Assembly (NCBI GenBank): GCA_023512835.1
Contig: CM042092.1
Location: 53,822,400-53,886,399, forward strand
DNA from: Taxillus chinensis
Lineage: Eukaryota > Streptophyta > Magnoliopsida > Santalales > Loranthaceae
DNA: 64,000 bases
Reading direction: 5' to 3'
A program made the translations under genes and the position numbers. This document shows positions 1-64,000 of this stretch, piece after piece. Numbering within the stretch: the first letter of the stretch is position 1; each line of letters begins with the position of its first letter. The notes under the pieces were generated by a model. It saw only the letters and a program-made list of their open reading frames with translations. It made no database searches and was not told the DNA's origin.

Positions 1-762
1 CACCTTCAGCCTGCAGCTCTCTCACTTGCCCAACCTGAGTTGCGGCCTCCTCTGTTACCTAAACAGTCGTACGGTTTATAATTCTCAGAAACATTGGCTA
101 TGCGAAAAGGTAGCGCTCCAGATTAACACTTAACGATCTCAACAATTGCGAGATCACTACCGACTAAGCAGCTTAAGCTATAACACGCATCTTTGTGTAC
201 ACAAGTCCATAGGTTCACATTTCACAGACTATACCAATTTTTTTTTTTTACATTTCATTGCATTGCTCATAACCACGCTCATGTCACACAATACCAAACA
301 AATCACATGCTCAACCATTCACAGAACACCAACATTATTGTATATTTAATTTAATTTATTATTATTATTAATATTTTTTTTTTGTTAACAGTTCACAAGC
401 CTCAAGTTTCCAAGCACACAGTTTCAATTCCACAATTTCTTTTCCTTGCTTTCATGTTCAAATTACCACAAAAGATCAGAGTTTCACAGATTAACACTTT
501 ATCACGTTATTCATGCATTCCTACCACATATACAACTTAATCACAGTTCCCACACGATCACACATGAGTAACATATGCAACTAGTGCCCTAATGCCAATG
601 CATGCAAATCCTACCACAAGACTGGACTACCCCAAGTACACCTTGGAGGCTCCAAGAGGACCGTGTTGATCAGGCACGTCCCTCCAGGCTCCTCCAAAGG
701 ACCCAAGATAACCAAGTCCGCCCACTACCCTAGGCCAACTAGACCATGCTCTGATACCATAT
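1..762 (-). mobile_element. Untranslated leader of Tekay-type element 1 (runs off the left edge)
   Basis: This stretch lies between the 5' LTR at 763-2622 and the element body, which lies left of the window because the element reads leftwards. The part from about 555 to 760 closely matches the leader of element 3 at 47760-47948. The tRNA-iMet primer binding site (TGGTATCAGAGC on the minus strand) is at 748-759, three bases from the LTR end. No gag reading frame can be recognised in the first 500 bases, so this is either a long leader or the start is decayed. Confidence 0.75.
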
Positions 763-1962
763 TGTCACGCCCCGGTTTTCCAACTCAAGGAGACCAGAAC
801 GTGACCCTCCCTTTACCCGGGTTTGGATAAACGGGTAGGATACAACATACACTTCACATTTTATTTTCAGAGACCAAAATCACATAATTATTAAATTCAA
901 ACCACATGCCTTTATTATGTTTCAAACTTCATTACAAAATCTCCCCTACGGGGTTACAAGGCCTCAACGAAATTACATAACACAAATTACATAACATAAA
1001 ACAAAGCCACAAAACGGAACTCCTCCACCTAGGTGTTCCCACCTAACGCCTGTAGGTTCTTGCAAGAAAACACACCACAATAGGAGGGGTGAGCAACCAC
1101 AGCTCAGTAGGGATCATGTCTCCCCAACCCATCCCATGCTCCTAGCATCTACATGACATGTGTACGAGTGCAGTGTCGTGATACATTCCAATAGATATAA
1201 TAACAAACCACCAGCAAATACACATTCACACAGGCTAACACTTTAACCACAAGTGATTTAACTGCCTCTTCAGGCCAATGATTCAAGTGATTTAACCGCC
1301 TCTTCAGGCCAATGATTCAAGTGATTTAACCGCCTCTTCAGGCCAATGATTTAACCGCCTCTCAGGCAAATAGTTTAACCGCCTCTCAGGCATAGTTTCC
1401 ACAGCCTCACGGGCTAACACAAAACAGTCCCGGGCTTCCACAGCCACCGGGTGTACAAGCAAACACGCAACACATAAGGCCATACAGGCATAACATCAAA
1501 CACTTAATATGCTTAGTCACACGGGAATAACGTCGAACACTTAGCATGCATATATTCACAGGCTCACAAACCCAGCCACACAGATATTATTTCAAACACA
1601 TAATATGCATAGCCTCACAGGCATTATTTCAAACACGTTCTGAGCATACACACAGGCATATTCACACGGACATTTTATCAAACACTTAACATGCACTAAC
1701 CACCCAACCTCAGAAATCACACCAAAACGCCACTGAAGGCCAACATTCATATAGGAGGTCACACGTATATGAATTTACATATAAATAATATAACAATAAC
1801 AATAGAAACTCGAGAAACCCTCTACACAGGGCCTAACCCCGGAACAGACCAGGTGAGACAGAACCCCTACCTTGAAAACGTCCTCCAGCTCTTGCTTCCA
1901 CGCTAGACGTTGTCTTCCCCACGCACGACGCTCCGGCAGCAAGCCAGCAGCTCTCCTTCCTT

Positions 1963-2016
<54 letters not shown>

Positions 2017-2622
2017 GACATTAAGTTAAACTCAGGATCAAAACGACGTAGTTTTGATTACACAAGCTACAACCTTTCCGCATCCATACACACCAAAATA
2101 CTCACTATTCCAACCTGGTCCTTTGGGAAAAGATGATTAGAATAACAAAACTAAGGTAACCATGCAAAAATATGCCTGCACACCAATTTGAACGCCAATT
2201 CCCCAATTGGCGTGCAGCTCCAAATGCACTCAAACTTCACCCCAAGCCTCCTTGCATCTTGTAGAGGTCTAGGAAGCAAAAATATGCTTGCACGTGAAAT
2301 GGGTGAATTCACGTGCAGCTCCAAATGCTCTGAAATTTCTGTGGTAGCTAGAGGAGCTCATTCTAAGAAACTTTTGTTCTTGTACGCCAATTGTTTGAGG
2401 CCATCTACTCTATCAAAAGTGAGCTCCAAGATCAGCCAAAACAGCTTAAAACCGCCTATATACGTATAGCATCTTCCTAGGGCATAAAGGTACGTTATCA
2501 CTTGTCACATGCACCTCCCAAAAGTCCCCTCTTGGGCTCATCTCTTACCTCAAACTTGTGCACCAACATCCAAGGTGTTTGTGGTTAACTTCTTACACAC
2601 GGGTTACACACGGGTCATTACA
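763..2622 (-). mobile_element. 5' LTR of Tekay-type element 1
   Basis: On the minus strand the LTR begins TGTAATGACCCGTG at 2622 and ends GGGGCGTGACA at 763, next to the primer binding site. It contains a (CT)n run (1970-2014), an ATCAAAAC/GTTTTGAT inverted repeat (about 2037-2058), two palindromes (2192-2213 and 2290-2316) and a minisatellite of about 36 bp (1248-1395). It interrupts the reverse transcriptase of element 2 at 2623, so element 1 inserted into element 2. Related full-length copies are the solo LTRs at 33893, 39026 and 61469. Confidence 0.88.
1248..1395. repeat. Minisatellite inside LTR, unit about 36 bp
   Basis: About four copies of a unit reading roughly 'agtgatttaaccgcctcttc' followed by 'aggccaatgattca'. 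The reverse complement of the same unit appears in the related solo LTR at about 35015-35160, so the repeat is old within this LTR subfamily. Confidence 0.8.
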
Positions 2623-3500
2623 AGAACCCCTCCACAAAGCGCCGATAATAACCTGCCAAGCCCAAAAAGCTCCTGGTCTCAAACACATTCACTGGCCTCC
2701 TCCACGATGATACTGCCTCAATCTTAGCTGGGTCCACTCGGACTCCCCCCGCTGATACCACATGGCCAAGGAAATACACCTCCTGCATCCAAAAATTATA
2801 TTTACTAAACTTGGCATGTAACAGATGCTCCCTCAAAGTCTGTAAGACCACTACCAAATGTTCCTCATTCTCCAATCTGGTCTTGGAGTACACAAGGATG
2901 TCATCAATGAACACCGCCACAAATGAATCGAGATAAGGGGCAAAAACCTGGTTCATCAACTGCATAAACACTGCAGGTGCATTAGTGAGCCCAAAAGGCA
3001 TCACCAGCCACTCATAATGCCTATATCAACACCGAAAAGCTGTCTTGGAGATATCCTCCTTTCTGACTCTCAACTGATGATATCCTGATCTCAAATCTAT
3101 CTTTGAAAACCACTGAGCCCCGCTCAATTGATCAAACAAATCATCTATCCGAGGCAATGGGTACTTGTTCTTCACCGTTACTTGATTCAGTTTTCTGTAA
3201 TCAACACACAACCGCAATGTCCAATCTGCCTTCTTGGCAAAAAGCACTAGTGCTCCCCATGACGAAGTACTCGGCCGAATAAATCTCTTGCCCTCCAGTT
3301 CCTCTAGCTGTTTCTGCTGCTCTCTCAACTCTGTGGGTCCCATCCAATAGGCCACCTGCGAAATAGGCCCTACCCCCGGTAGCAACTCAATGCAAAACTC
3401 TATACCCCTCTCAAGTGGTAGACTCTACAGCTCCTCTAAAAAGACGTCCTGGAATTGGTCCACGACCACTGGCCATACTCTCTTCCCTACATTCCCCTCG
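2623..3500 (-). pseudogene. Truncated Ty3/gypsy reverse transcriptase, Tekay element 2
   Basis: Two minus-strand frames (3026-3385 and 2618-3004) together encode the finger and palm of a gypsy reverse transcriptase. Visible are the [10 protein letters not shown] block, [38 protein letters not shown] and the catalytic [10 protein letters not shown]. The frame is broken near 3010-3030 between the FRC block and MPFGLTNAP, and the domain stops at [12 protein letters not shown] where the LTR of element 1 is inserted. RNase H, integrase and chromodomain would lie beyond element 1, left of the window. It is non-functional as it stands. Confidence 0.9.
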
Positions 3501-3699
3501 ATGAATGTAAGTGCTGCCAATCTATGGGTAATGACACCCCACTGCTCTACCATCGGCCCAGATCGACTTGCCTCCCGATCCTACTCACTTAATAAGGTGC
3601 AAGGAATCCCTGTCGGTGTCATAAAAGACACTCGACGTCTATAACAATCGATAGTAGCTTGGAAGGCTATTAACCAATCCCTGCCCAAAATCAAATCAA

Positions 3700-4310
3700 A
3701 TGCCCTCAAAGGCATCACATATAAATCAAAAGACAACTCCACATCACCCACGGTGAGAAAACAATCGCGACATACCTATCGCACCTCAAACCTACCACCG
3801 ATCGGTGACTCAACAGACAGAGGTTTCTCTACCTCACCACTCTCTAAGCGAAGGCTATCCACTACCGACTCAGCAACAAAGGAACATGATGCACCAGTAT
3901 CAAATAAAATAGATACTATTGTATGAGAAATCAGAAGGGTACCTCGTACAACAGAGGGTCCTGCCCCGCCCTCCGCGGGTGTAGATGGAAGCTCTGCCCC
4001 CTCCAATGGCGCCGTGGCCAAGGCAAACACTCTGCCCTGAACTGCACTGCCAGTAGCCTCGCTCCTCTATCCTCTATCCTCTGGACGGTTCCCGCTCTGG
4101 GTCCCTCCACCTCCCTTTGGCTGTCTCTCTGGCCTACCCTGAGGTCTAGACTGGCTAGATCCTGCCTGACTGCTCTGCCACGGACGAACTGACCTCTCAG
4201 CTGGAGCTCGGAACTGGGTGTCACCCCTGGCACTCTATGCTGTCCCACTAGCACCCCCAGCACTGCCTCTACTACGACACACTCTGCTGAGATGTCCCTC
4301 TTGACCACAA
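3700..4310 (-). pseudogene. Retropepsin region of Tekay element 2
   Basis: A minus-strand frame at 3776-4030 carries the aspartic protease active-site motif FDTGASCSF and the flanking VRGTLLI strand, matching element 3 at 45847-46341 almost residue for residue. It lies between the gag zinc knuckles and the reverse transcriptase, the normal gag-PR-RT order. Frame breaks on both sides show decay. Confidence 0.85.
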
Positions 4311-5350
4311 GTGCAGCATGTCAAATGTTTCCGAGGATGCTCCCGTTTCTAGTGTCCTAGATCCCCACAGCACAAACAACCTCCCTGTGGACCACTGGTC
4401 AAACCCCCCTGTCTCCCACTAAGGTGGGACCTCGTTAGCACCACTAAAGCCTGACTCCTAGCATGCACAAAACCACTACCCCCTTACTTTGTCCTGGGCC
4501 TCTTGGAATCAGATCCACTCTAGAGGTGTCATCCCTGATGAGCCTGTCTCCCCTCATCGAGACCCCTCTCAACAATATGGGCTATCTTAACTGCCTCTGA
4601 ATATGTCCTCAGACGGAACATCTCAACTCTCTGCTTGAGGGCAGGCCTAAGACCCAAGGTAAACTTGTGGGCCTTCATGTCGTCCCTCGCCACGGTCTCT
4701 GGAGCAAACCTTCACAGGTTTCTGAACTCCCGCTCGTACTCAGGCACTGTCCTCGACCCCTGCCTCAGATTAGCAAACTTTTCCCTCTTCTGCCACCTCA
4801 CGGACTCAGGGAAGAACTGATCATGAAATAGCTGAAGGAACTCGTCCCACAGCATTGCCTGCACATCACGGCTCCCAGCAACACTAAGCCACCACTCTAG
4901 GGCCTCACCCTCCAACTGGCGGACTGCTAATCTCACCTTATCCTCCTCTCGCGATAGGGGAAAGGAGAATAGGTGCTCTATATGCCTCAACCAGTGCTCC
5001 GCAGCCACTGGATCACCTCCTCCCAGGAACTTACTCAGTTGTTCCTTTCGGAACCTCGTAACCACGTCCTCATCAACATGTCGGGTCACCACTACCTCGC
5101 GCGGAACCCTATCCTCATGCTGGGACTCCTCCTCTCGGGGTGGTGGTGGAACCACCTACTGTGTTGCTAACTCACAGCGCACCGCTTCCCGGACCTCGTC
5201 CCCCATACTTTCCCTCAGCACCCCTACTTGGGCCATAAGCTATGCTAACAACTCATTTCCCCCGGTGGACTGCCCCACATCCGGCCCCACATGGGTGGAA
5301 GACTCATCACCAACTACCCCAGACGCACGTGGCACTCTCCTCGAAGGCAT
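4310..5350 (-). pseudogene. gag of Tekay element 2, decayed
   Basis: The likely start is the ATG at 5350 (MPSRRVPRAS, compare MPPRRVTRAS in element 3). The frame 4712-5155 holds the capsid-like retrotransposon gag domain (FLGGGDPVAAEHWLRHIEHLF, EDKVRLAVRQLEG, ALEWW). Two CCHC knuckles can be read at 4310-4400 on the minus strand; the second is complete (C-TC-GQEG-H-LSRV-C), while the first carries an in-frame stop and His in place of its last Cys. The product would be the nucleocapsid/capsid precursor. Several stops and shifts make it a pseudogene. Confidence 0.85.
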
Positions 5351-5730
5351 TTTCACTACACAAAGAAACAAGGGTTCAATCTTTATTCCATCCCCATCAC
5401 ATGGGTCAATCACATCTAAGGCTCACACCAACAAACACAAGTCACACAATGCACACATATAGGCTGTCACACAGGCACACATATCTATACTGTTGCACAG
5501 TTTATCATATCATAACTTGTAACACATCAAATCCATTTCACATGCTCAATGCAAACTAGTGCCTATCTATGCATGCACACTTACACCATAACTAATTACC
5601 CTCAGTACACCTCAGAGGCACATAAAGGATCGTGTTGATCAGGTACGTCCCTCCATGCTCCTCAAAAGGACGCAAGAGTAATCAATCACCCCACTACCCT
5701 AGGCCCACTAGACCAGGCTCTGATACCATC
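5351..5730 (-). mobile_element. Leader and primer binding site of Tekay element 2
   Basis: Untranslated leader between gag and the 5' LTR. The tRNA-iMet primer binding site, TGGTATCAGAGC on the minus strand, is at 5717-5728, two bases from the LTR end. The leader resembles those of elements 1 and 3. Confidence 0.85.
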
Positions 5731-7020
5731 TGTCATGTCCCGAAATCCGACTCACAGAAACCGGTTAGTGAATCCCCAAGCCCGCACCCGAAGGGACAAG
5801 GGGTTGGTGATAACACTGAGAAAGGGACCTTAGCACAGGTGCCATCCCTGAACCATATCACACATATATCATACAAATACAATAATCACATTTTTATCCA
5901 CAATATAAACACACGTTCATACATGTCATTTCCCCCACGGGGTTACATAATATTATTACAACCCAACAAAACAAGCAAACAAACACGGGGTCTTCAGCTC
6001 TGGTGAACCTCCTAGCTCTTCTAGGCACCTGAAACAAACAAAGACAAACACAACAGGAGGGGTGAGCCATCACAGCTCAGTAGGGATCCTTTCTCCCCAA
6101 CCCATCCCAACTCATAAAATAGTGTAGGCATGTGCTCGTGTAATGCTACATATATATCACCAACTCAATCATAAAATCACACATTCACATAGAAAGCAAA
6201 CCTCCCTGGTCACACAAATATTTCCTCAGGAACAGTATTGCCTCTCAGGCACCATAGTGCATCTTAGCCTCAGTATTGTCTCTCAGACATAGGAACCTCT
6301 TAGGCTCTATATAAATATTGCCTCGTAGGCCCTCAACAGTAGCCTCTCAGGCTCATCAAGATAGCCTCACAGGCCCAACACTCATCCGATAACACTGTTC
6401 CGAAACACTGTTCACTAGCCCGAAAAAACACTGTTCACTTAGTTCGAAAAAACATTGTTCACTAGCCCAGGAAAACACTGGTCACTAGCTCGGAAACACT
6501 AATCCGGAAAAACACTATTCACTAGCCCAGAAACACTAATCCGGAAAACACTGTTCACTAGTCCGAAAAAACTAATCCGGGAAAATACTGTTCACTAGCC
6601 CGAAAACACTAATCCGGAAAAACAATGTTCACTAGTTGGAAAAACACTGCCCGAAAAAACATTGTTCACTATCGTTTTTGCCAATTTTCTTAGCTAGAAC
6701 GGCAACCCAGCAACCCCAAACACTCATAAACACATTTATTTTGATATACACCCCAATACATGTCTTAAACAACTCTAAATTTCATGTAATCAACAGAAAT
6801 ACCTCTTTTATGCATTTAAATCACAAGATTCAACCCAAAATTGGGTTTCCCCCAAATCTTAGGGTTCACCCCCAAATTCCATGATTTCACCCAAGTTAAG
6901 CATGCTAAGCCTACTATGAATCATATAGAGTTAGAATCACCTACCTGAAATGATTCTTCATGATCTACGAGCTCCAATCACCCCAAATCACCAAGGCTGA
7001 AGCTCCTCCTCCAAGCTCTC

Positions 7021-7066
<46 letters not shown>

Positions 7067-7440
7067 TCAAGCACGTACACACCAAGAAAAATAAAGGATA
7101 AGGCAGTTTCTTCATTATTTATACTGCTGCCAATAATTGGCCTCCCAGCAATAATTGACCTTCAAGGTCACAAACTCCAAATTGAGTCAAATTACTATCA
7201 AAATGCTCAAAATGACGAGCACAACACTATTCTGAGATTATCACACTCAAATGACTACTTAAAAGCAAAGTCAACTAATAACCCCTGGGAAAGTCAAAAA
7301 TCGGGCCACTCGGGGCCCCGACCCGGAATTAGGCCCATGTACTATCAAAATGCTCACATCGACAGCTACATTACCGTCCAGATAGTTGTATTCCCATAAA
7401 ATGACTATCTCTCAAAACTACCTAAATACGGGTCTTTACA
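5731..7440 (-). mobile_element. 5' LTR of Tekay element 2
   Basis: On the minus strand it starts TGTAAAGACCCG at 7440 and ends at 5731 in ...GGACATGACA. The solo LTR at 31833-33560 is the same family on the plus strand. It holds a CT run (about 7022-7062) and an array of short 'cactgttcactagcccg' units (about 6395-6690). The right flank ACGAA (7441-7445) falls inside a TRIM LTR, so element 2 inserted into that TRIM. Confidence 0.88.
6395..6690. repeat. Minisatellite of 'cactgttcactag' units in LTR
   Basis: About a dozen variable units built on CACTGTTCACTAG plus 'cccgaaaaa' or 'tccggaaaa'. The same array, reverse complemented and with a different copy number, is at about 32580-32890. Confidence 0.8.
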
Positions 7441-7806
7441 ACGAAGCAGGCTACTTAGGTGGCTGTAGAAACCTCTCCTAGCACAATGCATTTTGGGGGC
7501 CGAGGGCCTACCAGAAACAAAACCGTGCGGACAATATCGGGCTACGGGTGGGCTGGGCTATTACAAATGGTATCAAAGCCTGGGCTCGGGTCGGTGTGCC
7601 AGCGAGGACGCTGGGCTCTCCAAGGGGGGGGTGGATGTAATGTCCCACATCGGCTGGGGAGAAGAACGAAGCAGGCTACTTAGGTGGTTGTGGAAACCTC
7701 TCCTAGCACGATACGTTTTGGGGGGTGAGGGCCTACCAAAAACAAAACCGTGCGGGCAAGGCCCAAAGCGGACAATATCGGGCTACGGGTGGGCTGGGCT
7801 GTTACA
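7441..7806 (+). mobile_element. TRIM-type miniature LTR retrotransposon, 5' LTR truncated
   Basis: The order is partial LTR (7441-7565, ending GGCTATTACA), primer binding site TGGTATCAAAGCC (7568-7580), about 50 bp of body, polypurine tract CAAGGGGGGGGTGGA, and a complete LTR (7636-7806, TGTAATGTCCCACATCGG to GGCTGTTACA). The two LTRs agree over their shared length. There is no coding capacity, which is normal for TRIMs. The first part of the left LTR is cut off by element 2. The primer site differs by one base from the usual TGGTATCAGAGCC. Confidence 0.8.
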
Positions 7807-7987
7807 TATACAGAGTTGGTGTCCTGAGATTCTTCTGGTAATTTCTGATCCTATTCCGTCGGCTATACCCACTCTGGGACAACGTGTGTCTCTCAGTTTT
7901 CCTCTTGCTTTTGAAGCTTCTCCTGCTGTTGCTGCTTATTATGATTTTATGACCTCTCAGTTTTATGACCTCTCCTTTATATAAATA
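7807..7987 (+). pseudogene. Short open fragment of unknown origin next to the TRIM
   Basis: The frame stays open after the TRIM end for about 58 codons (motifs WCPEILLVISDP, TLGQRVSLSF, YYDFMTSQFYD) and stops at 7982-7984. It has T-ending codons and balanced composition, unlike the repeats around it, so it could be the last part of a host exon. I do not recognise the protein and there is no start codon of its own. Confidence 0.25.
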
Positions 7988-8745
7988 CACTTATCTCTAT
8001 TTTTAAAGAATAAAATACATAATAAAGCTCCAACAGTTTTCATCGGTCATTACGCAGTAATTATAACTTTTCTCAATTACCACAATAATCTGCATGCAAC
8101 AATCTCGGTGAATTTAAACTAGTGTTCTAATGTTAATGTATATATGCACCTACATGTAAATTATGAATATCCCTATTACATGACTTATCTCCGGGTACAC
8201 TACTGAAATTCAAGAAAAACACAGTGATCATGTTCTCCAATATCTCCCGAGTCTAAAGAGTAGTTAGTCATTGACGCTAATATAAGCTAACTAGATCATG
8301 AACTCGCACCGATACTCCAATAACGCATCAATTTCTTCTAACTTCGAAAAAGATTGTAATTAGCCATGGTACCGGGAGAGTAAAAGAATTGATATAAAAT
8401 ACCTAATAAGAATTGTACTAATGTAGCACAAGTACTATCTTAATTTGCCTCAACTGTGCACAACCGGGTACATAGTTGTCTCTCAAAATCATGCCCACAT
8501 ATATAACATTCATACGCAAATGTCTCTCAGGATGGAAGGCCCATCCCAATTCACTCTAAAAAAATTTTGCTACCTATGCTAAAGGAATTTTACTATTTTG
8601 TCTCTCTCTCTGAACTCCCAGTATTCATTCACGAGAAAATTATTTTTTCTTATTTGATTTTAAACAAAAGCAAAGAGAATTTCAGTTGAGATTAGAAGAT
8701 TTCAAATTTTAAAAGTTTCCCCAAAAAACACAATCTTACCATGGC
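7988..8745 (-). other. Intergenic; decayed Tekay-type leader remnant
   Basis: No gene is visible. From about 8110 to 8320 the order of blocks (ctagtgttctaatg..., ggtacac, gtgatcatgttctcc, ctaactagatcatga, gatactcc) follows the leaders of elements 1 and 3 at low identity, suggesting an old remnant. The last five bases, ATGGC (8741-8745), are the left target duplication of the array that follows. Confidence 0.45.
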
Positions 8746-9031
8746 TGTAAGACCCGCAAAATTTTTAGCTATTTAAGTTCTTACTTAAAGAGTAATAATA
8801 ATAAAATAATAATAATGTTATTGTTAACAATAGTTAGAAAGGATATTTTAGATATTATCACGATAAAAATAAGCACCCAATATAGTCATTCAAATAGCAT
8901 GTGATAAGTAGCCGTTATGAATAATATCCGTCCGTTATGAATAGTATCCGTTTGGACTTCCATAAATAGGTATGAGCATGAGATTTTATTTATAAGAAAG
9001 TATAGAAGTAAGAAGAATAATAATAAGAGTT

Positions 9032-9317
9032 ATGGCATTAAGTTCTCAAGTACTGCCATCCGAGAATAGTGTACGCGATTAAGATCGGCGAGCAATACGA
9101 CTTGAAGTTACAAAGCTATGCTTTGCTATAGATGAGCTAAATGCTCGTGTCCAATGGCTGCAATATAATGCGACGAGACACAGGGAGAAGTTTGAGGTTA
9201 TTCAGTGCGACAACCACGACAATGTTAGGTCAAGGGTTGTGCGGCTCTCTATCAGAAGCACAACACGTCTTACGCACATACGCTAATATAATTCAAGAAA
9301 TTTTACGAAGGCCATAG
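9032..9317 (+). pseudogene. LTR-resident paralog of the body ORF2, LTR1 copy
   Basis: Read with small gaps, the frame runs ...RD(stop)DRRAIRLEVTKLCFAIDEL, then MLAEGLCSS and EILRRP-stop. This parallels the body ORF2 (RDEDRRRVRAEITRLLFTVDEL, MLAEGQCGS, EILNRP-stop). One in-frame TAA (GAA to TAA in the RDED block) is shared by all three LTRs, so it predates the array. Other breaks differ between copies and sit at CAG/CTG sites. It shows that a piece of the body became part of the LTR. Confidence 0.65.
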
Positions 9318-10157
9318 AATATGATATTAATGTTTATGTTTAGGATTATAATATTTTATGCTATAATGTTATCTTACTTTATTGTTTACTGATTATGCAA
9401 TTATATTATTTTATCCGCGTAAATATTAAATACGTTATAAAAAAAATAATAAAATAATTTCTTATATGTCATAAAAATTTTAGATGCTATATATTATGTC
9501 ATTTAGTTTCTTAAACCAAATTACTATGGGTAAGTAAGTATTACAAGCCTTAACTTTACCAAAAGTATAAAACATAGGTAAGGCCCAAAAATTTGAATGA
9601 GGCAGATTCTGGAGGTCCCATTCAAAAATTCATAACTTGAGTTATATAGATCCAATTGACATAAAACCAAATCCCATTTGTTCATTTATGACTTAGCTAA
9701 AACGTGTAAAAATTTCAGAATTTAATATGAAGCCAATCAATTCCAGAATTTAGAATACTACACATAGGTTTAGTATGAACGGGTAAACATTTTAGTATGA
9801 CTTTAAAATTCAATAACTTTTGTTATACATATTTAAAAATTATAAAATTGATACCCATTTTGTAGATATTTGAGTTAGTAATGCAATACAATTGGCCATT
9901 TGTCAAAAACTACAAAATTAAAAACGTTATAATTGAATTAGTAGGGAGTACACCAATGTGGACTTTTGATGCCAAAGGAACCTTCTAGGTTGAAAAGTCT
10001 TAAAACATTTTTTAAATGGTAGGAGAAGATACCCACGTTTTAATGGAGGATAATAGGAATAAAATAAAGTATTTTATATATTTTACATAATTTAATTTGA
10101 TGCCAAAGTCAAATTCATACACTACTTTCACACTACGCACCTACCACCATCCTTGCC

Positions 10158-10164
10158 TATATAA
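10158..10164 (+). promoter_or_regulatory. LTR1 TATA box
   Basis: TATATAA followed by GGAGTG in a pyrimidine-rich setting. It is the only strong TATA box upstream of the leader exons and would place transcription start near 10190. It is conserved in the other two LTRs (16379-16385 and 22611-22617). Confidence 0.6.
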
Positions 10165-10375
10165 GGAGTGTCTTGCCTCTCCTCTTAAGCACAAATCCCT
10201 CAAGCCACACCACGAAATTCCCTCTCAAAACACTCCCTTAAGCCCTCTTAACACCCCAAATACTCTACTCAAATCCTCTTTTGCTTTTGGTACTTACCAA
10301 GCGTCGAAGTTCTACGAAAGGTAATACTTAAGATTTTGAAATTTTGAAGTTACTTCTTATTTATTATGTAGATCT

Positions 10376-10511
10376 ATATGGTTGGTTTTACCACCTCATA
10401 TATACTATATTCATGGTTGGTTTTACCACCTTACATATGTTATTTATATGATTGGTTGTACCACCTCGTATATATACATACATGGTTGGCCTTGCCACCT
10501 CATATATATTT
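10376..10511 (+). repeat. Minisatellite, four units of TGGTTGG...CCACC, LTR1
   Basis: Four imperfect units of about 35 bp built on ATGGTTGGTTTTACCACCTC plus a TATA-rich spacer. Copies occur at about 16597-16732 and 22828-22963. It lies in the presumed leader intron. Confidence 0.75.
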
Positions 10512-10667
10512 ATATATACATGTGTAATGATTTTAAATTATAGTATTTTATCATAGCATATATTGTCATTCTATAATTCAAGTGAAAAGATGAGAATATT
10601 AACTAATGTTTTTATTTTTATTTTTAAGGTTCTAGATAGCGGAAGATCGTAAGGAACGACTTCCAAA

Positions 10668-10982
10668 ATGAATTCCCCCGACAATCGCCCTTCTTCTTCT
10701 GCAACCCCAATGGTTAATGCTTCAACCTCACAGCTATCCCCATCCTTATCTCCTCCTGATCGTCCCTTTAGACCCGTGTCTAATATCCCCTCATGGTTAA
10801 GGTGGAAGACACGTAGGAAAAATAAGCTTATCGAACGTCTTTTCCGTTCACCCAATACAAGAAGTAAATCTTATTCAAAAACTCTCAAGGCATATAACCT
10901 AGTTAGTGCACAACTCAAGGCTTATGATGCATGGGATCGAAATAGGATATGGAACAACAATAGAAGTGGGAACCCAAATTAA
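10668..10982 (+). CDS. LTR-encoded 104-residue basic protein of unknown function, LTR1 copy
   Basis: The ATG sits in AAAATGAAT context just after a likely splice acceptor. The N-terminal third is Ser/Pro-rich; the rest is basic and aromatic (WLRWKTRRKNK, LFRSPNTRSKS, AYDAWDRNRIW). All three LTRs encode an identical C-terminal block of about 75 residues, while the Ser-rich part shifts frame between copies at CTG/CAG sites. I do not recognise a family. Because it lies downstream of the TATA box, it could be translated from the element's leader exon. It may also be a chance frame. Confidence 0.45.
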   Translation: MNSPDNRPSSSATPMVNASTSQLSPSLSPPDRPFRPVSNIPSWLRWKTRRKNKLIERLFRSPNTRSKSYSKTLKAYNLVSAQLKAYDAWDRNRIWNNNRSGNPN

Positions 10983-12118
10983 TATTCAACCCCACAAGCA
11001 CGGTATGCCTATTAAAAGATATAAGTTAAAGTATGATATATATATATATATATAAAAGGAGATATGTATGATATTGAACTTTTCAAGCATTAATGCTAAT
11101 TTAGTGTTTTGATATTTTTAAGGTTTAGAACGCGGAGAACGACAAGCGATTGTAAGGGTTTTTCTCATCCCCTTTTTCTTTTTTATTATACTCTATATTT
11201 CATTATTATTGTAAGGGTTTTTCTTTTCCTTTTCTCTCTTTTCTCTTCCTCTTTAACTTGTTTTATTTGGAATTATTATTGTAAGAGTTTTATGTTTCTT
11301 ATTCTTCTATTTTCAATTTATTATTGAAAACATTAGTTTCTTTTTAATCTCTCTCTTGGTAATCTATGCTATTGATTGGGGTAGATAACCATTTTGATAT
11401 TCGTGGTTATCCTTGTTAACTTTGAATGTTTTATTGAAATTCTATGTGATGCCTCGTGTTATGTATGTTAAAGTTGTTATAACCTCTTATGTTTGGACAA
11501 AGTAAGTTTATGATGGGTGGTTCCGAAACACCTCCAATGCATTGGGTAAAGAACATCACCGGAGAGTGTCAATCCAAATTGATAATATGTTATGTTATGA
11601 TACGATATCTGGGTAGTTAACCTGGATCATGATGTTATGATACGATGTCTAAACATAATCTTCCATGTTATGATTTCCTTGTGAAATGTTGATCATGTAT
11701 GATGTGTAAATATTATATGGTATTTCCTATGTTCGATATCTTCATGATTTTCCTTACCCACTTATGTTTACCCTCATTGGGCTATTTGAGCTCACCCTTT
11801 TTATGATTTCTTTTCCAACCCCAGGTAATTAAGGGATGGAGAAACTAGGATAAGGAGTCGAGAAGTGCTTGGAAATAAAGTTGTGTGAAAATTTAAAGAT
11901 TTATTAAGTTGTTTGCTCGTGTGCTTTGTTATGTAATAATGGGTTATGGATACTTAGTCTCTAAACCCCTAAACCTTAAAGATCTTGGATTGAAATTTGT
12001 AATAATGAATGGTTTGTTTGATTAAATAAGTAATAGTTTGAAATTGATATAAAATTTGTATATTTATTTTCCGCTAACGCACCCGGTTTGGAGGTTTCAA
12101 ATTTGGGGGCGTTACAGT

Positions 12119-12130
12119 TGGTATCAGAGC
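12119..12130 (+). other. Primer binding site, tRNA-iMet, body 1
   Basis: TGGTATCAGAGC two bases after the end of LTR1, perfectly matching the usual plant initiator-Met primer site. It fixes the element's orientation as plus. Confidence 0.92.
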
Positions 12131-12461
12131 GATGGTTTAGTATAGATTAGAGACCGAGTCTTAGAAATATGAAGTACGATACATAAGTGGAGGGTCTTAG
12201 AATGATAATTTCGAAGAACGTATAGCATCTTGCAAGAAATTAAAAGCAATAAAACTTTTAAGTGAACGCATGCGATTATCGTTAGGAAATGTTATTTATT
12301 GATGGACTAACGTGTATTTTGTGAAGCAGACACAGTAAATTTAAGGCAGCACACTCTTGTGAAAGGTACGTCACTTGGCATGCTATAAAATAATAGTAGT
12401 GTATATCGCATACAAACACACAAATTATTTTATTTCATAAGGAAATATTACATAAAGAAAA

Positions 12462-12960
12462 TCACACTAACATTGCGATAATATAGAATAGATAGATTGT
12501 CATCAGGAACGGTATGAAAATTGGACTAAACACCTCGTCCATGAAAAATAAGAACGTTACAAAAATAACAAGAACGGTAAACGAATCTTGACGAGAGGAA
12601 ACATTTTTGTAGAGAAGGGAAGGAGTGGTTGTTTCGCCGGATTCGAAGCTTGTCGTAGGAGCTGCAAGTTCGCCGGAGAAATGATAAACAATCGGCAACC
12701 AGTTCGTTAGAGTGTTAGCAGGCGAGAAGATCAAGTCGTCAAGGTTGGGAAGCACCTCATGAGTAGGGTCTTCGATGCCAGCGAGAAGGATTAAGCCGGT
12801 GATGCTCGCTGAAGTCCGGCGAAGCTAGAGTAGCCCGAAATGGTGTGGGACGACGAGGCTTGAATTTGGAATCGGGGCAGGGCTATAATGGAGAACGTGT
12901 GGTGAGGAATAAAAGCATAAACGTATGGTTGAAAAGAAAGGAGGAAAAGCAAACCTATAA
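12462..12960 (-). pseudogene. Antisense GC-richer segment with open frames, body 1
   Basis: On the minus strand a frame reads through VLPNLDDLIFSPANTLTNWLP, VYHFSGEL and SLLYKN. In copy 2 its upstream part reads IQASSSHTISGYSSFAGLQR, a composition like a plastid-targeting N-terminus. The segment is markedly GC-richer (about 12600-12900) than the AT-rich element around it. It looks like a second captured host fragment lying antisense to the LOG-like ORF. I do not recognise the parent gene, and the two copies are out of frame with each other at CAG/CTG sites. Confidence 0.35.
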
Positions 12961-13004
12961 CTAATGTGTAGTGGGAGGTTTATACATATTTGCATATAGG
13001 CATG

Positions 13005-13170
13005 TTAAATTCGGTATATGTAATTAGGCTCGGACCAGCTTAGATAACAAGCAGGCCTCGTAAGTGGAAAATCATCAACTGCTACTCCAGTGGGAGCGCA
13101 TAGGAACCGAACCAAGACGTTCAGAATATTCACACAAGGTGACACCACTAGGCTACCTCCCAAGGTATCC
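13005..13170 (-). mobile_element. tRNA-derived SINE-like insertion, body 1
   Basis: On the minus strand there is a box A-like TAGCCTAGTGG (13145-13155) and, 31 bases further on, a box B-like GGTTCGGTTCC (13103-13113), the spacing of a Pol III internal promoter. The opening GGGAGGTAGCCTAGTGGT is like plant tRNA-related SINEs. The tail and target duplications are not clear. The same sequence is in body 2, so it was present before the array duplicated. Confidence 0.5.
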
Positions 13171-13507
13171 AAGTAAGTAACTCGATTTAATGTAAGGACC
13201 ATAATGCTCGATTTAATTTTTGTTATATATACTCCTTTCTTTAATGCCCAAGTAAATATCTATCATCTTGTTCCATGCTTTAAGTTAAGAATCCTAGCTT
13301 CAATATTGCGGCACGCTGAAGCTACATAGGTATAGATTAACTACACGTTAACGCCATATCATGCATGCTTTATACCACACACCAAAGGCACTCACCCATG
13401 CTCTTGCTATATGTAGAAGTTAATGCACCTATGCTTCTAAGACACGGTCAAGTTATCTTTTAGCTTGCTTTTTCTTACACGCTAAGTTTACCCACCCCAA
13501 CGAATAA

Positions 13508-13577
13508 CACTATAAATGGAAGTACGCGCCATTTCCATAGTTCTAGATCTAGACAACAATTTCTCTTTAGTTGAAAA
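13508..13577 (+). promoter_or_regulatory. TATA box and short leader ahead of the LOG-like ORF, body 1
   Basis: A TATAAATG box near 13511-13518 lies about 60 bp upstream of the ORF start, followed by an A-rich leader ending TTGAAAAATGG. This is the normal spacing for a plant promoter and suggests that the ORF could be expressed on its own. It is identical in body 2. Confidence 0.45.
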
Positions 13578-14186
13578 ATGGCTTCCTACTATAAACTACC
13601 ACGAAACTCAAGGTTCCAACGAGTTGGTGTTCTTGGAGGAAAAACCATTGGGAAGAAAGAGTGTTATAAGATCGCAACCATAGAACTCGGTGAGGAACTT
13701 GTCTCTAAAGGGTTAGACGTTGTCTGCAATTGCAAAATTATTGGACTTCTGGAGCTTTTGTCTCAAGTCGTTCGCTCAGCGGGAGGACATATATCTACAC
13801 ATTCAGAGCATGGAAACGTGATCTCTGAACTCCATCAACGAAAAGAAGAAGTCGCTAGACTCTCTGATTGCTTCATTATACTTCTTGGAGACCTTGGAGC
13901 TATGGAGGAATTCATGGAAATTGTCAGCTGGGCTCAACTAGGTATCCATGATAAACCCATAGGCTTACTTAATATAGGTGGATTTTTTGACCCCTTTATA
14001 GCCCAAATCGATACTACCATCAAAGAAGGTTTCATTAAACCATCACAAAAGAAGATCATCATCGTAAGCAGCAGCGCGAAGGATCTACTAAGGAAAATGG
14101 AGGCATATAAGCCAACACGTGAAGGTGCTATTTCAAAGGACCTTTGGGAAGCTGAAGCTGGATCATCGAATCTAGACAACATCTAG
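13578..14186 (+). CDS. LOG-like: LOG-like (cytokinin riboside 5'-monophosphate phosphoribohydrolase family) ORF, body 1
   Basis: This is a 202-residue intronless ORF. The match to plant LOG is clear in the C-terminal half: HQRKEEVAR (86-94; LOG has HxRKxxMAR), MEIVSWAQLGIHDKPIGLLN (113-132) and EGFIKPS. LOG enzymes release active cytokinin from its nucleotide. The defining PGGxGTxxE loop reads LGDLGAMEE (103-111), the GGG nucleotide loop reads CNCKIIGLL (50-58), and the N-terminal CGSS loop reads VLGGKTIG (18-25). The stretch between SQVV and HQRK is also shorter than usual. The catalytic Arg and Glu positions (R88 and E110/E111) remain. It is probably not a working hydrolase. Plant LOG genes normally have introns, so this looks like capture from mRNA. 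Confidence 0.85.
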   Translation: MASYYKLPRNSRFQRVGVLGGKTIGKKECYKIATIELGEELVSKGLDVVCNCKIIGLLELLSQVVRSAGGHISTHSEHGNVISELHQRKEEVARLSDCFIILLGDLGAMEEFMEIVSWAQLGIHDKPIGLLNIGGFFDPFIAQIDTTIKEGFIKPSQKKIIIVSSSAKDLLRKMEAYKPTREGAISKDLWEAEAGSSNLDNI

Positions 14187-14583
14187 AAAACCGCTTAGCT
14201 CTATCATAATTTGAAATCTGTATGGTGTATTTTATTTCACGTATTTTATTTTGTTTTAAATAAATGATGCTTCTAACCCTATGTCATCGTATAACCCTAG
14301 AATTTTTAAGAGTGATATCATAAACATAATAAATGGAAAGTAATAATATTGGTGATAATGTCTAGGACACGTTTTATAATGTGAAACCACAAATCTTAGT
14401 CAATATTTTATATCTATAGAAAGTGATTGATATGATTTTGATTGATGATAGAACAAGTCTATTTTGACATTTGAGAACCTATATCGATTATAATATCATT
14501 ATCATTAGCCGTACTCTAAGCAAGTGCTATGTATAAAATATAAACAGAAGGAGAAGATAATCTTTAGGAAGCAATGCAACGAT

Positions 14584-14872
14584 ATGGCATCATCCAACTC
14601 TCATGTGTATATACTCGAATCTAGCACCACGCGAGATGAAGATCGACGAAGGGTGCGGGCTGAGATTACAAGACTACTCTTTACCGTAGATGAACTAACA
14701 GTCCGTAATCATTGGCTACTATTAGAGCAAACAAGGATAAGGGAAAAGGCTAATCTCATCCGTGCAGCCACATCGGCAATGTTAGCAGAAGGACAATGTG
14801 GCTCGCTCTGAAGCTCACTTAACCCTTAGGGTTTATGCAGATACAATTCGAGAAATATTGAATAGGCCGTAG
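14584..14872 (+). CDS. Small coiled-coil-like ORF2, body 1 (frameshifted near the end)
   Basis: Begins MASSNSHVYI with an ATG at 14584. The frame is charged and leucine-rich (RDEDRRRVRAEITRLLFTVDEL, NHWLLLEQTRIREKANLI), likely a helical or coiled-coil protein. In this copy the frame ends early at 14811, because GGCTCGCTCTGAAG replaces the GGCTCTGCTGCAGAAG of copy 2, a CTG/CAG-site difference. The intact form ends ...EILNRP at 14872. It lies just upstream of the polypurine tract. The family is unknown. Confidence 0.6.
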
Positions 14873-14955
14873 AAAGTAATTATAATTTTCTCCTTGGGAC
14901 CATGAGCTTTTGTGATAACGAAGGTACGAAATAATTTCAAGGACGAAATTTCTTT

Positions 14956-14968
14956 AAGGAGGGTAGGA
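14956..14968 (+). other. Polypurine tract, body 1
   Basis: AAGGAGGGTAGGA immediately before LTR2, preceded by 'caaggacgaaatttcttt'. This block resembles the sequence before the 3' LTR of Tekay chromoviruses and links this element to that lineage. Confidence 0.85.
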
Positions 14969-15254
14969 TGTAAGACCCGCAAAATTTTTAGCTATTTAAG
15001 TTCTTACTTAAAGAGTAATAATAATAAAATAATAATAATGTTATTGTTAACAATAGTTAGAAAGGATATTTTAGATATTATAACGATAAAAATAAGCACC
15101 CAATATAGTCATTCAAATAGCATGTGATAAGTAGCCGTTATGAATAGTATCCGTCCGTTATGAATAGTATCCGTTTGGACTTCCATAAATAGGTATGAGC
15201 ATGAGATTTTATTTATAAGAAAGTATAGAAGTAAGAAGAATAATAATAAGAGTT

Positions 15255-15538
15255 ATGGCATTAAGTTCTCAAATCGCCATCCGAGAATAGTGTACGCGAT
15301 TAAGATCGGCGAGCAATACGACTTGAAGTTACAAAGCTATGCTTTGCTATAGATGAGCTAAATGCTCGTGTCCAATGGCTGCAATATAATGCGACGAGAC
15401 ACAGGGAGAAGTTTGAGGTTATTCGTGCGACAACCACGACAATGTTAGCTGAAGGGTTGTGCAGCTCTCTCATCGCAAGCACAACACGTCTTACGCACAT
15501 ACGCTAATATAATTCAAGAAATTTTACGAAGGCCATAG
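15255..15538 (+). pseudogene. LTR-resident paralog of ORF2, LTR2 copy
   Basis: Same decayed frame as at 9032-9317, with the same TAA in the RDED block and additional one- or two-base differences at CTG/CAG sites. Confidence 0.6.
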
Positions 15539-16378
15539 AATATGATATTAATGTTTATGTTTAGGATTATAATATTTTATGCTATAATGTTATCTTACTT
15601 TATTGTTTATCGATTATGCAATTATATTATTTTATCCGCGTAAATATTAAATACGTTATAAAAAAAATAATAAAATAATTTCTTATATGTCATAAAAATT
15701 TTAGATGCTATATATTATGTCATTTAGTTTCTTAAACCAAATTACTATGGGTAAGTAAGTATTACAAGCCTTAACTTTACCAAAAGTATAAAACATAGGT
15801 AAGGCCCAAAAATTTGAATGAGGCAGATTCTGGAGGTCCCATTCAAAAATTCATAACTTGAGTTATATAGATCCAATTGACATAAAACCAAATCCCATTT
15901 GTTCATTTATGACTTAGCTAAAACGTGTAAAAATTTCAGAATTTAATATGAAGCCAATCAATTCCAGAATTTAGAATACTACACATAGGTTTAGTATGAA
16001 CGGGTAAACATTTTAGTATGACTTTAAAATTCAATAACTTTTGTTATACATATTTAAAAATTATAAAATTGATACCCATTTTGTAGATATTTGAGTTAGT
16101 AATGCAATACAATTGGCCATTTGTCAAAAACTACAAAATTAAAAACGTTATAATTGAATTAGTAGGGAGTACACCAATGTGGACTTTTGATGCCAAAGGA
16201 ACCTTCTAGGTTGAAAAGTCTTAAAACATTTTTTAAATGGTAGGAGAAGATACCCACGTTTTAATAGAGGATAATAGGAATAAAATAAAGTATTTTATAT
16301 GTTTTACATAATTTAATTTGATGCCAAAGTCAAATTCATACACTACTTTCACACTACACACCTACCACCATCCTTGCC

Positions 16379-16385
16379 TATATAA
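16379..16385 (+). promoter_or_regulatory. LTR2 TATA box
   Basis: TATATAA, identical context to LTR1. Confidence 0.6.
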
Positions 16386-16888
16386 GGAGTGTCTTGCCTC
16401 TCCTCTTAAGCACAAATCCCTCAAGCCACACCACGAAATTCCCTCTCAAAACACTCCCTTAAGCCCTCTTAACACCCCAAATACTCTACTCAAATCCTCT
16501 TTTGCTTTTGGTACTTACCAAGCGTCGAAGTTCTACGAAAGGTAATACTTAAGATTTTGAAATTTTGAAATTACTTCTTATTTATTATGTAGATCTATAT
16601 GGTTGGTTTTACCACCTCATATATACTATATTCATGGTTGGTTTTACCACCTTACATATGTTATTTATATGATTGGTTGTACCACCTCGTATATATACAT
16701 ACATGGTTGGCCTTGCCACCTCATATATATTTATATATACATGTGTAATGATTTTAAATTATAGTATTTTATCATAGCATATATTGTCATTCTATAATTC
16801 AAGTGAAAAGATGAGAATATTAACTTATGTTTTTATTTTTATTTTTAAGGTTCTAGATAGCGGAAGATCGTAAGGAACGACTTCCAAA

Positions 16889-17203
16889 ATGAATTCCCCC
16901 GACAATCGCCCTTCTTCTTTGCAACCCCAATTGTTAATGTTTCAACCTCACAGCCTATCCCCATCCTTATCTCCTCCTGATCGTCCCTTTAGACCCGTGT
17001 CTAATATCCCCTCATGGTTAAGGTGGAAGACACGTAGGAAAAATAAGCTTATCGAACGTCTTTTCCGTTCACCCAATACAAGAAGTAAATCTTATTCAAA
17101 AACTCTCAAGGCATATAACCTAGTTAGTGCACAACTCAAGGCTTATGATGCATGGGATCGAAATAGGATATGGAACAACAATAGAAGTGGGAACCCAAAT
17201 TAA
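16889..17203 (+). CDS. LTR-encoded 104-residue protein, LTR2 copy
   Basis: Same ORF as at 10668-10982. The Ser-rich N-terminal part is read in a different frame between two compensating indels (loss near CTTCTTTGC, gain near CAGCC), giving LQPQLLMFQPHSL in place of the LTR1 sequence. The basic C-terminal region is identical. Confidence 0.4.
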   Translation: MNSPDNRPSSLQPQLLMFQPHSLSPSLSPPDRPFRPVSNIPSWLRWKTRRKNKLIERLFRSPNTRSKSYSKTLKAYNLVSAQLKAYDAWDRNRIWNNNRSGNPN

Positions 17204-18343
17204 TATTCAACCCCACAAGCACGGTATGCCTATTAAAAGATATAAGTTAAAGTATGATATATATATATATATATATAAAAGGAGATATGTATGATATTGA
17301 ACTTTTCAAGCATTAATGCTAATTTAGTGTTTTGATATTTTTAAGGTTTAGAACGCGGAGAACGACAAGCGATTGTAAGGGTTTTTCTCATCCCCTTTTT
17401 CTTTTTTATTATACTCTATATTTCATTATTATTGTAAGGGTTTTTCTTTTCCTTTTCTCTCTTTTCTCTTCCTCTTTAACTTGTTTTATTTGGAATTATT
17501 ATTGTAAGAGTTTTATGTTTCTTATTCTTCTATTTTCAATTTATTATTGAAAACATTAGTTTCTTTTTAATCTCTCTCTTGGTAATCTATGCTATTGATT
17601 GGGGTAGATAACCATTTTGATATTCGTGGTTATCCTTGTTAACTTTGAATGTTTTATTGAAATTCTATGTGATGCCTCGTGTTATGTATGTTAAAGTTGT
17701 TATAACCTCTTATGTTTGGACAAAGTAAGTTTATGATGGGTGGTTCCAGAAACACCTCCAATGCATTGGGTAAAGAACATCACCTGGAGAGTGTCAATCC
17801 ATTGATAATATGTTATGTTATGATACGATATCTGGGTAGTTAACCTGGATCATGATGTTATGATACGATGTCTAAACATAATCTTCCATGTTATGATTTC
17901 CTTGTGAAATGTTGATCATGTATGATGTGTAAATATTATATGGTATTTCCTATGTTCGATATCTTCATGATTTTCCTTACCCACTTATGTTTACCCTTCA
18001 CTGGGCTATTTGAGCTCACCCTTTTTATGATTTCTTTTCCAACCCCAGGTAATTAAGGGATGGAGAAACTAGGATAAGGAGTCGAGAAGTGCTTGGAAAT
18101 AAAGTTGTGTGAAAATTTAAAGATTTATTAAGTTGTTTGCTCGTGTGCTTTGTTATGTAATAATGGGTTATGGATACTTAGTCTCTAAACCCCTAAACCT
18201 TAAAGATCTTGGATTGAAATTTGTAATAATGAATGGTTTGTTTGATTAAATAAGTAATAGTTTGAAATTGATATAAAATTTGTATATTTATTTTCCACTA
18301 ACGCACCCGGTTTGGAGGTTTCAAATTTGGGGGCGTTACGGCT

Positions 18344-18354
18344 TGGTATCGAGC
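18344..18354 (+). other. Primer binding site, body 2 (one base short)
   Basis: Reads TGGTATCGAGC where body 1 has TGGTATCAGAGC. The lost base is the A of a CAG, the same context as the other copy differences, so the change may be a consensus error. Confidence 0.8.
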
Positions 18355-18684
18355 GATGGTTTAGTATAGATTAGAGACTGAGTCTTAGAAATATGAAGTA
18401 CGATACATAAGTGGAGGGTCTTAGAATGATAATTTCGAAGAACGTATAGCATCTTGCAAGAAATTAAAAGCAATAAAACTTTTAAGTGAACGCATGCGAT
18501 TATCGTTAGGAAATGTTATTTATTGATGGACTAACGTGTATTTTGTGAAGCGACACGATAAATTTAAGGCAGCACACTCTTGTGAAAGGTACGTCACTTG
18601 GCATGCTATAAAATAATAGTAGTGTATATCGCATACAAACACACAAATTATTTTATTTCATAAGGAAATATTACATAAAGAAAA

Positions 18685-19178
18685 TCACACTAACATTGCG
18701 ATAATATAGAATAGATAGATTGTCATCAGGAACGGTATGAAAATTGGACTAAACACCTCGTCCATGAAAAATAAGAACGTTACAAAAATAACAAGAACGG
18801 TAAATAGAATCTTGACGAGAGGAAACATTTTTGTAGAGAAGGGAAGGAGTGGTTGTTTCGCCGGATTCGAAGCTTGTCGTAGGAGCCGCAAGTTCGCCGG
18901 AGAAATGATAAACAATCGGCAACCAGTTCGTTAGAGTGTTAGCAAGGCGAGAAGATCAAGTCGTCAAGGTTGGGAAGCACCTCATGAGTAGGGTCTTCGA
19001 TGCCAGCGAGAAGGATTGAAGCCGGTGATGCTCGTTGAAGTCCGGCGAAGCTAGAGTAGCCCGAAATGGTGTGGGACGACGAGGCTTGAATTTGGAATCG
19101 GGGCAGGGCTATAATGGAGAACGTGTGGTGAGGAATAAAAGCATAAACGTATGGTTGAAAAGAAAGGAGGAAAAGCAA
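18685..19178 (-). pseudogene. Antisense GC-richer segment with open frames, body 2
   Basis: Copy of the segment at 12462-12960. Here the upstream frame (FIPHHTFSIIALPRFQIQ through VLPNLDDLIFSP) is open but stops where GTTAGCAAGGCG replaces GTTAGCAGGCG, another CAG-site indel. Confidence 0.35.
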
Positions 19179-19238
19179 ACCTATAACTAATGTGTAGTGG
19201 GAGGTTTATACATATTTGCATATAGGCATGTTAAATTC

Positions 19239-19405
19239 GGTATATGTAATTAGGCTCGGACCAGCTTAGATAACAAGCAGGCCTCGTAAGTGGAAAATCA
19301 TCAACTGCTACTCCAGTGGGAGCGCATAGGAACCGAACCAAGACGTTCAGAATATTCACACAAGGTGACACCACTAGGCTACCTCCCAAGCAGTATCCAA
19401 GTAAG
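19239..19405 (-). mobile_element. tRNA-derived SINE-like insertion, body 2
   Basis: Copy of the insertion at 13005-13170 with the same box A and box B. Confidence 0.5.
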
Positions 19406-19805
19406 TAACTCGATTTAATGTAAGGACCATAATGCTCGATTTAATTTTTGTTATATATACTCCTTTCTTTAATGCCCAAGTAAATATCTATCATCTTGTT
19501 CCATGCTTTAAGTTAAGAATCCTAGCTTCAATATTGCGGCACGCTGAAGCTACATAGGTATAGATTAACTACACGTTAACGCCATATCATGCATGCTTTA
19601 TACCACACACCAAAGGCACTCACCCATGCTCTTGCTATATGTAGAAGTTAATGCACCTATGCTTCTAAGACACGGTCAAGTTATCTTTTAGCTTGCTTTT
19701 TCTTACACGCTAAGTTTACCCACCCCAACGAATAACACTATAAATGGAAGTACGCGCCATTTCCATAGTTCTAGATCTAGACAACAATTTCTCTTTAGTT
19801 GAAAA

Positions 19806-20413
19806 ATGGCTTCCTACTATAAACTACCACGAAACTCAAGGTTCCAACGAGTTGGTGTTCTTGGAGGAAAAACCATTGGGAAGAAAGAGTGTTATAAGAT
19901 CGCAACCATAGAACTCGGTGAGGAACTTGTCTCTAAAGGGTTAGACGTTGTCTGCAATTGCAAAATTATTGGACTTCTGGAGCTTTTGTCTCAAGTCGTT
20001 CGCTCGGCGGGAGGACATATATCTACACATTCAGAGCATGGAAACGTGATCTCGAACTCCATCAACGAAAAGAAGAAGTCGCTAGACTCTCTCGATTGCT
20101 TCATTATACTTCTTGGAGACCTTGGAGCTATGGAGGAATTCATGGAAATTGTCACTGGGCTCAACTAGGTATCCATGATAAACCCATAGGCTTACTTAAT
20201 ATAGGTGGATTTTTTGACCCCTTTATAGCCCAAATCGATACTACCATCAAAGAAGGTTTCATTAAACCATCACAAAAGAAGATCATCATCGTAGCGAGCA
20301 GCCCAGAAGGATCTACTAAGGAAAATGGAGGCATATAAGCCAACACGTGAAGGTGCTATTTCAAAGGACCTTTGGGAAGTCAAGCTGGATCATCGAATCT
20401 AGACAACATCTAG
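19806..20413 (+). pseudogene. LOG-like: LOG-like ORF, body 2, frameshifted (possibly artefactually)
   Basis: Same start and first 82 codons as body 1. The frame breaks at GATCTCGAAC (body 1 GATCTCTGAAC), again at GTCACTGGG (GTCAGCTGGG), near GTAGCGAGCAGCCCAG (GTAAGCAGCAGCGCG), and at GGAAGTCAAGC (GGAAGCTGAAGC). Each break sits at a CTG or CAG. Away from these sites the two copies are almost identical. If the indels are sequencing error, this copy encodes the same protein as body 1. Confidence 0.8.
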
Positions 20414-20810
20414 AAAACCGCTTAGCTCTATCATAATTTGAAATCTGTATGGTGTATTTTATTTCACGTATTTTATTTTGTTTTAAATAAATGATGCTTC
20501 TAACCCTATGTCATCGTATAACCCTAGAATTTTTAAGAGTGATATCATAAACATAATAAATGGAAAGTAATAATATTGGTGATAATGTCTAGGACACGTT
20601 TTATAATGTGAAACCACAAATCTTAGTCAATATTTTATATCTATAGAAAGTGATTGATATGATTTTGATTGATGATAGAACAAGTCTATTTTGACATTTG
20701 AGAACCTATATCGATTATAATATCATTATCATTAGCCGTACTCTAAGCAAGTGCTATGTATAAAATATAAACAGAAGGAGAAGATAATCTTTAGGAAGCA
20801 ATGCAACGAT

Positions 20811-21101
20811 ATGGCATCATCCAACTCTCATGTGTATATACTCGAATCTAGCACCACGCGAGATGAAGATCGACGAAGGGTGCGGGCTGAGATTACAAGA
20901 CTACTCTTTACCGTAGATGAACTAACGATCCGTAATCATTGGCTACTATTAGAGCAAACAAGGATAAGGGAAAAGGCTAATCTCATCCGTGCAGCCACAT
21001 CGGCAATGTTAGCAGAAGGACAATGTGGCTCTGCTGCAGAAGCTCACTTAACCCTTAGGGTTTATGCAGATACAATTCGAGAAATATTGAATAGGCCGTA
21101 G
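20811..21101 (+). CDS. Small coiled-coil-like ORF2, body 2 (intact)
   Basis: 96 residues, MASSNSHVYI to EILNRP. This is the complete version of the ORF at 14584. The charged helical core and the MLAEGQCGSAAEAHLTLR block are intact. It ends 84 bp before the polypurine tract, the place where Tekay elements end their pol. I see no resemblance to gag or pol. Its paralog inside each LTR suggests that it is native to the family rather than a recent capture. Confidence 0.6.
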   Translation: MASSNSHVYILESSTTRDEDRRRVRAEITRLLFTVDELTIRNHWLLLEQTRIREKANLIRAATSAMLAEGQCGSAAEAHLTLRVYADTIREILNRP

Positions 21102-21184
21102 AAAGTAATTATAATTTTCTCCTTGGGACCATGAGCTTTTGTGATAACGAAGGTACGAAATAATTTCGAGGACGAAATTTCTTT

Positions 21185-21197
21185 AAGGAGGGTAGGA
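21185..21197 (+). other. Polypurine tract, body 2
   Basis: AAGGAGGGTAGGA immediately before LTR3, preceded by 'cgaggacgaaatttcttt'. Confidence 0.85.
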
Positions 21198-21483
21198 TGT
21201 AAGACCCGCAAAATTTTTAGCTATTTAAGTTCTTACTTAAAGAGTAATAATAATAAAATAATAATAATGTTATTGTTAACAATAGTTAGAAAGGATATTT
21301 TAGATATTATAACGATAAAAATAAGCACCCAATATAGTCATTCAAATAGCATGTGATAAGTAGCCGTTATGAATAGTATCCGTCCGTTATGAATAGTATC
21401 CGTTTGGACTTCCATAAATAGGTATGAGCATGAGATTTTATTTATAAGAAAGTATAGAAGTAAGAAGAATAATAATAAGAGTT

Positions 21484-21769
21484 ATGGCATTAAGTTCTCA
21501 AATCTTGCCATCCGAGAATAGTGTACGCGATTAAGATCGGCGAGCAATACGACTTGAAGTTACAAAGCTATGCTTTGCTATAGATGAGCTAAATGCTCGT
21601 GTCCAATGGCTGCAATATAATGCGACGAGACACGGGGAGAAGTTTGAGGTTATTCGTGCGACAACCACGACAATGTTAGGCGAAGGGTTGTGCAGCTCTC
21701 TATGCCGAAGCACAACACGTCTTACGCACATACGCTAATATAATTCAAGAAATTTTACGAAGGCCATAG
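21484..21769 (+). pseudogene. LTR-resident paralog of ORF2, LTR3 copy
   Basis: The best-preserved copy of this decayed frame. It reads MALSSQILPSENSVRD, then the shared TAA, then DRRAIRLEVTKLCFAIDELN. Confidence 0.6.
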
Positions 21770-22610
21770 AATATGATATTAATGTTTATGTTTAGGATTA
21801 TAATATTTTATGCTATAATGTTATCTTACTTTATTGTTTCTTGATTATGCAATTATATTATTTTATCCGCGTAAATATTAAATACGTTATAAAAAAAATA
21901 ATAAAATAATTTCTTATATGTCATAAAAATTTTAGATGCTATATATTATGTCATTTAGTTTCTTAAACCAAATTACTATGGGTAAGTAAGTATTACAAGC
22001 CTTAACTTTACCAAAAGTATAAAACATAGGTAAGGCCCAAAAATTTGAATGAGGCAGATTCCTGGAGGTCCCATTCAAAAATTCATAACTTGAGTTATAT
22101 AGATCCAATTGACATAAAACCAAATCCCATTTGTTCATTTATGACTTAGCTAAAACGTGTAAAAATTTCAGAATTTAATATGAAGCCAATCAATTCCAGA
22201 ATTTAGAATACTACACATAGGTTTAGTATGAACGGGTAAACATTTTAGTATGACTTTAAAATTCAATAACTTTTGTTATACATATTTAAAAATTATAAAA
22301 TTGATACCCATTTTGTAGATATTTGAGTTAGTAATGCAATACAATTGGCCATTTGCCAAAAACTACAAAATTAAAAACGTTATAATTGAATTAGTAGGGA
22401 GTACACCAATGTGGACTTTTGATGCCAAAGGAACCTTCTAGGTTGAAAAGTCTTAAAACATTTTTTAAATGGTAGGAGAAGATACCCACGTTTTAATAGA
22501 GGATAATAGGAATAAAATAAAGTATTTTATATGTTTTACATAATTTAATTTGATGCCAAAGTCAAATTCATACACTACTTTCACACTACACACCTACCAC
22601 CATCCTTGCC

Positions 22611-22617
22611 TATATAA
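22611..22617 (+). promoter_or_regulatory. LTR3 TATA box
   Basis: TATATAA, identical context to LTR1 and LTR2. Confidence 0.6.
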
Positions 22618-23120
22618 GGAGTGTCTTGCCTCTCCTCTTAAGCACAAATCCCTCAAGCCACACCACGAAATTCCCTCTCAAAACACTCCCTTAAGCCCTC
22701 TTAACACCCCAAATACTCTACTCAAATCCTCTTTTGCTTTTGGTACTTACCAAGCGTCGAAGTTCTACGAAAGGTAATACTTAAGATTTTGAAATTTTGA
22801 AATTACTTCTTATTTATTATGTAGATCTATATGGTTGGTTTTACCACCTCATATATACTATATTCATGGTTGGTTTTACCACCTTACATATGTTATTTAT
22901 ATGATTGGTTGTACCACCTCGTATATATACATACATGGTTGGCCTTGCCACCTCATATATATTTATATATACATGTGTAATGATTTTAAATTATAGTATT
23001 TTATCATAGCATATATTGTCATTCTATAATTCAAGTGAAAAGATGAGAATATTAACTTATGTTTTTATTTTTATTTTTAAGGTTCTAGATAGCGGAAGAT
23101 CGTAAGGAACGACTTCCAAA

Positions 23121-23437
23121 ATGAATTCCCCCGACAATCGCCCTTCTTCTTCTCGCAACCCCAATTGTTAATGTTTCAACCTCACAGCCTATCCCCATCC
23201 TTATCTCCTCCTGATCGTCCCTTTAGACCCGTGTCTAATATCCCCTCATGGTTAAGGTGGAAGACACGTAGGAAAAATAAGCTTATCGAACGTCTTTTCC
23301 GTTCACCCAATACAAGAAGTAAATCTTATTCAAAAACTCTCAAGGCATATAACCTAGTTAGTGCACAACTCAAGGCTTATGATGCATGGGATCGAAATAG
23401 GATATGGAACAACAATAGAAGTGGGAACCCAAATTAA
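23121..23437 (+). pseudogene. LTR-encoded 104-residue protein, LTR3 copy, frame broken
   Basis: Starts like LTR1 but gains a base at CTTCTCGCAAC and another at CAGCC, so the start codon is out of frame with the conserved basic C-terminal region. Confidence 0.4.
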
Positions 23438-23490
23438 TATTCAACCCCACAAGCACGGTATGCCTATTAAAAGATATAAGTTAAAGTATG

Positions 23491-23521
<31 letters not shown>

Positions 23522-24580
23522 GAGATATGTATGATATTGAACTTTTCAAGCATTAATGCTAATTTAGTGTTTTGATATTTTTAAGGTTTAGAACGCGGAG
23601 AACGACAAGCGATTGTAAGGGTTTTTCTCATCCCCTTTTTCTTTTTTATTATACTCTATATTTCATTATTATTGTAAGGGTTTTTCTTTTCCTTTTTTCT
23701 CTTTTCTCTTCCTCTTTAACTTGTTTTATTTGGAATTATTATTGTAAGAGTTTTATGTTTCTTATTCTTCTATTTTCAATTTATTATTGAAAACATTAGT
23801 TTCTTTTTAATCTCTCTCTTGGTAATCTATGCTATTGATTGGGGTAGATAACCATTTTGATATTCGTGGTTATCCTTGTTAACTTTGAATGTTTTATTGA
23901 AATTCTATGTGATGCCTCGTGTTATGTATGTTAAAGTTGTTATAACCTCTTATGTTTGGACAAAGTAAGTTTATGATGGGTGGTTCCGGAAACACCTCCA
24001 ATGCATTGGGTAAAGAACATCACTGGAGAGTGTCAATCCAAATTGATAATATGTTATGTTATGATACGATATCTGGGTAGTTAACCTGGATCATGATGTT
24101 ATGATACGATGTCTAAACATAATCTTCCATGTTATGATTTCCTTGTGAAATGTTGATCATGTATGATGTGTAAATATTATATGGTATTTCCTATGTTCGA
24201 TATCTTCATGATTTTCCTTACCCACTTATGTTTACCCTTACTGGGCTATTTGAGCTCACCCTTTTTATGATTTCTTTTCCAACCCCAGGTAATTAAGGGA
24301 TGGAGAAACTAGGATAAGGAGTCGAGAAGTGCTTGGAAATAAAGTTGTGTGAAAATTTAAAGATTTATTAAGTTGTTTGCTCGTGTGCTTTGTTATGTAA
24401 TAATGGGTTATGGATACTTAGTCTCTAAACCCCTAAACCTTAAAGATCTTGGATTGAAATTTGTAATAATGAATGGTTTATTTGATTAAATAAGTAATAG
24501 TTTGAAATTGATATAAAATTTGTATATTTATTTTCCGCTAACGCACTCGGTTTGGAGGTTTCAAATTTGGGGGCGTTACA

Positions 24581-27489
24581 ATGGCCAAACCCAAAAACCA
24601 CTCTTTTACTCTATAATGAGAATTCATTTTAATATGGATGATTAATAATAAAAAAAATATAGAATTGGTTAGACTATGAAATAAAAAACTTACAAGACTC
24701 AATTCACACGAATATATTTTTGAAGCTACACACAGCCCCCAAAACACGTTGTGTCAAAGTGATATCCAGGACCATCTATATGGCACCCATTGTTTCCCGT
24801 CACAGCTTATGTAAGATTGTACCGCTTCTAGATTTCTTTGATGCTTATAATGCTATCTAAAAAGGAAGTCAAGAATTCAATTTCCATCTCCAACAACTCA
24901 TTGATTATTCCAGGAGTGCCATGTAAAAATCTAAATGCCTGCCTATCAGCCAACGTGTGCACGAGTGTAGTAAACCAAGCCCTCATCCTAAATAATTGAG
25001 AAAAAGTTTAAGGAATTTGAACATGCATATCGATTTAAGACATATTTAATCCAAACTATTAGTGTTAAAGTACTACCACATCAGCTGCGCATTAAAGCCT
25101 CACCCAATCCAATCGACCCCTTTACAACCTTGTGCCTTCGTCAAATCGAGACACCAGCCTCCACCACCTTCCACGCCATCCTCATCTGTCCCAATCAAGG
25201 AACCACCCTACACCACACAATTCTGAACCTCATCCCTCTCTCTCTCAATGGTCAACCCTGAATGAGGTGATGGATGCAAGAAAAAAAAAGGATTAATCTT
25301 GGTTGCAACATGAGAAAATAATAAAATAATATTTAATTAGTCATATTTATTAGCTAATTTCGACAAGTGTTTTGGCTAAAAGCAATATCTACTGTAGCAA
25401 TATATAGGGCATTATATGCTGCTTTCCATTTTTGTTTTTGCTTAAATATTAGCTTTAGCAAGCACACGATTGCTCTTATAAAAAACAAAAACATAAGTTA
25501 TACACAGGCTACCAAACACTAAAAATGGCTTATAAATAGAAGTATAAAATATAGCACTTCAGTCCGATACATTTCATGACAGGCTTAAACGGGCCAAATT
25601 TATTTAAACCTGTACACTAAAAAGGCTTGGCTGCAAGAAGCTCAACTTTTTTTTCCTTTTAATATATTTCCTAAAATTATTATTTAAATTTACATTAAAA
25701 TATTTCAATAAAATATCCAATCCATTACTATTACATATTTCAAATTTATATTCATACCCATTATTCTTTAAAATGAGCCAAATTTTAAAATTATTAGTCG
25801 ACAAGTTCGGTAATGCAGTTACAACTCACATTTTTATAAAAATTCATAGTATGAATTTCAATATTAGCCTATGAATCTCTAATTTTTAAAACAACCGATT
25901 TTTGTTACAAAAAGGCACTTTACTGTAGCGACGATTCGAAATTTTAAAAAAACTATAAAATATTTTAGTTAATACAATTTATGTCTTAATTGATAAAATT
26001 TATATCAGATAATACGTTTTTAAAAAAAATGAATGACTATTAATGCAAAAGGAAAAAAACACCTAGCCCACAGGCTGGTCTGCATCCACTCAGCTCAACT
26101 TGCATGAACCACAGTTCACCAAACCAACTCATTTAGACTCAAACTTAAAACGGCCTAATTTGGAGTGTTCTGGTCCGCAAAAGTCTGTGAACTGGCGCAC
26201 TGAGCTTACACTTAAAACGGCTCGCTTTACACCATGGCCCAATAGAAGGAAAGACTAAAGCCAGCAACGTCCAAGTCTAAACCCAGAGTAATTCGCATAT
26301 AATTTTCTAAATTGTAAACATTTTTATGGAAAAATAAAAACAACAAAACCCAATTGAGCTCTTAAAAGCAAAATTTCCCTTTTTGATAAAGTCATACATT
26401 TTAAGACCAATTGACCTAAGATTGATAATTTAAAGGTTTAATTAGCTACAATTTAAATAAGCCAAAGTAGAATAAAAATAAATAAAGAGAAATGCTACGG
26501 AACGATTGGACAGAATTTTACTCTTAAATTTGACAAGTTGAAGAGGATGATAAAGTAATTTTAAAACACTTCAATGGATGCTAAGCACTGCTCTTAAAGT
26601 AGCTTCCAGGAGCTGCAACTTACGAGTATTAACAATAATTGCTCAATCATTATTCATAATTTTACATATTTAAAATATTTTTTACTCCTGTATAAATATA
26701 CACCACAATAAATTTCCTAAAACACACTCTATATCATTAAAATAATAATTTATATTATTTTTTATTTAATAATAATATTTTTATAATTTAATATGAAATA
26801 AAAATAAATATTATAAAAAATATAAAGGAGAGAGATATGAGAATTTTTATATATAATTTAATAATTATAAAGAGTGACTAGTATTTTTCAGTGAAATATT
26901 ATACAAATTCTATGAAAAAAAGTTAAATATAAGACATTTATTGTAACAATAATTTTATAACTTTTTTTCTTAAATATAGAAAAACATACTCTATTATATG
27001 GGAAATCTATTACTAGTAGTTTAACAGATTTCCCTCTACTAACCCGGCTGCCTTGGCCGAGGCAAAAAAAAAATAAAAAGGAATGATTGTCGGCTTACAA
27101 ACACCTAAAATAGCTTCAACAGTAATTTGTTAAAAAAAAACTGAACGTAAACACATTGAGAAGTACCTTTTTAACCAAAATTGTTCCCAAGTTACACTAG
27201 TCAAATATAGAATCATGAGATATCCATCCATTTTACATTTTACAGGCGAGGCTACGCCTACATATGAAACTATCAGTAAAAGGAAATAACAAAGCAATTA
27301 AACACGGTAAAGAATTGTGTTTCACATTATATTAACCCCAACAGAGAAAACTCATGAAACGAACCAAGCAAGACTTGGGTAATAGGGAGTTCTTTTTTAT
27401 TAAATTATTTCCCCGAGCTTTTGCTTCCCTGTCTTGTCAAAAATGGGGCAGTTTGCGGCCATAAAACAGGAATAAGTTTACCTAATGAT
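24581..27489. other. Intergenic AT-rich DNA, no gene seen
   Basis: Begins with the ATGGC target duplication. No supported gene, RNA or intact repeat was found. The part next to TIM22 (about 27220-27489) should hold its 3' untranslated region, although no polyadenylation site can be fixed. Confidence 0.5.
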
Positions 27490-29371
27490 TCAATCATACC
27501 TATCCAAAAACTTCTCTATAGCGACTGAGAATGCAGCAAAGCCAGCACAACCAATACATGCAGATTTTGGACCGCCTGGAAACAGACAGAGAATAGAATG
27601 TGAGTGCAAACTCCATGGAAATGTAAAATTGTAAATAACACAAAGTCCTGGCATCATCTAGTCATCATATGTTTACAGACTGTTGCTATTATTAGTGGTG
27701 AATTAGAAGAGAGATTCTAGTGAGTATGTCAAAAATTAGTTCTTATGACCAAACTAGAATTCTAAGTTCTAATCATAATTTATTTAATTTTTGCAGATAA
27801 AAAAACACAGAAGCAACTATTAGCTACAGATACAGAGATTTGTTGCTATAAACAGACAGAAAAGAGAATGTGTGAGTGCAAACTTGATGGAAATGTAAAT
27901 AACACAAAGTCCTGGCATCATCTAGTCATCATATGCTTACAGATACTGAGATCTGTTGCTATTATTTGTGGTGAATTAGAAGAGAGATTCTTGTGAATAT
28001 GTTAAAAATTAGTTCTCATGACCAAACTAGAATTTTAAGTTCTAACCGTAATTTACTTATTTTTTTGCAGATAAACAATACAGAATTTGGCACTAATCAC
28101 TATTAAAGTTCAATTGAAATGGATCATGGATGGTCTCGTTAGCACACAAAAATATTATCAAAAAATAATTCTTATGACCAAATGTGAATTCTGAGTGAGT
28201 TATGATCACGATAGCTTTTTAAGATAAAATGATACAGAAGCTAGTATAAGCAATGACAATAAGTCAACACAAGGGATCATTTGGATAAAAAATAATAGAC
28301 GGGAAAAGAAATGAAAGGAAGAGATTGAAGATGAAATAGGTATTACAGAAGGACAGCCCATCCTACTCCCATCCTTCCCCTTTCATTCTCCTTGGTTTGA
28401 ACTAGCCGTCAAGTACCCAAAATATAAGCGAATTCTCCTTGGTTCGAAGAGGTAATAAGTACATGATAATTCTCTTAGCAACTTAGTACTACTGATATGG
28501 AAAGGAAATGAAAATATAAAGATCGGGAGAGCTTACCTCTTCCTGATAGTGCGCCTCCAGTTACACACCCTGCAACAGCTGTATTGGTAATGTCGTGCTT
28601 CGCTCTTGCCTTGTAACACATAATACAGAATCGGTCAAGAAAGCAAAGGCATAGAACTGCAAATTAAGAATTAGTCTAGCATACCTTCTCAACAACGCAT
28701 TCAGCTGCTGAGAAAATAAAACCCATCAACGCAAAAGTTTTGGCTGAACTCCAGCTCCTGCTACCCATCTGCTTCGCTGTATAAATAAATTGCTCCTTAC
28801 CAGTCATTTCCTGTCGCGTTATAGGATTGTCCAACGATCCCAAAAATAATCCCATGGCCAATCCCAGCCCACCTCCTACAAATTTCACCACAATTCACTG
28901 ATTGATAATTTGATTCATCCAACAAAGATAATATCACCACCCGTTTAATTGTTACCCGATGCGAAATCATTGAAATAGCCAATAGATACGATAGCACAAC
29001 AATCCAAATTGTTGCCCAGAAGAAATAAGCTACCAACCATGTAAATATTCTTTAATAACGATGAGAATATTGCTAACATATAGATGGATATAAATGGAAC
29101 AAGCGTGGAGCTGGGATATGATCAAATAAAAAGAAAAGGAAAAAAAAGGGTGTGATCGAAATTGTGAAGATACGGAGCTACCCAAGACTCCGCTAACGAC
29201 GCTACGAACGGCACAGTTGTTCCAAATGTCTTGACCGCGCATCTCCTCTACAGTAGGCAATCGCAGAGGCTGGATAGCCTGGGGTGACTTCTCCGCTTCT
29301 TTTGGGCTCGAACTCGAACTCGAACTCGAAGAAGAAGAAGAAGAAGAAGCAGCTTCTTCATTTGCGGGCAT
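27490..29371 (-). CDS. TIM22: TIM22, mitochondrial inner-membrane carrier translocase subunit (four exons)
   Basis: TIM22 forms the channel of the complex that inserts carrier proteins into the inner mitochondrial membrane. Exons on the minus strand are 29371-29182, 28875-28685, 28609-28537 and 27575-27490, with GT-AG introns of 306, 75 and 961 bp. The joined frame is 179 residues, near the usual plant length. Family blocks seen are PTVEEMRGQDIWNNCAVR, GGLGLAMGLFLGSLDNP, QFIYTAKQMGSRSWSSAKTF, SAAECVVEKARAKHD, AGCVTGGALS and GGPKSACIGCAGFAAFS. These include the conserved Tim17/22/23 glycine-rich helices and the QMGxRSWSSxKTFAxMG region. The N-terminus has a run of 14 serines, partly from a GAA/TTC microsatellite. 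The ATG at 29371 is the first in frame; there is an in-frame TTG, but no ATG, upstream. Confidence 0.95.
27599..28090. repeat. Duplicated ~215-bp segment in TIM22 intron 3
   Basis: 27599-27815 and about 27870-28090 share ordered blocks (tgtgagtgcaaact, taacacaaagtcctggcatc, gaattagaagagagattct, atgaccaaactagaatt, ttgcagataaa) with scattered differences. It is a local duplication within the intron and does not affect coding exons. Confidence 0.8.
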
Positions 29372-29640
29372 GATTGGTCGGTCGGTCGCAGAGGCCTCGC
29401 CTCTCGCCAACGTCGCTCCTTATTTCCGCCGCCGCCGCCGGTGGTCGCAGCCCCCGAACTTTAAAAGTGTTTCTTTCTTCACATATGACGGAGGGAGTGA
29501 GGTTTTGGCGTGGTTGACCAGATTAGGGTTTCCGATCGTGTATTTATTCCGTATGTGGCACATGCATGACATGCCTCGACAGTGTCCCGTGCCTAGTAGC
29601 CTCCAAGTAAAACACCGCAAAATAAGAAGTTAAAATGTTC
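29372..29640 (-). promoter_or_regulatory. TIM22 5' region with telo-box
   Basis: On the minus strand a telo-box core AAACCCTAA (29523-29531) lies about 150 bp upstream of the ATG, and a weak AATAAATAC (about 29539-29547) could act as a TATA element just upstream of it. Telo-boxes are common near the start sites of plant housekeeping genes, including those for mitochondrial and translation functions. The leader next to the ATG is GC-rich with a GGC run. Confidence 0.5.
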
Positions 29641-31260
29641 CTCTTTTATTTATTTAATTTTCTAATAAAGCTTTTAAACAATTTAGTAAAAACTTTGTCT
29701 CCTGACAGCATTTTCCATGACTTTCTTGAAATTTTAGCTAAATTTTAGCTTAAAACTCTATTTTTTATATTTTAGCTTATCACTTTAAAAAACTCTCCCA
29801 TCCAATTCTTTATTCTCAACTCTATTTCATTTAAATATTTATTTTCTCTAAAGTTATATATATACCTATTAAAGGAGGAAAAAGTAAGAAAAAATTAAAA
29901 AATAAAAATGACAAAAAGACACAACTGTCTTGCAACAACATCAAAAATTTTACGAAAAAAAATAATTATTAATGACACTTTCAAAAAGTGTAATTACAAA
30001 CATCTAAAATTAAGGACAGGTATTGGTGGACCCTATTTTGTCCAGGTTGAACACATTTCGTCAAATTCATTTTTTTTTCATGTCACCTCGGTTTGTAGAA
30101 ATTTTGTAGGACAATGGGGGTCGTGAATGCTAAGCTGTAAATGTCCAATTTTAAGCAGTTATTCAGAAAGGCCTTCAAATGCCAAAGAGCTAGTCTTAGG
30201 CAATAGAAAATCAAATTTGAGGATTAATGTCTTCGACCACGCTCGATTTTGAGGTCAAACGAAGAAGATATGGTCAAAACGGTGTTTGGGCCGCCAGCAG
30301 TGGTCAAAGCAGTAATTGACTTTCCAAACAGAACTTCGGACCAGGTCACGAACCTCATATTGTTATCTTACTCATCGTTATGAGAATTTTGATATATATA
30401 TATATATATATTATATATTCGCTCCCGAAGCATTTTTAACAAAAAAAATCAAAAAATTAAAAATAAAATAAAATAAAATAAAATAATTTTCGATAATAAA
30501 ATAATCTCAATACAGGCTTGCTATAAAATGAGATCGTTTTCAAATAAAATTGACACGGTGTCGTTTGTCATGACGCCCCGAGTCTAAAAATAATTTTTTT
30601 GAGATGTTTTGAAATTCAAGTCGTCCTTTCCGATCCCAAAATCTAAAAATTTCAGTAAAAACTATCTAGCTGAAAAAGTCAGAAACCCTAGCCGCTACCC
30701 TCTCTTTTCCCCCCGTGTCCATCACATGTGTCACTATCTTACTAGTTAAACAAAAAAGAAACAAAACAAAACAAAACAACAAAATAAAAAAAACAAAAAA
30801 ACAAAAAAAACAAAAACAAAACCCAAGGATCTCAGTCAACTCTCTTGTCTCGTCCTTTTCACATGGCTTCTTCTTCCCTAGGCATAGTGACGTAGTGCCT
30901 CTTTGAGCATCGTTGCCTCCTCCTTTCTCCTTATCTTCTTCCTCTATCGTTCCCAAATCGACTTTCACACCTGGCCACGGCGCTAGAAAGCAACCACCAG
31001 ATCCGGACCTCCATGCCATGCCTCGCCCATGCTTCTCCGAGCCGAACAGCCCCACCCGAGCCAAACCATGGTCACACTGAACCACTCCTCGCCACCCTTG
31101 ATTGGAACCCAAACCTTACAATCCCTCCTCCATATAAACCCCCATGAATCCATCGATTGGGCACAGGCCCTCTCCACTCGAAAATTCAAAAAAAAAAAAA
31201 ACCACTAGTCTTCCCCCTTCTTCCTCTGCCAAACCCACAAAGAGTCCCACTCCCCATGCC
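29641..31260. other. Intergenic DNA, low-complexity tracts, no gene seen
   Basis: Contains a TA run (about 30392-30412), AAAAT repeats (about 30460-30486) and A-rich tracts (about 30755-30822). No reading frame here resembles a known protein. Confidence 0.5.
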
Positions 31261-31299
31261 CGGAAATTAGTTTTGTTGGAAATATAGGATTTGATGAAG

Positions 31300-31832
31300 C
31301 TGCCAAAATAGAGTCTAAGTCTGGAGACTCGAAGATCTGAAGGTCATAGGGTCAAAGAGTCGAAGTTCATAGAAGAACTGTCATAGGATATATTGGCAAG
31401 AGGCTTGTAGACTAGTAGAGTCTGGAGACTCGAAGCAAAGTTGTGATAGAACACATTGCGACTCGTAAATCCGGGGTCGAAGGTCGTAGAGCCAAAGTGC
31501 AAAAAAGAGAGCATTATTGCAAGCGACGATAAATTCAGAGACTCAGTTTGTGAGCAACTACAAAAGACTAAGGAAGAAATGCAAAGTCTAAGACTTGTAG
31601 AGTCCAAGATTTTCAAGGTCGAAGACTCGTAGAGTCAATGACTCTTTGTTCACTCTGACCCATTGATGGTGGAAGAGCCTCTTAGTTAAGTAAAGTAAAA
31701 TGAGAGACCCAAAGGTCGTAGACCAGCAGAGCAAGGGCCATAGACTCGCAGCTATAACAACGGGTAGATTAAGTGCACTATGAAAAAGTCACTTTAAGAG
31801 CCATTAGGAGAGTCGCAAACTCGTAGAGTCGT
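31300..31832. repeat. Degenerate GACTC/GAGTC minisatellite-like tract, left part
   Basis: Loose repetition of phrases such as GACTCGTAGAGTC, GTCGAAGACTCGTAG and GGTCATAGGGTC. It continues after the solo LTR (33561-33790) and recurs in related form at 36541-36780. The LTR at 31833 inserted into it. Confidence 0.6.
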
Positions 31833-33560
31833 TGTAAGGACCCGTATTTAATTAGTTTTGGGAGATAGTCATTCTATGGGAATGCAACTATGTGGACGAT
31901 AATGTAGCTGTTGATGTGAGCATTTTGATAGTACTTAGGCCTAATTTCGGGTCGAGGCCCCAGTGACCCGATTTTTGACTTTCCCATGGGTAATTAGTTA
32001 ACTTTGCTTTTAAGCAGTCATTTGAGTATGATAATCTCAGAATAGTGTTGTGCTCGTCATTTTGACAGTAATTTGACTCAATTTGGAGTTTATGACCTTG
32101 AAGGTCAACTATTATTGGGAGGCCAATTATTGGCAGTAGTATAAATAATTAAGAAACTGCCTTATCCTTTATTTTTCTTGGTGTGTACGTGCTTGAGCAA
32201 GAGAGAGAGAGAGAAGGTGAGAGCTTGGAGGAGTAGCTTCAGCCTTGGTGATTTGGGGTGATTGGAGCTCGTAGATCGTGAAGAATCATTTCAGGTAGGT
32301 GATTCTAACTCTCTATATGATTCATAGTAGGCTTAGCATGCTTAACTTGGGTGAAATCATGGAATTTTGGGGGTGAACCCTAAGGTTTGGGGGAAACCCA
32401 ATTTTGGGTTGAATTTTGTGATTCAAATGCATAAAAGAGGTATTTCTGTTGATTACATGAAATTTAGAGTTGTTTAAGATGTGTGTTGGGGTGTATATCG
32501 AAACAAATGTGTTTATGAGTGTTTGGGGTTGCTGGGTTGCCATTCTAGCTGATAAAATTGGCAAAAATAATAATGAATAGTGTTTTCGGATTAGTGTTGC
32601 CGAGCTAGTGAACAATGTTTTTTCGGACTAGTGAACAGTGTTTCCGGATTAGTGTTTTCGAGCTAGTGAACAGTGTTTTTCCGGGCTAGTGAACAGTTTT
32701 CCCGGACTAGTGAACAGTGTTTTCGGGCTAGTGAACAGTGTTTTTCCGGGCTAGTGAACAGTTTTCCCGGACTAGTGAACAGTGTTTTCGGGCTAGTGAA
32801 CAGTTTTTATGGATTAGTGTTTCCGGACTAGTGAACAGTGTTTTTCTGGAATAGTGAACAGTGTTTCTGGGCTAGTAAATAGTGTTTCGAAAACAGTGTT
32901 TTTGGATGAGTATTAGGCCTGTGAGGCTATCTAGATAAGCCTGAGAGGCTACTGTTGAGGGCCTGTGAGGCAAGATTTATATAGAGCCTAAGAGGTTCCT
33001 ATGTCTGAGAGACAATACTGAGGCTGAGATGCACAATGGTGCCTGAGAGGCAATAGTATTTCTGAGGAAATATTTGTGTGATCAGGGAGGTTTGCTTTAT
33101 ATGTGAATGTGTGATTTTATGATTAAGTTGGTGATGTATATGTAGCATTACACGAGCACATGCCTACACTATTTTATGAGTTGGGATAGGTCGGGGAGAA
33201 AGGATCCCTACTGAGCTTTGATGGCTCACCCCTCCTGTTGTGTTTGTCTTTGTTTGTTTCAGGTGCCTACAGGAGCTAGGAGGTTCACCAGAGGTGAAGA
33301 ACTCTTGTGTGTTTGCTTGTTTTGTTGGGTTATAATAATATTATGTAACCCGTGAGGGAAATGACATTTATAAACGTATGTTTACATCATGGATAAAAAA
33401 TGAGATTGTTGTATTTGTATGATATATGTGTGATATGGTTCGGGGACGGCACCCGTGCTAAGGTCCCTTTCTCGGTGTTATCACCAACCCCTTGTCCCTT
33501 CGAGTGCGGGTATGGGGATTCACTAATCGGTTTCTGTGGGTCGGATTCCGGGGCGTGACA
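31833..33560 (+). mobile_element. Solo LTR, same family as the 5' LTR of element 2
   Basis: TGTAAGGACCCG to GGGGCGTGACA. It is flanked by GTCGT (31828-31832) and GTCAT (33561-33565), a 5-bp target duplication with one mismatch. It aligns to the reverse complement of 5731-7440 along its length, including the 'gtgaacagtgtttt' minisatellite (about 32580-32890) and the GAGA run (32202-32214). There is no internal region, so it arose by LTR-LTR recombination. Confidence 0.88.
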
Positions 33561-33808
33561 GTCATAGACTCACAGAGTCGTAGACTTACAATTAATAGAG
33601 TGACAGAAAAGACCTAATCTAACTTGAACTCTAGCCTCGAAGACTCGAAGATATGTGAGTCGTAGACTCACAAAAATTAATACAGTAAAACCTGAAGCAA
33701 AATTCCACAACTTCTACAGGCTCTACCCAAAATCATTGAGTCACCAAACCTTCGAGGCACCCACCTTCGAGGCAAACGTGCAACCCTAAGTATACCCTAA
33801 GTATCCCA
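33561..33808. repeat. Degenerate GACTC/GAGTC tract, right part
   Basis: Continuation of the tract at 31300-31832 beyond the solo LTR. It runs into a new LTR start at 33809. Confidence 0.5.
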
Positions 33809-34450
33809 TGTAAAGACTCGTATTTGGGTAGTATTGAGAGATAGCCATTCTATGAGAATGCAACTATCTGGACGGTAACGTAGTCGTCGATGTAATGACT
33901 TGTGTTTTGGGATGTGTGGAGTTAGTCACAGTTTTACCTTTTTGAGTGGCAATTTTCTAGTTTTTGGGAAACTTCTACTCATAGACTTCAGGCAAATCAT
34001 TTTATTTACCAAATAGAGAATTTTTGACGAAAGAGGGCAGCCTAGGGAGGCAGAAATAGAGTGCACGTCATATGGAGCATTATGACGTGCAAGGATATTA
34101 TTGTATGCCTGCCTTCTACATGATTCAAGGAAGCTTGGGGTAGAATTTCACAGCATTTAGAGCTGCACGTCATATAGGGATATGACGTGCATTATGGCAT
34201 GCAGCCATATTTTTGTACCGTCACCTTGGTTTTGTTATTCTAATCATCTTTTCCCAAAGGACCATGTTGGAATTATGAGTATTTTGTCTCGTATGGATGC
34301 GAAAAGGTTGTAGCTTGTGCGATCAAAACTACGTCGTTTTGATGCTGGGTTTCACTTAATCAAAACTACGTCGTTTTGATGTCGTGGTGTTTATATAAAG
34401 GGGTTTAGGCTTAGGTTTAGGGTTCTTTGGTTTCTTTTGCCGTCGCAGCC

Positions 34451-34511
<61 letters not shown>

Positions 34512-35979
34512 CCTCTGGATCATTGCCATGGTGGTTCGCGTGGGTAGACGGTGTCTAGCGTGGAGGCAGGAGCAGAAGGACACTTGTAAGGTAGGGGTTC
34601 TGTCTTTCCTGGTCTATCCCGGGGTTAGGCCCTGTGTAGATGATTTACAGAGTTTCTATTATTGTTGCTATAATATTTATATATAAATTCATATAACTGT
34701 GACCTCCTATATGAATGTTGGCCTTCAATGGCGTTTTGGTGTGATTCTGACGTGGGGTGGTCTGTGCATGTTAAATGTTCGATAAAATGCCTGTGTGAAT
34801 ATGCCTAGTACGTGTTTGATAATATGCTTGTGTGGCTGGATTTGCGAGTTTGTAAATGTGTACATGCTAAGTGTTTATTTTTATGCCTGAGTGGCTGGGT
34901 TTGTGCATTTGTAAATGTGTGCACACTAAGTGTTTGGTTTTATGCCTAAGTGACCGAGGTGTATGCTGTGTGCTTGATTGCATGGTTGTTATCCCGAGAG
35001 GTTGTGGAAAACATTTGCCTAAAGAGGCGGTTAAATCACTTGCCTGAAGAGGTGGTTAAATCACTTGCCTGAAGAGGCAGTTAAATCACTTGCCTGAGAG
35101 GCGGTTAATTCATTGGCCTGAAGAGGTGGTTAAATCACTTGTTGAGAGGTGGTTAAAGTGTTAGCCCGTGTGGCCGGGGTTGAGGTTGTGCCCGTTTGTG
35201 TGGTGTGTTTCCTTGCTATTTGTTTCTGCCATGTCACTGCACTGGTACACGCTCTCATATAGATGATAGATGCATAGGATGGGTTGGAGAGACTTGATCC
35301 CTACTGAGCTGTGGTTGCTCACCCCTCCTATTGTGTTTGTTTTCTTTACAGGGACATACAAGCGTTAGGTGGGAACACCAAGGTGGAAGACTTTCTGCCT
35401 TGTGGCTTTGCTCCTTTTGTTATTTGAGTGTTTTGTCAAATGTTATGTTAAGAGACTATTGTAACTCCAAATGGAGATGATGTAATGGATTTTGGAATTT
35501 AATAAAGATAAGTGGTTTGCCTTTCGGTTATTTATTGTGGATTGTTATGAATGTGTTTGTTGTCCTGCTTGGATGTCGTACATCTACCCCTTGCTCACCG
35601 GGTGGGTAAAGGGGAGTCACGAACCGGTTTCCTCGGGTTGGAAATCCGGGGCGTGACAGTCGATGTGAGCATTTTGATAGTACTTTGGCCCAATTTCGAG
35701 TTGGAGCCCCAAGTGGCTCGATTGTTGACTTTCCAGGGTTTATTGGTTGATTTTGCGTTTGAGCGGTCATTCGAGGGTGATAATATCTGAATAGTGTTGT
35801 ATTCGTCATTTCGAGCGTTTTGACTGTAATTTGACTCAATTTGGAGTTCGGGACCTTGGAGGTCAATTATTGTATTGGAAGGTCAATTATTAACTGGGTC
35901 AATTAGTGGTCAATGATTGGCAGAAATATAAATAGAATGAAAAGAAAGATCTTTCATTTTATGCTATCACATTGGTGCG

Positions 35980-36033
<54 letters not shown>

Positions 36034-36540
36034 AAAGCTTGAAGCCTTGGTGATTTGGGGCGATTTGGGTTCGTGGAACTCAAAGAATCACTCCAGATAG
36101 GTGTCTTTAAATTTCTTATCTTGATTCTGTCTTTGGTATGCATGAATTTGTCATGATTTAATGAACCCTAGGTTTTGGGGGAAATCCAATTTTGGGTTAA
36201 ATCTAATGATTTAGCATAAGATCTGTGGTTAAGAACTGATTTATATCAGTTTTGATATGTGTTTATGTGATCTGGGGTTGTTTAATTGCATATTCCATGA
36301 GGGTTGAGAAGTCAACCATGGAAATCTGGATTTAGATCTAGATTTCTGGAAATCTGCAATTATATGCCTATTTCTGTTGTTACTGTGCGATTTAGAGGCG
36401 TTCAGGATGCGTTTTGAGGTAGATATTGTAGTCTGTTGCGTAAAACATGTGTTTGTGAGCGTCTGGGGGTCGCTGGGTTGATTCCAGACAAAGAACAGGC
36501 AAAAACAATGATGAATAGCACCCTGGGCAAACTATTGGGT
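33809..36540 (+). mobile_element. Interrupted LTR fragment of the element-2 family
   Basis: The LTR start TGTAAAGACTCG at 33809 runs to 33892, is interrupted by a solo LTR (33893-35658), and resumes at 35664 (tgtgagcattttgatagta...), matching 31833-32580 in order. It has a TATAAATA-like box near 35930 and a GA run (35983-36029). Similarity fades around 36510-36540, where a GAAGATCCG-type repeat replaces the usual minisatellite. No LTR end was found. Confidence 0.75.
33893..35658 (+). mobile_element. Solo LTR, Tekay element-1 type, with perfect target duplication
   Basis: TGTAATGACTTG to GGGGCGTGACA, flanked by GTCGA at 33888-33892 and 35659-35663. It contains two perfect palindromes (34063-34090 and 34164-34191), two ATCAAAAC/GTTTTGAT repeats (about 34322-34380), a TATATAAAG box near 34392, a GA run (34453-34508) and the 'ggttaaatcacttgcctga' minisatellite (about 35015-35160). 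Confidence 0.9.
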
Positions 36541-36790
36541 TGAAAGGACGAAGACCCGAAGATTTGGGTCGAATGGTCGAAGATTTTGGGTTGTAGGGTC
36601 ATAGGATTGAAGATCCATAGTCGTAGGGTTGAAGATCCGTAGACCCGTAGTCATAGGGTCGAAGATCCGTAGTCGAAGGTCGAAGGTCGCAGCTTCGAGT
36701 CTTCGAGTCGCAATCCCGCAGCTACGAGTCGCAGTTCTGCAACTTCGAGCCAGGCAGTTTTGCGGCTTCGAGCCAGTGCAACTCCACTGG
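36541..36790. repeat. Degenerate GAAGATCCGTAG/GTCGTAGGGTC tract
   Basis: Short phrases such as GTCGTAGGGTTGAAGATCCG and TTCGAGTC recur many times. It occupies the place where the sister LTR at 31833 has its GTGAACAGTG minisatellite. Confidence 0.6.
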
Positions 36791-37356
36791 ACTAGACCCA
36801 TTTACTTTGTAACCTTTAAGTCAAGTATTATATTGAAGTTACAATGTAAATAGCGAAATACCCCCCTTTTGGATTCAAAGAAAAATACTAGAAAATTAAA
36901 TTCTCACTCCTTCAAAATGTGAAAATTGAGATTTAGTGTAAAATCTCGGAAAAGTCCAGTTTTTTGTAGAGGTGAATTTTTGGAAAGTGGGGTTAGACAT
37001 CTCATAAAAATCCCAAAAATTCATATTATCTTAGTTATGATATGGAGACCTAATGCCGGGACTTTTTATTGCAAGAAAATAACTGCTACGAGTATCTTCT
37101 TCCTTGGTTAAGGTATGAGGATCGATTTGTGAAGACTGGCCTCAGTTATAAAGGGAGGTTTGTGGATCTACATGCCATACTGGTGTTAGTATGTTGGTTT
37201 GAGGATTTAGAGCCTTGGGCTCTATGACTTGTTAGTGTTCTTACCGTGAGGCTAAGGCCTGTGTTGAGCCATTGAGCTCGTGAGACATTGAGCCCGTGGA
37301 GCTAGGGCTGAGTGCCCTAAGCTGAGATCCTGTTGAGGATTGTGTTGAGCCGTTGA
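36791..37356. other. Unassigned DNA between LTR fragments
   Basis: No gene. From about 37080 on, phrases such as 'gtgaggctaaggcctgtg' and 'ttgagccattgagcccgtg' resemble the leader part of the Tekay LTRs, so it is probably another decayed LTR. Confidence 0.4.
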
Positions 37357-37808
37357 TGTAAAGACCCGTACCTATGGGAGGTTGAAAGTTAGGCTCCAAA
37401 TAGAGTTTGAAATATCTATTCGGCAGTGTGGCCTTAGCGTTAGCATTTTGAGTCATCATTATTGTTAATAAGTTGATTTTAATATTTTAAGCTATTATTA
37501 AATATTATTATGATTATTAAAATAATTATTTAAACATATTATGTTATTAGAATGGTAATATTATTGATATGATTATTTAAGTATTTGGGTTATTGTTATA
37601 ATTAATGTTACGACTGTTATTATTATTAGTATGTTTATTGAGTTTATTATCATTATTATGTGATTATTATTAATTCGAGTATTTAATGTTGAGACCTAAT
37701 TATTATTATAATATTGGTATTATTAATATAATTTAATAATACTTGCGATTAATTCTTATAATGAATTATTATTATTTTTGTTACTATTATTAATATTCCA
37801 ACTAATTC

Positions 37809-37851
<43 letters not shown>

Positions 37852-38533
37852 TCATGTTAATATAAATGGGGGAACCTAGGGTGAAACCCTAGGTCCGTTG
37901 TGCGTGCGTGGGACTTGGCAAGGGAAGAGCAGAGGGTTTGAAGCAGTTCTATTGATCCTTTGAAACTTGATCTGTAAAGACCCGTACCTAAGTGAGGTTG
38001 GAAGCTAGGTTCGAATAGAATTTGGAATATTTCTTCAACAGCATGGCCTTAGCATGGGCGTTGAGTTATTATTAATATTATTTTAATATTCGGAGTTCAT
38101 TAATATGCGTTATTATTATTATAATTATTTTAATGTTTTGGGTTTTCAATTATTATGACGTTAACATTATTAATATAATTATTTAAGTCTTGAATTATTA
38201 TTATTAATATTATTACTAATCTTACTATTATTATCATTATTATTAATATTAAATCAAAAAAATATATATATTGATAAGTATATAAAGGGAGTTTGGGTTA
38301 GAAACCTAGGTCAGATGTGCGTGCGTAGAGCTTGGCAAGGGAGGAACGTTGTGTTTGAAACCGTTGTGTTCTTCATCTCTCCAGTTTGAATCTAGGTAGG
38401 TGATTCTAGATCCTTAGTTTTTTATGCCATTTTGATAGTATGCAAGAAGATATATATATATCTACATATATATTCACGTTGATTATATATATATGAATCG
38501 ATATACAAGGCCAATCCTTTTCTCCCTCTTTGC
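37357..38533 (+). mobile_element. Two tandem LTR 5' portions, ~616-bp unit
   Basis: TGTAAAGACCCGTACCT occurs at 37357 and 37973. Both copies run through an ATT-rich zone, a TATA-like box (about 37858 and 38278), 'gaaacctagg'-type sequence and 'tgtgcgtgcgt...cttggcaaggga'. The first copy is cut off by the second; the second is cut by element 3 at 38533. This is either a partial tandem duplication or a nested insertion of close relatives. Confidence 0.7.
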
Positions 38534-39526
38534 TGTCACGCCCCGGATTTCCTACCCGAGGAAATCGGTACGTGACTCCCCTTGTACCCACACGGAGGGC
38601 AAAGGGGCTAGGGTGCAGACCCCGAATATAACATTTTAAACATCCACAACACATTCAAGAAAGTAATGTTCATAAAAGCAATCCACAAATCCAAACCAGT
38701 CTTTATTACAACAAAATCCTCTTTCCAATCCATCCCCACTGGGGTTACATCAATTCCCATAAAAATAACATAAATGGAAGACAGTAAAATCAATAAGGTC
38801 TTCCACCTTGGGGTCCCACCTAACGCCTGTATGTTCCTGAAAGAAAACATAACATAGAGGGAGGGGTGAGCAACCACAGCTCAGTAGGGATCATGTCTCC
38901 CCAATCCATCCCATGTCCCTAGCGTCTACATGAGTGTGTACAGGTGCAGTGTAGTGACAATAAAATATAAACAAGTTGTATTCCACATTCACATGGCACA
39001 CACATATCCACAGCCATACAGGCTTTGTAAGGACCCGTACCTTGAGTTAGTCAGTTTTGCCTCCTGAGTAGAGTTTTTCTAGATTTTGACCTCGTAAATG
39101 GACTCCAATGAATTCACGTGCAAAAGGAAAGATGCTTAGAATGGTGTCCTCTATCTACCACAGAAGTTTCAGGCCAAATGGACATGTATGTGAGGTGCAC
39201 GTGATATGGGTCCAATTCACGTGCAAGTGTAATTGTCTTCTAAATGATGCAAGGAGGCTAGGGGTGAAGTTTGAGAGCATTTGGAGTCCATATGGAGGTG
39301 CACGTGAATTGGGGAATTCACGTGCAAATTGGCATGCAGGCTTATTTTTGCATGGTTCCCTTGGTTTTGACATTCTAAGGAACTTTCTCCAAAGGACCAT
39401 GTTGAAATTCTGAGTATTTTGGCCTGTATGGGTGCGGAAAGGTGCTAACTTGTGAAATCAAAACTACGTCGTTTTGATGCTGGGATTCACTTAATCAAAA
39501 CTACGTCGTTTTGATGTTGTGTTGTC

Positions 39527-39534
39527 TATATAAG
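39527..39534 (+). promoter_or_regulatory. LTR TATA box with two upstream ACGT-centred inverted repeats
   Basis: TATATAAG lies 12 bp after the second of two 22-bp inverted repeats ATCAAAAC-TACGTC-GTTTTGAT, spaced 37 bp apart. The arrangement recurs in the solo LTRs at 33893 and 61469 and, reversed, in elements 1 and 3. Confidence 0.65.
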
Positions 39535-40142
39535 GAGGAGAAGCCCTCTATTTTAGGGTTAGGGTTTGTTGCTCCACCTGGCCGTCGCAGAGAGAGAGAG
39601 AGAGAGGGAAGGAGAGCTCCTGGTTGCCGCCGGGCGTCTTGCGTGGGTGGTCGGTGACTCGTGGGTGGACGGCGTTCGACGTGGGATCGGGACTTTCTTT
39701 GTGTTGTTGCGTTTTACTTGAGGTAGGGATTCTGTTCTTCCTAAGTCCTCCTCTGTCCTAGGGTCCTAGGGCAGAGTATGAGTTATATCTGTTATATTAT
39801 TTATATGTAAATTCATATAGGTGTGATCTCCTATATGAATGTTGGCCTTCAGTGGCGTTTTGGTGTGATTTCTGAGGTTGGGTGGTTAGTGCATGTTAAG
39901 TGTTTGATAAAATGTCAGTGTGGATATGCCTGTATGAATATTCCTGTGTGTATGCTCAGGACGTGTTTGAAATAATGCCTGTGAGGCTATGCATATTATG
40001 TGTTTGGAATACTCGCTGTGTGGCTGGGTTTGTGAGCCTGTGAATATATGCATGTTAAGTGTTCGACGTTATTCCCGTGTGACTAAGTATATTAAGTGTG
40101 ATGTTATGCCTGTATGGCCTTGTGTCTGCGTGTTTGCTTGTA

Positions 40143-40365
40143 CACCCGGTGGCCGTGGAAGCCCGGGACTGTTTTGTGGAACCCGGTGTTGTGGAAGCCC
40201 GGGCCCATTTTGTGGAACCCGGTGGGTGTGGAAGCCCGGGATTGTTTTGTGGAACCCGGTGGCCGTGGAAGCCCGGGACTGTTTTGTGGAACCCGGTGGT
40301 TGTGGAAGCCCAGGGACGTTCTTGAGACCCGGTGGCCGTGGAAGCCCGGGAGTGTTTATGTACCG
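40143..40365. repeat. GC-rich minisatellite, ~37-bp unit, six copies
   Basis: Units of the form CCCGGTGGCCGTGGAAGCCC followed by GGGACTGTTTTGTGGAA, with variation between copies. It produces Gly/Pro-rich open frames on both strands, which are not genes. Confidence 0.85.
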
Positions 40366-41844
40366 GTCCATGTATGATTGTGTTTCTTGTATAGCTTGTA
40401 ACTATATCTGGTGGAATAATTGTATCACGACACAAGCACTTGTACACGAGGCATGTAGATGTTAGGTGCATGGGATGGGTTGGGGAGACATGATCCCTAC
40501 GAGTGTGGTTGCTCACCCCTCCTACCATGTTGTTTTCTTTTCAGGAACCTACAGGCGTTAGGTGGGACCCCAAGGTGGAAGATCTTATTTATTTTATTGT
40601 TTATGTTATTTTATTATGGGAACTGATGTAACCCCAATGGGGATGGATTGAAAGGAAGACTTTGTATTAAAGACCGATTTGGTTTGTGGGTACTTGATGG
40701 ACTTTATTTTTCTTGAATGTTTTGTGTGTTTAAAATGTTCGGTTCTTGGTTTGTATCCTACCCCTTTGCCCTCCGTGTGGGTAAAAAGGGGAGTCACGTA
40801 CCGGTTTCCTCGGGTTGGAAATCCGGGGCGTGACAGGCTTAGCCATATAGGCTAACATATCCACGGCCACTAAGGCTTAGCCACACGGCTAACATATCCA
40901 CGGCCACTCAGGCTTAACCACACGGGCTAACATATCCACGGCCACTCAGGCTTAGCCACACGGGCTAACATATCCACGGCCATATAGGCTTAGCCACACA
41001 GGCTAACAGTTCCAGTCCCGGGCTTCCACAGCCACCGGGTTCCACAAACACAAGATACAAGGTCACACAGGCATTAAACCAAACACGTAGCATACACACT
41101 TTCACAGGCATAATACCAAACACTTAGTTCGCACAGCCCATCAGGCATAAAATCAAACACTTGACATGCAGAGTCTCACAGGTATTTTACCAAACGCTTA
41201 ACATGCATACATTCACAAACCAACAAACCCAGCCACACAGGCATATTATCAAACACATACTAGGCATATTCACACAGACATATCCACACAGGCATTTTAT
41301 CGAACACTTAATATGCACTCACCATCCAACACCAGAATACATCAAAAACCGCCATTGAAGGCCAACATCCATATAGGAGATCACACCTATATGGATTACA
41401 TATATATATATAAACAGGTATAACTCCATAATCTGCCCTAGAACCTTAGGATAGAGGAGGATTTAGGAAGAACAAAACCCCTACCTTGTATGTTCTCCTG
41501 CTCCCGCTTCCACGCAAGACTCTGACCACCCACGCAAAACGCTCCGGCAGCCACCAGAAGCTCTCCTTCCCTCTCTCTTTCTCTCTCTACGACGGCTGGT
41601 GGAGCAACAAACCCTAAACCTAAAACAGAGGGGCTTCTCCTCCTTATATAGACAACACAACATCAAAACGACGTAGTTTTGATTAAGTGAATCCCAGCAT
41701 CAAAACGACGTAGTTTTGATGGAACAAGCTATGACCTTCCCACATCCATACACACCAAAATATTCACAATTCCAACATGGTCCTTTGGGAAAAGATGATT
41801 AGAATGACAAAACCAAGGTAACCATGCAAAAACATGCCTGCACG

Positions 41845-42196
41845 CCAATTTGAATGCCAATTCCCCAATTGGCGTGCAGCTCCAAATGCACTCAAACTTC
41901 ACCCCAAGCCTCCTTGCATCTTGTAGAGGTCTGAGAAGCAAAAATATGCTTGCACGTGAAATGGGTGAATTCACGTGCAGCTCCAAATGCTCTGAAATTT
42001 CTGTGGTAGATAGAGGACCTCCAATTTGAACGCCAATTCCCCAATTGGCGTGCAGCTCCAAATGCACTCAAACTTCACCCCAAGCCTCCTTGCATCTTGT
42101 AGAGGTCTGAGAAGCAAAAATATGCTTGCACGTGAAATGGGTGAATTCACGTGCAGCTCCAAATGCTCTGAAATTTCTGTGGTAGATAGAGGACCT
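41845..42196. repeat. 176-bp tandem duplication in LTR
   Basis: 41845-42020 and 42021-42196 are nearly identical. The unit spans both palindromes of the LTR promoter region. The related LTR at 763-2622 has a single copy. Confidence 0.9.
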
Positions 42197-42449
42197 CATT
42201 CTAAGCAACTTTTGTTCTTGCACGCCAATTGTTTGAGGCCATCTACTATACCAAAAGTGAGCTCCAAAATCTGCCAAAATAGCTTAAAATCGCATGTATA
42301 TGCATAGCATCTTCCTAGGGCATAAATGTACGTTATCACTTGTCACATGCACCTCCCAAAAGTCCCCTCTTGGGCTCATCTCTTACCTCAAACTTGTGCA
42401 CCAACATCCAAGGTGTTTGTGGTTAACTTCTTACACACGGGTCATTACA

Positions 42450-42465
42450 TCCTCTCCCCCTTAAG
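42450..42465 (-). other. Polypurine tract of element 3
   Basis: CTTAAGGGGGAGAGGA on the minus strand, directly before the 3' LTR and just after a 'gaggacaaaaagt' block. Confidence 0.88.
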
Positions 42466-42771
42466 ACTTTTTGTCCTCAAAAAGAAATGATATACGAGGA
42501 AAACAAACACAAGCTATGCATTTGCCACACGGCGAGCCACAACACCCAAATGGGTCATACACCGCGCATAACACATAACAGCATATAACAAGGTACCACC
42601 ATAATCCATAACAACACATATCCGCATGTCACAAATACACATCTCAAAACACATCACAAATATGAACACATGTCTAAAAGACAAAACAAATACACCAAAT
42701 CATACACAACTAATACAAGAAAACACATCACTATCCCTTGGCCAACAACCACCAATGACCACCTCCCACGC
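42466..42771 (-). other. 3' untranslated part of element 3
   Basis: Between the pol stop and the polypurine tract. It is non-coding, with scattered 'aacacatcacaaatat' phrases. Confidence 0.5.
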
Positions 42772-43605
42772 TTAAGATTGTTCGTCCTCGAACAATTTTG
42801 GGTGCTGCTCACGCATCACGGACTCACGTTCCCATGTCTCCTCCTCAATGCCACGGTGCTGCCACAACACGCGAACCAAAGGAATAGCACGACCACACAA
42901 AAGCTTCTCTCGCCGATCTAGGATACGGATAGGGGCCTCAACAACGGACATGTCATCCTCAATGTCCAATGTCCCCCAATCGATCACATGAGTGGGGTCA
43001 GGGTGATACTTCCGCAACTGGGACACGTGGAATACATTGTGCACTCGACTCAGCCGCGGTGGTAACGCTAACCGGTAGGCCACAGGCCCCACACGATCCA
43101 GAATCTCAAAAGGACCAATAAACCGCGAAGATAGCTTGGAACCTCGCCCAAACCGTCGATGTCCATGACGTGGAGAAACACGAAGAAACACATGATCACC
43201 AACAGAAAACTCCAAAGGTCGCCGCCGCTGATCCGCATAAGATTTCTGCCGATTTTGAGCTGATAACAACCGCTGACGAATCAACTTAACCTTCTCGGTA
43301 GCCTCTTGAACCAACTGTGGTCCCAAGAGAGCTGTCTCCCCCACCTCGGTCCAACACAAAGGTGATCGACACGGCCGCCCATACAACGCCTCAAAAGGAG
43401 CCATCCCAATGGATGCCTGATAACTGTTGTTGTAGGCAAACTCCACCAAAGGAAGGTGAGTCGCCCACGAACCCCCAAAATCTAACACACAGGCCCGTAA
43501 CATGTCCTCCAAAGTCTGATTCGTCCTCTCTGTCTAGCCGTCAGTCTCAGGGTGAAAGGCTGTACTCAAGTGAAGTTTAGTCCCTATAGCCTCCTGCAAA
43601 CCTGC
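42772..43605 (-). pseudogene. Integrase C-terminal part and chromodomain of element 3
   Basis: Minus-strand frame 43512-42772 continues the integrase core (EDMLRACVLDFGGSWATHLP, ASIGMAPFEALYGRPCRSP), then the GPF/Y module (FIGPFEILDRVGPVAYRLALP, RVHNVFHVSQLRKY). It ends in a chromodomain (ILDRREKLL, IPLVRVLWQHRGIEEETWERE), which targets integration to heterochromatin in this lineage. Between 43605 and 43513 two in-frame stops replace codons that are Trp and Gln in relatives (SRF-stop-AGL and DG-stop-TERTN). Both are single transitions. Confidence 0.9.
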
Positions 43606-44547
43606 CTAGAAACGGGAAGTGAACCTCGAATCCTGGTCAGAGACAACCGATGATGGTACTCCATGTAGTCTCACAATCTCATTCATGTATAGATGACTCA
43701 AGGTCCCAATAGAGTCCCGCTCGCGAACAGCCAGGAAATGGGCCGACTTTGTGAGTCGATCCACAATCACCCAAATCATATCTTTCCTCCCCGTGGTGGG
43801 TGGAAGACCAGTCACAAAATCCATCGCTATATGGTCCCACTTCCACTCCGCTATGGGCAAGGGCTGTAACATGCCCGCCGGCCGCTGATGCTCAGCCTTC
43901 ACCTGCTGACACGTGAGGCACCGCAAAACAAAAGCAGCCACATCGCGTTTCATCCCAGGCCACCAAAAATGTCCTCGAAGCGCATGGTACATCTTCGTAC
44001 CCCTTGGATGCACAACAACTCTAAACTGGTGGAACTCCCTCATCACCTCATCCCTGAGGGAAGAAGCCACTACCAATCGCCCCTGAAAAGATAACTCATG
44101 CTCAGGACCCTCTGTCCAGTCCTCAGATAGCTCCCCAGCCTCAATACGAGCACGGAGAACCTCACACTCAATGTCACCCAACTGTTCCTCCCGGACGCGC
44201 TGGTACAACTCAGGCACAACCACCAAAGGACTCAGGACTGTCCCACCATCACGAACAACAGGCTGCAGCTGCAACATCGCCAACTGCTCCATCATCTTCC
44301 ACTCTCTCACGGCCACCTTAGCTTTCCCTTTTCTGCTCAACACGTCAGCCACAACATTACCCTTGCCTGGGGTATAGGCAAGAGTAAAGTCAAAGGTCTG
44401 CAAATACTCCACCCATCTCCTCTGCCTCAAATTCAAGTCCTTCTGAGTAAAGATGTACTGAAGGCTCTTGTAATCTGAGAACACCACGAACTTCTCCCCC
44501 ATAAGGTAATGTTGCCAACTCTTCAGGGCGAAGATGACAGCCGCCAA
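43606..44547 (-). pseudogene. RNase H and integrase N-terminal/core of element 3
   Basis: Contains RNase H blocks ([57 protein letters not shown]), then the HHCC zinc finger (H-x6-H in HQFRVVVH, C-x2-C in CLTCQQVK) and the integrase core with the first two catalytic Asp residues (MDFVTGLPP and VSDQDSRF). A frameshift near 44547 separates it from the reverse transcriptase. Confidence 0.92.
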
Positions 44548-45671
44548 CTCAATATCATGGTAGGGTAATTCTGCTCATGAGGCTTCAGCTGCCTCGACCC
44601 ATAAGCTACCACATTGTGCTCCTGCATAAGCACATACCGCAAACCAACCCTGGACGCATCACAATACACCTCATATGGGATATCCTCCCGAGGTAACCTC
44701 AATACCGGTGCAGTGGTCAAACGGGTTTTGAGAGCCTCAAACGCCTGCTGACACTTGTCAGTCCAATCAAACTTCACGCCCTTCTGAGTCAACGCTATCA
44801 TAGGAGCTGCCAAACGGGAGAACCCCTTGACAAAACGACGATAGTACCCCGCCAAGCCAAGAAAGCTATGGATCTCAAAAACGTTGGTTGGCCTCGCCCA
44901 CGATGCCACAGCCTTAATCTTGGCTGGGTCCACCCTAACTCCCTCAGCTGACACCACATGGCCAAGAAAGTGAACCTCCTGCAGCCAAAACTCACACTTG
45001 CTAAACTTAGCAAACAGCTGTTGGTCCCTCAAGGTTTGCAACACTGTTGCTAAGTGCTCCACATGCTCCTTCTCGGTCTTGGAATACACCAAGATATCAT
45101 CAATAAACACCACCACAAACGAATCCAAGTAGGGAGCAAAGACCTGGTTCATCAAATGCATGAACACTACTGGCGCATTAGTGAGCCCGAAAGGCATCAC
45201 TACCCACTCATAATGCCCATACCTACACCGAAAAGCCGTCTTAGGGATGTCCTCCTCCCTAACCCTAAGCTGGTGATACCCCGACCGTAAATCTATTTTG
45301 GAAAACCACTGGGCCCCACTCAATTGGTCAAACAGGTCATCTATCCGAGGCAACGGGTACTTGTTCTTCACGATCCACCGAATTGGCTTCCCGTAGTCGA
45401 TGCAGAGACGAAGCGTGCCATCAGCCTTCTTAGCAAAGAGCACCGGAGCACCCCAAGGTGAGGTACTCGGTCTGATATACCCCTGACCCACCAACTCCTT
45501 GATTTGCCTCTGAAGCTCCCTCAACTCGGCTGGCCCCATACGATACGCTACTTGGGAAATCGGACCCGTCCCCGGCACCAACTCAATGGTGAACTCCACA
45601 CTCCTCTTAGGTGTCAAACTCCTCAACTCTTCAGGAAAACATCCTGAAATTGGTCCACAACAGCGGGCCAC
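44523..45671 (-). pseudogene. Reverse transcriptase of element 3
   Basis: Open for 382 codons. Visible are [51 protein letters not shown], the catalytic [20 protein letters not shown] and [13 protein letters not shown], then the start of RNase H (YEVYCDAS). It is the best-preserved polymerase in the window. The frame is lost after EQNYPT. Confidence 0.93.
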
Positions 45672-46341
45672 ACCCTCTTTTCCACCTTACCTTCCTCAGC
45701 AAAGGTCAGGGCTACCAACCTGTGGGTAATGGCACCCCACTGGTCCAACACTGGCCCGGCCCGACTCGCCTCACAGTCCCACTCCCCCTGTAGGGTGCAA
45801 GAGGTCCCTGCAGGTGTCACGAAGGATACACGCCGCCGATAACAATCTATCTTGGCCTGGAAAGTATAAGCCAATCCATACCCAAGATCAGGTCAAACAT
45901 CCTCAAAGGCATTACATGCAAGTCAAAACTCAGCTCCACCTCTCCTAGGGTTAACACACAGTCACGACACACACGCCGTACCTCAATCATGCCTCCCACC
46001 GGAGACTCCACAACTAGGGGCCTCGCGGCCTCCACACAAGCTAACCCCAAGCCATCAATAAGAAGCTCGGCAGCGAAGGAACACGATGCACCCGTATCAA
46101 AAAGAACAGAAGCTAACGTACGGGAAATCAAAAGAGTACCTCTAACCACCGATGGTCCTGCTCCACCCTCAGCTGGTGGGGGTGGTAGCTCAGCCTCCTC
46201 CTGGTACGTCGCCTCCAGCGCAAACACCCTTCCTTGGCCCGTGCCACTGGTCGGCTCACTCACTGGACGCTTCCCGCTAAGGTTGCCTCCAGCTTCAGTC
46301 TGCTGCCGCTCCGGCCTCCCTTGGGGTCGGGTCTGACTCAA
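45672..46341 (-). pseudogene. Retropepsin region of element 3
   Basis: Frame 46341-45847 carries SVLFDTGASCSF (active-site DTGA) and LGMDWL (the ILGxD block), the two hallmarks of gypsy aspartic protease. A frameshift near 45850 separates it from the reverse transcriptase frame. Confidence 0.92.
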
Positions 46342-47551
46342 TCCTGCCTGACTAGCCTGCTACTGACGAGCTGGTCTCTATGCTGGTGTACGGAAACCGC
46401 GTCACTCCTCATGCTGGATGCCATGCCTCCAACTCCCTTGTTGCTACTCCGGCAAACCCGGCTCAAATGGCCTTCTCGTCCACAGCTATTGCATCGCCAG
46501 TTCTTCTTGGGACACTCCCTCTTGAAGTGGCCTTGCTCCCCACAGCAATGACAACCGTTGGGGAGTTCTCCTGCCGGACCTCCCTGTCTGCTACCGCCAA
46601 AGTTAGACCTCCCTGGGGGCACTAATGGTTGTCCCCGTCTGCGGAAAGAACCGCTATCCCTTTCCTCAGTCTTGGGCAGCTTGGACCCGGAATCACGCTC
46701 CAACCCACCCTGCAACGGGCGACCCTGATGGGTCAGCCTCCCATCATCCAGCTCCCTCTCAGCTATTCGGGCTGTCTCCACAACCTCAGCATAGGTCCTC
46801 AAACGCAGATTGCCACCCCCTGCCTAAGTGCTGGCCTGAGACCCAAGGTGAACTTGTGGGCCTTCAGGTCCTCCTGCGCCACGGTCTCGGGAGCAAATCC
46901 GCTCAAACTCCGGAATTCGCGCTCATACTCGGGCACTGTCTTTGATCCCTGTTTCAGGCTGCCGAATTCTTCTCTCTTCTGCCACCTTAACGACTCGGGG
47001 AAGAATTCATCATGGAAGAGTTGCAGGAACTCGTCCCATAACATGAACTGCACAGCACGGCTCCCCGCAACACTCTGCCACTATTCCAGAGCATTCCCCT
47101 CCAGCTGCCGAATGGCCAATCTCACCTTATCCTCCTCTCGGGGTAGGAGAAAGGAAAACACATGCTCGATCTGCCTCAGCCAGTGCTCAGCTAACACGGG
47201 ATCTCTTTCCCCCTTGAATCGCGAAGGTTGTTCCTTTCGGAACCGTGTCACCACGTCATCCTTTGCACGAGTCGGTACACCACCCAGTGAACTCTCACGC
47301 TCACGAGGCAGCTCTCCTACTGGTGGTGGTGGTGGCACCACCTGCTGTGCTGCCATCTCACAGCGCACCTCCTCCCGAACCTCTTGTCGGAGTCCCTCCC
47401 GTAGCTCTCGTACCTCCAGCCGGATGCCTTCCCGTAGCTGTGCCAGCAACAACGCATGCCCTCCAACGGACGGTCCCGCACCCGAACCCTCATGGGCAGA
47501 TGACTCATCAGCCACTGCCCCGGACGCACGTGTCACTCTCCTCGGCGGCAT
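46338..47551 (-). pseudogene. gag of element 3
   Basis: Start ATG at 47551 (MPPRRVTRAS). The coiled, Glu/Arg-rich N-terminal region is followed by the gag domain (DPVLAEHWLRQIEHVFSF, EDKVRLAIRQLEGNALEWW-like, LWDEFLQLFHDEFFPES) and two CCHC zinc knuckles near 46425-46560 (C-HC-CGEQGHFKRE-C and C-NS-CGREGHLSRV-C). Frame breaks occur near 47080 and 46800. The function is capsid formation and RNA packaging. Confidence 0.92.
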
Positions 47552-47953
47552 TCTTACTACACGAAGTAAGAAGCACAAACGTCAAAACGAATTTATAATC
47601 TATCGCGTCACTATCTCTACCCCACTGATCAATTCCACTATCACATGACATTACACACATACATTGTATCAATCACATTTCACAGTTCAGTACGCATTGC
47701 CAAACAAATCAGAGTTGCACATTTCACTAATGCCAATGCCAGTTTAGCACACATTCACAACAAATGCAACTAGTGCCCTAATGCCAATGCATGCAAATCC
47801 TACCACAAGACTGGACTACCCTAAGTACACCTTGGAGGCTCAAAGAGGACCATGTTGATCGGGCATGTCCCTCCAGGCTCCTCCAAAGGACTTAGGATAA
47901 CCAGGTCCGCCCATTACCCTAGGCCAACTAGACCATGCTCTGATACCATATTT
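47552..47953 (-). mobile_element. Leader and primer binding site of element 3
   Basis: The primer site TGGTATCAGAGC on the minus strand lies at 47937-47948. The leader matches that of element 1. Immediately beyond it, where relatives have GGGGCGTGACA, the sequence changes to the TRIM LTR. Confidence 0.85.
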
Positions 47954-48457
47954 CCGAGATAGCCCAGCCCATACCCGTCACAAGAATTTTGTCCGCTTTG
48001 GCCAACCAGTCTTGGGCCTCGCCCTCATGGCCTGCTCCGCACGGTTTTGTCTTTGGGCCTCGCCCAAAACACGTCCCTGTGAGGTGAGGTATCCATCCCC
48101 TCCTATAAGGCGGACTTTGTTCTCCTCACCAAGCAATGTGGAACTAACACCCACTCATGGGTCATTACAATCCACCTCCCTTAGGAGGTCCACGTCCCCG
48201 TGGGACCATGGCACACCGCTCCGGGTCTGGCTCTGATACCACCGAGATAGCCCAACCCATACCCGTCACAAGAATTTTGTCCGCTTTGGCCAACCAGTCT
48301 TGGGCCTCGCCCTCATGGCCTGCTCCGCATGGTTTTGTCTTTGGGCCTCGCCCAAAACGCGTCCCTGTGAGGTGAGGTATCCATCCCCTCCTATAAGGCG
48401 GACTTTGTTCTCCTCACCAAGCAATGTGGAACTAACACCCACTCATGGGTCATTACA
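47954..48457 (-). mobile_element. Complete TRIM-type miniature element fused to element 3
   Basis: Two 216-bp LTRs (47954-48169 and 48242-48457), nearly identical, flank a ~72-bp body with primer site TGGTATCAGAGCC (48229-48241, minus) and polypurine tract TAAGGGAGGTGGAT (48170-48183, minus). The LTR starts TGTAATGACCCATGAG and ends CTATCTCGG rather than in CA. Parts of the LTR (AAAACCGTGCGG, CCCAAAGCGGACAA, GGGCTGGGCT) are shared with the TRIM at 7441-7806, so they are related families. It has no coding capacity. Confidence 0.85.
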
Positions 48458-48889
48458 TTTGCGATTTGGCTGCTGGAGGCGTGCGTGTGGAAACGAGTTG
48501 CACGTCGTGGGAGATGATGTCCATGCCTTGCGTCACTACCTCTTGATTGCCACCACCTGCAACCACCGAATCCGTAAGCCCCACCCCTTGAAGCCATCAT
48601 ATTATTATATATATGATTCACATAATCGGACCAGGCCAGTTGGCATGGTCTTCCATGTCTTGCATCACCAGACTGTCGTTGACAGTCTGGTTAGCGGCAG
48701 GGTTAGGCCCTGCCGCAGTTTTCCGTGTTGGGGGCAGCGGCCTTGTGCTGCCCCCCGAGTGCTCAATGGGTGCCAGCCCCAGAGATCGTTGGGTCGGACC
48801 TTTTAGGCTAACCGACCCAACATAGGAAATAAATAGATAAAATAATTGTATATATAAAATAAATAAATAAGTAAGCTGTATAATAAAAG
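48458..48889. other. Inter-element DNA with a cluster of four perfect hairpins
   Basis: Stems at 48667-48677/48681-48691 (11 bp, 3-nt loop), 48694-48702/48708-48716 (9 bp), 48730-48738/48747-48755 (9 bp) and 48788-48797/48812-48821 (10 bp). Each stem has a different sequence. No protein-coding gene was recognised. By position it may be the continuation of the LTR fragment cut at 38533. Confidence 0.7.
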
Positions 48890-50235
48890 TGATGGTCCCT
48901 TGGAGCCTAGAGGGGGGTGAATAGGCTCTTATCGAAACTCTCTTTATTCTCTTATGACACAACACTTATCTAGTTAAGTGATAGAATCACTGCGGAAGAC
49001 AACCAGATACTGGAAGTATTTTGTTTTATTATCAAGAGATAAGTACAACAAAATAGAAGCACGACTCTCTTACACTCTATTTACAAAAGGATTCACACAC
49101 TAGCCTAGATTATATCTTTGAGCTCTTGTGCATACACGAGGTTGATTCAGGCTGGTTCACTCTCACACATAACACAAATGTACAAGTATGAATATTTATA
49201 CAAACATTCCTAAGTGACACCCTTGGAACTTGTAGTTCCGGAATGCGTTCAGCACTAACTATTCCTCGGTAGTCTCTCTGCCTTGACTGCTGTTGCTTGT
49301 GGAGATCAAGATCTTGGGTTTGAAGAGTATAAGTGCCTTTGTGAGTTCCCAAGTATAATTAAAGTTATGTCCACATATCTGGGTGATCCACGTGTAAGAT
49401 TCTTCAGGTTTTCAACGAGTTTGTCTTACATCGGGACGCCACGAGCTGATAACTTTAAATGCGGTAAGTTGAAGTAGCATCTTCTTGGTCCGGTGTAATT
49501 TTCCTTACTCCGTTGCTAATGAAGCTCGGAACCTTACTCCATGTCAGTGGTTGCTTACTCCGTATCTATTTGGTACTGAAATCCTTAGTCCGTGTCAGCG
49601 CTTCCTTACTCCGCATGTAAGTTCCTTACTCCGTATGTAAGTTCCTTACTCCGTGTGTAAGTTCCTTACTCCGTATGTAAGTTCCTTACTCCGTGCGAGT
49701 TTAAAGGATCGGATGGCTTACTCCGTACTAGCGCATCCTTACTTCGCATGAGTGAGTGGTCCGGATTCCTTACTCTGCATCTGGTTTCCTTACTCCGTGC
49801 GAATAAAGACTCGGGTCCTTATTCCGCATCAATATTTCCTTACTCCGTATGTATGAAAGACTCGGATGCCTTACTCCGTGTCTTCTCTTTAACTTCGTGC
49901 GACCTTGTAGACCAAGACTCTTACTCCGCATCAGTTTGACTTAGTCCGTTTGAGGCATCAAGAGCAGATTCCGTAATCCGTAGCTTTTAAGTTCTTAGTC
50001 TGCACGAATATTCCTTATTCCGTATGTATTGGTGACTTGGTAATTTACCAAGTGTCTGATGACACTCACTCTTGTCCAGATCAGGATTATGTATCCTGTC
50101 CTTAGCTTCGCTCTCACGAGTGTATCTCCGGATTAATAACATATCTTTTGCAACGATCAAAGAAACACAAAAGATCTCAAATCAAATTACATAGGGCTTT
50201 ATCAACATGATCCAAATTCTGGGCTTGATCCAACA
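48890..50235 (+). mobile_element. Probable solo LTR (Copia-like) with minisatellite
   Basis: TGATGGTCCCTTGG to GATCCAACA, TG...CA ends, flanked by AAAAG at 48885-48889 and 50236-50240. The phrase 'cctagaggggggtgaatagg' near the start is common in plant Copia-type LTRs. There is no internal domain. The strand is uncertain. Confidence 0.6.
49497..50030. repeat. CTTACTCCG minisatellite
   Basis: More than 20 occurrences of TCCTTACTCCGTATGTAAGT-type units, most regular at 49600-49700 with a ~20-bp period and degenerate on both sides. It lies inside the solo LTR. Confidence 0.85.
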
Positions 50236-50383
50236 AAAAGAAATAAAAGAAATAAAATGAATAAAATAAAATGGCCGAACATGATGTTAAAGTTTAATAA
50301 AGTATAGTAATAAGTGTAGTTAGATGTTAGTAATTCATCATTTAAATTATTACTTGTTCGATAGATACATATAGATGTGTGTG

Positions 50384-50445
<62 letters not shown>

Positions 50446-51013
50446 ATCATTGTGATATGTTACTGTTGGATGGATGTTCTAAATGTTTGTGTGATTGTTG
50501 CACCAAATATTTATTATTGGAAATGTTGTTTGTTAATTATATATGGATGTTGGGGTTAATTTGGTTGGGTTAACTGCAGGTCCCACATAGGGCTGGCAAG
50601 AGGCCGCAGGTCCCCTGTGTGGCTGATTAATCCAGGTCCCATATGTGGTAGGTTGTCGTTATGGGCACTGTGGGTCCCACATATGGCTATCTGGTGGAGA
50701 TTGGGATGCTTGGTACGGGTAGTGGGAATTCCGAGGATGGTTGGATTTTCAGTGTGCATTATTAATGGTTGAAATATGATGATGTTTTATTTTGAGATTA
50801 AACGTAATCTAATTGTGATTGGCTATGACACTACACTAACACAAGCATACACTGATCATATGGACCTAGGAATTTAGGTGTTAGAATACTGGAGACGGAG
50901 ATCACCTACTAGTCATTCGTGCTCACCTTATTTTATTTCTATTTTCCTACAGGTTGTAGGAAATAGCTAGTGGAGCCATAACGGAGCAGGTCGGGACATC
51001 TTTGATGTAGGAT
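50236..51013 (+). mobile_element. AT-rich DNA and LTR remnant
   Basis: A (TG)n(TA)n microsatellite lies at about 50376-50440. From 50565 to 51000 'gcaggtcccacatatggct' repeats, 'cactaacacaagcatacac', 'gtgctcacctta' and a splice-acceptor-like 'tttcctacag|gttgtagg' follow the layout of the R/leader part of the Tekay LTRs, so this is probably a decayed LTR whose end was replaced by the Athila insertion. Confidence 0.5.
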
Positions 51014-52542
51014 TGATAACGTGTATTTATGCCGTTATTCTATTGCCTATTTAGGGGTGTTTAAGAGCATGATTAGAGCCTTATTGTATCATATTTCATT
51101 TATATTTGCTCTAACCCCTAGGAAGATGCTATTTGTATATACATGCGCTTTTAGGCTGTTTTGTCAGGTTTTGGAGATTAATTTTGACCAAGTAGATGGC
51201 CTCAAATGAATTGGTGTGCAGAACTAAAGTTTCTCAGAATGATGTCCTCTACCTTCCACAGAAGTTTCAGAGCCAAAGGCCTTGAACGCCAATTAGACCA
51301 ATTGGCGTGCAAGCATATTACTGCATATTAGCCTTCTACATGATGTAAGGAAGCTTGGGGAAGAATTTCACCTAATTTGGAGCTGCACGCCAATTGGGCA
51401 TATGACGTTCAAATTGACGTGCAGCCCTATTTTTGCACCGATTCAGTCTTTTTGTTATGCTGATCATTCTTTCCTAAAGGACCTTGTTTATATTGTGCTT
51501 AGATTGAGAGATTTTAATGTTGGAAGTGTCACTTATCGAAACTACGTCGTTTTGATAAGTTGTGACAGATGGGCTAGGGCACACTTTATAATACAACATT
51601 CAGGCCCATCTAGCAGCTATATAAGGAGGTCTACACGTCCTTGGAGGAGAGAGAGGTGACACAACACGTTTTTGGAGATTTTTGCAGGGTTTCACATTTT
51701 TAGAGAGAGAAAGAGAAGGTTCACGTTATTGGAGCTGCCGGCCCTAAGAGTTTGACGGCTGGAGAAGATCCAGAGTTGAAGTCCTGCCGCTCTTGGTTCT
51801 AAGATGATGTTCTTTATTTGTTTATGCTTTATCAAGAACATGTGTGAGTAGTTTCCTTTATCTAGGGGAGTAATGTAGCCCCCTAAGTTGTTAAACTGAT
51901 TATTTGAATATTGGGTTTGTTTAATTGAGATTGCATGTTTTATGAATCTATTCTTCATCTTTTAATATCTGGGGTGTACACCTGGGTTTTCTTAGCCTTA
52001 GTCTGAGGCTGATCTTTGATTCATAACATATTTGTGATTGGTGTGACCATTATCCTGTCATGAATATTATAATTATGCTTTGTATGTTGCTGCTTATGAT
52101 GACCATTCAGCAGACAAAGACTTAGAAGGTTTTCAATGACCATTTGTAGAACCTTGGCTTAGTTATGGTATGTTATCAATTAAATAATCTCAAGAACCTT
52201 ATAATCAATAGAAGCAGCGTAGGGAGGTGAAGTTGTGACCCTAGATACCTTTAATCCTTGAATCTTAGTCCTAAAAACAACTTGCTTTCTTTGATATTTT
52301 AGAAAACCACATAAAAATTAGATCTTTAGTTTAAAAAAAAAAAACTTTTTGCCAAGACATTTTATAGAACAAGAGTAATTGGGTGTTTTGATTTAAGAAC
52401 TAGAAAACTAGGCTAATCACTGTGGGTTCGACCCCTTGCTTGTTGCTATTCTTTTAGTGCAAACTTAGGGAATTTATTATCTTGAAGAGAGATTTAACGA
52501 CATTAGCTAGCTCTCTTAGAGAGGCTAAAAAATCTGTTTGTC
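51014..52542 (+). mobile_element. 5' LTR of Athila-type element
   Basis: The right end is fixed by the primer site that follows; it ends ...TTTGTCA. The left end, TGATAACGTGTATTT, is inferred. 'gtgggttcgacccctt' near the end is typical of Athila LTRs. The stretch 51190-51630 is strikingly similar to the promoter part of the Tekay solo LTR at 33893, including a palindrome (51286-51308), one ATCxAAACTACGTCGTTTTGAT repeat (about 51535) and TATATAAGGAGG (51617). Confidence 0.75.
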
Positions 52543-52546
52543 AAAT

Positions 52547-52566
52547 TAGCGCCGTTGCCGGGGATT
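52547..52566 (+). other. Primer binding site, tRNA-Asp type
   Basis: TAGCGCCGTTGCCGGGGATT. Athila elements use TGGCGCCGTTGCCGGGGAT; here the second base is A. It sets the lineage apart from the Met-primed Tekay elements. Confidence 0.9.
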
Positions 52567-52740
52567 CAACGGTTGACTAGCTTTAGAAAATCAACATTGA
52601 ATGAAATTGTCTGAATTCTGATCTTGGAGCTTATTTTTCTTTAGTTTTTATTTATTTTTGAATTTTTCGGAGCTGCTGGGTGTGTTCTTGTTTTCTTACA
52701 GGAACATTCACAGCATATTTGTGAGAATTCCTAGTTGTGT

Positions 52741-54690
52741 ATGCCACGAGAGGAGTTTATACCATTTAATCGGGAACCTGAAAGGTTGTTCAGAGCTCGT
52801 CGCAGGGCAGCTAGGGAAGCAGCACGAGAGGCTGAAGAAGCACTGCAAGGCTTAGAGCATTCAGTAGGTGAATTGATGGCAGATTTAAGGCCTGATGGTG
52901 GTGCACTGCAAGGAGGGGTCAATTACAATGGCCAATATCCAAAAGAAGAGGGTAATAGGTTTATGCCCAGAACCTTCTTAGACTATGCGAGACCGATGAT
53001 GTCAGACCATTATTCTGGGATTAGGCAAACAAGAGTTCAAGCAAATAGTTTTGAGCTGAAGCCGGCATTAATTAATATGGTGAGCAACAATGCTTTTGGA
53101 GGAACAGGAGTGGATGATCCACACCAGCATTTGATGAGGTTCTACCAAATGTGTGACACCATAAAGATCAACAATGTGTCGGAGGAGGCAATAAAGCTAA
53201 GGCTTTTCCCTTTCTCCTTAAGGGATAGAGCTCTTGGGTGGTTTAACAGTTTACTAGCAGGTTCAATAAATACTTGAGAGGAGATGCATACTAAATTCAT
53301 GTCTAAATACTTTCCTCCTTCTAAGGTGATTCAGCTCAGAGGGGAAATCAGCAGATTCAGGCAAGATGAGATGGAGACTCTTCATGAGGTTTGGGAGCGC
53401 TTTAAAGATTTGATAAGAAGATGCCCTGACCATGGAAGACCCCAATGGATTCAAATTGAATCTTTCTACACTGGTCTTCAGTCTCACTCACAAGATAAGG
53501 TGAATGCATTCCTGGAGGATGTTTAATGAATCTAGAGCCTGATGCTGCAGCTGAACTCTTAGAGAGACTGTCTTTGGCTGATTGGCAGTGGTCGAATGTA
53601 CGGACTTCAAGGCCAAGGGAGAAAATAGCTTCAGTTGACAATTCTTCCAACGATATGCAAGACCAGATCCAGGCTTTAGTGAAAAGCATGGAAGTGTTGG
53701 CTCTTAAAGTCGGAGGATCACAACAAGCCTCACGAGTAGTTGAGCAAGGATGCAGTGGAGCTGAAGAAGCAAATTATGTTGGAGGGAAAGGCTTGTACCA
53801 GAAGCAGCAATATTATCCTCAACAACAAGGACAAGGGTACAATCACAACCAACAACAATCTCAGGCATATCAGAAAAACCAGAACCGAGGGGGAGATACA
53901 TCAGTTCAGTATAAATATGTGCCCCCAGGGATGAAGCAAAATCCGTATGCTACTGATAATTATTTACATCCACCTCCAGGATTCGAGCAGCAACAGCCTC
54001 AGCCTCAACAACAAAGAGGAAGAACATATTTGAATGAGGATGAGACAACTAAAAGAAAGATGGGTGATTTGGAGGAAAGGGTAGGCAGCATGGAATCTTC
54101 AATGAAGAATATGGAAAAGCTGCTCGTAAGTATGGCACAGAATGTAAATCAAGGAGTTTCAGCTAAATCTTTTTCAAGTGACACTGAAGTGAACCCCAAG
54201 GAGAGTTGCAAGGCTATCACTTTAAGGAGTGGAAAAGCATTGAAGGAAACTGAAGAGCCTAAGAAGAGGGCCATATCAGAAGAACAAAGTAGACCCTTGG
54301 AAGCTGATGAGCAAGGAAAATTCAATAAAGAAGAAGAAAAGGGGCAAGAAAAGAAGGACCAACAGTTGACTAAAGGCAGACCAGCTAAAGAACAAGGGCT
54401 GTAAGAGCTAAGGCCTACCATGCCATTTCCTCAACGGTTAAGAAATCAAAGGGTTGAGGAGGAGTATGAGCGCTTCCTGAGTTTATTCAAGCGGCTTGAA
54501 ATTAATATCCCATTTGTGGAAGTTTTGGAATAGATGCCCAAGTATAGAAAATACATTAAAGATTTTGTGCAGAAGAAGAGAAGGTATGGGGACCATGAGA
54601 CGGTAGCTGTCACAAATGAGGTAAGCAGTGTTGTCCAAAGGAATTTGCCCATCAAGCATAAAGATCCGGGCAGCTTTAACCTTCCTTGTG
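52741..54690 (+). pseudogene. gag of Athila-type element
   Basis: Start ATG 52741 (MPREEFIPFN). The N-terminus is Arg/Ala-rich, followed by the gag domain (FGGTGVDDPHQHLMRFYQMC, LRLFPFSLRDRALGWFNSL, KFMSKYFPPSK, HEVWERFKDLIRRCPDHG, FYTGL). A Gln-rich region (about 53800-54020) and a coiled-coil stretch (54060-54140) follow. Stops at 53275-53277 (TGA, Trp in relatives), 54405 (TAA, Gln) and 54532-54534 (TAG, Gln), and a frameshift near 53500, interrupt it. The FLEDV/PGGCLMN junction shows the frameshift. Confidence 0.9.
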
Positions 54691-55160
54691 TGATTGGAAA
54701 TGCGCCGTAGTAGCAGGCCCTTTGTGATTTAGGGGCTAGTATCAACTTGATCTCCTTTTCTTTATACAAGCAGCTTGGGCTCACAGGAATGAAGCCAACT
54801 TCCATCTCATTGCAGTTTGCGGACCAGTCCACTAGAAGACCTGAAGGAATCATTGAAGATGTGCTAGTTAAGGTGGGCTCCTTCATTTTTCCAGCAGACT
54901 TTGTAGTTTTGGAAATGGTAGAAGATAGAGGAGTTCAGCTCCTCCTTGGAAGATCGTTTCTCATAACAGGGTGTGCATTGATAGATGTGGCTCAAGGGCA
55001 ACTGACTCTAAGAATTAATGAAGAGACCTTAGTCTTCCATATGGGAAAGGCTTTACAAGGTCAAGAGGAGGAGGACTGCCTATGGGTTGAAGATTTTGAG
55101 GAGTTGGTGGAAGACTTTTTGGCAGAAGAAATTACCACAACAAATGATGGAGTGCTCTAG
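54691..55160 (+). pseudogene. Retropepsin of Athila-type element
   Basis: Begins with the Athila active-site form CDLGASINLI just after two adjacent TAG codons (54708-54713), and continues ISFSLYKQLGL, RPEGIIEDVLVKVGSFIFPADFVVLEM and LLLGRSFL. It ends at a TAG (55158-55160) between protease and reverse transcriptase. Confidence 0.88.
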
Positions 55161-56840
55161 CTTATAGAAGCGCAACAAGATGAAGAAGTGGACTTGACAG
55201 CTGAGGAGGATGAGCAAACATCAAATTCTCTGGAGCAAGCAAAGGAGGAGAAGGAAGAGGACATACCTCCAGCTCCAGAACTGATGGAACTGCCTGGACA
55301 CCTAAGGTATGAATTTCTAGACTCTACAAATAAATTTCCAGTTATAGTTGCTGCTAATTCAAATAATGTAGAGTGCACTCAATTGCTAGAAACCCTTAGG
55401 AAACACAAAAAGGCCCTAGGGTGGAACATTGAAGACATTAGGGGTATAAGTCCAGGGATTTGTATGCATAAAATTCTAATGAATGATGACTTTGAACCCA
55501 CAGCTGAAAGACAGAGAAGATTAAACCCTGCCATGAAAGAAGTAGTAAGAAAAGAAATTCTAAAATGGAAAAATGCGGGTATAATTTATGCTATTTCAGA
55601 TAGTGAGTAGGTGAGTCCGTTGCATGTTGTGCCCAAGAAAGGGGGTATGACAGTGATTAAAAATGAGAAGAATGAATTGATCCCATCTCGGACTGTGATG
55701 GGATGGAGAGTGTGTGTTGACTATAGGAAGCTGAACAAGGCCACCAGGAAGGATCACTTTCCCCTTCCTTTCATTGATCAGATGTTGGATAGGTTAGCTG
55801 GCTATAGTCACTACTGCTTTTTAGATGGATACTCCGGGTATAATCAGATCATGGTTAAACCCGAAGACCAAGAAAAGACCACTTTCACGTGTCCCTTTGG
55901 CACCTTTGCTTTTAGAAGGATGCAATTTGGGCTATGCAATGCACCTGCCACCTTTCAAAGGTGCATGATGGCCATTTTCCAGGGCATGGTGGAGGAGATC
56001 ATGGAGGTTTTCATGGATGACTTTTCGGTGTTTGGTTCCTCCTACCAACAGTGTTTGAAAAATTTAGATGTGGTCTTAGAAAGATGTGAGGAGAAGGAAC
56101 TAGTCCTAAATTGGGAAAAATGCCATTTTATGGTAATTGAGGGGATAGTTCTAGGGCACAAGGTGTCTTCACAAGGTTTGGAGGTGGACAAGGCAAAAAT
56201 CTCCACTATTGAGACTTTGCCACCTCCAACAAATGAAAAAGGGGTGAGAAGTTTCCTTGGCCATGCTGGCTTTTATAGGAGATTCATTAAGGACTTCTCT
56301 AAAATTGCAAAACCCATGAGTAGACTGTTAGAGTAGGACACAAGCTTTGAGTTCAATGCAGATTGCTTAGAAGCTTTCAACATCCTCAAGGGTAAGTTAG
56401 TCACTGCACCAGTTATAGTCACACCAGACTAGGCTCAGCCTTTTGAGCTAATGTGTGACGCAAGTGATTATGCTGTGGGGGTAGTCTTAGGGTAAAGACA
56501 TGATAAGGTGTTTAGGGTCATTTACTATGCTAGTAAGACCTTAGATGATGCTCAACAGAACTACACCACCATTGAAAAAGAATTGCTGGCCGTGGTTTAT
56601 GGCTGCAACAAGTTTAGACCCTACCTTTTTGGGTCTAAAGTAATTGTTTATACTGATCATGCAGCTTTGAAATATTTATTTGCTAAAAAGGAAGCTAAGC
56701 CACGCTTGATTAGGTGGGTACTCCTTTTACAGGAATTTGATCTTGAAATTAGAGACACAAAGGGAGGCCTAAATTCTGTGGCTGACCGCTTCTCCCGTGT
56801 GGAGAATGCACCTAAGTCTCTACCCATTGTAGATGACTTT
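55161..56840 (+). pseudogene. Reverse transcriptase and RNase H of Athila-type element
   Basis: RT blocks seen are [51 protein letters not shown], the catalytic VFMDDFSVFG, and SFLGHAGFYRRFIKDFS. RNase H follows ([72 protein letters not shown]). In-frame stops at 55608 (TAG), 56334 (TAG), about 56430 (TAG) and 56493 (TAA) are each one transition from the Trp or Gln expected. The reading frame is otherwise continuous. Confidence 0.93.
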
Positions 56841-58158
56841 CCTGATGAGAAGTTGTTTGAGGTGCACCAACTTCCTTGGTATGCTGATATAGCAAACTAT
56901 TTAGCCACTGGGTTTATACCCAAGCAATTGGACTACCATCAGCGAAAGAGGTTGGTAGTGGATGCTAAGAAATACATTTGGGAAGACCCTATTCTCTATA
57001 GGAGGTGTCCGGACCAAATAATTAGAAGGTGTGTCCTTGAGGAGGAGACAGATGACATAATATACCATTGTCATTCATCACATTATGGGGGCCACTTTGG
57101 GGTGCAGAGAACTGTGGCTAAGATCATGCAGTGTGGCTTCTATTGGCCTCACATGGTGAAAGACACCTATGTCAACATCAAAACCTGTGATAGATATCAA
57201 AGGGTAGGTGGTCTGTCTAGGAAAAATGAGATGCCATTAACTGGAATTCTTCCAGTTGAAATTTTTGATATATGGGGCATTGATTATTATGGGGCCATTC
57301 CCCAATTCTGATGGGTATTCATATATCCTATTGGCTGTGGATTATGTGTCAAAGTGGGTAGAAGCTATACCAACCAGAGTGAATGATGCTAGAGTAGTGA
57401 CTCACTTCCTTACCAGAAACATCTTTAGCCGATTTGGGACACCAAGGGCTATAATTAGTGATGGGGGTAGTCACTTCTGCAATAAATTGTTTGACAAGTT
57501 GTTGAACAAATATGGGGTAACTCATAGGAAGTCTTTAACTTACCACCCACAAGCTAATGGACAAGCAGAGGTGTCCAACAGAGAGATTAAAGCCATTTTA
57601 GAGAAAACTGTTGGAGCAAATAGGAAAGATTGGTCTCAAAGGCTTGATGAAGCCTTATGGGCATATAGGATAGCTTATAAAACTCCCATTGGGATGTCAC
57701 CTTCTTGTATTCTTTATGGGAAGGCTTGTCACTTACCTTGTGGAATTAGAGCACAAGGCTCCTGGGCCTTGAGGAAGTTAAATTTTGATCCACAAGAGGC
57801 CAAGGAGCTTAGGATGACTCAATTAATTGAATTAAATGAGTTCAGGATGGATGCCTATGAAAGTGCTAAAATTTATAAAGAAAGAACCAAGAAATGGCAT
57901 GATAGGCAATTAACCAATGAACCTTTAACCTTGGGGCAGAAAGTTCTCTTATTTAACACAAGGTTAAGGCTATTTCCTGGAAAATTAAGGTCCAAATGGA
58001 TGGGACCTTTTGTGATAGTTGATAAGAAGCCATATGGGAGCTTTGAGCTCCAAGCTGTAGATGGCAAGAAATTTTGGGTGAATGGTAACAGACTGAAACC
58101 ATACTTTGATCCAACTCATAGGGAGATTGTTGATTCCCTCTCTTTCACCACCTCATGA
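56841..58158 (+). pseudogene. Integrase of Athila-type element
   Basis: Zinc finger [12 protein letters not shown]...CDRYQR: the second Cys of CxxC is Tyr, one G-to-A change. The catalytic core has Asp in GIDYYG, Asp in ISDGGSHF and Glu in VSNREIKAIL. It ends with the C-terminal domain (KVLLFNTRLRLFPGKLRSKWMGPF) and stops at 58156. A one-base frameshift near 57295 separates the two halves. The broken zinc finger and the shift make it inactive. Confidence 0.93.
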
Positions 58159-58975
58159 TCTTAATTGAAAGTCTAGCTACAGACTTTAAATAAAGTGCTG
58201 GTTGGGAGGCAACCCAATGTTTTATTTTATTTATTTTTATTCAATAATTTTGTTTGCAAGCTAACCCTGGTGTGGTAGATTTTGTTTCTTTCTTGACTAA
58301 CCATTTGCAGGATGAGCCAAAATTATTGGGCCTTGGACTTCTGAATTTATTTTAAGGAACAAGTCCTGGAGCAAGGAACAAGTGAAGCCCACAAGTACTT
58401 GAATTTAAGCCCAACAAAATGGCGTGCAAGCGTAGAAGTTGATCCATACTGCAAAAGCAACTCAGAGGAAAAGTTTGGGCTAATTTGGGCCTGCACGCCA
58501 TATTGAACGCCAATTGACCAATTGGCGTGCACCTCTTTTGCTTCTGCAAATTTCTGGGCCAGTGGATAAACGTCTCATGAAGCACTTTACCTCTTGAACG
58601 CCAATTGCTAGCTGTCATTTGAAGGGATACAAAGGCAAAATACCAATTTTGACCCTCCTAGAAGCTTCAAGAATATCACGTGCAGAAGAGACTATTGCTT
58701 GATAGCTCATGAGGGACCCACCACCAAAGTTTGGGATGATTCTAACCTGCACGCCAATTCATCCATATGACGTGCAAGGGCTAAAATGGTCCAAATGCTC
58801 TGAAATTTTGGGAGCACGTGTATTATTGCAATTGGAGCACATGTCCTTCTACACGCTATAAGTAAGGAGGCATGCATCTAGGTCTTCCACACCAAAAACG
58901 ATTTCAAATCTGAAATTGGGGATACACTGTTCTTTGCTCTGCTCTCTGCTCTTTGCTCTTGCTCTTGTTTAAAAT
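58159..58975 (+). other. Spacer between pol and ORF3 of the Athila-type element
   Basis: Opens with 'tgggaggcaacccaatg', typical after Athila pol. It contains a perfect palindrome of the LTR type (ACGCCAATT-gacc-AATTGGCGT, 58507-58528) and further ACGCC/ACGTG pieces (58741-58800), i.e. LTR-like promoter sequence inside the element. Confidence 0.7.
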
Positions 58976-60840
58976 ATGGTGCGCACAAGGAGGTCAGGCA
59001 AGGAAGAGGTGCACTCACCTAGTTCTGATAGCAGTACTGAAGAGGAGATACTTTTGGGGCATGCTCTGGATATGCGTGCTTTAGGGGAATCAGAGTTGGG
59101 TTAGGCTAGAGAGGTGGCTTTGAAGATTCAAAATCTGGGTTTACAAAGGTTAGTCTCTGCTCAATGTGCCATTTCCTACCCTGCCCTGCGAGAATTTTAT
59201 GCATCTGTCTATGTGAATGAGGAAGAAGATGAATTGATAGGGACTGTGCAGGGGGTTTATGTCCGAATTACCCCTGATGTTATTAAAAATTGCTTTAACA
59301 TCCCTGCACCCACTGATAGCTTCCCTCATTTAAGCTTAGGAGAATTTGGTACTGCCTGCAATTATGCTAGAAAATTTGAAAGTAGAAGGCAGTATACTAA
59401 GAATGGCTTTGTGGGAAAATTTAGATGCCTAGCCTACCTTGTAGGAAAGTGCTTATTGATTCAGACTAGTGGGAGGGATAGTGTGCCTAAGCCACATCTG
59501 GAATTCATGTACAGTATGGATCATATGTTAAATGTGGATTGGGCCACTACCATTTTTAAGTGGTGGAAGAAGAATTCAACAAAAAAGCAGTTAATGGCGA
59601 GAATTTTGTGTTTGATATTCCAAAGCCTGCCTACTTTGAATTTTTCCGCCATGAATAGCATTCCTTTCCCTCCTCGCTGGGTTTTAAGAGTATTGCATAC
59701 TGAAGGAGGTTTAGGGGTCAGTACAAGAGGTCATTGGGCAACCAGTGCTCCTCCTCCATCACAGCCATTTAGGCACAGCGTTCATGTGGAGAGATCCACT
59801 AACTTTGCAAGGGACACCTCTATTCCAATGGATGACAGGAAGCAAACTCTCTTCAGACTCACTGCCATGTACATGCAGTTCAATATGCACAAGATATTTT
59901 TAACTTCTTTCAAGGTATAAGTGGGCAGGTAGTGAGTGAAGTGGAAGTTATAAATTGGGCATTCACCAATGGGTACATCACTAGTGCCTAGTTTGAAGAG
60001 TTAATGGCCCTTATCACTCAAGATCAACAAGCCACTTCTAGACCTAGAACCAGAGCATGGGAAGCCCCTGAAGCTCCTGCTACTGCATCTACTGAAGCAT
60101 GGAGAAAAGAAACACAAGAGCTCAGGGAGGCAAATGCTAGAACCCAACGCGAAGTGGAAGCATTAAGGAAGAATAACAAGGAAGTCAAGGGCCTCCTAGG
60201 CAAAATTTGGAAGGCTTTGAGCAAGAAGAAAGCATCCAAACACTCTCCTGTAGTGGAGATATCTGAAGAAGACTCACCTTCAGTCCATGAAGACTCTTAT
60301 CATGCCCAGGAAGACCCACGACAACCAGAAACTTCAGCCGGGCAAGCTTATTATCTAGAGGAGGCAAAGCCAGCAGCAGGGCATTCACCTTTTCAACCCT
60401 TTATGGATCCTACCTATTCTCAGGCTATTGTGCCTATGGTGCTTCCTGTCTCATGGGGGACATACATTCCTGCTGCACCTCAAGACCTGCTCGGAGAGCC
60501 TATACACTTAACCATAGATCCAGCCCTATCATCTGCAGAGAGTCAAGTAGAATTTGAGAACTTCATTAACTCCTAGGTGTTAAGGGCTCGCTTTGCAAGG
60601 GATATGGACCTCTTTACCTCGTTTATCCTTCAACGGATCTTACGTGATGAATATCTATACACAGATGAGGTGGACTTATTTTGGAGGACTATGCATTTTG
60701 TAGTGGAGGCTGAGCCTCATAACTACCCACTGTCACAGTATACCTTTATTATACTGTGCGAGCTTTATGAGCAACCTTTGTCTGAAAGTGTGTAGCGCCA
60801 ACGTATTAATGGTCAGAATGAAGGGCACTGTCCTTGGCAT
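58976..60840 (+). pseudogene. Athila-type ORF3, N-terminal part: plant-transposon-protein-like domain
   Basis: ATG 58976 (MVRTRRSGKEEVHSPSS). After an acidic Ser-rich start comes a region like the 'putative plant transposon protein' domain (REFYASVYVNEEEDELIGTV, GVYVRITPDVIKNCFNIP, YLVGKCLLIQTSGRDSVPKP). Next are a charged coiled-coil (about 60100-60235) and a Pro-rich linker (60250-60560). Stops at 59103-59105, 60574-60576 and 60793-60795 are TAG, and a frameshift sits in a T run near 59898. It occupies the place of the env-like gene of Athila. The function of the domain is unknown. Confidence 0.7.
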
Positions 60841-61248
60841 GGTATGCATGAGGTGCTGATCCCTGTGCACATTGATCATCACTATGTCATGGTGCGTGTG
60901 GATGTGAGTGCAGGGCATGCAGTACTTTATGATCCAAGCCAAGGCGAAGGGTTCACCAAAAGAAAGAGATGGCTTGTTCATGGGCTCATAAAAAGAATCA
61001 AGGATGCGATGAAAAAAGAAGGATTGTTGCAGGACAAGCTCCCTCTTATTCACCTCAACGAAATGGAACTCCCTCAACAGCCTGACCAATTCAGCTGTGG
61101 GATTTTTGTTTGCTACTATATGATGGCTATTCTGCAACTGAGGGAAAATTAGGACATACGTGGAGAAACCTCAGCTGATTTTGTTACTCGTGCACGTCGA
61201 ATGGTGGCCAATGTTATCTACTACTACAGCTTGCCAACTGAGAGGTAA
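60841..61248 (+). pseudogene. Athila-type ORF3, C-terminal Ulp1-type (C48) cysteine protease domain
   Basis: Counting from the Met at 60844, His13 (IDHHYVMVRVD), Asp30 (AVLYDPS), Gln79 and Cys85 (PQQPDQFSCGIFVCYYM) match the catalytic His-Asp-Gln-Cys of Ulp1/SENP SUMO proteases in order and spacing. One TAG at 61150-61152 (Trp in context REN-stop-DIRGE) precedes the final stop at 61246-61248. It is in frame with the preceding ORF3 part from 60004 on. In cells, Ulp1 proteases remove SUMO or mature it; in the element the target is unknown. Confidence 0.85.
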
Positions 61249-61468
61249 GTATTTTCCTACTCCCTATTTCATGCCATGAGGACATAGCATATTTTAAGTG
61301 TGGTGTATTGGGGAGTGATTTGCGCCACTTGCTTGTCTTTTATGTTATGTGATTGCATGTTTTATTTATGGTGTTTGTTCTTAGATTGTTTGTTAGTCAT
61401 TCTAAACAAAAATAAAAAAACAAAAAAATTGTTTGCATGCTTGTTTGAGTTGCCTGCTTGAGTGATTT
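61249..61468 (+). other. 3' untranslated region of the Athila-type element
   Basis: Non-coding, with 'gtgtggtgtattggggagtgattt'. It ends in GATTT, the left target duplication of the next solo LTR. Confidence 0.5.
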
Positions 61469-62037
61469 TGTAAGGACCCGTACCTTGAGTTAGTCACAGT
61501 TTTGCCTTCTGAGTAGAGTTTTTTTTCTAGATTTTGACCTAGTGAATGGGCTCAAATGAATTCACGTGCAAAAGGAAAGATGCTTAGAATGATGTCCTCT
61601 ATCTACCACAGAAGTTTCAGGCCAAACGGACGTGTATGTGAGGTGCACGTGAAATGGGTCCAATTCACGTGCAAGTGTGGTTGTCTTCTACATGATGCAA
61701 GGAGGCTAGGGGTGAAGTTTGAGCGCTTTTGGAGTGTATTTGGAGTTGCACGTGAATTGGGGAATTCACGTGCAAATTGGCATGCAGGCATATTTTTGCA
61801 TGGTTCCCTTGGTTTTGACATTCTAATGAACTTTCTCCAAAGGACCATGTTGAAATTCTGAGTATTTTGGCCTATATGGGTGCGGAAAGGTGCTAACTTG
61901 TGTGATCAAAACTATGTCGTTTTGATCCTGGGATTTACTTAATCAAAACTACGTCGTTTTGATGTGGGTAGTGTCTATATAATGAGGGCTTGAGTTTGAG
62001 TTTAGGGTTCTTGTGTTCTTCTTTGCTGCAGCTGCTG

Positions 62038-62072
<35 letters not shown>

Positions 62073-63413
62073 CTCCGGGTAGTTGCCGTGGTGGTTCGCG
62101 TCGTTGGAAGGTGTCTAGCATGGAGGTTAGGACAAAAGTCTGAGGTAGGGATTCCTGTTCTTCCTAACTCTCCTCTGTTCTAGGATATTCACCTATATAT
62201 ATATATGTAAATCCATATAGGTGCGATCTCCTATATGGATGTTGGCCTTCAGTGGCATGTTCTATTGATTTTGATATTGAATTTGGCCTGAGGATTTTCT
62301 GGGTTTGTTTATGCCCACCATGTGTTTGATAAAATGTCTGTGAGGCCTGCATGCCATGTATTCAATATAATGCCTGTGAGACCTTGTATATGGGTGTCTG
62401 ATGATCTACCTACGTGACTGGTGTGTCTTGTGTTTGATTTGTATTTGATTTTAAGCCTATGAGGCTGATGTGTGTGGCTTGTATCCGACCATGTTGGTCC
62501 TTCCGAGATAAAGTGTAAATCTTTGTCTCGAGTTTACATGTTGAGATGTAATGCTTATCTTTGTTCGTTGATCTGTTTGAGACCGAGTGAGATATGGGCC
62601 AGGCACAATAGCTGGACCCCTTTGAGATTTGGCCAGGACGTGGTCCTGAGTCTCGGTGTAGCACTCACGACGGTGGGCTAAGTCTACACCCATTCCTGAG
62701 GGTAGGTATGGCGCCCGAGGAGGTGGTTGACCATATCTGACTCGGGTGGAAAATGTTGCATTGGTGTCCATGCAACATTCGCCTGGATGTGGTATGTCAT
62801 GTCGCCGTGGTGGCGGGGTGTCCTCTGCCCTTCAGTGCGGGCTCAGGTAAAGAGTGTTTCCTGGGTGATGTTTCTTGCTTTAGCCTTAGGCACGACACGA
62901 GCACAAGCATACACATATCATGCATGTTGTAGAGCGGGACGGGTCCGGGGAGACCGGATCCCCTGCGAGCTATGGTTTGCTCACCCCTCCTATAAACCTG
63001 TTCTTTTGCAGGGTTTAGCAGGCGGTAGGTGAAGGGCGAGGAGCTAGGCCCCTGAGGCTGGGAGTTTTATGTTATTTCCTTTGTTGTACTCTGGTTTTAT
63101 GTGTTTGGAATTTGGTTTGGTTTTATTTGTAACAGTACACCTGGCTTCATAGGGGTTTTTCCCCGACTGGGTGGTAATAAACATTTAGTCTTTGAAATGA
63201 AATAAAATGAGGTGTTATTATTCAATGTGTGTTTGTGTGCATGGTTTGGGAGCAGGAGCATGCCCCTTGGCATGTTAGCCTAGTTGTGCAGGTTTGGGAC
63301 AGCACCCATGCCAGAAGTCCTTTTAAGGTGCTTGCACCAACCCCTTGTCCCTTCGGGTGCGGGCATGGGCAGTCACTATTCATTTCCAAGGGGAAGGAAA
63401 TTGGGGCGTGACA
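61469..63413 (+). mobile_element. Solo LTR, Tekay type, inside the Athila-type element
   Basis: TGTAAGGACCCGTACC to GGGGCGTGACA, flanked by GATTT at 61464-61468 and 63414-63418. It has a perfect 12-bp-stem palindrome with GGGG loop (61747-61774), two ATCAAAACTAxGTCGTTTTGAT repeats (about 61905-61963), TATATAAT near 61975 and a GA run (62041-62069). It is the closest relative of the solo LTR at 39026 in its first 900 bp, but its second half differs and lacks the CCCGG minisatellite. Confidence 0.92.
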
Positions 63414-64000
63414 GATTTGCATGTGGAGACATGGATATTAAGTATGCAATTTTGGCCTAAAAATTTTACTTTTTGTGCCACATTAGTATCATATTGTGAT
63501 AAGGGTGTTAAAGTAGTTAAAATGTGCTCTGATTTGGTTTAATCATGTCTTTATCTTTTGAATGATATCATCATGTTTTTGGAGCTGACGTTTGAATATT
63601 AGCTAATCATAACATGCTACGATAGACCTTAGTGACTCTTAAAGTTGAGTAACAAAGAAAATAAAAAGAAAACATGAGAAAAGCTTTTTTTCAGCCCTTG
63701 AGTGCCATTTTTGGGCATGAGTAATAGTTTACTTACTCTTCTCTACTTTCAACATTGGTTATTTAATGGTAGGATTCAAGTAAGCATGTGATTACTTATT
63801 AGTGCTCAGTGTTTGGTGTGTAGTTAGGGTGCAAGGCCTCTAAGTGACTTTGACTGTCTATGCATCCTTTTCTTTATTTTGTTGTGTTAGAAAGTAAAAG
63901 AAAGGCTGTGATGCACATTGTGAAAAGGGTATGCATTAGAGAAAAAAAAATCCAGCCTTCCTATGTGTTTGTAAGTATTGTTATTTCATTGCAGTTAAAA
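63414..64000 (+). other. Continuation of the Athila-type 3' region; runs off the window
   Basis: No gene. The text resumes after the GATTT duplication. Phrases such as 'cagcccttgagtgccatttttgggc' are like the long 3' non-coding region of Athila elements. The 3' LTR is not reached. Confidence 0.5.

Follow-up and report, generated by a model that had tools for sequence, protein, structure and literature searches.

The window, by which we mean the whole stretch of 64,000 nucleotides of Taxillus chinensis DNA analysed, raises the question of why a reading frame related to the LONELY GUY (LOG) genes lies between long terminal repeats (LTRs), and whether it is a working part of a mobile element or is only carried along. 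An array of the form LTR-internal-LTR-internal-LTR spanned positions 8746–24580, a length of two elements with the middle LTR in common; all features given here lie on the + strand, except the target-site duplications, which have none. LTR comparison placed LTR 1 (TGTAAGACC...GTTACA) at 8746–12116, LTR 2, common to both units, at 14969–18340 (end approximate), and LTR 3 at 21198–24580. The array was bounded by a perfect 5-bp target-site duplication, ATGGC, at 8741–8745 before LTR 1 and at 24581–24585 after LTR 3, and therefore the entire array is a single insertion unit. Direct LTRs that start with TG and end with CA (TGTAAG...TTACA), together with this short duplication, are the marks of an LTR retrotransposon insertion. 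Tandem arrays with the same layout are described for Cassandra, but Cassandra is a TRIM that has 5S sequence in its LTRs and encodes no protein (PMC7215508).

Both a primer binding site after the 5′ LTR (TGGTATCAGAGC, tRNA-Met type, 12119–12130) and a polypurine tract (PPT) before the 3′ LTR (AAGGAGGGTAGGA, 14956–14968) were present. The PPT closes a stretch at 14927–14968 whose translation reads NNFKDEIS, and the equivalent stretch before LTR 3 (21156–21197) reads NNFEDEIS. Within the LTR, a TATATAAG box at 10158–10165 is likely to be the promoter for the genomic RNA, and a 104-aa ORF (10668–10982) had no match in Pfam.

The main internal feature was an intact ORF of 202 aa at 13578–14186. 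It matched Pfam PF03641 (E 1.1e-26) and NCBIfam TIGR00730 (109.1 bits, cut-off 96.35), and its best solved relative among PDB sequences was Arabidopsis At2g37210 (2a33, E 2.3e-46). The predicted model (mean pLDDT 82) found the same structure in Foldseek (E 2.4e-17, TMt 0.85). Judged by these matches and the modelled fold, the protein is a member of the LOG family by fold and descent, and the LOG assignment of the first-pass annotation was significant in all four comparisons. The repeat of the LOG that had been noted at 19806–20413 was indeed a second copy, but it is frameshifted, with several one-base shifts at CAG/CTG, which are probably miscalls due to sequencing error. In assemblies of this type, a reading frame broken at CAG/CTG may be an artefact of sequencing.

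The LOG could have been a local host pseudogene into which LTRs inserted, but its distribution refuted this reading. The 150 LOG matches listed merged into at least 137 loci on all nine large contigs (C1–C9). ORF2, a second small frame in the same orientation as the LOG, began or lay within 1.6 kb downstream of it in 104 of the 137 LOG loci, and a LOG was found upstream in 104 of the 120 ORF2 matches listed. In 24 of the 30 best loci, the upstream region, LOG, spacer, ORF2, PPT region and LTR start came in that order. A 32-nt PPT/LTR pattern matched the genome 149 times with up to three mismatches, and its reversed control never. Among the junctions listed, 88 of 100 had a LOG within 3 kb, so most of the family copies examined keep the LOG; of the 12 other junctions four were read, and three of them held the 3′ end of a LOG at the edge of the sequence examined. 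Neither of the conditions under which the earlier reading would have fallen, a protein without a significant LOG hit or a family that mostly lacks the LOG, therefore held. The target-site duplication, moreover, encloses the whole array. Partial LTR pairs of the 15 datable elements, out of 20 tried, gave K of 0.0014–0.032, which corresponds to 0.05–1.2 My at a substitution rate that we assumed to be 1.3e-8, and the age of 13 of the 15 dated copies was about 1 My or less. The family is recently active, with high copy number and colinear cargo.

Apart from the LOG and a portion of the second LOG copy, the element had no stop-to-stop frame of at least 130 aa, and it had no frame of the autonomous Tekay chromovirus set (gag, PR, RT, RH, and INT with chromodomain). 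Twelve gag/pol frames from the window's two other Gypsy elements gave essentially no match to it at E 0.01. The sole exception, present in each of the two internal copies, was a marginal stretch of 39 residues (31%, E 0.008). The same 12 frames strongly matched a third element in the window, and therefore the element lacks gag-pol, which bore out the initial description of an element with primer binding site and PPT but no gag-pol. The array is probably a tandem copy of a non-autonomous LTR-retrotransposon family in which an intronless LOG-like gene lies where gag-pol would be expected.

The ends of the element bear on its ancestry. The primer binding site is of the tRNA-Met type, and the FEDEIS frame before the PPT was found in 23 of 30 loci and resembles the LFEDEQS* that closes the window's own chromovirus ORF. 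BLASTN matched the element to nothing else in the window, not even to the window's chromovirus, and no autonomous partner was seen when pol was looked for in 801 bp at each of four of the 12 junctions that had no LOG listed within 3 kb. The family most likely descends from a Tekay-type chromovirus. Its gag-pol would have been replaced by the LOG-like gene and a small helical ORF, and its copies would move by enzymes that a chromovirus supplies in trans.

The LOG had been taken for the only recognisable protein of the element. It is the sole long ORF and a LOG relative, but two further frames, a 96-aa ORF2 and a relative of it inside the LTR, were conserved among copies as well. ORF2 was intact at 20811–21101; its first copy (14584–14872) has a frame broken close to the 3′ end. 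ORF2′, a small ORF in the LTR (9032–9316), was interrupted by a stop in the window; under a motif rule, 15 of 30 family loci had it open. The ORF2 family is predicted to be all-helical, and ORF2 had no match in Pfam. Its one homologue in the protein collection was P0121 (79%). P0121 and P0002, a LOG relative from outside this genome whose best full-length match in it reached 88%, each came from a contig of length 1927 in the same source. LOG and ORF2 therefore probably occur together outside this genome too.

Two routes were considered for the arrival of the LOG. The element LOG is uninterrupted at the positions where introns split five host LOG genes (L101–L105), one of which, L101, consists of six pieces and a mini-exon. 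Because these five genes have introns, an intronless capture from processed mRNA would fit. The capture is old, and no parent could be named among the five host LOGs compared; of the LOG mRNA capture proposed at first, the intronless character stood, but a host parent was not found among these five. In the other route, the LOG came from an old mobile lineage circulating among plant Gypsy elements and was gained by recombination or template switching, not directly from a host mRNA. In the tree, with midpoint rooting only, the retro-LOGs formed a group with P0002, P0003, P0141 and P0124 (98/93) that left out both the canonical plant LOGs and the five host LOGs, and these relatives sit on short contigs. 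A published screen that used reverse transcriptase detected a LOG-type YgdH domain in the consensus sequences of Gypsy elements from Populus and two Citrus species (PMC9289625, citing Steinbauerova et al. 2011). Against this route, P0010 changed position between the two trees, falling inside the retro-LOG group when P0141 and P0124 were left out of an otherwise similar split (100/99); the branches are long, so that long-branch attraction could act; and the ORF2 that adjoins most LOG loci points to one family in this genome. We regard the mobile lineage as plausible, at slightly less than an even chance. An origin by exon skipping, in which the missing GGH-HQRK stretch would be the host mini-exon IIPKTLM, was dropped; P0010, P0141 and P0124 are intermediate in length.

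The element LOG shared about 45–50% identity with canonical LOGs. The PGGxGTxxE motif and the YGGG and CGSS loops, which we take to be the active-site signatures of the LOG phosphoribohydrolase, were changed in the window LOG (CGSS to GGKT, YGGG to CNCK, and PGGxGT to LGDxGA), and P0001 and P0002 have PGDxGA in place of PGGxGT. R88, E110 and E111 were retained in the window LOG, and R88 was replaced by Q in P0003, P0124 and P0141. The conserved core WAQLGIHDKPxGLLN was kept. The loss of nucleotide-binding and catalytic signatures suggested that the element LOG is probably a pseudoenzyme.

If the frame were a passenger, functionless and merely copied, the apparent constraint on it would reflect common ancestry, RNA-level selection or noise. 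Stops were present in 26 of the 51 full-length single-piece LOG matches, and the singleton variants among 50 copies (47 synonymous, 161 nonsynonymous; N/S 3.43) lay above the neutral ratio of 2.59, as a passenger would have it. Variants found in at least five copies were poor in amino-acid changes (24 synonymous to 26 nonsynonymous; Fisher p 6.6e-4 against the singletons, p 0.002 against the neutral ratio), which argues for selection. Among 35 gap-free copies, dN/dS was 0.89 for pairs with dS below 0.05, 0.50 at 0.1–0.2 and 0.47 above, thus nearly halving with depth, with pairs that are not independent of one another. Four of the five other reading frames showed no such shift, and the exception has third codon positions in common. 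Intact LOG-like frames were also found in P0002 (88%) and P0003 (166 codons, 66–69%), from a collection that holds open frames only. On the other hand, the contrast became weak when CAG/CTG and CpG neighbourhoods were removed (9 to 13 against 32 to 127, p 0.053; with the 35 gap-free copies alone, p 0.16), and a site-class test gave no signal, since amino-acid differences between the window LOG and P0001 or P0002 were no less frequent at sites conserved in canonical LOGs (p 0.33 and 0.51). The pattern in these copies appears to be one of neutral change in recent copies and constraint on common variants. We consider that the LOG frame is probably under purifying selection and that a mere passenger is improbable.

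Upstream of the LOG, the region at 13178–13577 was 92–97% conserved, compared with 70–87% for the leader preceding it, across 24 loci kept after six of the 30 had been removed beforehand. It contains a TATAAAT box at 13511–13517, 5′ of the LOG start, that may function as a promoter element, and the LOG-like protein is presumably made. A catalytically dead LOG subunit that kept its fold and the WAQLGIHDKPxGLLN core would bind cytokinin nucleotides or host LOG subunits. Cytokinin activation would then be altered in dividing tissue, where transposition must occur for the element to be inherited. This is the most likely function, and taken alone we put it forward only tentatively. A further-reaching proposal is that the long-lived mobile LOG lineage is a selfish-element effector, its dead LOG kept under selection and tuning meristem cytokinin signalling or nucleotide pools in the element's favour, which we hold to be unlikely. 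We know of no earlier hormone-pathway effector of an LTR retrotransposon; if the proposal is true, this lineage would be the first.

No described family of this kind had been known to the first-pass annotation. That stood for a non-autonomous LOG-bearing family, of which none was seen among the papers listed from open-licence literature, but plant Gypsy elements with LOG-type domains have already been published. Steinbauerova and colleagues reportedly found, in 2011, two Athila-like elements whose extra ORF resembles LOGL4, and that Athila lineage, if right, differs from the chromovirus-type ends here. Where LTR elements have captured host genes, most descriptions are of fragments. The Citrus and Populus elements likewise have a LOG-family domain in a plant Ty3/gypsy LTR retrotransposon and, having been found with reverse transcriptase as the search marker, retain pol, so there is precedent for a LOG-type domain in a Gypsy element that still has its reverse transcriptase (PMC9289625); in contrast, the element here lacks gag-pol and has the LOG as its main protein. 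Orchid Gypsy elements, found with the same marker, carry an m6A demethylase domain that the title calls functional (PMC9289625), and are likewise a Gypsy family in which an enzyme domain was acquired and became fixed, whereas the element here has no pol and no longer bears the enzyme signature. Large retrotransposon derivatives (LARDs) share the long LTRs and, as far as the element in the window goes, the lack of gag, pol and env, but are described as without protein-coding capacity (PMC7215508), while the element here codes for a conserved LOG-like protein and ORF2. Elsewhere in the family, 100 of the 149 junctions were screened for an upstream LOG, and four short stretches for pol. Maize Bs1, like other gene-capturing plant retroelements, has host gene sequence inside a retroelement; it holds segments of three genes, of which none amounts to a complete ORF (PMC13317346), in contrast to a single gene here, nearly full-length and with an upstream region of its own, that is kept in more than 100 loci. 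What is new is probably a non-autonomous, recently active family with a LOG-like probable pseudoenzyme as its main cargo. A captured hormone gene sits where gag-pol would be expected and has spread to more than 100 loci, with signs of protein-level constraint after loss of the catalytic signature, and whether plant retrotransposons carry effectors directed at the hormone pathways of their hosts becomes a testable question. Genome annotation may also miscount LOG genes.

The element had also been suggested to give rise to small RNAs against host LOG genes. The elements are abundant and, judging from the CAG/CTG errors, probably CHG-methylated, and may make siRNAs. However, the longest exact match between 50 copies and five host LOG stretches was 15 nt (11–15 per gene), compared with 11–15 in antisense controls and 12–15 in 20 shuffles of one copy, and the best BLASTN pieces were 53 bp (77%) and 29 bp (90%) long. 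Judged by these five genes, which may not be all the LOG genes of the host, silencing by this route is very unlikely. In one host gene, L104, the 15-nt match exceeded its own controls (12 and 12).

The element comprised three LTRs of 3.37 kb alternating with two internal parts of 2.85 kb (8746–24580; period ~6.22 kb), and ATGGC lay immediately outside both of its ends. This indicated that the array was one insertion unit, similar to the tandem LTR arrays described for Cassandra (PMC7215508). Comparison of the three LTRs gave 19–27 substitutions per 3.37 kb, and the two internal parts showed 23 over 2.84 kb; both counts are upper limits because many differences fall at CAG/CTG. The first-pass annotation had described the element as devoid of gag-pol. 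This was borne out: a reading-frame scan detected no gag-pol frame, and searches with gag/pol frames from the other Gypsy elements in the window picked up nothing in it beyond a marginal 39-residue stretch (E 0.008), while strongly recovering a third element of the window.

The 202-aa ORF (retro-LOG, 13578–14186; second copy at 19806–20413) matched PF03641 (E 1.1e-26) and passed the TIGR00730 cut-off in profile searches, and the sequence search recovered the Arabidopsis LOG-family structures 2a33 (E 2.3e-46) and 1ydh (1.7e-38). Its AlphaFold model (63 sequences, mean pLDDT 82) aligned with 2a33 at a TM of 0.85, by target length. These matches and the model fold confirmed that the protein was a LOG relative, and its identity to the LOGs of named plant species was mostly 39–49%. 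A total of 111 alignment columns were at least 95% conserved in the 56 canonical LOG rows and were compared with seven divergent members. These members kept 32 columns wherever a residue was present (for one column, in a single row only), including W118, Q120, L121, G122, I123, H124, K126, P127, G129, N132, and G135; the other 79 were altered in at least one member. The altered columns included CGSS, YGGG, and PGGxGT, which we take to be the motifs of LOG catalysis. From these motifs, we infer that retro-LOG has a LOG fold without LOG catalysis. Upstream, 24 loci (six of the 30 best had been dropped beforehand) were 92–97% identical to the window from 13178 to the LOG start codon, and 70–87% in the leader from 12478. 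The TATA box predicted for LOG was present (TATAAAT, 13511–13517), and the conserved region fits a LOG with its own putative promoter.

As proposed earlier, the genome (520.9 Mb) was searched for further copies. The search returned 153 LOG matches, of which 150 were listed (150 of 346 candidates were scored), so the counts are lower bounds. The listed matches merged into at least 137 loci, all on the nine large contigs (C1–C9, 47.6–60.0 Mb each); 51 of the 137 were single-piece loci of 600 bp or more, and 25 of these were stop-free. The order of upstream region, LOG, spacer, ORF2, PPT region and LTR start was colinear in 24 of the 30 best loci. Six departed from it: L002 (LOG immediately 3′ of the PBS), L008 and L024 (ORF2 not found), L012 and L026 (LTR not found), and L029 (ORF2 shrunk to 37 bp). 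L002 (G000:C2:51597477-51601079) had neither leader nor upstream region, yet its frame was open from codon 2. The 32-nt PPT/LTR junction occurred 149 times, and LOG lay within 3 kb upstream in 88 of the 100 listed junctions with 0 or 1 mismatch; the possibility that most family copies lack LOG, considered in the first-pass annotation, thus did not hold for these junctions. Four of the 12 junctions lacking such a LOG match were read (801 bp each), and no pol was found in them by TBLASTN, for which four frames from elements in the window served as queries. Three carried ORF2 and the last 130–204 bp of LOG, reaching the stretch edge; the fourth (L108) showed element similarity over 33 bp only. 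Dating was tried on 20 elements, chosen from the copies closest to those of the window, using partial LTRs (128–730 aligned bases). In five, the 5′ LTR start was not found in the fetched stretch; the other 15 gave K of 0.0014–0.032, or 0.05–1.2 My at an assumed rate of 1.3e-8, and 13 were no older than 1.0 My at this rate.

YgdH (LOG-type) domains were reported, via reverse transcriptase, for Gypsy consensuses from two Citrus species and from Populus (PMC9289625), LARDs were described as non-autonomous and without coding capacity (PMC7215508), and gene capture by retroelements was reported for Bs1 and others (PMC13317346). Among the papers listed by our search of the open-licence literature, there was no non-autonomous LOG-bearing family.

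Among 50 LOG copies, 34 of 48 one-base indels fell at CAG/CTG (background 11%, p 2e-22), as did 8 of the 13 short indels that distinguish the internal copies of the window (12117–14968 and 18341–21197). Base calling may err at CHG-methylated cytosines, and these indels look like methylation-linked miscalls in the assembly; the second LOG copy of the window may therefore be intact in reality. In the same copies, 161 of the 208 singletons changed an amino acid, as did 74 of the 98 variants in 2–4 copies and 26 of the 50 in at least five copies, the last class departing from the neutral N/S of 2.59 at the observed transition bias (p 0.002). Four of the five other reading frames displayed no such shift; the fifth, which shares third codon positions, did. 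The contrast was weaker without CAG/CTG and CpG neighbourhoods (p 0.053; 0.16 in gap-free copies). Pairwise dN/dS among 35 gap-free copies, whose pairs are not independent, was 0.89 at dS <0.05 (148 pairs), 0.57 at 0.05–0.1 (291), 0.50 at 0.1–0.2 (149), and 0.47 above (7). An amino-acid-only test of the window's LOG against the LOG-like relatives P0001 and P0002 gave no signal at canonically conserved sites (p 0.33, 0.51); in P0124 and P0141 compared with P0002, differences were rarer at such sites (p 0.03, 0.003). Together, these tests indicated that retro-LOG is probably under purifying selection in the copying lineages and decays near-neutrally after insertion.

LOG had been considered the only recognisable protein. 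Its identity stood, but ORF2 (96 aa; 20811–21101) lay downstream of it in 104 of the 137 loci among the listed matches (150 rows scored of 1238 candidates; by the chosen cut, 120 were ORF2 and 30 the LTR paralogue). ORF2 was open in 18 of 30 loci under a strict motif rule, and its model consisted of two helices (pLDDT 91, pTM 0.56). Across 27 loci, shared variants were 15 S : 19 N and singletons 17 S : 57 N (p 0.04). The small LTR ORF at 9032–9316, 15255 and 21484 onwards (94 aa in other copies) was an ORF2 paralogue, with 54–59% identity, open in 15 of 30 loci; one protein family is thus present twice at the 3′ end of the element. P0121, the sole ORF2 homologue in the protein collection, and P0002, an 88% LOG relative, came from one source and from contigs of equal size (1927 each), which suggested that the pair probably occurs together in another genome's element. 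The best full-length match of P0002 in the window's genome was 88%. By eye, the LTR leader (10319–11120) showed possible splicing, with GT..AG stretches either side of a 104-aa ORF (10668–10982).

The first-pass annotation had proposed capture of a LOG mRNA. In agreement, retro-LOG was intronless, whereas the host LOG genes (at least five loci, L101–L105) had split coding regions, each with the mini-exon (V/I)IPKTLM. However, retro-LOG grouped with P0002, P0003, P0141, and P0124 (98/93), so the capture would predate the family's present copies, and the captured LOG may have passed through other elements. The placement of P0010 differed between trees. An unsplit 314-aa open LOG frame with canonical motifs (L107, G000:C122:110900-112200) lay on a small, 276-kb contig and looked, by eye, fungal or microbial rather than plant; the contig is possibly a contaminant.

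The PBS of the element was of the tRNA-Met type. Its last codons upstream of the PPT read NNFEDEIS (NNFKDEIS in the first copy), and FEDEIS was found in 23 of the 30 family loci. This stretch was likened to the LFEDEQS end of a chromovirus ORF (42772–43533) that matches integrase SH3 and, below the cut-off, the chromodomain, and is taken as a putative stump of the pol of a chromovirus-type ancestor; against this reading, BLASTN found nothing similar to the element elsewhere in the window. The chromovirus itself (42772–48240, minus strand) had RT, RNase H, integrase SH3 and weak chromodomain matches, and PBS-like sites at 47947 and 48240, 293 bp apart. Another Gypsy element (52735–60576, plus strand) carried RT-like and integrase frames; among the ORFs after these was one with a sub-threshold Transposase_32 match (59105–59920).
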